Shown: positions 1 to 43,309 of the stretch, piece after piece | How positions within the stretch are numbered: the stretch's first letter is position 1 | Layout: each line of letters starts with the position of its first letter | Assembly: GCA_028869135.1 (NCBI GenBank) | Contig: JAGWTC010000020.1 | Coordinates: forward strand, 1 to 43,309 | DNA: 43,309 nucleotides | Direction: 5' to 3' | From: Rhodocyclaceae bacterium | GTDB lineage: Bacteria; Pseudomonadota; Gammaproteobacteria; Burkholderiales; Rhodocyclaceae | The notes under the pieces: generated by a model | What the model was told of the DNA's origin: nothing | The model's input: only the letters and a program-made list of their open reading frames with translations | The model's database searches: none | Made by a program: the position numbers and the translations under genes

Positions 1-1931
1 GAATGCTTCTCCATGAATTCGCTCATGTCGATGCGGATCAGATGATCTTCCGAATCGAACAGGAAACCGGCCAGCGCCTTGCACAGCTCGGTCTTGCCGA
101 CGCCCGTGGGGCCAAGGAAAAGGAAGGAGCCGTAAGGTTTGTTCTCATCCGAAAGACCGGCGCGCGAACGGCGGATCGCGTCGGACACGAGGCGCACGGC
201 CTCATCCTGCCCGACCACGCGTTCATGCAGCTTGTCTTCCATGGTCAGCAGCTTTTCGCGCTCGCCCTGCATCATGCGCGACACCGGAATGCCGGTCGCG
301 CGCGACACCACCTCGGCGATTTCCTCGGTGCCGACCTGGGTGCGCAGCAGCTTGTTGGGCTGCGCATTGGCATTGCTCTTTTCCGCCGCCTTGAGCTGCT
401 CTTCGAGCTTGGGCAGCTTGCCGTACTGCAGCTCGGCGAGCTTGTCGAAAGCCCCTTTGCGTTGCAGCTCGGCCATTTCGATCTTGACCTGTTCGATCTC
501 TTCCTTGATGTGCGCCGCGCCCTGGACCTGGGCTTTCTCGGCCTTCCAGATTTCCTCGAGATCGGAGTACTCCTTCTGCAGACGCGCGATCTCCTCGTCG
601 ATCAGCGCCAGCCGACGCTTGGAAGCCTCGTCCTTTTCCTTCTTGACGGCCTCGCGCTCAATCTTCAACTGGATCAGGCGGCGGTCGAGCCGGTCCATCG
701 ATTCGGGCTTGGAATCGATTTCCATCTTGATGCGCGAGGCGGCCTCGTCGATCAGGTCGATGGCCTTGTCCGGCAGGAAGCGATCGGTGATGTAGCGGTT
801 CGACAGCTCGGCCGCGGCAACGATGGCCGGGTCGGTGATTTCGACGCCGTGATGCAGTTCATACTTCTCCTGCAGGCCGCGCAGAATGGCGATCGTCGAT
901 TCGACGCTCGGCTCGTCCACCAGCACCTTCTGGAAACGGCGCTCCAGCGCGGCATCCTTCTCGATGTACTTGCGGTATTCGTCGAGCGTGGTCGCGCCGA
1001 TGCAATGCAGCTCGCCGCGCGCCAGCGCCGGCTTCAGCATGTTGCCGGCGTCCATGGCGCCTTCGGCCTTGCCGGCGCCGACCATGGTGTGGATTTCGTC
1101 GATGAAGAGGATGATGCGGCCCTCGTCCTTGGCGATGTCGTTCAACACCGCCTTCAGGCGCTCCTCGAATTCGCCGCGATACTTGGCGCCGGCCAGCAGC
1201 GCCGCCATGTCAAGATTGAGGACCTTCTTGTCCTTGAGCGATTCCGGCACCTCGCCGTTGACGATGCGCTGGGCCAGGCCTTCGACGATGGCGGTCTTGC
1301 CCACGCCGGGCTCGCCGATCAGGACCGGATTGTTCTTGGAACGGCGCTGCAGGATCTGGATGGCGCGGCGGATCTCGTCGTCGCGGCCGATCACCGGATC
1401 CAGCTTGCCCTGACGGGCGCGGTCGGTCAGGTCGAGACAATACTTCTTCAGCGCCTCGCGGCCGGACTCGGCCTCCTGGTCGTTCACATTGCTGCCGCCG
1501 CGCACGGCGGCAATCGCATCTTCGAGCGCCTTCTTCTGCAGGCCGTGGTTCTTGAGCAGCCGGCCGGCCTCGCCCTTGTCGTCGGCAAGCGCCAGCAGGA
1601 ACATTTCGCTGGCGACGAACTGATCGCCGGCCTTGGTCGCCGCCTTCTCGGTGAGATTGAGCAGATTGTTGAGATCGCGACCGACGGTGATGTCGCCGCC
1701 GTGGCCTTCGACCTTGGGCAAGCGACCCAGCGCGGCCTGCAGCTCGGTGCGCAGCGGCCCGACATTGACGCCGGCGCGGGCAAGCAGGGCGCGCACGCCG
1801 CCGTCGGCCTCGTCGATCATGGCCAGCAGCAGGTGCTGCGGTTCGATGAACTGCTGGTCGTGGGTCAGGGCCAGACTCTGGGCGTCGGCCAGCGCCTGCT
1901 GGAATTTGGTGGTCAGTTTGTCAAAGCGCAT
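1..1931 (-). CDS. clpB: ClpB disaggregase, 3' end cut off by window edge
   Basis: AAA+ chaperone that, with DnaK, extracts polypeptides from aggregates in the cytoplasm. The reading frame starts at the ATG at 1929-1931 ([12 protein letters not shown]) and runs off the left edge, giving about 643 codons. Visible in order: the Clp_N double repeat (about residues 1-145); first AAA+ domain with Walker A GEPGVGKT and Walker [11 protein letters not shown]; a long coiled-coil middle domain (about 410-530) that separates ClpB from ClpA and ClpC; and the start of the second AAA+ domain with Walker A GPTGVGKT. Full ClpB is about 860 residues, so roughly 215 C-terminal residues lie outside. A heat-shock promoter lies directly upstream. 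Family assignment is secure. Confidence 0.97.
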
Positions 1932-1971
1932 GTTTATGATTCTCCAGAGAGAAATTCGGTATGACACTCAA

Positions 1972-1997
1972 ATGGGGCACTGGGCTATCATTTCAAG
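1972..1997 (-). promoter_or_regulatory. Sigma-32 (RpoH) type heat-shock promoter of clpB
   Basis: Read on the minus strand, CTTGAAA (1991-1997) is followed after exactly 13 bases by CCCCAT (1972-1977), about 40 bp before the clpB start. This matches the RpoH consensus CTTGAA-N11-15-CCCCAT very closely, in the expected place for a heat-shock gene. Seen in sequence; promoter activity is inferred. Confidence 0.85.
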
Positions 1998-2049
1998 AGC
2001 GGGCTGGCAGCGAATTGACCAAACGCAAAAGAAGAGCAAGGGACTGATC

Positions 2050-3590
2050 ATGCAAGCGTATGACTTACTCATTGTAGGCGGCGGCATCAACGGCGCCGGC
2101 ATCGCGCGCGATGCAGCCGGGCGGGGCCTTTCGGTCTGCCTCGTCGAGGCCGGCGATCCGGCTGGCGCCACTTCCAGCGCCAGCAGCAAGCTGATCCACG
2201 GCGGCCTGCGCTACCTCGAGCAATACGCCTTCGGGCTGGTGCGCGAATCGCTACGGGAGCGCGCCGTCATGCTCAGGATCGCCCCGCACCTGACCCGTCC
2301 CTGCCGTTTCGTCCTGCCGCTGCGCGACGGCCTGCGCCCCGCCTGGATGATGCAGATGGGACTGTGGCTGTACGACAATCTCGGCGGCGAGGACTCCTTG
2401 CCCGACGCCACGCGCATCCGCCTCGACGACGGCTCGGACTGGGCTGCCCCGCTTCAGCCGGGTTTCAAGGAGGGCTTTCTCTACTTCGACGTCCAGGTCG
2501 ATGACGCCCGCCTCGTCATCCTGACCCTGCGCGACGCCGAAACGCACGGCGCCGATATCCTGACCGGGGTCCGCTTCCTCGGCGCATCGCGTCAGGAGGG
2601 TCTGTGGCAGTGCCGCCTGCAACAAGGCGCAAGCACGCGCACCGTCGCCGCGCGCACCGTCGTCAATAGCGCCGGGCCCTGGGTCGGCGAAGTGCTGGAC
2701 TCCGTCTGCACCGTGCGCGAACAGCCGCACCCGGCAGTTCGCCTGGTGCGCGGCAGCCATATCGTCGTACCGCGCTGCTACGCCGGCGACCATGCCTACA
2801 CGCTGCAGAATGACGACGGGCGCGTCGTCTTCCTGCTGCCCTTCCACGATCACTGGACGCTGATCGGCACCACCGACGTACGCGCCGACCTGCCGGATCT
2901 GGGAGACCAGGCGAGCGGCAACGGGCCCGTGGCCAGCGCCGAGGAAATCGCCTATCTGTGCCGGGCAGCCAGCCGCTATCTGCACCGTCCCGTCACCGAG
3001 GAACAGATCGCATGGTCCTTTGCCGGGCTGCGCCCGCTCTACGACGACGGCAAGGCCGACCCTTCGGCGGTCACACGCGACTACCACCTCGTGCTGGACA
3101 AGGGCAAGTCGGCCGAGGCGCTCTTGCTGTCGGTGTTCGGCGGCAAGTTGACGACGCATCGCCACCTGGCGGAAACCGTCATGGAGAAGCTCGCGCCGTA
3201 TTTTCCCCACCTCGGCGAAAGCTGGACCGCCACTGCGCCGCTGCCCGGCGGCGACAGCGACGGCAAGGACTTCTGCGCCGCCACCGCGGAGTTTTTCCAG
3301 GCCTACCGTCATCTGCCGGAGGCCGTTACCCACGGACTCTGGGCGCGTCACGGTACCTTGGCGTTCGAGCTGCTGGCCAACGTGCGTACGGTCGACGATC
3401 TGGGCTGCGATTTCGGCGCGGGGCTCACCGAACTGGAAGCCATGCACTTCATCCGCCACGAATGGGCACACCGCGCCGACGACATCCTCTGGCGCCGAAG
3501 CAAGGCTGGCCTCGCCATGAGCCCTGCTCAGCGCAGCCTCTTCGACGCATGGATAGCCCGCCACGCACCCGAAGCGGCGCAGGCCCTCGC

Positions 3591-3594
<4 letters not shown>
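2050..3594 (+). CDS. glpD: Aerobic glycerol-3-phosphate dehydrogenase
   Basis: FAD-dependent, membrane-associated enzyme oxidising sn-glycerol 3-phosphate to dihydroxyacetone phosphate and passing electrons to quinone. The 514-residue product begins [20 protein letters not shown], a classical Rossmann FAD-binding motif at residues 6-20. The family block [17 protein letters not shown] follows, then GTTDVR and the C-terminal DAO domain. The frame is open much further upstream, antisense to clpB; I chose the ATG at 2050 because it gives the family N-terminus and has an AAGGGA ribosome site. The stop overlaps the glpK start (ATGA), so the two are translationally coupled. No glpR, glpF or glycerol transporter gene is in the window. 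Confidence 0.95.
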
Positions 3595-5084
<1,490 letters not shown>

Positions 5085-5230
5085 TTCGAATTCGTCTGAT
5101 CTAGCGCAAAGCGGCCAAAATACAACCGCCTATGCTGGGAATGACAGTTGTGGTTATGCCCTCGCGGCAAAGCAGTGATATGGTTTCAGTACGTTGCACC
5201 CTTACTTGAACAGTCAAACAGGAGACGACC

Positions 5231-5665
5231 ATGAGCATGAGCATCCGCACTATTTCCGGTAGCACTCTCGCCATCCTTCTGTGCGGCGCACTTTATTCGC
5301 TGCCCGCCGCCGCCGAAAGCGCAAAACCTCAGCTGGATGTCGGTAAATACACCGGCGCCCAGAAGGCGCAAGCCGAGGCCTGCAACAAGACGAATACGGC
5401 GCGTGCCGCAATTTCGGCCGCCGGTGAAGAAATCGAGCGTCTCAACACCAGCATCAATGCGGCCGAACATAAGGTCCAGGATGCGGCCAAGGGTCCGGAC
5501 AAGGACGCTGCCAAGGCCAAGGTTGCCGAGCTCAAGGCCCAGCGCAAGGCCGAGCAACCGAAGCTGAAGCAGGCCCAGGCTGATGAACTCGCCGGCGCCA
5601 AGGAATACCGCAAGGCCGCCAAGCAGGGCAAGAAGGAAAAGGTCGAAGCGCTGGACTGCATCTGA
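5231..5665 (+). CDS. Small secreted Lys/Ala-rich coiled-coil protein, function unknown
   Basis: Encodes 144 residues that I do not recognise as a named family. The N-terminus (MSMSIRTISGSTLAILLC...PAAAES) is a Sec signal peptide with a likely cut after AAA. The mature part is charged and rich in Ala, Lys, Glu and Gln; about residues 55-120 should form a long amphipathic helix or coiled coil. Two Cys remain in the mature protein (KAQAEACNK and the C-terminal DCI). A good ribosome site (AGGAGA) lies 7 bases before the ATG, and a strong terminator follows 15 bases after the stop, so it is probably a single-gene unit. A periplasmic or envelope role is inferred only from the signal peptide. Confidence 0.75.
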   Translation: MSMSIRTISGSTLAILLCGALYSLPAAAESAKPQLDVGKYTGAQKAQAEACNKTNTARAAISAAGEEIERLNTSINAAEHKVQDAAKGPDKDAAKAKVAELKAQRKAEQPKLKQAQADELAGAKEYRKAAKQGKKEKVEALDCI

Positions 5666-5679
5666 GTCTCGCCGGCTTC

Positions 5680-5714
5680 AACAGAAAAGCGCCCTGCGGG
5701 GCGCTTTTCTGTTT
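5680..5714 (+). terminator. Rho-independent terminator after the coiled-coil protein gene
   Basis: A near-perfect inverted repeat, AACAGAAAAGCGCC facing GGCGCTTTTCTGTT around a CTGCG loop, starts 15 bases after the stop at 5665. The right arm carries the TTTT run. The stem has about 14 base pairs, and its A-rich left arm means it could also work in the other direction. Confidence 0.85.
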
Positions 5715-5790
5715 GGAGCAGCCGGAGAAGCACGCGCTATGATCGGCAACTCCCGTCGCACCGGCACAAAGACTGACGCCCCGTGCCTGA

Positions 5791-6777
5791 ATGCAGAACA
5801 CCTCGGCGCATGTGCGTCCTGAACCCAAGCAAAAACTCGTGCCCCACACCGCCAGCTTCCATCCCCGCAACCGTCATCAAGGCCGCTACGACTTTGCCGC
5901 ACTGCAGGCGGCCCACCCGGCCTTGCAGGCCTTCGTTCGCGCCAACGCCTATGCCGATGAGAGCATAGACTTTGCCGATCCGCAGGCCGTGCGAGCGCTC
6001 AATGCCGCCCTGCTGGCGCAGCACTACGGCGTCAAGGATTGGAACATTCCCCCGCAGTACCTGTGCCCGCCCATCCCCAGCCGCGCCGACTATATGCACC
6101 ACCTGGCCGATCTGCTGGCCGCCGACAACAAGGGCAATATTCCAAGGGGCAGTGCCGTGCGCCTGCTGGATATCGGCACCGGCGCCAATTGCATCTACCC
6201 GTTGGTTGCCCAGCGCGAATACGGCTGGCAGGTGGTCGGCAGCGACATCGACGCCGGCGCGCTGGCGAGCGCGCAAGCCATCCTCGATGCCAACGGCATC
6301 CCCGCCGCGCAGATCGAGTTGCGGCTGCAAAGCGAGCGCAATGCGATTTTCAAAGGCGTGGTGAAAAGCGGCGAGCGCTTTCATCTGACTCTATGCAACC
6401 CGCCCTTTCACGCCTCCATGGCCGAAGCGCAAGCCGGGACGCGACGCAAGGTAAGCAATCTGGGGAAAGCCGCACCACCTAAGAGTAAGAGCAAGGGCGC
6501 GGGTTTAGGCACTGTCGCGCTCAACTTCGGCGGACAGCCCAATGAGCTATGGTGCCCCGGCGGTGAAGAGGGCTTCATCCTGCGCATGATCGAAGAAAGC
6601 GCCCACATCCCGCAGCAGTGCATGTGGTTCACCTCGCTGGTGTCCAAGGCAGCCACGCTGCCAGCCCTGTCACGCGCGCTGCAATGTGTGGGCGTGGCGC
6701 AAAGTCAGCTCATCAAGATGAAGCACGGCCAGAAGGAAAGCCGTGTGCTGGCCTGGTCGTTTCTGAATGCGCAGTAG
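5791..6777 (+). CDS. rlmF: 23S rRNA (adenine-1618-N6)-methyltransferase RlmF
   Basis: SAM-dependent methyltransferase modifying A1618 of 23S rRNA (the YbiN/RlmF family). The 328 residues include the N-terminal family block HPRNRHQGRYDF, the SAM-binding motif LLDIGTGANCIYPL (about residue 128), and the catalytic NPPFH motif of N6-adenine methyltransferases (about residue 204). Length agrees with RlmF of E. coli (308). The ATG at 5791 has no convincing ribosome site; a GTG at 5812 is an alternative start. It stands alone, with an acquired-looking gene downstream. Confidence 0.93.
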   Translation: MQNTSAHVRPEPKQKLVPHTASFHPRNRHQGRYDFAALQAAHPALQAFVRANAYADESIDFADPQAVRALNAALLAQHYGVKDWNIPPQYLCPPIPSRADYMHHLADLLAADNKGNIPRGSAVRLLDIGTGANCIYPLVAQREYGWQVVGSDIDAGALASAQAILDANGIPAAQIELRLQSERNAIFKGVVKSGERFHLTLCNPPFHASMAEAQAGTRRKVSNLGKAAPPKSKSKGAGLGTVALNFGGQPNELWCPGGEEGFILRMIEESAHIPQQCMWFTSLVSKAATLPALSRALQCVGVAQSQLIKMKHGQKESRVLAWSFLNAQ

Positions 6778-6821
6778 CGGCGGGATCTGAAACAGTTCGA
6801 AGCCTTGTAGTATTGAACCGT

Positions 6822-7973
6822 ATGCAACCAAGCCTAAGTCAAACGTGTGCCTTGTGTGAGGCTTCCTTAACGGGAAAGAATCGCTCCAAAGAGCACATCA
6901 TTCCTAATGCGATAGGCGGTAGGAAGAAGACTGCTGGCTTTATCTGCAACAAGTGCAACAATAAACGTGGTGAACGCTGGGACGCAGACCTAGCAAAGCA
7001 ACTGAATTGGTTTTCTCTAGTAACTGGTATCAGCAGACAACATGGTGCACCGCCTAAACAGATTGTCCAGACTGTTGAAGGTGACAAGTATTGGTTACTA
7101 AGCGATGGATCATTCTTTCCAGGGGGGCCTCCTTACTCTGAGGAAGATATTAATGGCTCTGTAAAAATCAGCATAACCACCAAGACCATTGCGGAGGCCA
7201 AACAGCACCTTAAAGGCATCTCAAGGAAGCATCCGAAATTTGATGTTGAGAAGGCTTTGAATGAGTTGGAAATAAAAACTGACTACTTGAAATCGCCGCT
7301 CCACGTCAGTTTGTCACTAGGTGGCCCTGACGCGGGGCGTTCTTTGGTCAAGACTGCCTACGCATTTGCATCTGCATGTGGTGTTGCCAACAGTGCATGC
7401 AACAAAGCTCTTCAATACCTGCTTGACGATAAATTAGAGAATATTCCTTTTGGTTTGGCCTATTTGTCAGACCTTATCCAAAGCAGGCCCAAGGACAAAA
7501 TCTTCCATTGTGTTTCATTGCATGGTGATCCCGGGACCAAATTGCTTTGGTCTTACATTGAGTACTTTGGGATTTTCCGGGTGGTGGTCTTGTTGAGTGA
7601 CGCCTACAGTGGACAGATCAAGAACGAGGTTTACTCAATCGACCCTATAGATGGCAGTTCAGTTGGTGTAAAAGTAAAGTCGGATGTCACCCCAGAAGAG
7701 TTTTCTCGGATTTTGTCTGGCAATGGTTTGAATCATGAGAACTATAGGGCAGCAGCGGACTACGCTCTTCCAATTATTCTACAAAGGGCTCAGAGCAGAA
7801 ATTTAGACAGCGTAGTCAGAGACGGCTTCGACCATGCCGCCAAAAGTCTCGGAATAAAAGAGGGCGAAGAAATTCCAAAGGAGAAGGCTGCGGAATTCAC
7901 GGCCCTCATGATGGAAAAAATCTCTCCCTACATTGCGCATCTGGTTCAAAGCTCTCATAGAAGCCCCCCTTGA
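6822..7973 (+). CDS. HNH-endonuclease-like protein, probably acquired
   Basis: The N-terminal 50 residues form an HNH/zinc-type nuclease domain (HNH_5-like). There is a CALC pair at residues 9-12, then KEHIIPNAIGG with the His of the HNH core, then CNKCNNKRG as the second metal pair and Asn. The remaining ~330 residues match nothing I can name and have no membrane segments. The gene is visibly AT-richer and uses different codons from the GC-rich genes on both sides, a sign of horizontal transfer. The ATG at 6822 is used here; a TTG three codons upstream is also in frame. Possible roles are an orphan restriction or phage-defence nuclease; this is inferred only from the HNH motif and composition. 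Confidence 0.75.
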   Translation: MQPSLSQTCALCEASLTGKNRSKEHIIPNAIGGRKKTAGFICNKCNNKRGERWDADLAKQLNWFSLVTGISRQHGAPPKQIVQTVEGDKYWLLSDGSFFPGGPPYSEEDINGSVKISITTKTIAEAKQHLKGISRKHPKFDVEKALNELEIKTDYLKSPLHVSLSLGGPDAGRSLVKTAYAFASACGVANSACNKALQYLLDDKLENIPFGLAYLSDLIQSRPKDKIFHCVSLHGDPGTKLLWSYIEYFGIFRVVVLLSDAYSGQIKNEVYSIDPIDGSSVGVKVKSDVTPEEFSRILSGNGLNHENYRAAADYALPIILQRAQSRNLDSVVRDGFDHAAKSLGIKEGEEIPKEKAAEFTALMMEKISPYIAHLVQSSHRSPP

Positions 7974-8055
7974 GCTAGTAAACCTCTGCAAGCAATCCAG
8001 TAAGACTAAGAGGAAGTCACTTCCAGCCGGATCACCTACGTCTCGTCCTGCAATT

Positions 8056-10869
<2,814 letters not shown>

Positions 10870-10987
10870 CAAAGATTACGCTGACCGTCCGGCTGGCGAT
10901 TCACCAGCCCGGCTGTCATGCTGCACCGGGCGTGGATGCGTCCGGATTGGTGTCACAAGTCTTGTGCGCTCCAATGAAGGAAACAAA

Positions 10988-12106
10988 ATGAAGTCATCCA
11001 GCCGCTTCGCGACGCGACGCGCCCTGCTCAAATCCGTTCCGGGCGCATTTCTTCTCGGTTCGCTTCCCGCCTCTGTTTTCGCCCAGCCGTCCGACAAGCG
11101 CACGTTCGTGCCGCAGCCAGGCAACTGGCGCACCTTCGAAGTCAGCACCCGCATTGATTTGACGAAGGCCGGCCCGTCCACCGTGGTCGTGCCCATTCCG
11201 TCCGTATCGACCGACTGGCAACGCTCCTTCAGCAGCAACTGGGCGGGCAATGCAAAGTCGGCGCATATCGAAACCGATCCGCACTACGGCGCACAGTATG
11301 TCGTCGCCACTTTCGATGGTTCGGCGCCGCCGATGCTCGAAGTCACCAGTCTGGTCAAGACGCAGAATCGCGCCACCGACTGGTCGAAGCCGACATCCGC
11401 ACTGCCGGCGGAAGACCTGCGCCTGTGGCTGAAGCCCACCGACCTGATGCCGCTGGACGGCATCGTCAAGGTCACCGCGCGCCAGATCACCGAAGGCGCC
11501 AGGACCGATATCGAGAAGGTCAAACGCATCTACGATTGGGTCATCGTCACCACCTACCGCGAGCCCAAGGTCCGCGGTTGCGGCGTCGGCGACGTCAAGG
11601 CCATGCTCGAGAACAAGTCTTTCGGCGGCAAGTGCGGCGACATCAACGGCCTCTTCGTCGCGCTGTGTCGCGCCGCCGGCGTGCCGGCGCGCGATGCCTA
11701 TGGCATACGCCTCGCGCCGAGCGCTTTCGGCTACGCGCAACTCGGCGGCAAGTCCGCCAGCCTGACCGGCGCACAGCATTGCCGCGCCGAGGTTTGGCTG
11801 AAAGGCTACGGCTGGGTGCCGATGGATCCGGCCGACGTCGGCAAGGTCATGCGCATGGAAACCGGCGAGTGGATCAAGGACGCCGATCACCCGCTGGTGG
11901 CGCCGGTGCGCAAGGGGCTGTTCGGCGGCTGGGAAGGCAACTGGATGGCCTACAACTTCGCCCACGATGTGAAGTTGCCCGCCAAGGCGCTCGGCAAGGT
12001 CGCCTTCCTCATGTATCCGCAGGCCGAAACCCGCGGTGAGGCCTACGACTCGCTCGCCGCGGACGACTTCAAGTACAGCATCAGCGCAAGGGAAATTCCG
12101 GCCTGA
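10988..12106 (+). CDS. Tat-signal transglutaminase-like cysteine protease-fold protein
   Basis: Encodes 372 residues. The N-terminus has RFATRRALLKSVPGAFLLG, resembling a twin-arginine signal with a hydrophobic stretch and an AQP cleavage site. The C-terminal half is a transglutaminase core domain. The nucleophile Cys is in FGGKCGDINGLFVALCRAAG, the His in the QHCRAEVWLKG block, and the Asp in VPMDPADVG, so the Cys-His-Asp triad is intact. The N-terminal ~150 residues look like the beta-sandwich usually found in front of such domains. Ribosome site AAGGA lies before the ATG. It may be co-transcribed with the MerT-like gene 47 bases downstream. The substrate is unknown; peptide or amide cleavage in the periplasm is the usual inference. 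Confidence 0.8.
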   Translation: MKSSSRFATRRALLKSVPGAFLLGSLPASVFAQPSDKRTFVPQPGNWRTFEVSTRIDLTKAGPSTVVVPIPSVSTDWQRSFSSNWAGNAKSAHIETDPHYGAQYVVATFDGSAPPMLEVTSLVKTQNRATDWSKPTSALPAEDLRLWLKPTDLMPLDGIVKVTARQITEGARTDIEKVKRIYDWVIVTTYREPKVRGCGVGDVKAMLENKSFGGKCGDINGLFVALCRAAGVPARDAYGIRLAPSAFGYAQLGGKSASLTGAQHCRAEVWLKGYGWVPMDPADVGKVMRMETGEWIKDADHPLVAPVRKGLFGGWEGNWMAYNFAHDVKLPAKALGKVAFLMYPQAETRGEAYDSLAADDFKYSISAREIPA

Positions 12107-12153
12107 CCGGCTATGCGGGTGGGCAGCGGCGCTGCTCACCCTTCTCCGCAATC

Positions 12154-12537
12154 ATGGATACACAGACCTCTTCCCCCCCGCCGCAAAAGCGACTCAGTCT
12201 CGGCCTGATGACGGTGGCCGTGCTGTCGTCCATCGTCGCCTCGACCTGTTGCGTGGTGCCGCTGATCCTCGTGCTGGTGGGCATTACCGGCGCCTGGATG
12301 GTCAATCTTCAGGCGCTGAAGCCCTATGTTGTCCTCTTCACCGTCATCGCGCTGGCCGCGCTTGGATGGGCGGGCTATCTGGTGTTTCGTCCACAGCGCT
12401 CAAGCGGTGCCTGCTCTGCGGAAGAAACGAAATGCGCTACCGTTGCCTGCCGTTCGACGCGGAAAGCATTTATCCTGAGTGCCGTGTTCATTGCCGCGCT
12501 GCTACTCTTTCCCTTCGCCGCGCCGCTGTTTTATTGA
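12154..12537 (+). CDS. merT: MerT-family mercuric ion transport protein
   Basis: Inner-membrane protein of the MerT family, which receives Hg(II) from MerP and moves it inward. The 127 residues contain three hydrophobic segments (about 18-38, 46-75, 103-125). The first membrane segment carries the diagnostic vicinal cysteines SIVASTCCVVPL (C32, C33), and a second Cys cluster is in the cytoplasmic loop (GACSAEETKCATVAC). MerP follows after 7 bases. No merR, merA or operator is visible, so a role in mercury resistance is not assured; transport of another thiophilic metal is possible. Confidence 0.85.
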   Translation: MDTQTSSPPPQKRLSLGLMTVAVLSSIVASTCCVVPLILVLVGITGAWMVNLQALKPYVVLFTVIALAALGWAGYLVFRPQRSSGACSAEETKCATVACRSTRKAFILSAVFIAALLLFPFAAPLFY

Positions 12538-12544
12538 GGACATC

Positions 12545-12823
12545 ATGAAGAAGCCGATTTTCCTGTTCGCACTTTGCCTCGGCCTGTCGACGTTTGCCAA
12601 TGCGGCAACGCAGAAGGCCGTGCTCAACGTTCCGACCATGGATTGCGAAACCTGTCCGCTGACGATCAAGGCGGCCCTGCTCAAGGTGCCGGGCGTCTCC
12701 AGCGCCAGGGTCAGTTACAAGAAGCGTGAAGCCATTGTGGAATACGACGACACCAGAACCAGCCTAGCCGAGCTGAAAAAAGCCACCGCAGATGTCGGCT
12801 ATCCATCGCTACTGCAGGACTGA
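12545..12823 (+). CDS. merP: MerP-like periplasmic heavy-metal-binding protein
   Basis: Periplasmic metal-binding partner of MerT. The 92 residues comprise a Sec signal peptide (cleavage near ANA-AT, residue 20) and one HMA/ferredoxin-like domain with the metal-binding motif TMDCETC (C34, C37), followed by SSARVSYKKREAIVEYD typical of the fold. It starts 7 bases after the merT stop, so the two form an operon. The left inverted repeat of the mobile island begins 17 bases after its stop. Confidence 0.87.
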   Translation: MKKPIFLFALCLGLSTFANAATQKAVLNVPTMDCETCPLTIKAALLKVPGVSSARVSYKKREAIVEYDDTRTSLAELKKATADVGYPSLLQD

Positions 12824-12839
12824 GATGCTCGCTTCAAAC

Positions 12840-12856
12840 ACCCAACAAAAAAGCTC
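12840..12856 (+). repeat. Left terminal inverted repeat of the island
   Basis: ACCCAACAAAAAAGCTC, perfectly inverted relative to 19614-19630. A looser resemblance continues inward (TTATTACC...AACGG here against TTATACC...AACGG at the other end, read inward). Confidence 0.75.
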
Positions 12857-12880
12857 CCGATGGTTATTACCCCCAAACGG

Positions 12881-12889
12881 GAATACATC
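12881..12889 (+). repeat. Left subterminal copy of GAATACATC
   Basis: The 9-mer GAATACATC recurs inverted at 19499-19507 near the right end, with a partial third copy at 19509-19517. It is short, so chance cannot be excluded, but its inverted placement inside both ends fits a recombinase- or accessory-protein-binding motif. Confidence 0.4.
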
Positions 12890-12921
12890 GTAAGCGGCTT
12901 TAGGCTGTAATTTTTATTGAA

Positions 12922-12947
12922 CACCCCTCTCGTAGGGGTGATTTTTT
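12922..12947 (+). terminator. Rho-independent terminator near the island's left end
   Basis: CACCCCT-CTCGT-AGGGGTG followed directly by ATTTTTT: a 7-bp GC-rich stem and U-run in the + direction. It could insulate the island from merTP transcription entering from the left. The rest of 12857-13080 shows no gene. Confidence 0.75.
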
Positions 12948-13027
12948 GCCTTCGTCGTAACAAAGCTATTCCATAATTTAACATTGCATGTAGAATCAAT
13001 GTGGTGATGCATAGGAGTGCAGGTGGG

Positions 13028-13062
13028 GTCGAGTAGCAGGCTTTCTTTGAAAGTCGAGTAGC
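13028..13062 (+). repeat. Direct repeat GTCGAGTAGC x2 in the island's leader
   Basis: GTCGAGTAGC at 13028-13037 and again at 13053-13062, start-to-start 25 bases, with a small inverted repeat CTTTC-TTT-GAAAG between. The copies lie on the same helix face order of spacing (about 2.4 turns), just upstream of the relic and gmtY. Could be an operator or accessory recombinase site; function not shown. Confidence 0.45.
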
Positions 13063-13080
13063 TTGAGCGGAGGGTGCGAA

Positions 13081-13380
13081 GTGTCAAGAGTCGAGGAAAC
13101 CGAACTACGACGATGGCGCGCCTTGCCGGCCAATGAACTGCTGATGCGGATCGCTACATTTGCCAAGCGTGATGGAACCTTCGAGCCCTTCAAGAGCAAG
13201 GTTACTGAGCGGTGGCATGCGAACGTAGAGGGCCGTGAGTACTAGTTGGTTACCGATGGCCCTAAGTTTTTTGATACTCGTGCTGGGCACGGTGGTGGAG
13301 GTGCAGTGGATTTGGTTATGCATATCCACCACCTCGACTTCAAGGCAGCGACCGCTTTATTGCGTCGCTTGGGGGTTTAG
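13081..13380 (+). pseudogene. Relic of a plasmid/ICE-type primase-like zinc-finger/toprim N-terminal domain, split by TAG
   Basis: A GTG at 13081, with GGAGGG placed 7 bases before it, opens a frame of 54 codons to a TAG at 13243-13245. The same frame then continues for 44 more codons to 13380. Across the stop the sequence reads coherently: ...ERWHANVEGREY-stop-LVTDGPKFFDTRAGHGGGG then AVDLVMHIHHLDFKAATALL. The WH.NV.GREY, GPKFFDTR and GGGGAVDLVMH blocks resemble the N-terminal domain of CHC2/toprim-type primase-like proteins of conjugative elements, from memory. No catalytic toprim or helicase part follows; gmtY starts 8 bases after the second stop. Most likely a remnant captured at the element's left end, less likely a short functional accessory protein. 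Confidence 0.55.
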
Positions 13381-13388
13381 GTGATGGA

Positions 13389-14789
13389 ATGTTTGTGACC
13401 GTAAAGGCCCGCGTCTACACCGATGCCTCGGGCGTCTACACAGAGATTCCCGCCTTGCTGACGCCGGCCGGTGTCCTGGAGCCGCTTCTCGACTATTGCC
13501 TGTATCGCAGCCACGACCGCAGCCTAGTCTGGATGTTGAAGGTGACCCGCTCGGTCCGGATGTTTCTTGAATACCTTCAAACCAACCCCGCCGAGCGCGA
13601 CACCTACCGTCTGTTCCAGAACTTCGCCCAGCGGCTCTACACCGGAACCTTCGACCGCGAGACGGGACTCGACCCTTGCGGCCTGTGCTGGGCGCCGCGC
13701 TCGCCACAAGACGCCGGCCACATCATTACCCACCTGACCGATTTCTTCGATTGGCTCGGCGAGATGCGCCCCGAGGCGGCGAAGGTTAATCCCCGCTATG
13801 CGGGAGGCGCCTTTGACCGGCAGGCCGACGAGGCTGCCTACCAGTACCGGCGCAATAAGGCTTTCCTTGGCCACACATGGGCCACGAACGCCTCTCCCAC
13901 CGATTCCGGACACCGCGTGCGTGGACGACTCTTACCCAAGGTCGAGAAGGGAGAGCCCCCTGCCTTCCCGGAGGAGCGCTTCGAGGAATTGCTGGTCAAG
14001 GGGTTCCGCGCAGCAGGGCGCCAGGACTATCGCGGCATGCTCATTACCTTGCTGCTGCATGGCGCGGGCTTCCGTGAATCGGAGCCCTTCCATCTTTACA
14101 TCCACGACGTCCTTCCAGACCCCGCCAATCCTCGTCAGGCATTGGTCCGCATCCACCACCCGAGCTACGGTGCCGCTCCCTACGATTGGCGTGACGAGCG
14201 GGGACGGCCTCGCAAGGGCAGCCGGGCGGAATACCTTGCTCAGCAGTTCGGCTTCGTGCCTCGCACGGAACTTATGGACAGCCGGCGTGCCGGCTGGAAA
14301 GGCGGGATGCACGACGGCCCCTTCTACAAGCAGGCGTACTGGTTTCTGCCAGAGTATGGCGAGTGGTTCTTGCACCTGTGGCACCGCTACCTGGAGCAGG
14401 TCGCGCGCATCGACCGTGACCATCCCTTCGCGTTCATCAACCTGAGCCGCGAGCCGGCCGGTAGGATGTACTGCCTTGGCCAGTACAACAAGGCCCATGC
14501 CGCTGCATGCGAACGTATCGGTCTTATTGTGAGCAAGGCGCTAGGTACGACCCCACACGGTCACCGCCATGCCTATGGTCGACGGCTCAAGAAGGCAGGC
14601 GTCGATAAGGCGCTCATTCGCCGCTTCATGCACCACGCCTCGCCCGAAAGCCAGGAGGTCTACACCCAGCCGAACACCCGTGAGGCGCTGGAGGCGCTGG
14701 AGGCCGCGGCGCAACGGCTACGTACCACACATGCCTTGGCGCCGTCCTCCTCCGGGCTGTTGCTCCCAAATGTCGAATATAACGACTGA
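13389..14789 (+). CDS. gmtY: Tyrosine recombinase of Gamma-Mobile-Trio type (GmtY-like)
   Basis: Site-specific recombinase, first gene of a three-gene operon. In its 466 residues the tyrosine-recombinase catalytic set can be placed: Arg229 in HGAGFRESEPFHLY (box I), His390-x-x-Arg393 in TTPHGHRHAYGRRL, His416 in RRFMHHASPE, and nucleophile Tyr425 in SQEVYTQP. All are present, so it should be active. The N-terminal ~200 residues would be the arm- and core-binding region (MLKVTRSVRMFLEYL). The order, sizes and strand of this gene and the next two match the GmtY-GmtZ-GmtX signature of Gamma-Mobile-Trio islands, recalled from family knowledge and not searched. A Tn554-TnpA-like protein is the main alternative label. 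Confidence 0.82.
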   Translation: MFVTVKARVYTDASGVYTEIPALLTPAGVLEPLLDYCLYRSHDRSLVWMLKVTRSVRMFLEYLQTNPAERDTYRLFQNFAQRLYTGTFDRETGLDPCGLCWAPRSPQDAGHIITHLTDFFDWLGEMRPEAAKVNPRYAGGAFDRQADEAAYQYRRNKAFLGHTWATNASPTDSGHRVRGRLLPKVEKGEPPAFPEERFEELLVKGFRAAGRQDYRGMLITLLLHGAGFRESEPFHLYIHDVLPDPANPRQALVRIHHPSYGAAPYDWRDERGRPRKGSRAEYLAQQFGFVPRTELMDSRRAGWKGGMHDGPFYKQAYWFLPEYGEWFLHLWHRYLEQVARIDRDHPFAFINLSREPAGRMYCLGQYNKAHAAACERIGLIVSKALGTTPHGHRHAYGRRLKKAGVDKALIRRFMHHASPESQEVYTQPNTREALEALEAAAQRLRTTHALAPSSSGLLLPNVEYND

Positions 14790-14798
14790 GAATTCGTC

Positions 14799-17396
14799 AT
14801 GACCAAAAAGAAGAAAGCGTCTCTGTCCGTAACCTCTACGCTTCTGGCGAGAAGGAAGAAAGGGATTAAACGCAATACGGACACGTCCCTCGGCTGGGTC
14901 GCGCGGGAGTATCCGCAGCTCGAATCCTGGCGGAACCTGGCGGAGGAGTGGCTGAAAGGCGAAACACGCGGGCTCGGCGACAGGCTCAAGGCCTTGGTGG
15001 TCTTCTTAGAGCGATACCTCGTCCAGCAGGACCTACCGTTCGAACCGGCGGTGTTCCTGGCGTACACCACTGTCCTGCCTGATTTCTACCGGACGGCGTG
15101 CCCTGATTCGGCGAACGGCATCAAATATAACAACTACATCCACGCCTTCCTGCATTTTGTGCTTCTGCGCGAATTCAGCAAAGCCGCCGACAATGGCCAT
15201 CCGGTGGTCTCGCCGGCCTTTCACAACCCTGTGCCCCGGATGCTCAAGAGCGGCCTGCCCCGGCGCGACGAGAGCGTGCATTCTCCGATTCCCTACGGCT
15301 ACATCGACGAACTGCGCCAGATGCTGGCGGCGGGGCCGCACTTCCGCGACTGGCAATGGGCGCAGAGTGCGCTAGGCTCCGGGAACGGCCAGCGAAAGCG
15401 TGGTGCGCCCGACTGGTTCGAGGTAACCGAAGACCAGATTGACCGAAATGACCCGGACTGCGTGTGGCGCCAGCGCCAGATGGCGAAAGGGATGCGCCTG
15501 GAAATGTGGAGTCCGGTACGTTGGGTCGCGCTGCTGGTAAAGCTCATCTTGCCGCTACGTACCTTCCAGGTTCGCATGCTCGACTCGGGCGAAGCGGATA
15601 CTTGGCGTTACGCAGACGGCGACTGGGCGTTGAACCCGGGGCGGCTCGCTCAAGGAAGCGAGCGGCACCCCTTGCAACAGGGCGTGTTTCGACGCAGCGC
15701 CCCGCTCGCCGATGGCGAGGCAGTCTCGACCGTGCTCTACATCAATACCAACAAGACCGCGGACATCGCCAAGGCTGGTCCTGAGAAGGGTTACGTCCTG
15801 CCGTGGTTCTCCGGCGGACCGGTGCATCAGGATGTCCTTTATTGGCTAGAGAAGCTGCGCAATTGGCAGGAGAAGTACAACCCCATCCCTCGGCGCACGT
15901 CGTGGATGGAACTGGATGGCCGGCATATCAATGCGAAGAGCGACGTGCAGCTCGCGGGCTATCTCGACACCTGTTTCCTCTTTAGGATGCCGGAAATACA
16001 TGATGGCGAGCGTCATCTCCCCCTATCGGATAGACCGATGTTCTCATGCTGGTTTCGATTGCTAGAAGCCCTGGAACTGCGGCTGGCCGACCGGGGTAGA
16101 ACCCATCGGAACGGCACCCCGATTCGCTTCCTTCCGCCGCTGGAAGAGCAGAACTGTGGCCAGACGACGCTGTTTCCTTTGCACAGCCTGCGCGTCTCCC
16201 TCATCACCGCGCTGGCGCTTGAAGGCCAGGTGCCATTCCCCGTGCTGCAAAAGCTCGTCGGCCACAGCCGACTGTTGATGACGCTCTACTACACCAAGCC
16301 CGGCGCAACACATATACGCGACGTACTGCTCGGCGCCGCCGAGCGACTGGAGGCGGCCAAGGAAGCGAGCATCCAGAACTTCCTGCTGGACACCGAGCAT
16401 GGGACGCTCCTCGAACAGGCTATCTGCAACAGCGTGCCCTCTCTCGCTGCTGCCATTCCGCAGCATCCGGCGGCGCGCAACCCGGTGGGCTGGATGCCGA
16501 TGCACCACGGCCTGTGTCTTGTTGGCGGTAACACCAGCGAGGCCGAGGAAAACGGCGCTGTGGGTGGCTGCTACAACGGAGGCCCAAACCTTGGCTCTGC
16601 GTCAAGCCCCAAGAACGAGCCCGTGCCAGGCGGAAGCCGCAACTGCGTGCGTTGCCGCTGGTTCGTGACCGCGCCGCATCACCTGCCGGCACTGGCCGCC
16701 CACTTCAACACGCTCGCCTACCATTTCGACGAGGCGCGCAATGCCTGCCTCGCCCGAGAAAACGACCTCCAGGCCCTAAAGAAGGACAAAGCGGACGCCG
16801 AAGAGGCCGGTCACCCCTTCGCCCGGATGGATGCCTACCGGCAGGCTGAGCGGGTGTGGGAGAGCGCGATGAAACGCTTTAGCGACCTGGCTGAAGACCT
16901 GGTGGCCTGCTGGCGTCTCATCGAACGCTGTAAGGCGGCGCTTGATGCAAGCAATGGCGACGGCACTAAATTGGTGGCTGCCGGCACCGTCTGCGACGTG
17001 CAGGCCGTCTTCGAGGAAACCGAGTCGGAGCTGCTGCAACTCGCTGGCGTGTGCGAAAACGTCGAGTTCTATCCTGACTTGGAGCCGGGCAAGGCGGTGT
17101 TTCGCCGCAGCCAGCTGCTTGATGCCGTCCTCTACCGTGACGATGTGCCGCCCGTGTTCATGCTGCTAAGTGAAGGCGAGCAGCTGCGCGTCGGTAACGC
17201 TTTCATGCGCCAGCTCGCTATGCAAATGAATCCGCAGAACCCAGCACTTGGGCAACGCGAAGTGATTCGCCTGATGGACGCGGGTGTTCGCCTCAGCGAG
17301 TACTTTGGCCTGGACCTAGCCTCGCTGGTGCCCGCGTCCAATCGTGCACAAGCGTTCCCGCTCGGGCGCCAGACCCTTCTTGGGAGTTATGAATGA
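14799..17396 (+). CDS. gmtZ: Large recombinase-like trio protein (GmtZ/VPA1269-like)
   Basis: Encodes 865 residues, starting 9 bases after gmtY. A tyrosine-recombinase core is visible in the middle: Arg254 in LILPLRTFQVRMLD, His462-x-x-Arg465 in PLHSLRVSLITALAL, Gly488-His489 and Tyr498 in LVGHSRLLMTLYYTKP. Both trio proteins therefore keep the catalytic residues. The C-terminal ~300 residues are an extension with a likely zinc pair (C616-x-x-C619 in GGSRNCVRCRWFVTAP) and a long helical stretch (HFDEARNACLARENDLQAL). This CxxCRWF block followed by helices fits the VPA1269/GmtZ family; TnpB of Tn554 has a comparable role. Its stop overlaps the gmtX ATG by four bases. Confidence 0.8.
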   Translation: MTKKKKASLSVTSTLLARRKKGIKRNTDTSLGWVAREYPQLESWRNLAEEWLKGETRGLGDRLKALVVFLERYLVQQDLPFEPAVFLAYTTVLPDFYRTACPDSANGIKYNNYIHAFLHFVLLREFSKAADNGHPVVSPAFHNPVPRMLKSGLPRRDESVHSPIPYGYIDELRQMLAAGPHFRDWQWAQSALGSGNGQRKRGAPDWFEVTEDQIDRNDPDCVWRQRQMAKGMRLEMWSPVRWVALLVKLILPLRTFQVRMLDSGEADTWRYADGDWALNPGRLAQGSERHPLQQGVFRRSAPLADGEAVSTVLYINTNKTADIAKAGPEKGYVLPWFSGGPVHQDVLYWLEKLRNWQEKYNPIPRRTSWMELDGRHINAKSDVQLAGYLDTCFLFRMPEIHDGERHLPLSDRPMFSCWFRLLEALELRLADRGRTHRNGTPIRFLPPLEEQNCGQTTLFPLHSLRVSLITALALEGQVPFPVLQKLVGHSRLLMTLYYTKPGATHIRDVLLGAAERLEAAKEASIQNFLLDTEHGTLLEQAICNSVPSLAAAIPQHPAARNPVGWMPMHHGLCLVGGNTSEAEENGAVGGCYNGGPNLGSASSPKNEPVPGGSRNCVRCRWFVTAPHHLPALAAHFNTLAYHFDEARNACLARENDLQALKKDKADAEEAGHPFARMDAYRQAERVWESAMKRFSDLAEDLVACWRLIERCKAALDASNGDGTKLVAAGTVCDVQAVFEETESELLQLAGVCENVEFYPDLEPGKAVFRRSQLLDAVLYRDDVPPVFMLLSEGEQLRVGNAFMRQLAMQMNPQNPALGQREVIRLMDAGVRLSEYFGLDLASLVPASNRAQAFPLGRQTLLGSYE

Positions 17397-18055
17397 ATAG
17401 TAGAACGGACATCCACCCAGACACGGTACTGGAGTCGCTGCTTGCCAAGGCCGAGCGCTCGAACCGCCGGAACAATCTCACCAATATGCACGAGCTTTGC
17501 CGCAAGCAACATGAAGCGGGTTCGCGTGACTTCTCTCTGTCGGCTATCGGCCGCTTGGTCGAGGCCGAAGGCATCATGAAAGGCCGTGCCCTCTACAATG
17601 CCCAGTCTGTCGACTACAAAGCGCTCATCGAAGCCTGGGCAGCCTACGCTGGGCCGCCTGCCCTCAAGCCAACGAAGACACTGGCGAGCCATGATTACCT
17701 GATGCGCATCGATGACCCCGCCATCCGCTCCATCATGCAGGCCGTCACCGCCGAGCGGGACAAGCTCAAGGCGCAGATCAACATGCTCAAGGCCAACACA
17801 CAGGTGACCGTGGACCGACGCCCGCTGGGGGCCACCGTTTCGGCTACTCCCGGAACGCAGCCGGTGACCGTGCTTGCGCTGTCCGCACAGTTGACTCCGT
17901 CCGAACGCGAAGCCTTGCAGAAGGCGGTTTCCCCCGACTACCTGGAAGAACGTGGTCTGCGGGAAGGCAGCCACGGCGAAATCATTAACGAGCGCGGCCG
18001 GACGGTGTTCGAGGTCGGCTTCGCACGAGCTATTCGCAAGGTACTGGGAGACTGA
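17393..18055 (+). CDS. gmtX: Third trio protein (GmtX-like)
   Basis: Encodes 220 residues and overlaps gmtZ by ATGA, so it is translationally coupled. The N-terminal ~80 residues look like a helical DNA-binding region (MHELCRKQHEAGSRDFSLSAI followed by GRLVEAEGI). A helical segment follows at about 115-145 (IMQAVTAERDKLKAQINML), probably a coiled coil. The C-terminus ends in ERGRTVFEVGFARAIRKVLG. No catalytic motif is seen. By position, size and coupling it corresponds to GmtX or, in function, to TnpC of Tn554-like trios: a small partner of the two recombinases. Its exact role is unknown. Confidence 0.75.
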   Translation: MNSRTDIHPDTVLESLLAKAERSNRRNNLTNMHELCRKQHEAGSRDFSLSAIGRLVEAEGIMKGRALYNAQSVDYKALIEAWAAYAGPPALKPTKTLASHDYLMRIDDPAIRSIMQAVTAERDKLKAQINMLKANTQVTVDRRPLGATVSATPGTQPVTVLALSAQLTPSEREALQKAVSPDYLEERGLREGSHGEIINERGRTVFEVGFARAIRKVLGD

Positions 18056-18280
18056 AGCGGTGACAGTTGCCTCACGGCAAGTGCGGGGCTGCTGGGGCTG
18101 CAATCGGCCAGGAGCGGCCGGTCATCAAGCGCTCCGGATAGCGGCCACCCCGGCGGGAGGATATGCTATACGCCTGTGCCCGGAATCGATCAGACCACAC
18201 ACCATGCCAGCTGCTGCTTTACCTGCGTTGTTATCTTGCCTTGCGCGATATTTCTTATTCTAAACAGGAGGTTGCAGAAC

Positions 18281-18337
18281 ATGTTATCCGACATCCCGAT
18301 GTTATGCGGCAGAACTGTCGCCCTAAAACAAAGTTAG
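18281..18337 (+). CDS. 18-residue leader ORF inside the attI-like site
   Basis: AGGAGG (18266-18271) lies 9 bases before an ATG that opens MLSDIPMLCGRTVALKQS, ending at a TAG that is itself part of the attI core GTTAG. Class 1 integrons carry a comparable short ORF in attI1 (ORF-11) that boosts translation of the first cassette. Here the frame, ribosome site and stop position suggest the same use. No independent peptide function is implied. Confidence 0.4.
   Translation: MLSDIPMLCGRTVALKQS
18298..18337 (+). other. attI: attI1-like integron recombination site
   Basis: GATGTTATGCGGCAG at 18298, followed by GTCGCCCTAAAACAAAGTTAG ending at 18337, agrees at about 35 of 40 positions with the class 1 integron attI1 3' region as I remember it. 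The core GTTAG sits exactly at the junction with the first cassette (GTTAGATGCC). No integrase gene lies between gmtX and this site (18056-18297), nor anywhere else in the window. That 240-bp spacer otherwise holds no gene I can support. Confidence 0.75.
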
Positions 18338-18447
18338 ATGCCAGATTTGGCGTTGCGTATGCTCACAGAAAATCGACAGCCGCAAGACTGTTTTTGGCAA
18401 CTCATAGCCACTACTATTTCTCCTTCATACCGTAGAGGAGATTGCAC

Positions 18448-18780
18448 GTGAAGAACTGGCTCTTTCTGGCTATTGCAATATTTGGTGAGGTCGTCGCAAC
18501 TTCCGCACTGAAGTCCAGCCATGGATTCACCAAGTTAGTTCCTTCTGTTGTAGTTGTGGCTGGCTACGGGCTTGCGTTCTATTTCCTCTCTCTCGCACTC
18601 AAGTCCATCCCGGTCGGCATTGCTTATGCTGTTTGGGCTGGCCTCGGCATCGTACTTGTGGCAGCTATCGCTTGGATCTTCCATGGCCAGAAACTAGACT
18701 TGTGGGCGTTCGTTGGCATGGGACTTATCGTTAGTGGCGTCGCCGTTCTAAATCTGCTATCCAAGGTCAGCGCACATTGA
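18448..18780 (+). CDS. Small multidrug resistance efflux protein (QacF/QacH-like), integron cassette gene
   Basis: Four-helix SMR transporter exporting quaternary ammonium compounds and other lipophilic cations in exchange for protons. It has 110 residues, the normal SMR length. Family marks: essential Glu14 in [14 protein letters not shown], the [19 protein letters not shown] block, [11 protein letters not shown], and [16 protein letters not shown]. The C-terminus [15 protein letters not shown] resembles cassette-borne QacF/QacH rather than QacE. I chose the GTG start because GAGGAG lies 7 bases upstream; a TTG two codons earlier is also open. It is the first cassette after the attI-like site and is followed at once by its attC. 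Confidence 0.9.
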
Positions 18781-18790
18781 TCGGGCTGGC

Positions 18791-18850
18791 ATCTAACAAT
18801 TCATTCAAGCCGACGCCGCTTCGCGGCGCGGCTTAATTCAGGTGTTATGC
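18791..18850 (+). other. attC site of the SMR cassette
   Basis: Sixty bases running from the outer core ATCTAAC (18791-18797, fits RYYYAAC) to GTTATGC (18844-18850, fits GTTRRRY). Inner inverted blocks CAAGCCGACGCCGC and GCGGCGCGGCTTAA form the typical imperfect hairpin. This is a classical 59-base-element in size and layout. Confidence 0.92.
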
Positions 18851-18859
18851 GGTGAAGGT

Positions 18860-19297
18860 ATGAACCTCATCAGTGAAATCAGGAGTTCATGGGGTTGGAT
18901 TGGAATTGAACCCGAAGAGATCGTTGGAGAGAACGATTTCGGTAATCTCATGATCCGGGATGTCGAAGGCAAATATTGGCGTCTTTGCCCAGAGGACGTC
19001 TATTGCAAAGTCGTGGCCGGAAATCGAAAAGAACTTGACGCCTTAGCAACAAATCAAGAATTTCTCGCTGATTGGCACATGGAAGCCTTGGTGGCTCAAG
19101 CTAAGCAAGCTCTCGGCCCGCTTCCGGAAGGTAGGAAGTACCATCTGGTAATCCCAGGAGCTCTAGGGGGCGAGTACGCGATTTCGAACATCAAGACCGC
19201 TCCACTCGTCGAGCTGGTTCGGTTATCCGGTGATATAGGGCGCCAGATTAAGGACCTTCCGGACGGTGCGCAGATCGAACTCAAGGTGGTCGAATGA
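18860..19297 (+). CDS. Tdi1/DUF1851-like T6SS immunity protein, integron cassette gene
   Basis: Encodes 145 residues. The C-terminal half (HLVIPGALGGEYAISNIKTA, then VRLSGDIGRQIKDLPDGAQI) matches the DUF1851/Tdi1 immunity domain pattern as I know it; the N-terminal half is GAD-like (DVEGKYWRLCPEDVYCKVV). Such proteins neutralise type VI DNase effectors. No effector or T6SS gene is nearby, so it would be an orphan immunity gene. It starts 10 bases after the preceding attC and ends 11 bases before its own attC, the compact layout of a gene cassette. Confidence 0.72.
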   Translation: MNLISEIRSSWGWIGIEPEEIVGENDFGNLMIRDVEGKYWRLCPEDVYCKVVAGNRKELDALATNQEFLADWHMEALVAQAKQALGPLPEGRKYHLVIPGALGGEYAISNIKTAPLVELVRLSGDIGRQIKDLPDGAQIELKVVE

Positions 19298-19307
19298 CAC
19301 ACAATTG

Positions 19308-19376
19308 GCATAACACGTCGCTCCAGCCGACGTCAGGCCGCGACGCGGCCTTCCTCGGCTGAGCTTGGCGTTGAAT
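19308..19376 (+). other. attC site of the second cassette
   Basis: Sixty-nine bases from GCATAAC (19308-19314) to GTTGAAT (19370-19376), with complementary inner arms (CAGCCGACG against TCGGCTGAG, GGCCGCG against CGCGGCC). Layout and spacing fit an attC. It is the last one in the array; nothing cassette-like follows. Confidence 0.85.
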
Positions 19377-19469
19377 GACAGCTTTCCCAAAAGCTCTACG
19401 GCTGCTCTGGGTCGGTTTTAGACCCTGCCTTACACCCCAATTATTTGAACAAGTCTACGCAGCAATGAA

Positions 19470-19495
19470 AAGGGCCGGAGTTTCCTCCGGCCCTT
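19470..19495. terminator. Strong 11-bp hairpin near the island's right end
   Basis: AAGGGCCGGAG-TTTC-CTCCGGCCCTT is a perfect 11-bp stem with a 4-base loop. It could terminate cassette transcription, although only a weak U-run follows, or be a structured recombination end. Confidence 0.55.
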
Positions 19496-19498
19496 AAA

Positions 19499-19528
19499 GA
19501 TGTATTCGGATGTATTTATACATACATC
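19499..19528. repeat. Right subterminal repeat cluster
   Basis: GATGTATTC (19499-19507) and GATGTATTT (19509-19517) in direct order, then the inverted ATACATC (19522-19528). The first is the complement of the left subterminal GAATACATC at 12881-12889. Confidence 0.5.
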
Positions 19529-19613
19529 GCCACAGCGTACGAAACGCCTTACTGAAAAGGTAACTGTCTGCTCAGTTGTATAACAATGTGCCGTTAAGGT
19601 ATAAGTCCCGAGA

Positions 19614-19630
19614 GAGCTTTTTTGTTGGGT
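19614..19630 (-). repeat. Right terminal inverted repeat of the island
   Basis: GAGCTTTTTTGTTGGGT, the exact complement of 12840-12856. It is not a terminator of the minus-strand gene that ends at 19645, since no hairpin precedes the U-run in that direction. Confidence 0.75.
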
Positions 19631-19644
19631 CGGCATATGCACCG

Positions 19645-19998
19645 TCACTTCTTGATCGGCTGCGGCACCTTCTCCGAATTTGCCGGCAATGCCGGCGCAG
19701 TCGCCGCGCCGGCAGGGGCGATGGATGGCGGCACCGGCGGCGAATACACGAAGGGGCCGGGGTCCTCGCATTTGGCGAGGCTGGCGTCCATGGCAGGCTT
19801 TTTCTGCTCCCTGCGGAAGCGCTCCGCTGTCCGGTCCTGCGACTTGCAGAGCTGATAGGCCGCGGTTTTGTCGCTCCAGGCCGCCTTGGCTTTCGCCTCG
19901 TCGGCCTTGGCCTTGGCTTCATCGCTCGGCGGCGGCAGTTTGGCGAAGGTTGCAGTGCTGAAAAGCAGTGCGAGGCAGAGACTGAGTTTCTTCATCAT
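19645..19998 (-). CDS. Small exported protein at the end of the FDH3 operon, function unknown
   Basis: About 117 residues with a Sec signal peptide (MMKKLSLCLALLFSTATFA). Next comes a charged helical stretch of repeats (DEAKAKADEAKAKAAW), two Cys (AYQLCKSQDR, DASLAKCEDPG), and a Pro/Ala-rich tail (PPVPPSIAPAG). GGAGG lies just before two adjacent ATGs (19998 and 19995); the second has the better spacing. It begins 12 bases after the stop of the preceding lipoprotein gene, so it is the last gene of the formate dehydrogenase operon. No known family recognised; a periplasmic accessory role is only suggested by position. Confidence 0.7.
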   Translation of the reverse strand: MMKKLSLCLALLFSTATFAKLPPPSDEAKAKADEAKAKAAWSDKTAAYQLCKSQDRTAERFRREQKKPAMDASLAKCEDPGPFVYSPPVPPSIAPAGAATAPALPANSEKVPQPIKK

Positions 19999-20009
19999 GT
20001 TTCCTCCGC

Positions 20010-20228
20010 TCAATTGACGCGCTTGTATTCGTTCTGGTTCTGGGCTCGACCGCGGATATCGTTTTCCCACTTGGCCTTGTCGCCGTTCCAGGGCGGGCCG
20101 TCATACGGTCGCGCATCCGTCTTGCCGTGATATTCGCCCTGCTTGTAGACGACCGTCTGCGGATACTCGCCGCAGGCGGTCAGCGCAAACGCGGCCAGCG
20201 CCGCGCACAGCATGGATTTCGTGAACAT
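20010..20228 (-). CDS. Small lipoprotein coupled to FDH3 beta subunit
   Basis: Encodes 72 residues with a lipoprotein signal peptide ending in the lipobox LTAC (Cys about residue 19). The short mature part is Tyr-, Lys- and Asn-rich (YKQGEYHGKTDARPYDG, PPWNGDKAKWEND). Its ATG overlaps the stop of the FDH3 beta-subunit gene (ATGA), which indicates translational coupling and membership in that operon. I do not recognise the family. It may tether or assist the periplasmic FDH complex. Confidence 0.75.
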   Translation of the reverse strand: MFTKSMLCAALAAFALTACGEYPQTVVYKQGEYHGKTDARPYDGPPWNGDKAKWENDIRGRAQNQNEYKRVN

Positions 20229-20890
20229 CACTTGCCCTCCTTCTTTTCCTGGGGCTTGCCGGCCTGCTCGCGCTTCTGTTCGCGTTCGCGATCCTGCTTC
20301 ATCTCGCCCTTGCCGTAGGCGGTGCTCCAACCCCACAGTTCGCCGCCCTTGCCGCGCGTCAGGGAACGCTGGCGGAAAATGTCCGCCACAACGTCGGCAT
20401 CGCCGGCCAGCAGCGCCTTGGTCGAGCACATTTCGGCGCACAACGGCAGCTTGCCTTCGGCAAGACGATTGCGCCCGTACTTCTCGAACTCCTCCTGCGA
20501 ATTGTCGGGCTCGGGGCCGCCGGCGCAGAAGGTGCACTTGTCCATCTTGCCGCGCTGGCCGAAGGCGCCATTCTGCGGATATTGCGGCGCGCCGAAGGGG
20601 CAGGCATAGAAGCAGTAGCCGCAACCGATGCACAGATCCTTGTCGTGCAGCACCACACCCTCCTCGGTATGGTAGAAGCAGTCGACCGGGCACACCGCCA
20701 TGCAGGGCGCGTCGGTGCAGTGCATGCAGGCGACTGAGACCGACTTCTCGCCGGGTTGGCCGTCACCCATCGTGACGACGCGACGCCGGTTGATGCCCCA
20801 GGGCACCTCGTGCTCGTTCTTGCAGGCCGTGACGCAGCCGTTGCACTCGATGCAACGTTCGGAGTCACACAGGAATTTCATGCGGGCCAT
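20228..20890 (-). CDS. fdhB: Formate dehydrogenase FDH3 beta (iron-sulfur) subunit
   Basis: Electron-transfer subunit with four [4Fe-4S] clusters linking the catalytic subunit to the cytochrome b subunit. Visible Cys blocks: CIECNGCVTACKNEH, CMHCTDAPCMAVCPVDC, CIGCGYCFYACPFGAPQ, and CTFC with a later C. The 220 residues have a strongly basic, Gln/Lys-rich tail (EQKREQAGKPQEKKEGK) and no C-terminal membrane helix, unlike FdnH, which is typical of FDH3-type beta subunits. It begins 24 bases after the alpha-subunit gene. Confidence 0.93.
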   Translation of the reverse strand: MARMKFLCDSERCIECNGCVTACKNEHEVPWGINRRRVVTMGDGQPGEKSVSVACMHCTDAPCMAVCPVDCFYHTEEGVVLHDKDLCIGCGYCFYACPFGAPQYPQNGAFGQRGKMDKCTFCAGGPEPDNSQEEFEKYGRNRLAEGKLPLCAEMCSTKALLAGDADVVADIFRQRSLTRGKGGELWGWSTAYGKGEMKQDREREQKREQAGKPQEKKEGK

Positions 20891-20914
20891 GATGTCTCTC
20901 CTCGATTCTTCTCG

Positions 20915-23806
20915 TTATGCCTTGACGATCTGGCAGATGGTCGTCTTGGTTTCCTGCATCATCGTCACGCTGTCGTAGCCGTAGGTCGTGGCGGTATTGA
21001 CCGCCTCGCCGCGCACGATGGGATGCGCGCCCTCGGGGTAGTACTTCAGCATGTCCTCGCCCATCCAGTGGCCGGAAAAGTGGAAGGGCATGAAGCAGGT
21101 ATCTGTGCCGACACGCTCCGTCACCTGCGCGCGCACCTTGAGCTGCGCGCCGGTAGGCGTCTTCAGCCAGACCCAGTCGTTGTTGCGTATGCCGCGATCG
21201 TTGGCGACCCGCGGGTTCATTTCCACGAAGGCCTCCTGCTGCAGTTCGGCCAGCCACGGGTTGGAACGGGTTTCCTCGCCGCCGCCCTCGTACTCGACCA
21301 GTCGGCCCGAGGTCAGAATCAGCGGGAACTTCTCCGCCAGCTTGTCCTCGACGTTCTTCTGCTGCAAGGTCTTGTACAGCGTCGGCAGACGCCAGAAGGC
21401 CTTCTTGTCGTCGTGGGTCGGATACTTGGCAACGAGGTCGGGGCGGGTGGAATACAACGGTTCGCGGTGCAGGGGCACCGGATCCGGGAAGTTCCACACC
21501 AGCGCGCGCGCCTTGGCATTGCCGAAGGGATAGCAACCGTGGTTCTTCATGACCACGCGGATGATGCCGCCCGACTGGTCGGTCTTCCAGTTCTTGCCTT
21601 CGGCCTTGGCTTTTTCCTCATCGGTCAGCTCATCCCACCAGCCCAGCTTCTTCAGCAGCACATGATCGAACTCGGGGTAGCCGAACTGCATGTCGGCGCC
21701 CTTGGAGGCCGAGCCGTCGCCGGCGAGCAGATTCACACCGTCGCGCTCGACGCCGAAGTTGGCGCGGAAGTTGCCGCCGCCGTCCATGACGTGCTTGCTG
21801 GTGTCATAGAGGTTGGGCGAACCCGGGTGCTTCATCTCCGGCGTGCCCCAGCACGGCCACGGCAGGCCGAAGTAGTCACCGTCGCAAGGTCCCCCCTTGG
21901 CGCGCAGCGTCTTCACATCGAAGGTATGCATGTTCTTCATGTGCAGCTTGAGACGCTCGGGCGACTGGCCGCTGTAGCCTATGGTCCAGGTGCCCTTGTT
22001 GATTTCGCGCAGAGTGTCCTCCATGCTCGGCTCGTCGTTGGTCACCTTGATGTTCCTGGTGAGCTCCTTCTCGAAGCCGAAGACGCGCGCCAACTGGTAC
22101 ATGATGACGTGATCCGGGCGCGACTCGAACAGCGGCTTGATCACCGGCTCGCGCCATTGCAGGGAACGGTTCGACGCCGTGCAGGAACCCTCGGTCTCAA
22201 ACTGCGTCGAGGCCGGCAGCAAATACACGCCGTCCTTGCGCACCATGGCCGCCATCGCTGCGGTCGCGGACGGGTACGGGTCGATCACGACTAGGGTGTC
22301 GAGCGCCTTCATGGCCTCGACCATCTCCTTGCCGCGCGTCTGCGAGTTCGGCGCCATGCCCCAGTAAACAACAGCCTTCAGGTTCTGATCCTGGTCGATG
22401 TTTTCGTTCTTTTCGAGGACGCCGTCGATCCAGCGCGAAACGGTGATGCCCGGCTTGGTCATCATCGCGTCGGAGGCATACTGCTTTCGGATCCACTCGT
22501 AATCGACGCCCCACACCGACGCCCAGTGCTTCCAGGCGCCCGGCGCGACGCCGTAGTAGCCCGGCAGCGAGTCCGGATTCGGGCCGATGTCGGTCGCACC
22601 CTGCACATTGTCGTGGCCGCGGAAGATGTTGGCGCCGCCGCCCGACACGCCGATATTGCCCAGCGACAGTTGCAGGATGCAGAAGGCGCGCACCATCGCA
22701 TTGCCGATGCTGTGCTGGGTCTGGCCCATGCACCAGACGATGGTGCTGGGGCGGTTCTTGGCCATGGTCTCGGCGACCTTGTAGAGCTCGGCCTCGCTGA
22801 CGCCGCTGGCCTCCTGCACCTTGTCCGGCGTCCAGGTCATGACTTCGGCGCGCACCTTGTCCATGCCGTAGACGCGGTCCTCGATGTACTTCTTGTCTTC
22901 CCAGCCGTTCTTGAAGACGTGGTAGAGAATGCCCCAGATCACGGCGATGTCGCTGCCGGAACGGAAGCGCACATACTGGTCGGCCTTGGCCGCGGTGCGC
23001 GTGAAGCGCGGATCGGCGACGATCATCTTGGCGCCGCTTTCCTTGGCATGCAGGATGTGCATCATGGCGACCGGATGCGCCTCGGCGGCATTCGAGCCCA
23101 TGAACAGCATGGCCTTCGAATTCTGCATGTCGTTGTAGGAGTTGGTCATCGCGCCGTAACCCCAGGTGTTGGCAACGCCGGCAACCGTGGTTGCGTGGCA
23201 GACGCGCGCCTGGTGGTCGCAGTTGTTGGTGCCGAAGAAGGACACGAACTTGCGCAGCAGATAGGACTGCTCGTTGTTGTGCTTGGAGGAGCCGATCCAG
23301 TACACCGAATCCGGTCCGAAATCCTTGCGCAGCTTGAGCAGGCGGTCGCCGACCTCCTTGTAGGCCTGATCCCAGCTGATGCGGACGTACTTGCCGTCGA
23401 CCAGCTTCATCGGATACTTGAGGCGCATGTCGCCGTGGCCGTGCTCGCGTACCGAAGCTCCCTTGGCGCAGTGCGAGCCCAGGTTGATCGGCGAATCGAA
23501 GACCGGCTCCTGGCCGATCCAGACGCCGTTCTTCACTTCGGCGTCGATGGCGCAACCGACCGAGCAGTGCGTGCAGACGCTGCGCTTGATCTCGACCTTG
23601 CCCTCGGCAGGCGCTTCATCCTTGGCGTCAGCCGTGCCGATGAGATTGAAGGGCAGTTGCGAGGCGAATGCGCCCGCGCCGGCAACCATGCCGGAACGTT
23701 TCATGAATGCGCGCCGATCCAGCGCCTCGGGCAGGAGGCCGTCGAGCATGCCGGATGCCTTGCTCTGCGCCGCCGGCTGGTGATGGGATGTTTTTCTGGT
23801 CAACAT
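20915..23806 (-). CDS. fdhA: Formate dehydrogenase FDH3 catalytic alpha subunit (Cys type)
   Basis: Mo- or W-bis-MGD enzyme oxidising formate to CO2 on the periplasmic side. The 963 residues start with a Tat signal (LDRRAFMKRSGMVAGAG). The [4Fe-4S] motif is CTHCSVGC with a later Cys in LGSHCAKGAS. The metal-ligand position is Cys203 in HQARVCHATTVAGVAN, where the FdnG-type enzyme in this window has selenocysteine. The C-terminal molydopterin-dinucleotide-binding domain contains LILTSGRLVEY. This enzyme can therefore be made without selenium, while the other formate dehydrogenase here cannot. Confidence 0.95.
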   Translation of the reverse strand: MLTRKTSHHQPAAQSKASGMLDGLLPEALDRRAFMKRSGMVAGAGAFASQLPFNLIGTADAKDEAPAEGKVEIKRSVCTHCSVGCAIDAEVKNGVWIGQEPVFDSPINLGSHCAKGASVREHGHGDMRLKYPMKLVDGKYVRISWDQAYKEVGDRLLKLRKDFGPDSVYWIGSSKHNNEQSYLLRKFVSFFGTNNCDHQARVCHATTVAGVANTWGYGAMTNSYNDMQNSKAMLFMGSNAAEAHPVAMMHILHAKESGAKMIVADPRFTRTAAKADQYVRFRSGSDIAVIWGILYHVFKNGWEDKKYIEDRVYGMDKVRAEVMTWTPDKVQEASGVSEAELYKVAETMAKNRPSTIVWCMGQTQHSIGNAMVRAFCILQLSLGNIGVSGGGANIFRGHDNVQGATDIGPNPDSLPGYYGVAPGAWKHWASVWGVDYEWIRKQYASDAMMTKPGITVSRWIDGVLEKNENIDQDQNLKAVVYWGMAPNSQTRGKEMVEAMKALDTLVVIDPYPSATAAMAAMVRKDGVYLLPASTQFETEGSCTASNRSLQWREPVIKPLFESRPDHVIMYQLARVFGFEKELTRNIKVTNDEPSMEDTLREINKGTWTIGYSGQSPERLKLHMKNMHTFDVKTLRAKGGPCDGDYFGLPWPCWGTPEMKHPGSPNLYDTSKHVMDGGGNFRANFGVERDGVNLLAGDGSASKGADMQFGYPEFDHVLLKKLGWWDELTDEEKAKAEGKNWKTDQSGGIIRVVMKNHGCYPFGNAKARALVWNFPDPVPLHREPLYSTRPDLVAKYPTHDDKKAFWRLPTLYKTLQQKNVEDKLAEKFPLILTSGRLVEYEGGGEETRSNPWLAELQQEAFVEMNPRVANDRGIRNNDWVWLKTPTGAQLKVRAQVTERVGTDTCFMPFHFSGHWMGEDMLKYYPEGAHPIVRGEAVNTATTYGYDSVTMMQETKTTICQIVKA

Positions 23807-23821
23807 GAGGCTTCTCCCCGA

Positions 23822-24073
23822 TCAGATACGCGTGGTGCCGTAGTAACGGCGAACGTGTTCGGTTTCCTGGTAGCCCTTGCCTTCGGCCACCGGCTCGCTT
23901 GCGGCTTGTGTCTCCGTCTTCACGCCGACGACGCCGCCCGCCAGTGCAGCTGCCGCGCCGACGCCCCCGAGCCCTGCGCCAATCAGGAAATTGCGGCGCT
24001 TGCTATCGGTTTTTTTTGCCGCACCGGCGTTCGCCTTTGCAACAACAGCGGCTTTATTGTCGGACTTGCTCAT
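23822..24073 (-). CDS. Small Tat-signal protein of the FDH3 operon
   Basis: Encodes 83 residues, with the start at MSKSDNKAAV; the longer upstream frame is antisense to nothing useful and lacks a ribosome site. It has a twin-arginine motif KRRNFLIGAGLGG, one hydrophobic segment, and a short tail (KGYQETEHVRRYY). This fits the 'formate dehydrogenase region TAT target' family, small proteins that accompany FDH3 genes. It may guide or anchor the complex. It lies 15 bases before the alpha-subunit gene and overlaps the chaperone gene upstream. Confidence 0.85.
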   Translation of the reverse strand: MSKSDNKAAVVAKANAGAAKKTDSKRRNFLIGAGLGGVGAAAALAGGVVGVKTETQAASEPVAEGKGYQETEHVRRYYGTTRI

Positions 24074-24675
24074 TTCACACCTCCATCGGCTGCCTGCAGT
24101 CGGAAATAGTCGCGCTCCATGTCGAGGAACGCTTGCATGAATCGGGCGACAGCCCGGTAGAAAACGCCAGCCTCTGCCGCTGCCAGCGCGGCGCAGAAGG
24201 CGCCGTACCAGGGCTGCAGATGCTGCTGAAAGAAGCACTGCTGCCAGGCGGCATCGCCACGCATGATCAGATGCCGCATGACTTCAAGCTCTCCGGCGAT
24301 ATGGTCTTCGGGGTCCTGCTGGCCGTCCTGCCGGCTCAAGCCCAGTCTTTGCAGATCGTCGCGCAGCAAGGCCAGCGGCTTCTCCATCATGAAGCCGGTC
24401 AGATACCAGGAGCCGTATAGCGACACCTCGGGTTTGCCGACGCTGACAAAGAGCGCCGCGTATTCGTCGCCGATCGCCTTCTCGTCGGTAACGGCGGCAC
24501 ACAAGGCATTCCAAGCGCGGCCCATGTCATCGGCGGCATCCGCATGCGTCATCTGCCGCAACGATTCGAGGACGGCGGCGTGCGGCGGCGCAAAAAGCAG
24601 ATGCGCGAGCAAGGCATAGGCATCGGCGCGCGCCAGATCCGCGTCGTCGAGCATGGTTCTCACGGGGGCGTTCAT
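24070..24675 (-). CDS. TorD-family molybdoenzyme maturation chaperone
   Basis: Encodes 201 residues of the all-helical TorD/DmsD type: cytoplasmic chaperones that hold a molybdoenzyme until its cofactor is inserted and then release it to the Tat pathway. The motif region is KAIGDEYAALFVSVGKPEVS-LYGSWYLTG, followed by EDHIAGELEVMRHLI, the usual xDHxxxELxxM signature. I start at the ATG at 24675 (MNAPVRTMLDDADLARADAY), which overlaps the previous gene's stop. Its client should be the FDH3 alpha subunit encoded two genes on. Confidence 0.88.
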   Translation of the reverse strand: MNAPVRTMLDDADLARADAYALLAHLLFAPPHAAVLESLRQMTHADAADDMGRAWNALCAAVTDEKAIGDEYAALFVSVGKPEVSLYGSWYLTGFMMEKPLALLRDDLQRLGLSRQDGQQDPEDHIAGELEVMRHLIMRGDAAWQQCFFQQHLQPWYGAFCAALAAAEAGVFYRAVARFMQAFLDMERDYFRLQAADGGVK

Positions 24676-26375
24676 CGCGGCAGGTCCTCCACCGTCATCT
24701 CCTTGCGGTTTTCCATCATGTCCACAACGCGGCAGTCGCCGCACATCTGCAGGCGGCGCAACGCCGCCTCGTCGGCAAACAGGCTGTGGCCCGACAACCG
24801 CTTCAGCATCGAATCGACCATGGCGCGGGTGCCGAAAGGCGTGCCGCAGCGCACGCAGTGGAAAGGCTGAGCCTCGTTCAGCACACGCGGCTTTTTGGCT
24901 TCCGGCGTCAGCAGCAGGCGCGGCTGTATGGCCAGTGCGGATTCCGGACAGGTGTCCGTGCAGATGCCGCACTGCACGCAGTTATGTTCGATAAAGCGAA
25001 GTTGCGGCGACTCGGCGTTGTCCTGCAAGGCCTTGGCAGGGCAGGCGCCGACGCAGGCCATGCACAGGGTGCAGCGATTACTGTCGATGTTCAGTGTGCC
25101 GAAGGGCGAGCCCGCCGGCAACGCGATTTCCTCGACCTGCTGCAAGGCATGCTTCTGCAGGTGCTCGATGCAGAAATCCAGCGTGCGGCGCTTTTCGGCG
25201 AAGAGATTGAAGCTGGCCGGCGCCAGTGCCATGGGCGCGGCAGCCAGCGTCACCAGCTCGCCACCCTGCTGCTCAACGCGATCGACAAGGCTGCAGTGCG
25301 TGCCCGCGAAACCGAAGCCTTCGAGCAGGCGATGCACCAGCGTCATTTGCCTGTGCAGATTGGCCGCATAGGCCTCGGGCATTTCGGCAACCTGCAGCAG
25401 GCCGACATGAGCGGCGCCGTAGCACAGGGCCGCCAGCAGCAGATCCGGCCCGATGCTGGCGATGTCGTGTACGCCGACAGGAATCAGGTTTTCCGGCAAC
25501 CCTTCGCGATGCGCGCGGCGCAGCAGCCAGTCCTCGCCCTTGCGATCGTGGAAGACAAGCAGGGCTTCCGTGCCGCCGGCCTCGCGATAGGCGCCGAGCA
25601 TGGTCTTCAAGCGCAGCCCCAACTCAGGCACCGACGGATAGGCGTAACGCATCGCGCCGCTCGGGCAACTGCTGGCGCACGCGCCGCAGCCCATGCACAG
25701 GTGAGGTTCGACGTAGACGCCGTCGCCCTTGGCGCTGATCGCACCCGTCGAGCAGAGATCGATGCAGTTGTTGCAGCCCTCGATGCGATTGCGGGCGTGG
25801 GCGCACTGCTCAGGCTTGTAGTCGAAGTAACGCGGCTTTTCGAACTCGCCGACATAGGCAGTCAGCTCGAGTGCGGCGGCAAACTGCTCGACCGGATCGC
25901 GGCCGGCGGAAAAATAACCTTGCGGCGGATGCGGCAAACGAATCAGCGGTTCGCGCGACAGGTCGAACACCAGGTCGTAGCGCTCGCTGCGCGGGGCCGT
26001 ATCGCGGAAGTCCAGCGCGCCAAGCGCGCCCGCAACCGGCGTCCCGGCCTGTTGCCAGCGGACGTCGAAGCTGCCGAGCCAGCCTTGCACGCTGACCTCG
26101 CAGCCGGCATGGACCGGGTAGTCATCCCGGGGCGGCAGCTCCTCGTTGCCGCGCGCCTCGGTTACCAGCACGCTGACTTCAAGCCTGTCCTTCAGGCGCT
26201 CGGCCCAGTCCAGTGCGATATCGGCCGGCCCGACGATCAGGGTGCGCCCGGCGGACGCGTAGTCGACGGCCTGCACCGGCATCGGCGCAGGCAGGCGCAT
26301 GGCCGCCTGCAGCGCCGCCGTCACGGCGGCATGCGCTGCGCTCACCGACAGGAAAGCGTGCTCAGCCGCGCCCAT
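24672..26375 (-). CDS. Polyferredoxin-like 4Fe-4S protein of the FDH3 operon
   Basis: Encodes 567 residues with several ferredoxin-type cluster motifs: CNNCIDLCSTGAI and CMGCGACASSCPSGA near 225-265, CTLCMACVGACPAKA and CVQCGICTDTCPESA near 440-490, and a C-terminal CVRCG...CGDC pair. The region between the cluster pairs (about 270-420) resembles a Rossmann-like domain of unknown role. No membrane segments. Such proteins are regularly found between DUF3306 and TorD in FDH3 loci; a cytoplasmic redox function in maturation or electron transfer is likely but unproven. AGGAGG precedes the ATG. Confidence 0.85.
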   Translation of the reverse strand: MGAAEHAFLSVSAAHAAVTAALQAAMRLPAPMPVQAVDYASAGRTLIVGPADIALDWAERLKDRLEVSVLVTEARGNEELPPRDDYPVHAGCEVSVQGWLGSFDVRWQQAGTPVAGALGALDFRDTAPRSERYDLVFDLSREPLIRLPHPPQGYFSAGRDPVEQFAAALELTAYVGEFEKPRYFDYKPEQCAHARNRIEGCNNCIDLCSTGAISAKGDGVYVEPHLCMGCGACASSCPSGAMRYAYPSVPELGLRLKTMLGAYREAGGTEALLVFHDRKGEDWLLRRAHREGLPENLIPVGVHDIASIGPDLLLAALCYGAAHVGLLQVAEMPEAYAANLHRQMTLVHRLLEGFGFAGTHCSLVDRVEQQGGELVTLAAAPMALAPASFNLFAEKRRTLDFCIEHLQKHALQQVEEIALPAGSPFGTLNIDSNRCTLCMACVGACPAKALQDNAESPQLRFIEHNCVQCGICTDTCPESALAIQPRLLLTPEAKKPRVLNEAQPFHCVRCGTPFGTRAMVDSMLKRLSGHSLFADEAALRRLQMCGDCRVVDMMENRKEMTVEDLPR

Positions 26376-26868
26376 GGGTTTCCTCCTCGTTCAGATGGTT
26401 CTGCACTTCGTCCCCTGCCTCGCAGAGCGTATGCGGCTCGGCCTCGACCGCTGCCGCGCTCAGTTCCGTTTCGACTTCCGTTTCGGGGAACAGCATGGCG
26501 CGCGCGTGGGCAAGCCCAGGCAATTCGGCGGCCGTCAGGGGCTCGTAAATATTGAAATCCTCGATATAGACGTCGAGGCCGTCCATGACATTAAAGACCG
26601 GTTGCTTGAACAATTGCTGGATGGCGGCGCGCTTGGTCGCCTCGGCCACGCCCTGCTGCATGAAAGGGGCGAAGTCGGCTTCCAGCCCCTGCGCAGCCAG
26701 GGTTTCCAGCGACGGCAGGACGGGCGTTTCGGCGGGCGACTCGACGGTGCCTGGCGGCACCGCGCCGGCCCGCACCTCCTGCTTGAGGCGCGACCAGCGA
26801 TCGAAGAAAGCCTCCTTGCGCGGCGGATCGAGATCAACGGTTTCGGGAGCCCGGATCAACTCGTTCAT
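26362..26868 (-). CDS. DUF3306 protein of the FDH3 operon
   Basis: Encodes 168 residues. The typical core is EAFFDRWSRLKQE near the N-terminus, followed by LPSLETLAAQGLEADFAPFM and the helix-turn block ATKRAAIQQLFKQPVFNVMD-GLDVYIEDF. This is the DUF3306 family, always found beside formate dehydrogenase genes. The C-terminus is acidic (ETEVETELSAAAVEAEP). No signal peptide or cofactor motif. It overlaps its neighbours on both sides. Biochemical role unknown. Confidence 0.85.
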   Translation of the reverse strand: MNELIRAPETVDLDPPRKEAFFDRWSRLKQEVRAGAVPPGTVESPAETPVLPSLETLAAQGLEADFAPFMQQGVAEATKRAAIQQLFKQPVFNVMDGLDVYIEDFNIYEPLTAAELPGLAHARAMLFPETEVETELSAAAVEAEPHTLCEAGDEVQNHLNEEETHGRG

Positions 26869-27344
26869 GAACGCGCCCCCTGCATCTGCGGCGCCCGCGC
26901 ATAGCGCTTTTCCTTCTTGGGCTCGGGGGGCCTGAAGTTGGCTTCGGAGAAACGCGCGGCCCAGTTCCACAGTTCCTGAGACAGCAGAATGCCGTCGACA
27001 GTCTCGCCGGCATCGAGCATGCGCGCGGCGACGCCGTAGCTGACGGAGATCATGATCGGAGCCTGCCGGTCTGCGTCTTCTCGCGTCACCACGAAAAGTC
27101 GCGGCTCGGGCGCCGACAGATTGAGCCAGTAATCATCGACTTCGTCGCCGTGCAGGCTCAAAGGCAGTGCGGGATACAGCCATTGCTCAGTCTCGCCGTC
27201 ACGAAGCAGGCACATGGGGCTGTCAATATCCCCATGCATCTCCGCCGGCAGCGCGGCGATGGCCTCCCAGCGGTGATCGACCCAGCGATTGGCGAGCGCC
27301 TTGCGCTCCATGACCACGCAGAAGTGACGCAGCGAGGATGTCAT
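26865..27344 (-). CDS. DUF3305 protein of the FDH3 operon
   Basis: Encodes 159 residues, starting at MTSSLRHFCVVMERKALANR (ATG at 27344), overlapping the gamma-subunit stop and the DUF3306 start. The family pattern includes VVMERKALANRWVDHRWE, a central EQWLYPALPLSLHGDEVDDY, and LLSQELWNWAARFSEANFRP. It is soluble and cytoplasmic by appearance. DUF3305 and DUF3306 occur together with FDH3; a function in assembly is inferred from that association only. Confidence 0.85.
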   Translation of the reverse strand: MTSSLRHFCVVMERKALANRWVDHRWEAIAALPAEMHGDIDSPMCLLRDGETEQWLYPALPLSLHGDEVDDYWLNLSAPEPRLFVVTREDADRQAPIMISVSYGVAARMLDAGETVDGILLSQELWNWAARFSEANFRPPEPKKEKRYARAPQMQGARS

Positions 27345-28387
27345 GCCGTGCCTCCGCCACCTCCGATATGCTTGGCCGCGACCTCCTCCTGATACCAGAT
27401 CTCGTGGTGCTCCTTGGCCCAGGCCTCGTCCACTTCGCCGGTCTTCATGGCGTCGTAGGCGCCTTCCATGCCGATGGTACCCATGTAGATGTGGCCCAGC
27501 GACATGGCGATCACCAGACAGGCCGAGGTCGCATGGATGATCTGCGCGTACTGCATGGCGGCGCGCGTTTCGAAGAGATTGGGGAAGGTCAGCGCCAGTC
27601 CCGAGAAGATCATGATCAGGCCGAAGAGGCACACGCCTATCCAGAACCAGGTCTTCTCGCCGAAATTGAAACGGCGCGAGGGTACGTGCTCGCCATTGAG
27701 AATGCCGCCCGCCTTGCGTATCCACTCCGCATCGGATTTGTCCCAGAGATTGTCTTTCCAGAACAAGCCGAACAGGAGCACGACGCCGACCAGGAAGCTG
27801 AATCCGGCAAGGATGTGCAGGTTCTTGGAAATCCAGCCCAGCCAGGAGAACAGAGTGTAGCCGAGCAGCCACAGGAAGATGTGCTTGCCAAACAGCAGGA
27901 CGATGCCCGAGAACGCCAGACAGACGAAGCTTATCGCCACCAGCCAGTGAGCGCGTCGTTCGTTCGGCGTAAACCGCGTGACCTTGCGGCCGGTTTTCGG
28001 CTCATGCAGCTTGATCGTGCCCTTTTTCTTATAGAACACGAAAATCGAGGCCGCTACGATGATGAGGACGGCGCCCCCGTAGGGCGTGATCAGGCCATTG
28101 CGCACGGCGCGCCAGGTATTGCCCTGCGAGGAAACGAGCACGCCGGTTTCGGTGCCCTTCACCGTGGTGAAGCCCTCGGTGCCACTGCGCACCTGACGCC
28201 AGGTAGCGGATGCATTGTGCGGCGGATCGGTCTGCGTTTGCGCCGCCACCGCCTTTTCATCCTGAACCGGCGTCGCCGGCTCGGCGGCGGAACAGGTCTG
28301 AACCAGAGAAAGCCCCAGCAGTGTCGTTACTGCCAGAAGCGCCCTGACGCGCCTCACGCGCGCCGCAAAACCATGGGCTTGCAGCAT
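27341..28387 (-). CDS. fdhC: Formate dehydrogenase FDH3 gamma (cytochrome b) subunit
   Basis: Diheme cytochrome b subunit that passes electrons from the periplasmic FDH to quinone. The 348 residues include a signal peptide (AVTTLLGLSLVQTCSA), a periplasmic stretch of ~80 residues, and one membrane helix near 105-125. Then comes the four-helix core with heme-ligand histidines in FTPNERRAHWLVAISFV, WISKNLHILAGFS and YAQIIHATSACLVIAMSLGHI. It is the first gene of the FDH3 unit here, ahead of DUF3305; alpha and beta come last. The upstream spacer has an AT-rich palindrome. Confidence 0.92.
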   Translation of the reverse strand: MLQAHGFAARVRRVRALLAVTTLLGLSLVQTCSAAEPATPVQDEKAVAAQTQTDPPHNASATWRQVRSGTEGFTTVKGTETGVLVSSQGNTWRAVRNGLITPYGGAVLIIVAASIFVFYKKKGTIKLHEPKTGRKVTRFTPNERRAHWLVAISFVCLAFSGIVLLFGKHIFLWLLGYTLFSWLGWISKNLHILAGFSFLVGVVLLFGLFWKDNLWDKSDAEWIRKAGGILNGEHVPSRRFNFGEKTWFWIGVCLFGLIMIFSGLALTFPNLFETRAAMQYAQIIHATSACLVIAMSLGHIYMGTIGMEGAYDAMKTGEVDEAWAKEHHEIWYQEEVAAKHIGGGGGTA

Positions 28388-28512
28388 TTTCTTCCCTCAC
28401 TCCAGCAGTACAGAATTGAAGAGAAAAACAAGAGACAGCATTCGAGCCGACGCGAGTTGTCCAGTCGGCGCTTTCGATGACTATAGCCCATAACCTATGA
28501 ACTTTTATGCAT

Positions 28513-28526
28513 ATATAAATTTATAT
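28513..28526. promoter_or_regulatory. 14-bp AT palindrome upstream of the FDH3 operon, possible operator
   Basis: ATATAAATTTATAT is a perfect palindrome about 125 bases before the fdhC start in an otherwise GC-rich region. Its TATAT half-sites recall ModE-type operators, but the match is not specific enough to name a regulator. Confidence 0.4.
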
Positions 28527-28699
28527 TCTCTTGGCATTTTGATGAAAATCAAAATCTCCGTGCTTTTGGATACCCGCAAGGCTGGCAAGCGGACATCGCT
28601 GCCCTTGTTTCGAGCATTTGCGGGGGAGGCGCGGATTGCTTGCGATTGCCTAACGCCTTGAATGCGGATTCGCAGCGAAGCGGCAGCCGTGAGTCAAGC

Positions 28700-28735
28700 C
28701 GATATCGGTTTGCGAAAAATCGCAGCCCGATATCG
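28700..28735. terminator. Hairpin downstream of selC
   Basis: CGATATCGG-TT-TGCGA-AAAA-TCGCA-GC-CCGATATCG: a 9-bp outer and 5-bp inner stem, 36 bases beyond the tRNA-Sec 3' end. No U-run follows in the minus direction, so it could be a factor-dependent terminator, a processing structure, or an operator. Confidence 0.45.
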
Positions 28736-28770
28736 CTCAGCCATTCTTTTTGAAGAAACAGGAAAGAGGA

Positions 28771-28866
28771 TGGCGGAAGGAAGAGGGAGTCGAACCCACC
28801 TGGCGACGCATGGCGCCGCCAACCGGGTTTGAAGCCCGGCCGCCCCACCAGGGACGAATTCCTTCC
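28771..28866 (-). tRNA. selC: tRNA-Sec (anticodon UCA)
   Basis: On the minus strand the 96-nt sequence runs from GGAAGGAATTCGTCC to TTCCTTCCGCCA. It has an 8-bp acceptor stem (GGAAGGAA/TTCCTTCC), discriminator G, and encoded CCA. The anticodon stem-loop is CCGGGCTTCAAACCCGG with anticodon TCA. The long variable arm and T arm GTGGGTTCGACTCCC are also present. The long acceptor and large extra arm are specific to selenocysteine tRNA. It begins 4 bases after the selB stop and reads UGA in the fdnG-type gene nearby. Confidence 0.95.
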
Positions 28867-28870
28867 GTAT

Positions 28871-30826
28871 TCACGCGCTGTTTCCCGCCCCCTTCTCCGA
28901 AAAGGAGGTCGGCGGAATTGCATGCTCGGGGAACAGCGTGCAAGCTGAACGCAGGACGTGGCTGTCGCCGGACCTGCGGAAAAAACCGATGCGATCGAAA
29001 AACTCGAGGATCTGGATGGCGCGCTTGCGGCCCAGCGCGGTAGCGTCGCGAAACGCCGCTGCAGTGACGCTGCCGTCCTGAGCGCCGACTTCGCGCGCGA
29101 TGCAAGCAAGACGTTGTACTGTCTGCGGATGATAGTACAGGTCCTTGACCACCTGGAACACATCGCCGCCTTTGGCCATGCGGGAGAGTACATGCCGGAT
29201 CTGACTCTCCCCCAGTCCGGTATGCGCCGCCACATCGCGCACCCAGGGCGGATCGAAATCGCCGTCGAGCAATAAAGGCAGGACCCGCTCGCCGATCACG
29301 CGCTCGGCCTCCGCCAGTTGCACGCCATGCTCGTGCAGGAAGAGAAAGCCGTTACGCCGCGCCATCCTGCCGTTCTCCAGCAAGTGCGCAATCAGCTGCG
29401 ACCACAGCTCCATTGGCATGCGCGGCGCGGCAAGGCGTCGCGCGCGCTGCAGGTCGGGGCCGATCTCCTCGGGGTAGCGGGCATGGAACTCGTGCAGCGT
29501 GCGCATGATGCCGTTCTCGCTATCGACCAGATGGGCCCGGGCGATCATCCACTCGTCGCCCTGCCCGAAGGCGACCTCCCTCAGGCTCGCGGGATCGAAA
29601 GGCCATTCGCGGAAACCCTGGCCGCGCAGCCAATCGTTCTTGTTAAGGCCGAAGGGCGCGTGCGCCAGCGCTCCCTGCAACCGTGACGCCGCATCGTCGG
29701 CGCATTGGGTTTCCAGATAAGCGAGCCGCTGCGGCGTCTGTCGGTAACGCGCCGGGCCGTTCACATCGAGCACCCGGCCGCCGGCCACGGTGCGGGTGGC
29801 TGATGCGTCGCGCAAGATGAAACGATCGCCCTGCCAGATGTCGATGGGCTGCTGCAGCACGAGCTGCGCATAAGCCCCCTGCCCCGGCGCAATTGAAGCC
29901 TGCCCCAATGCCGCCACGGTGGCCATGCGCTCCTGGGTGCCGACATGCAGATGCACGAGCGTGCCCGAGCGCAATGCTTCCGCCTCGGTAGCGGCAACCT
30001 CCAGCCACACGTCGAAACGCGAAGTGCTCCGCGCAATGGCCGGATCGCAAAGCATCTGTCCGCGCTCGACGGCGCTGCGCTCGAGGCCGGCGAGCCCGAC
30101 GGCGCAGCGCTGTCCGGCGCTGGCGGATTCGACCGCCCGGCCATGCACCTGAAGGCTGCGCACGCGATAGGTCTGGTCCGCCTTGTGCGCGAGACAAAGC
30201 ATGTCGCCGACATGCACCTCGCCAGTCGCAATACTCCCCGCCACGACAGTTCCAATGCCGTTCAAGGTGAAGACGCGGTCCAGCCCCATGCGGAAAGCCT
30301 TCTGCGCTTCGTCCGTGCGCGCCGGCAGTTGCGCTTCATGCAGGAGCAAGTCGCGCAACTCGGCCATTCCGTCCCCACGGATAGCGGAGACGTTCAATAC
30401 AGGGAAGAAGCCCAGCCCTGCGCCGTCCAGCAGCGCGCGAACCTCCTGCTGGCGCGCGCGCAGCGTGGCGTCATCGACGCGATCGATCTTGGTGACAATC
30501 GCCGCGCCGCGGCGCACATTCAGCAGCGACAGAACGGTCAGATGTTCCCGCGTCTGCGGCATGATGCCGTCGTCGGCGGCAATCAGCAGGAGGACGTAAT
30601 CGATGCCGCTGGCGCCGGCGACCATGGTCTTGACCAGTTTTTCATGGCCGGGCATGTCGATGAAGCCGATTTGCTTTCCGTCCGGCGTCGGCATAAAGGC
30701 ATAACCAAGCTCGATGGTGATGCCGCGCTTTTTCTCTTCCGGCAGGCGATCCGTGTCGGTGCCGGTCAGCGCATGCACCAGCGCGGTCTTGCCATGGTCG
30801 ATGTGTCCGGCGGTACCGACGATCAT
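28871..30826 (-). CDS. selB: Selenocysteine-specific elongation factor SelB
   Basis: GTPase that brings Sec-tRNA to UGA codons marked by a SECIS hairpin. The 651 residues begin [20 protein letters not shown] (G1 GHIDHGKT) with G2 region [14 protein letters not shown]3 DMPGHE, and G4 TKID in place of NKxD, as usual in SelB. EF-Tu-like domains 2 and 3 follow, then four winged-helix domains in the C-terminal third (for example [20 protein letters not shown]) that bind the mRNA hairpin. The ATG overlaps the selA stop (ATGA). The short spacing to selC suggests co-transcription. Confidence 0.96.
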
Positions 30827-32271
30827 GCGAGCAGCGCTTTTAGATGACCCAGTTGATCTCTCATCACCGTTACATCGTCCAGACAACGGCAATCGAGATA
30901 CAGCTTGTCGTCGGCAACCCGACCGATGATCGGTTGCGGCAAGGCGCGCAAGGCCGCCGCCAATGCATCCAGCGCCGAACCGGCGCCGCGCTTGCCCGAG
31001 AGCACCGGCGCAATCGCCAGCCCCGCCGACGGCAGCCTGTCCACCGGCAGCGAACCCGAACCAACCTGGCTCGACATGGACGCCAGCTCGACCATGTAGC
31101 GCGGCGCGACGGCGATGCGCAGCGGATCCAGCAGGCTTTGCGCGATCGCCTCGATCTGTTCGGTCGGCCGCGTCAGCCAGCGCAAGGTCGGCAGGTCGCG
31201 CGTCAGCAACTCAGGCTGCAGGTAGAGCGTCAGCGTCGCCTCCAGCGCCGCCAGCGGCAGCTTGGACAGACGTAGCGCACGTTTCATCGGGAACTTGCGT
31301 ATTTTCGCGATCAGTTCGCGTTCGCCGACAATGAGGCCGGCTTGCGGACCGCCCAGCAGCTTGTCGCCGGAGAAGGTCACCACGCCGCATCCGTCGGCCA
31401 GCATTTCCTGCGGCGTAGGCTCCTTGGGCAAGCCGTACTTGCTCATGTCGACCAGCGAGCCGCTGCCGAGGTCGGTGACGAGCGCCACGCCGCGCTTGCG
31501 CGACAGCTCGGCAAGTTCGGCCTCGGCGACCGCCGACGTGAAGCCCTCGATGGCGTAGTTGCTGGTGTGCACCTTCATCAGCATGGCCGTCTGCGCATTG
31601 ATCGCGCGTTCGTAATCGGCCAGATGAGTGCGATTGGTGGTGCCGACCTCGACCATACGGGCGCCGGCGCTGGCCATTACGTCGGGCATGCGGAAGGCGC
31701 CGCCGATTTCGACCAGTTCGCCGCGCGAAACGATCACTTCGCGCCCCCCGGCGAGGGCGGCAATGGAGAGCAACACCGCCGCCGCATTGTTGTTGACTAC
31801 GGTGGCGGCCTCCGCGCCGGTGATGTCGCAAAGCAGCCCTTCGACAATGCTGTCGCGATCGCCGCGACCGCCGCTGGCGAGATCGAACTCAAGATTGTTC
31901 GGCCCCTCCATCATCGTCGTCAGATGCCGAATCGCCGACTCGGGCAGAACAGCCCGGCCGAGATTGGTGTGCAGGACGGTGCCGGTCAGGTTGATGACAC
32001 GACGCAGGCGCGGCGCAAGACGACCGTCGACGCTCGCGGCCAACGCATCGGTCAGCGCTTCGGGCGCTACTTCGCCGAGAGAAAGTTCACCGGCCAGCGC
32101 CCGGGCGCGCAAGGCGTCAAGCAGCTTGCGCGCTTCGCCGGCAACCAGTGTATGGCCGTGAGATTGAACCAGCGCCTGGACGGTCGGCAGGCGCAGCAGC
32201 TTGTCTATCGAAGGCAGATCCTGGGGCTTTGCCTTCGAGCCGTGAACCACGGACTCAGCGGGCAAGGGCAT
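30823..32271 (-). CDS. selA: L-seryl-tRNA(Sec) selenium transferase SelA
   Basis: PLP-dependent enzyme converting Ser-tRNA(Sec) to Sec-tRNA(Sec) with selenophosphate. The 482 residues contain the N-terminal tRNA-binding domain ([20 protein letters not shown]) and the fold-type I PLP core with [36 protein letters not shown], and the lysine motif [15 protein letters not shown]. Length is normal (E. coli 463). It begins at the stop of fdhE and ends overlapping selB, within one operon. SelD, the selenophosphate synthase also required, is not in the window. Confidence 0.96.
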
Positions 32272-33287
32272 CAGGGACCTCCGCTATCGCCAGGATCGCC
32301 GGCCTCGCTCGGCTCGCCGAACAGGAGCAGGAGGTTTACGCCGTGACGCAGATAGCCGGCTTCGGAAACCAGCAGGTCCAGCGTCAGCGTGGCGAGATCG
32401 TCGGCCACCGGCTCCACCTCGTGATCGCGCTCCATGCGAACGATCTTCAGGTAGTGATTGCACTCATCGCAGGTCTCGGCCTCGATGGAGGCCTTGGCCG
32501 GCACGTCGTCGCGGGCATCCGCCACCTGCATCGAATGATAGTGGATGCCCTTGGTGCTTTCGCAATGGCTGCACTTGATGCGCACCATATGCCATTGCGT
32601 TGCGCACAGCGAGCAATGCAGATAACGATACTGGCCGCCGGTGCTGTCCAGACGCGAGACCGAAGCGGTCGGCCTGCTGCCGCAACAGGGGCACGCAGTC
32701 GCATCGCTCGTGCGGCCAAACGGTGAAAAGTCCTGGTTACCGTAACGCGCCAGGATCGCCAGAACCAAATGCGTCCAGTAGATCTGCAAGGCTGCCGCCA
32801 CCAGCGGCGCGGCGGCCATGTCGAGACCGAACATGACCTGGTTCAGGAGACGGTCGGCCTGCTGTTCGAGCGCTTCATCGCTGATGTCCTGCAACTTCTC
32901 GACCGAGGCCCGGGCCGGGTTGTCCTTCAGGCGCGGCAGAAGTTGCTCAACCAGGCGGCGGAACTGCATGCGCCACTGCGGATCGCGCGGCCAGTGCTCG
33001 GCCGGCAGCGGCGGCTTCGCCACCTGCGCGGCCGACTGCAGCGCATCCGTGTCCGGCAACGCGACTTCGGGGTAGTTCTGCAACAGATCGTGCTGGACGT
33101 GCGTCAGCTCGGCTGCAAAAAGCAGGAAATCGCGCATCGGATGTCCGGCGGCGCGCTGTCTGAGACGTGTTTCGCGATCGAAGAACAGGTTGAGCCGATC
33201 CGGCAGGTGCTGGTAGGGCACCTGCTGTCCGGCGCGAACGGCGATTTCCTCGGGACTGAGAAGCGGGATTGTCTGGCTGGCTGTCAT
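32271..33287 (-). CDS. fdhE: Formate dehydrogenase accessory protein FdhE
   Basis: Cytoplasmic rubredoxin-like protein needed for formate dehydrogenase maturation; it binds the catalytic subunit before Tat export. The 338 residues carry the expected four CxxC zinc or iron sites in the C-terminal half: ATACPCCGSRPTASV, YLHCSLCATQWH, RIKCSHCESTKGIHY and AETCDECNHYLKI. The N-terminal helical part (EEIAVRAGQQVPYQHLP) also fits. It sits between the gamma subunit and selA, so the Sec-FDH and Sec machinery are expressed together. Confidence 0.94.
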   Translation of the reverse strand: MTASQTIPLLSPEEIAVRAGQQVPYQHLPDRLNLFFDRETRLRQRAAGHPMRDFLLFAAELTHVQHDLLQNYPEVALPDTDALQSAAQVAKPPLPAEHWPRDPQWRMQFRRLVEQLLPRLKDNPARASVEKLQDISDEALEQQADRLLNQVMFGLDMAAAPLVAAALQIYWTHLVLAILARYGNQDFSPFGRTSDATACPCCGSRPTASVSRLDSTGGQYRYLHCSLCATQWHMVRIKCSHCESTKGIHYHSMQVADARDDVPAKASIEAETCDECNHYLKIVRMERDHEVEPVADDLATLTLDLLVSEAGYLRHGVNLLLLFGEPSEAGDPGDSGGP

Positions 33288-33326
33288 TCAGTGATTGTGC
33301 GTACGCAACTTGTTTTCGGGCGCGGG

Positions 33327-33947
33327 CTATTTTTCGCCGCGCATTTCCTTGTACCAGAGCGGATGGTGACGACGCGCCCAGCCTTCAGTCACCGTGCCCC
33401 GGGTCATGGCGCGAACCGAACCCTTGACCCAGATCGCCGCGTAGACATGGATGATGACCGAGAGCACCAGGGCGAAGGCTGCAAGCGCGTGCAGCAGCAC
33501 TGCGACGCGCTGGAGGACAATCGGGAATACGCCGTCGAACCAAGGCCGCCAGAACATGAAGCCCGTGATCAACAGCACCAGCAGGCTGACGGCGAACACC
33601 CACACCACCGCCTTCTGCCCTGCGTTGTACTTGCCGACCGGAGGCATGTGTTCTTCGTCGCCGCGCAGCAGCTTCTCGGAATTCCTGATCCATTCCGTGT
33701 CGTTCCTGGTCCAGATGTTTTCGCGCCAGACCTGCAGGAAAAGAAAGACGAAACCGAACACCATCAGCAGGCCGAAATACGGATGCAGGATGCGTGTCCA
33801 TGAGCCGCCGCCGAAGAGGTTGCTGAAGAAAAACATGCTCGGGTGGAACAAGGCCAGCCCGGACAACCCGGCGAAGACGAATAACAGCGCAACGAACCAA
33901 TGGTTGATGCGCGTGCTGTCCTGATAACGAACGATGGTGCGCTTCAT
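33327..33947 (-). CDS. fdnI: Formate dehydrogenase cytochrome b556 (gamma) subunit
   Basis: Four-helix diheme cytochrome b of the FdnI/FdoI type that transfers electrons from FDH to quinone. The 206 residues show [22 protein letters not shown] (split: helix 1, His ligand in INHW), the helix ending [18 protein letters not shown] with a His, and [20 protein letters not shown] carrying two His ligands. The C-terminus [15 protein letters not shown] is typical. The ATG overlaps the beta-subunit stop. Shorter than the FDH3 gamma subunit because it lacks the extra periplasmic region. Confidence 0.93.
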
Positions 33948-34858
33948 CTCGTTTCCTCCTCGGTCGCGCGGCGTTCGCCGGGGCCGTCATCATCTTCATC
34001 CTCGATCGGGCCGACCTTCATGTAGTGGAAGAAGCCCGCCAGCGCCGCGCCTATCATGGCGGCCACGGCCAAGGGCTTGGTGACGCCCTTCCACAGCGAG
34101 ACCATCGGGCTGATGGTGGGATCGGCCGGCAGATTGTTGTAGATCTGCGGCTTGTCGGCGTGCTGCAGCACATACATCACGTGCGTGCCGCCGACGCCTT
34201 GCGGGTCGTAAACACCCGCATTCGCGTAGCCGCGTTCCTTCAGGTCGACGACGCGTTCCGCCGCGAATTCGTGCATATCCTCCTTGGAACCGAAGCGAAT
34301 CGCGCCGGTCGGGCAGGTTTTCACGCACGCCGGCTCGAGACCGACGGAAACGCGATCGGCGCACAGCGAACACTTGTAGGCCTTGTCATCCTTCTTGCTG
34401 ATGCGCGGCACATCGAACGGGCAACCCTTGACGCAGTAGCCGCAGCCGATGCAATGCTCGCTGATGAAGTCGACAATGCCGTTCTCGTACTTGACGATGG
34501 CGCCCGGCGCGGGACAGGCCTTGAGACAGCCGGGATCGGCGCAGTGCATGCAGCCGTCCTTGCGGATCAGCCATTCGAGACGTTCGCCTTCGTTCGAGGG
34601 CATGACGACTTCTGAATAGCGCATCACCGTCCACGATTGCGGGGTGAGATCGCGCGGATTGTCGTAGGTGCCGGCATTGTGACCGACCTCGTCGCGCAGG
34701 TCGTTCCACTCCATGCACGCGACCTGGCAGGCCTTGCAACCGATGCAGCTGCTGACATCGATGAGCTTGGCGACCTCCACGACATGCTCGCGCGCCTGCG
34801 GCGTCGGCGTCGTGGTGGCGGAGCGCGCAGCAATGTCCAGGGATTGAAGTGAGGACAT
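33944..34858 (-). CDS. fdnH: Formate dehydrogenase iron-sulfur (beta) subunit
   Basis: Four-cluster electron-transfer subunit of the FdnH/FdoH type, 304 residues. Cys motifs: [15 protein letters not shown] (about 37-51), [34 protein letters not shown], and CSLCADRV with [15 protein letters not shown]-terminal membrane helix ([19 protein letters not shown]) anchors it to the inner membrane, as in E. coli FdnH and unlike the FDH3 beta subunit here. The ribosome site AAGGAG is built into the alpha-subunit stop (TAAGGAG). Confidence 0.95.
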
Positions 34859-34867
34859 GTTTTCTCC

Positions 34868-37800
34868 TTAGGCCTTTTCGATGTTGACGGTAAATGCCTT
34901 GTACTCAGGTGTCTGAGTATTGGCATCCCCAACGAAAGGCGTCAGGCTGTTCACGAGATAGCCCGGCTTCGCCACGCCGACGAATCCCCAGTGATTGGGC
35001 AAGCCGACGATATCCACCTTCTTGCCGTCGACGTCCAGCTGCTGGATGCGCTTGGTGACGACCGCGACGCACTGGATCGTGGTCCGGCTCGACGAGATCT
35101 TCACCCGGTCCCCGTTCGAAATGCCCTTGGCCTTGGCCAGCTCCTCGCCGATTTCCACGAACTGCTCCGGCTGGATGATGGCCGAGGTAAGCACGTTCTT
35201 GGTCCAGTAGTGGAAATGCTCGGTCAGTCGATAGCTCGTTGCCGCATACGGGAAGTCCTTCGGCGTTCCAGCCGCCGCCAGATCATCCTTGAACACGCGA
35301 GCGGCGGGATTCATGCGCGCCTTGGCGTTGCCCGGATGGAAAGGATTGTTGACGAGCGGGGACTCCAGCGGTTCGTAATGCTCGGGGAACGGCCCCTCGG
35401 CCATGCCGGTCGGCGCATACAGACGGGCCACGCCTTCCGCCGTCATGATGAAGGGCTGCACGCGATCGGTGTCGCCGGGGTTGGCGGCCGGATTGATGTC
35501 CGGCACGTCGGAGCCGCTCCAGGCGATGCCGTTCCACTGCACCAGCTTCCGGGTCGGATCCCATGGCGTGCCGTCCGGCTTGCTGGAGGCGGCGTTGTAG
35601 AGGATGCGCCGGTTGGCCGGCCACGCCCACGCCCAGTTCAGCGTCTGACCGATGCCCCACGGATCGCTGTTGTCGCGCCGCGCCATCTGGTTACCGGCCT
35701 GGGTCCAGGCGCCGGTATAGATCCAGCAACCGGAGGAGGTGGAGCCATCGTCGCGCAACAAACCGAAGCCCGCCAGCTGTTCGCCGGCCTTGGCCAGCAC
35801 CTTGGGCGGCGCCTTCGGGTCCTTGGGGTCGGGCGGCGCCATGACATCGGCCAGCGCCTTGCCGTTGTACTCCATCGCCAGCTCCTCCACCGAGGGGCTG
35901 TGCGGAATCTTGTACGGCCAGGTCAGATTGACGATGGGGTCCGGGAAGGCGCCGCCGTCCTTCGCATAGGCCTTCTTCATGCGATGGAAGATGTCGGCAA
36001 TGATCTCGGGATCCGCCTTGGCTTCGCCCGGCGGCTCGGCGCCCTTCCAGTGCCACTGCAGCCAGCGGCCGGAGTTGGTGAGCGCCCCGTCCTCTTCCGC
36101 AAAGCAGGTCGACGGCAGGCTGAACACCGCGGTCTGGATGTCCTCGCTCTTCACATCGTTGAACTCGCCGTAGTTCTTCCAGAATTCGGCGGTTTCGGTA
36201 TTGAGCGGATCGATGACGACCAGATACTTGAGCTTGGACAGGCCGCTGATGATCTTCTTCTTGTTGGGGAAAGACCCCACCGGATTGAAGCCCTGGCAGA
36301 TATAACCGTTGATCTTGCCCTGGTTCATCAGCTCGAAGGCCTGCAGCACGTCGTAGACCTTGTCGATCTTGGGCAGGTAGTCGAAAGCCCAGTTGTTTTC
36401 CGCTGTCGCCGCCTTGCCCCACCATGCCTTTTGCAGACTAACGAAGAACTTGGGATAGTTCTGCCAGTAGCTCATCTGATTGGGACGCAGCGGCTTCAGC
36501 GCACGCGGCTTGTAGTAGGTCTCCAGATCCTGTTCGGCCTCGGTCGGCAGGGACAAATAGCCGGGCAAGGAGTTGGACAGCAAGCCCAGGTCGGTGAGGC
36601 CCTGGATATTGCTGTGGCCGCGCAAGGCGTTCATGCCGCCGCCGGCGACGCCGATATTGCCGAGCAGCAGCTGGACCATGGCGCCGGTACGGATGATCTG
36701 AGAACCGATGGTGTGCTGCGTCCAGCCGAGCGCATACATGATGGTCATGGTGCTGGTCGGCGTGGAGGTGCTGGCAATGTGCTCGCAAACCTTGAGGAAC
36801 TTCTCCTTGGGCGTACCGGTGACCTTGCTCACCATCTCGGGCGTATAGCGCGAGTAGTGCGCCTTCATGAGCTGATACACGCAACGCGGGTCCTGCAAGG
36901 TCGGATCGACCTTGGCAAAGCCCTTGTCGTCGAGCGCATAGCCCCACTGCTTGTTGTCGTACTTGCGCTTGGTCTCGTCGTAGCCCGAGAAAATGCCGTC
37001 CTCGAAACTGAAGTTGTCGCCGACGATGAAGGGCGCGTTGGTGTAGTTCTTGACGTACTCGTGCTGGATCTTGTCGTTGGCGATCAGATAGTTGATCACG
37101 CCGCCGAGGAAGGCGATATCGCTACCCGGCCGGATCGGCGCGTAGTAGTCGCTCATCGCGGCCGAGCGCGTAAAGCGCGGATCGACCACGACCAGCTTGG
37201 CACGGCGATGTTGCTTCGCTTCGATCACCCACTTGAAACCGCATGGGTGGGCTTCGGCGGCATTACCGCCCATGATCAAAACAAGGTCAGCGTTGCGAAT
37301 GTCGACCCAATGGTTCGTCATCGCTCCACGGCCAAACGTCGGGGCAAGACCTGCCACCGTCGGGCCGTGTCAGACACGCGCTTGATTATCGAATACGAGC
37401 ATCCCCATCGAGCGCATCACCTTGTGGGTGATGTAACCCGTTTCGTTGCTGGAGGCCGAGGCGCAGAGCATGCCGGTGGTGGTCCAGCGATTCACCGTCT
37501 TGCCGTCGGCGTTCTTGGCGACAAAATTCGCGTCGCGATCCTCTTTCATCAGCTTGGCGATGCGGGTCATCGCCTCGTCCCAGCTGATGCGCTTCCATTC
37601 CTTGCTGCCGGCTTCGCGCACCTGCGGATACTTGAGACGGTTGGGGCTGTGAACGAAGTCGAGCAGGCCTGCGCCCTTGGGGCACAGCGTGCCGCGATTC
37701 ACCGGATGATCGGGATCGCCCTCGATATGGAAAATCTCGGATTTGACGTTCTTGGCCTTGTCGCCGACGCTGTACATGATGATGCCGCACCCCACCGAGC

Positions 37801-37957
37801 AGTAGGGGCAGGTGTTGCGCGTCTCGGTCGCCTTCGCCAACTTGAAACTGCGGGTCTCCGCCAACGCGGGCGCGGGCGAAAAGCCCAGCGCGACCAGCGT
37901 CGAGGTCGATAACCCCGCGCCGGTGACCTTGAAGAACTGCCGTCGATTCATTTCCAT
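34868..37957 (-). CDS. fdnG: Selenocysteine formate dehydrogenase, major (alpha) subunit
   Basis: Periplasmic Mo-bis-MGD selenoenzyme oxidising formate, FdnG/FdoG type, 1029 residues including Sec. A simple reading stops at a TGA at 37370-37372, giving two apparent pieces. The same frame continues as ...NQARV-U-HGPTVAG, exactly the FdnG active site, and the codon is number 196, the Sec position of E. coli FdnG. A SECIS-type hairpin follows directly. N-terminal Tat signal MNRRQFFKVTGAG; cluster motif CPYCSVGCG with TLCPKGAGL; the C-terminal molydopterin-binding domain ends the protein. Beta, gamma, FdhE and SelAB-selC follow on the same strand. FdnG and FdoG cannot be told apart from sequence alone. 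Confidence 0.96.
37327..37369 (-). promoter_or_regulatory. SECIS element for selenocysteine insertion
   Basis: Directly after the UGA, CACGGCC pairs with GGCCGTG (7 bp). Inside, GGCA-GGUCU-UGCC forms an apical stem with a GGUCU loop like the SelB-binding loop of E. coli fdhF. The placement within the coding sequence immediately 3' of the UGA is the bacterial pattern. Confidence 0.88.
37370..37372 (-). other. UGA codon read as selenocysteine (Sec196)
   Basis: TGA between GTC and CAC in the FdnG-type active-site context RV-U-HGPTVAG. It is neither a sequencing error nor a gene end: the frame is unchanged on both sides and the window encodes SelA, SelB and tRNA-Sec. Confidence 0.95.
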
Positions 37958-38087
37958 GGACCTCTCCCCCGCGGCGTCACCGCCGCTGTTGGATTCAGAA
38001 GAACGAAAACTGCCTTACGGAACAGCCTGCTGTACTGCGATCGGTGCAACGAGGTTTCCGCGCATCGGCATGGCGGGAACCGAATAC

Positions 38088-38405
38088 TTACTTTTGAGGA
38101 TTGGCGGGATGCGCGTCGCCGCCGGTGGGTTTCGGGGCTTCGCCGGTATTCGCGCCGCCCTTGTCCTGGCCGGCAGCGGGATGACCTATTGCGGTGCTAC
38201 CTTCGCCGGGGCCGGTTGCGCCAGACGCCGCGGGCGCATCGCTCGGCTGGGGCGTGACGCCTTGCTGAGGACTTGCTTGCTGAGAAGGGGCAGCCTGCGG
38301 CTCGGACGATGCAGCAGCCGGGGCTGCCGGCGTCTTTTCCCGACCGCACGCCCCGAGACCGCTCGCCAGTGCGGCGACTGCGATGATCGTCAGTAGCAAT
38401 TTCAT
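38088..38405 (-). CDS. Pro/Ala/Gln-rich small lipoprotein upstream of fdnG
   Basis: Encodes 105 residues: a lipoprotein signal peptide (MKLLLTIIAVAALASGLGAC, lipobox LGAC) followed by a low-complexity tail rich in Ala, Pro, Gln, Ser and Gly with no predicted fold. The tail ends in NPQK. It is on the same strand as fdnG, 130 bases ahead, so it could be the first gene of the Sec-FDH operon, but no direct coupling is seen. Function unknown; an envelope-tethered disordered protein is all that can be said. Confidence 0.65.
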   Translation of the reverse strand: MKLLLTIIAVAALASGLGACGREKTPAAPAAASSEPQAAPSQQASPQQGVTPQPSDAPAASGATGPGEGSTAIGHPAAGQDKGGANTGEAPKPTGGDAHPANPQK

Positions 38406-38474
38406 GGCGTTTTTTCCAGTTGCAAGGGTTTTATTGAATTTTGCTCAGTCTTATCCCCCGTCTCCCCGGGGTCA

Positions 38475-38494
38475 ATATGCATTTTCGAGCATAT
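38475..38494. promoter_or_regulatory. ATATGC-N8-GCATAT inverted repeat between divergent genes
   Basis: A 6-bp inverted repeat with 8-base spacing lies in the 179-bp spacer separating the minus-strand lipoprotein gene from the plus-strand 51-aa gene. It is a plausible operator for either unit; nothing identifies the regulator. Confidence 0.35.
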
Positions 38495-38584
38495 GTATGA
38501 CATCAGCATTCAGCAAAAGGCTCTATCAGTTCCTATACTGAAATCTAGCCGGGCTTGTAAACCTTTCCGGCAAGGAGGCTCATC

Positions 38585-38740
38585 ATGTCGCACACTCACC
38601 ACTCCACCAAGGAGTCCAGGAAGAAACCGCTGCATACGCCCAAGGAAAAGCGGGCCATGAAGCTTGAGAAGAAACGCGCGGCGGAACATTCGGCGCCTGA
38701 GATCAAGATCGTCAAGGGAACGCTGAACCCGCCCGAGTGA
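38585..38740 (+). CDS. 51-residue basic protein coupled to fumC
   Basis: Starts [20 protein letters not shown] and ends VKGTLNPPE; very rich in Lys and His with no hydrophobic segment. A strong ribosome site (AAGGAGG) lies 7 bases before the ATG. Its stop overlaps the fumC start (TGATG), so the two are probably coupled. It is too short for most gene callers. I recognise no family; a small nucleic-acid- or ribosome-associated protein is one guess, not supported further. Confidence 0.65.
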
Positions 38741-40125
38741 TGAATAAGGAATACCGACTCGAACGAGACAGCTTCGGCGATATCGAAGTTCCTTCGGCAG
38801 CGCTGTGGGGCGCCCAGACCCAACGCTCCCTGCACTATTTCGGCATTTCCACCGAGCGCATGCCGCCGGAGCTCGTGCACGCGCTCGCGCTGGTCAAGCG
38901 CGCCTGCGCGCTCGGCAACCGCGAGCTGGGTCTGCTCGATGCCGGAAAGGCCGATGCAATCGTCGCAGCGGCGGACGAAGTCCTGGCCGGCCAGCATGCG
39001 GACGCCTTTCCGCTTTCGATCTGGCAAACCGGATCGGGTACGCAGACCAATATGAACATGAACGAGGTGCTCGCCAATCGCGCCTCGGAACTGCTCGGCG
39101 GCGAGCGCGGCCAGAAGCGCCTGGTGCATCCCAACGACGAGGTCAATCGCGGCCAGTCCAGCAACGACATCTTTCCGACCGCCATGCATGTGGCGGCCGC
39201 CCTCACCGTGCACGGCAAACTGCTGCCCGCGCTGCGCCAACTGAGCGCGGCGGTGACCGCCAAATCGGTGGCGTTCTCGGCCGTCATCAAGATCGGCCGC
39301 ACGCACCTGCAGGATGCAACCCCACTGACGCTGGGCCAGGAATTCTCCGGCTGGGCGGCGCAGCTCACGCTGACCGAACGCGCGATCGAAAGCGCCCTGC
39401 CCGGCTTGTGCGCGCTGGCGGCCGGCGGTACCGCCGTGGGCACCGGCCTCAATACGCACCCGGCCTTCGGCGATCACGTCGCCGCCGAGTTGCTCCATCG
39501 AACCGGCCTGCCCTTTTGCCGCGCCGACAACAAGTTCGCCGCGCTGGCCGGGCACGAGGCACTGGCCAGCGCCCACGGCGCCTTGCGCACACTGGCGATA
39601 GCGCTGACCAAGATCGCCAACGACGTGCGCTGGCTGGCCTCCGGACCGCGTTCGGGCTTGGGCGAAATCAGCATTCCGGAAAACGAGCCCGGCAGCTCCA
39701 TCATGCCGGGCAAGGTCAATCCGACGCAATGCGAGGCCATCACCATGCTCTGTGCACAGGTCATGGGCAACGACGTCGCGCTGGGCATCGGCGCCGCCTC
39801 CGGCAACTTCGAGCTCAACGTGTTCAAACCGCTCATCATCCATAACTTCCTGCAGAGCGTGCGCCTGCTCGCCGACGGCATGACGAGCTTTAACGAACAT
39901 TGCGTGCAGGGCATACAGGCCAATGAGAAACGCATCGCCGAACTGGTCGAGCGCTCGTTGATGCTGGTGACGGCGCTCAATCCGCACATCGGCTACGACA
40001 AGGCCGCCGAGATTGCCAAGAAGGCGCACAAGGAAGGCACGACGCTGAAGGAAGCGGCCGCGGCGCTGGGCTACGTCAGCGCCGCCGACTTTGACGCTTG
40101 GGTCAAAATCGAAAAGATGGTCTGA
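38740..40125 (+). CDS. fumC: Class II fumarate hydratase
   Basis: Iron-independent, heat-stable enzyme of the TCA cycle, interconverting fumarate and L-malate. The 461 residues contain the superfamily blocks [20 protein letters not shown] (split here), [30 protein letters not shown] with the catalytic His, and the signature [17 protein letters not shown] with the catalytic Ser loop. I use the ATG at 38740, overlapping the preceding stop; a GTG one codon upstream is also open. A terminator follows 16 bases after the stop. Confidence 0.96.
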
Positions 40126-40140
40126 ACGAAGAAGGGAAAC

Positions 40141-40168
40141 AAAAAGCCGGGCTCAGGCCCGGCTTTTT
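40141..40168. terminator. Bidirectional-capable terminator after fumC
   Basis: AAAAAGCCGGG-CTCAGG-CCCGGCTTTTT: 11-bp stem with A-run and U-run on the two sides. It ends fumC and could also stop minus-strand transcription leaving moaE (which ends at 40217). Confidence 0.9.
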
Positions 40169-40216
40169 GCGAGGCTTGCCGCAAGGCAAGCGAGGTCGGC
40201 CCAAAGGGCCGGCGGC

Positions 40217-40687
40217 TTACAGTCCGATTTGGTCTTTCCACTTATCCAGGGCGCTTTCGTCGCTGTCGCGCGCATCCACCCAACGGCCGCCCTCGGAAGT
40301 GCTTTCCTTCTTCCAGAACGGCGCCTGGGTCTTCAGATAATCCATGATGAACTCGCAGGCGGCAAAGGCGTTGCCGCGATGCGGGCTACTGACCGCGACG
40401 AGGACGATCTGCTCGCCCGGCTTGAGATAGCCGACACGGTGGATCACGCGCACGCCGAGCAATTCCCAACGATCAGCAGCCTTGGCGACGATCTCGTTGA
40501 GCGCCTTTTCGGTCATGCCCGGATAGTGCTCCAGCGTCATGTCGGCGACGCCGGCGCCGTCGTTGTTGTCGCGCACGAGGCCGACGAAGCTGGCCACGGC
40601 GCCGGCCGAAAGCTCGCCGGCCGTCAGCGCGCGAACTTCCGCACTGAGGTCGAAATCGGCTTCCTGAACGCTAACGCTGGATTTCAT
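40217..40687 (-). CDS. moaE: Molybdopterin synthase large subunit MoaE
   Basis: With thiocarboxylated MoaD converts cyclic pyranopterin monophosphate to molybdopterin. The 156 residues show GAVASFVGLVRDNNDG, LEHYPGMTEKAL, HRVGYLKPGEQIVLVAVSSP and the catalytic-site region HRGNAFAACEFIMDYLK-TQAPFWKKE with the conserved lysines. Last gene of the mobB-moeA-moaD-moaE unit; 18 bases separate it from moaD. The product serves both formate dehydrogenases in the window. Confidence 0.96.
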   Translation of the reverse strand: MKSSVSVQEADFDLSAEVRALTAGELSAGAVASFVGLVRDNNDGAGVADMTLEHYPGMTEKALNEIVAKAADRWELLGVRVIHRVGYLKPGEQIVLVAVSSPHRGNAFAACEFIMDYLKTQAPFWKKESTSEGGRWVDARDSDESALDKWKDQIGL

Positions 40688-40705
40688 GCTCCACTCCCGC
40701 TCAAC

Positions 40706-40957
40706 TTAGCCGCCGGTTACGGGCGGGAAAAATGCGATCTCATCGCCATCCTTGATGGCGGTCGTCAACGGCACCATGTCCTGATTCACGGCGGCGCGCA
40801 GATTCTTCGCGCTTGCCAACGCGCTCCACTTGTCGCCGCGCCCCGCGAGATGATCGCGCAAGGCGGCAACGGTATTTACCTCGCTCGGCAGCGCCAGACT
40901 TTCCGAGGAGGTGCCGACCGCTTCGCGCAGGCCCGCAAAAAATAAAACCGTAATCAC
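40706..40957 (-). CDS. moaD: Molybdopterin synthase sulfur carrier MoaD
   Basis: Ubiquitin-like sulfur carrier, 83 residues, with a GTG start (MITVLFFAGLREAVG) that overlaps the moeA stop (GTGA). The C-terminus DEIAFFPPVTGG ends in the Gly-Gly that is adenylated and thiocarboxylated. Standard family length. Partner of the adjacent MoaE. Confidence 0.96.
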   Translation of the reverse strand: MITVLFFAGLREAVGTSSESLALPSEVNTVAALRDHLAGRGDKWSALASAKNLRAAVNQDMVPLTTAIKDGDEIAFFPPVTGG

Positions 40958-42204
40958 GTTAGCAGCTCCGAGAATGGCAGGAAGCGCACGAGGTCGCCGC
41001 GCTTGATTTGCACGCCGGCCGGATTGTCGATCAGGCCGTCGGCCCAGGCGGCCGAAGTCAGCACGCCGGAGCTTTGATTGGGAAAGAGTTCGAGTCGGCC
41101 GTCGGCGCCGATGCGCGCGCGCAGAAACTCGCGGCGGCGGTCGGCCTTGGGCTGGTCGAAGCCGGCCTCGAGCTTGAGCCCCTTGGGCAGCGCCGTTTCC
41201 ACCGCCACCGGCATGCCTTGCAGCTTGCGGATAAACGGCCGCACCAGCAGCAGGAAGGTCACGAAACTCGAGACCGGATTGCCGGGCAGGCCGATGAAGG
41301 CAGCCTCATTGCTTGGAGTCATCACACGACCGAAAGCAAACGGGCGGCCCGGCTTGCTGTTCACCAGCCAGTGATCGAGCGAACCCTCCGCTTCGACGGC
41401 CGGCTTGATATGGTCCTCTTCGCCCATGGAGACGCCGCCGCTGGTCAGAATCAGGTCGACCTTGTCTTCGCCGGCAGCCTTGCGCAGCGCGGCGCGGGTG
41501 GCGTCGAGCTGGTCCGGCACGATGCCGAAATCGACGACAACGCAGCCCAGCTGCTCCAGCAGCCCCTTCAACAGGAAGCGGTTGGAGTTGTAGATCGCGC
41601 CCTCGGGCAGCGGATTGCCGGGCATGACCAGTTCGTCGCCGGTCGAGAACAACGCCACGCGCACGCGGCGGAACACGGGCAGCAAGGCGAGACCGACCGA
41701 CGCGGCAAGTCCGGTTTCCTGCGGGCGCAATCGGCAGCCACGCGACAGGACCTCGCCGCCGGTCGAAATATCTTCGCCGGCCTTGCGTATCCATTCGCCG
41801 GGTTTGGGCAGCTCGTTGAACGTCGCCTTGCCGTCGGCAAAGCTCACATACTCCTGCATCACGATGGCGTCGGCACCCGGCGGCACCGGTGCGCCGGTGA
41901 AGATGCGCGCGGCCGTGCCGGGCTGCAAAGGCTGGCCGACGCTGCCGGCAGGAATGCGCTGGCTCACCGGCAGCACCGTGCCCACCGCCGCTACGTCGGC
42001 GCAGCGCACGGCGTAACCGTCCATCGAGGAATTATCGAGCGGCGGCACATTGATGGAGGAGTACTGCGGCTGCGCCAGCACGCGACCGGCGGCGTCGAAG
42101 GTCGACACCGTCTCGCTCTGGGCAACCGGCTTGGCGCCTGCCAGCAGCAGGGCCAGCGCCTGGTCCAGCTCCATCAGCGGCTTGTTGGGTGAAGCTGCGC
42201 TCAT
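40954..42204 (-). CDS. moeA: Molybdopterin molybdenumtransferase MoeA
   Basis: Inserts molybdate into adenylated molybdopterin. The 416 residues show the MoeA domain start (MELDQALALLLAGAKPVAQSE, split), PPLDNSSMDGYAVR, RIFTGAPVPPGADAIVMQE, and the MPT-binding domain with FSTGDELVMPG, LTSGGVSMGEEDHIKP and FIGLPGNPVSSFVTF. The C-terminal beta-barrel ends the protein. It is coupled on both sides by four-base overlaps (mobB before, moaD after). Confidence 0.96.
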   Translation of the reverse strand: MSAASPNKPLMELDQALALLLAGAKPVAQSETVSTFDAAGRVLAQPQYSSINVPPLDNSSMDGYAVRCADVAAVGTVLPVSQRIPAGSVGQPLQPGTAARIFTGAPVPPGADAIVMQEYVSFADGKATFNELPKPGEWIRKAGEDISTGGEVLSRGCRLRPQETGLAASVGLALLPVFRRVRVALFSTGDELVMPGNPLPEGAIYNSNRFLLKGLLEQLGCVVVDFGIVPDQLDATRAALRKAAGEDKVDLILTSGGVSMGEEDHIKPAVEAEGSLDHWLVNSKPGRPFAFGRVMTPSNEAAFIGLPGNPVSSFVTFLLLVRPFIRKLQGMPVAVETALPKGLKLEAGFDQPKADRRREFLRARIGADGRLELFPNQSSGVLTSAAWADGLIDNPAGVQIKRGDLVRFLPFSELLT

Positions 42205-42695
42205 GTGTTCAATCCGGTGTAGTTCAGCACGAAGTCGACGATGGCCGGCGGAGAATTGAGATCCAGCACGGGCACATCAAGTTCCAGCGGCACATCGCTG
42301 GCGACGGCCACCACATTGTGCCCCGGATACAGCATGTCCTCGACATGGTCGGGACGATGAATCTCGATCTTGGGCAGATCGCTGTTCTTGTAACCCTCGA
42401 TCAGCAGCAAATCGCAGGGCGACATGCGCGCGATCTGCTCCTCCAGCGTCGGCTCGGCGTCGCCGCGCAGCTCGTGCATCATGGCCCAGCGATTCGACGA
42501 CACCAGCATCACCTCCGTGCAACCGGCTTCGCGGTGGCGATAGGAATCCTTGCCGGGCTTGTCGATGTCGAATTTGTGATGGGCGTGCTTGATCAGGGAA
42601 ACGCGCAATCCCTTCTGCACGAACAGGGGAATCATCTGCTCCAGCAGCGTGGTCTTGCCCGAGCCGCTAAAACCGGTAAAGCCGAAAACCTTCAC
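42201..42695 (-). CDS. mobB: Molybdopterin-guanine dinucleotide biosynthesis adapter MobB
   Basis: P-loop GTP-binding protein that assists MobA in making the MGD form of the cofactor, which both formate dehydrogenases use. The protein is 164 residues from the GTG start I prefer (MKVFGFTGFSGSGKTTLLEQ, Walker A GFSGSGKTT), because GGAG lies 6 bases upstream and the family N-terminus starts there; a TTG start at 42719 would add 8 residues. Other marks: LIKHAHHKFDIDKPGKDSYRH and DLLLIEGYKNSDLPKIEI. First gene of the cofactor operon. Confidence 0.93.
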   Translation of the reverse strand: MKVFGFTGFSGSGKTTLLEQMIPLFVQKGLRVSLIKHAHHKFDIDKPGKDSYRHREAGCTEVMLVSSNRWAMMHELRGDAEPTLEEQIARMSPCDLLLIEGYKNSDLPKIEIHRPDHVEDMLYPGHNVVAVASDVPLELDVPVLDLNSPPAIVDFVLNYTGLNT

Positions 42696-42766
42696 GAAAT
42701 GCTCCGTGTTTGAAATCAAGCTGCCATTGTACCGCGCTGACTACATTCAGATATAGCGATTCCGGC

Positions 42767-43309
42767 CTAGGCCGATTGGCCGGCTTCGGCAAAGAAGGCC
42801 TCGACCTCGGCGATCTCGCGGGTGCGCCGCATCGGCGGCAGCGATTGCCAGATCTTGCGACCGTAAGGTTTGCTGATCATGCGCGGATCGCAGACCATGA
42901 GCACGCCGCGATCCCTCTCGTCGCGGATCAGGCGGCCGGCGCCCTGCTTCATGCTGATCACCGCATGCGGCAACTGGTAGTCGAAGAAGGGATTGCCGCC
43001 CTGCTTCCGCAGATGCTCGATGCGCGCCGCCAGCACCGGATCGTCGGGCGGCGCGAAGGGCAGCTTGTCGATGACGACCAGCGACAGCGCTTCGCCGCGC
43101 ACATCGACGCCTTCCCAGAAGCTCTGGCTGGCGACGAGAATCGCGTTGCCGAGGCGGCGAAAACGGTCCAGCAGCTCGGTGCGCGAACTCTGCCCCTGCA
43201 GCAGCAGCGGATAGTCGAGATTGGCGCGGGACAGCCTGTCCTCGAGCAGCTCGTGAATGCGGCGCATCGCGCGCAAGGAAGTGCACAGCACGAAGGCGCG
43301 CCCGCCGGA
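42767..43309 (-). CDS. DinG/YoaA-type ATP-dependent DNA helicase, 5' end cut off
   Basis: Only the C-terminal ~180 residues are in the window; the frame runs off the right edge without a start (SGGRAFVLCTSLRAM). They form the second helicase domain of an XPD/DinG-type superfamily 2 helicase: LVASQSFWEGVDVRGEAL (motif V region), VVIDKLPFAPPDDPVLAAR, and motif VI MKQGAGRLIRDERDRG, ending VEAFFAEAGQSA. YoaA and DinG cannot be told apart without the N-terminal iron-sulfur region, which lies outside. Not coupled to the cofactor operon that follows 71 bases later. Confidence 0.88.
   Translation of the reverse strand, partial: SGGRAFVLCTSLRAMRRIHELLEDRLSRANLDYPLLLQGQSSRTELLDRFRRLGNAILVASQSFWEGVDVRGEALSLVVIDKLPFAPPDDPVLAARIEHLRKQGGNPFFDYQLPHAVISMKQGAGRLIRDERDRGVLMVCDPRMISKPYGRKIWQSLPPMRRTREIAEVEAFFAEAGQSA

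Follow-up and report, generated by a model that had tools for sequence, protein, structure and literature searches.

Integron mobilization units and MITE-flanked integrons are examples of integron material that is mobile without full machinery of its own, and recombinase trios behave in a Tn554-like manner. Integron cassettes also occur as CALINs (clusters of attC sites lacking an integrase); one account of the routes by which these may arise includes cassette insertion through an integrase at another location and the loss of intI (PMC8618304), and it also cites a paper on MITE-flanked integrons. Two papers hold that a Tn402-type transposon took up an ancestral class 1 integron from a chromosome, and the passages that describe this capture give no molecular step for it (PMC5460862, PMC8618304). 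For chromosomal class 1 integrons of environmental Burkholderiales, PMC5460862 names the accessions EU316185 and EU327987-EU327991.

The window, which is the whole stretch of 43,309 nucleotides analysed here (G000:C51:1-43309), is part of a 2.82-Mb Rhodocyclaceae genome in 63 contigs, and contains a gamma-mobile-trio (GMT) element with an integron array as cargo (Table 1). Like a CALIN, the array has two attC-bearing cassettes and no adjacent intI; unlike a CALIN, it keeps an attI1-like site, has defined ends, and is the cargo of a recombinase-trio element. It shares an attI1-type site, a qac-family cassette, the tail, and ends of the same kind with the Tn402 class 1 integron of R751, but it has no intI1, no Tn402 inverted repeats were found in the window, and no tni genes stand beside the unit. 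Tn402-like units of plasmids AP025276 and LC623925 have a 99.6% identical leader, the same ends, and no intI; however, they lie between Tn402 inverted repeats with tniR and resistance cassettes, whereas the window copy lies in a GMT element. Other GMT elements likewise contain gmtY-gmtZ-gmtX, cargo 3' of gmtX, and a conserved right end, but the cargo in the window is an integrase-less integron unit, the leader of which was seen in no other of 14 GMT loci. Integron mobilization units and MITE-flanked integrons differ in their carrier, which is a tyrosine-recombinase trio in the window, where no MITE-like copies were noticed at the flanks. Among the matches listed from the openly licensed literature (title and start of the abstract), no description of the unit or its ends was found; in the passages concerned, pYKBR041 is given with aac(6')-31 and without an integron label (PMC9499019), and pN260-3 is named merely as a relative (PMC10469963).

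We consider it quite probable that the cargo slot of a gmtY-gmtZ-gmtX element is occupied at 18105-19414 by an integrase-less integron unit, which the element likely carries along and which is likely loaded with cassettes in trans. From left to right, the unit would comprise a 233-bp leader that ends in the attI1-like site, then the qacL cassette, the Tdi1-type immunity cassette, and a tail of the Tn402 type. The earlier note on this DNA, which described the attI1-like site and the cassettes, did not recognise that the array fills a cargo slot as a unit with defined limits, and that ends of this kind also flank class 1 integrons and other cargo in Tn402.

Table 1. Features of the GMT element and its cargo unit (positions in the window)
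Feature	Position	Strand	Basis or remark
Candidate left end of GMT element	12840..12856	.	17-bp arm, inverted repeat at 19614-19630, split-terminator-like
gmtY, tyrosine recombinase of trio	13389..14789	+	NF040693, 529.4 bits, cut-off 340
gmtZ, integrase-family protein of trio	14799..17396	+	NF047926, 1010.7 bits, cut-off 600
gmtX, small third trio protein	17393..18055	+	NF040692, 236.7 bits, cut-off 40
GMT flank left of cargo unit	18056..18104	+	Common to L076 except for two gaps and two mismatches; ends GGGCTGCAAT
Left end of cargo unit	18105..18119	+	CGGCCAGGAGCGGCC; breakpoint common to L076
Leader ending in attI1-like site	18105..18337	+	233 bp from CGGCCA; comparison with L009-L020
attI1-like site	18298..18337	+	Crossover G^TTAG at 18333/18334
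Cassette 1	18334..18844	+	qacL-type efflux gene 18448-18780, attC1 18791-18850
Cassette 2	18845..19370	+	Tdi1-type T6SS immunity gene, attC2 19308-19376
Post-cassette tail	19370..19414	+	45 bp, ends in GGGTCG (19409-19414); Tn402 R751 tail
GMT right flank and right end	19415..19630	+	Terminator, GATGTAT/ATACATC repeats; other GMT elements have a similar end

The carrier element

All three trio genes (13389-18055) exceeded curated cut-offs, and the right end after the cargo was similar to that of other GMT elements, which agrees with the placement of the array inside a trio element by the earlier note. The same note had gmtX standing where the integrase would be expected; however, gmtX reads towards attI, whereas intI1 of R751 is divergent, and gmtX is the normal last gene of a trio. 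Positions ~19457-19630 strongly matched the post-cargo region of Cupriavidus L036 (E=3e-7) and weakly matched those of Pseudomonas L034, Aeromonas L031/L032, and Delftia L035 (E=0.002-0.023), and the same comparison gave no match after the unit of Cupriavidus L033. Clear alignments of the right end were also obtained with G265 (L076) and G191 (L077). The right end in Delftia L035 directly follows gmtX; this element is therefore without cargo. The inverted 17-bp pair at 12840-12856 and 19614-19630 probably represents the outer ends of the GMT element, the recombinases of which are predicted to move the whole element, cargo unit included, so that it likely carries the unit along.

Split palindromes with an A/T run were observed at the flanks of the GMT elements in the window (17 bp), Delftia L035 (13 bp), and L076 (11 bp), and were not found in L031, L034, and L077. 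Such palindromes, which include a T-run in L035 and L076, suggest insertion into intrinsic terminators, and GMT elements may thus insert at such sites. A second, divergent GMT trio is located on contig C12 of the same genome (L066 3650-8395), with proteins 42-47% identical and without the unit ends. Upstream (5') of gmtY, at ~13080-13380, short frames resemble by eye a primase zinc-finger gene that is disrupted and contains an in-frame stop. The minus strand of the window also harbored a selenocysteine tRNA and a SECIS element (28775-28866 and 37317-37375; Rfam), which probably belong with a selenocysteine formate dehydrogenase operon.

Leader, attI1-like site, cassettes and integrases

The similarity to class 1 attI1 claimed by the earlier note was borne out: 18297-18345 was 89.8% identical over 49 bp to plasmid class 1 attI1 regions (E=2e-8; the last 8 bases are cassette), and the site was 87% identical over 39 bp to attI1 of R751. 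The core G^TTAG at 18333-18337 closes the block, and the attI expected of a complete integron is thus present, as judged by its sequence. The note was also right about the two attC-bearing cassettes that follow. The ORF at 18448-18780 encodes a QacL-type SMR pump (NF000067, 227 bits, cut-off 205), and its attC1 belongs to a cassette of known kind, with 18095-18850 being 94.8% identical to AP025276. The ORF at 18842-19297 (first ATG 18860) matched PF08906, T6SS_Tdi1_C (66.8 bits, cut-off 27.4), and is followed by attC2, which folds as an attC-like bottom-strand hairpin with R''/R' core complementarity by eye. With two attC sites, judged by similarity and folding, and no intI, the array has the composition of a CALIN (at least two attC without intI). 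A Tdi1-type immunity protein was also observed in the cargo of a Cupriavidus GMT element (L036 11569-12192; 26.9 bits, Pfam cut-off 27.4). A sigma-70 scan of the unit, leader included, gave no promoter against 1.3 expected by chance; cassette expression is therefore unexplained, which counts against the trans-loaded cargo unit as the best explanation.

The absence of intI beside the array, as the earlier note reported, was confirmed by tblastn and blastn of 18001-18345. The tblastn search with IntI1 and the genome's own IntI returned at best 13 residues (E=1.9), and blastn with the R751 region from IRi to attI1 recovered attI1 (E=1.4e-9) and otherwise nothing better than 22 bp (E=0.057). The locus therefore contains neither the intI beside attI of a complete integron nor the intI1 of a class 1 integron. 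The only full integron integrase of the genome is encoded on contig C2, and the attI there is unrelated to that of the window. This chromosomal integron (L008 2480-5139) comprises a full intI and three similar attC-like repeats, and stands between a uracil-DNA-glycosylase-like gene and rarA/serS (repeats and neighbours by eye). It was rejected as a source, with no similarity to C2 found for 10001-21000 of the window (E<=0.01) or for the leader (E<=0.1). Its integrase is of a different type, so that no source of an integrase acting in trans was found, which counts against the preferred explanation.

The leader was 99.6% identical to those of L009 (plasmid AP025276), L010 (plasmid LC623925), and L016 (Thauera propionica), and 91-92% identical to those of L014, L015, L019, and L020, which come from a Tepidiphilus MAG, T. 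phenolivorans, Diaphorobacter caeni, and a betaproteobacterial MAG. NZ_AP023450 (L011) contained 188 bp of the leader, beginning beside IS26. No trio gene was hit in the stretches examined of L009-L020; Tn402-type inverted repeats flank L009 and L010 on either side, tniR is present in both, and what looks by eye like 5-bp target duplications (CTACG and CCTTT) was seen. The genome's own IntI gave no tblastn hit in L009, L010, L011, L016, L018, L019, and L020, and weak tyrosine recombinase hits near the leaders of L012, L015, and L017; the latter recombinases scored best as XerC/XerD- or invertase-like proteins and fell well short of the cut-off for integron integrases. The L014 unit contains an integron-integrase-like frame, of which a scanned 250-residue piece reached 157 against 265 bits, below the family cut-off.

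The leader query matched 9 of 399 genomes of the order. Five of these, the present genome included, had an attI1-like site without an IntI hit in the stretch examined, three had intI1, and one was a chance-like match in coding sequence; the four besides the present genome (L058, L062, L063, and L064) have more distant versions of the leader, and several of the leader-bearing stretches without such a hit are short or stop at a contig edge. The matches in the class sample (3/369 genomes) were the present genome, G128 again, and G677 (28 bp). No match to the leader was found in a near-match search of E. coli genomes, and neither the leader pattern nor the unit-boundary pattern was hit in viral contigs. 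A coding role of the leader, which overlaps an ORF at 18163-18435, was set aside because gaps in L012 and L017 would break the frame.

After the core, the first 300 nt fell into eight mutually unrelated sequences among nine leaders (eight full and the partial L011; L018, the same strain as L009, was dropped from the counts), and the same first cassette was found only in the window and L009. These differing first cassettes join the leader at one point, G^TTA, which fits loading in trans at attI. Cassettes would thereby enter attI by IntI1-type recombination, with the integrase supplied in trans. This origin, one of two offered by the earlier note, is plausible in view of the single joining point; the action in trans itself is what we infer.

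Shared unit ends in GMT and Tn402-like elements

The unit 18105-19414 (CGGCCAGGAGCGGCC...GGGTCG) stands between gmtX and the right end of the element, and its ends form an imperfect inverted pair (left CGGCCANNAGCNGYC, right GRCNGCNNNGGGTCG). In L076 of G265, the gmtX DNA of which is 90% identical, the flank is alike up to CGGCCA except for two gaps and two mismatches, and the two loci are alike again from GGGTCG into the GMT right end. Between CGGCCA and GGGTCG no similarity was detected (blastn E<=0.01); in L076 this interval spans 6.5 kb and includes regulators of the LacI and LysR types as well as an amidohydrolase-like ORF (by eye from translations). Similar ends (CGGCTAG..., ...GGGTCG) enclose other genes in G191 (L077). 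Cupriavidus L033 and L036 are alike for ~300 bp past gmtX and diverge at CGGCCA; both units terminate in GGGTCG followed by GCTGCGG, after which the GMT right end stands only in L036. Overall, unit ends were present in 5 of 14 GMT loci, with the near-identical Aeromonas elements L031 and L032 both counted. Of the nine loci in which gmtX identity was 79% or more, one of them devoid of cargo, five had these ends, whereas none of the five distant loci did. GMT elements of Aeromonas (two loci) and P. syringae contain cargo without the unit ends.

Tn402-like elements contained ends of the same kind. The sequence from IRi through CGGCCA(T) is identical over 101-102 bp in R751 (intI1), L014 (attI module), and L085 (pLBC62, with opmE and ABC efflux genes as cargo), and then differs; left-end motifs of this kind occur at the breakpoints of R751, L014, L084, and L085. 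On the other side, GGGTCG directly followed by ACACCGG stands before tniR in R751, L009, L010, L011, L039, pLBC62 (L083), and LC623933 (L084), before a resolvase-like ORF (by eye) in L014, and also after the ampC unit of L037. The class 3 integron of LC623933 has CGGCCAGGAGCGGCC at the matching place and intI3 at the opposite end; this integron (L084 768-6050) is inverted in a Tn402-like transposon and has ends of the class 1 kind. Between such ends, Tn402-like elements thus hold integrons of class 1 and, in one case, of class 3, as well as an efflux operon and an integrase-less module. Over 48 bp, the tail of the window shared 97.9% identity with the R751 tail, and a query containing it matched 146 plasmid records. 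Of the features of a class 1 integron, attI1 and the Tn402-type post-cassette tail are both present. A pattern scan found no IRi/IRt inverted repeats in the window, which does not place the window element in the Tn402 family. Tail followed by leader or left end, a tandem arrangement, was found in Thauera pTha01, T. propionica, and Sphingobium WTD-1. Tandem units of leader, gene, and tail were observed at L012 700-3230 (Thauera pTha01) and L016 680-330; the L012 leaders precede single genes, one of them an HNH endonuclease, and their attI is decayed or missing by eye.

Left ends and reverse-complemented right ends agreed at a mean of 9.4 of 15 positions (16 units, 14 distinct end pairs), a score that is biased upward because the units were partly picked by motif. 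The shuffled-letter control had a mean of 4.6/15, and the highest of 2,000 shuffles was 6.0. The pattern common to left ends and reversed right ends is CGRCCMNNAGCNGYC. Inspection of the unit ends by eye revealed no target duplication. The left-end motif was rejected as an abundant genome repeat, with 18 sites in 2.82 Mb versus 13 for the reversed control; a genome scan with the right-end pattern gave 2 sites versus 5 for the control, and this pattern missed the unit itself.

Identical breakpoints with different content in one carrier were thus found on both sides for the window versus L076, and on both sides for R751 versus L014 versus L085 (right side from L083). For L033 versus L036 they were found on the left side together with like right ends, L033 being without the GMT right end. 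At the level of sequence, these comparisons show a bounded unit whose place is taken by other units, between one pair of breakpoints, in each of two unrelated carriers.

Origin of the unit and implications

The earlier note gave, as one of its two options, a trio element that captured a complete integron and deleted intI in that event. Absence of intI and the position of attI next to the last trio gene agree with such a deletion, but a 99.6% identical integrase-less leader occurs where the stretches examined gave no trio hit (L009, L010, and L016), so that acquisition of the array by the trio is not supported as the step at which intI disappeared. In addition, the GMT flank breaks exactly where the sister element holds other cargo, and an intI remnant, which the note had named as a pseudogene to be sought in 18056-18297, was looked for there and not found. 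Deletion at capture is thus largely refuted already, and we regard it as very improbable. A neighbouring intI may instead have been lost after each cassette loading, although the same clean loss would then be needed many times.

Two further explanations concern the shared ends. The block of leader, cassettes, and tail could have spread by homologous recombination between existing copies, with the ends being the limits of common sequence; homologous exchange in the leader (233 bp) and tail (48 bp) would allow such copies to trade cassettes. However, this leaves the first arrival in GMT or Tn402 elements unaccounted for, and the efflux operon of L085, the G265 cargo, and the class 3 integron share only short ends, and we rate such a spread as unlikely. 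Alternatively, the ends might mark a hot spot, fragile or structured, where DNA is readily broken and joined, rather than the borders of a mobile unit. Their shortness and palindrome-like form, the lack of visible target duplications, and the fact that no enzyme was found agree with a hot spot. On the other hand, the two ends recur together in two unrelated transposons, where their spacing and orientation stay fixed, new left ends come after tails in Thauera and Sphingobium, and the left motif is not abundant in the genome (18 sites against 13 for the reversed control); a hot spot is accordingly rated as rather improbable.

Under the preferred explanation, an integrase-less integron unit in a GMT cargo slot, the whole unit is predicted to swap between transposons at its imperfect inverted ends via a putative recombinase or transposase. 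Several observations weigh against this explanation: no target duplication was visible at the unit ends, no enzyme for the exchange was found, the end-matching score is biased upward, the ends occur in only 5 of 14 GMT loci, some GMT elements hold cargo without them, L033 shows no GMT right end, and an integron-integrase-like frame lies in the L014 unit. From the same breakpoints with different cargo in both carriers, it seems that transposons of two unrelated families exchange cargo at a common interface, with the core of the class 1 integron as one such cargo. A broader proposal is put forward tentatively, as possible but somewhat doubtful: integron cores (class 1 and 3), integrase-less attI modules, efflux operons, and immunity genes may all be carried by mobile cargo units of a single class, as yet undescribed, that have short inverted ends (CGRCCMNNAGCNGYC). 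A dedicated putative enzyme would move these units between elements of the Tn402 family (DDE) and GMT elements (tyrosine-recombinase), and the class 1 integron may have entered Tn402 in this way.

The breakpoints of class 1 capture coincide with those of other Tn402 cargo and of the cargo of an unrelated recombinase trio, and class 1 capture thereby becomes a testable event with defined ends. These results also suggest that an attI site can remain in use while the integrase is elsewhere, in which case intI-based searches would miss such arrays. Three of the integrase-less arrays found are on plasmids, two of them with blaIMP-1.
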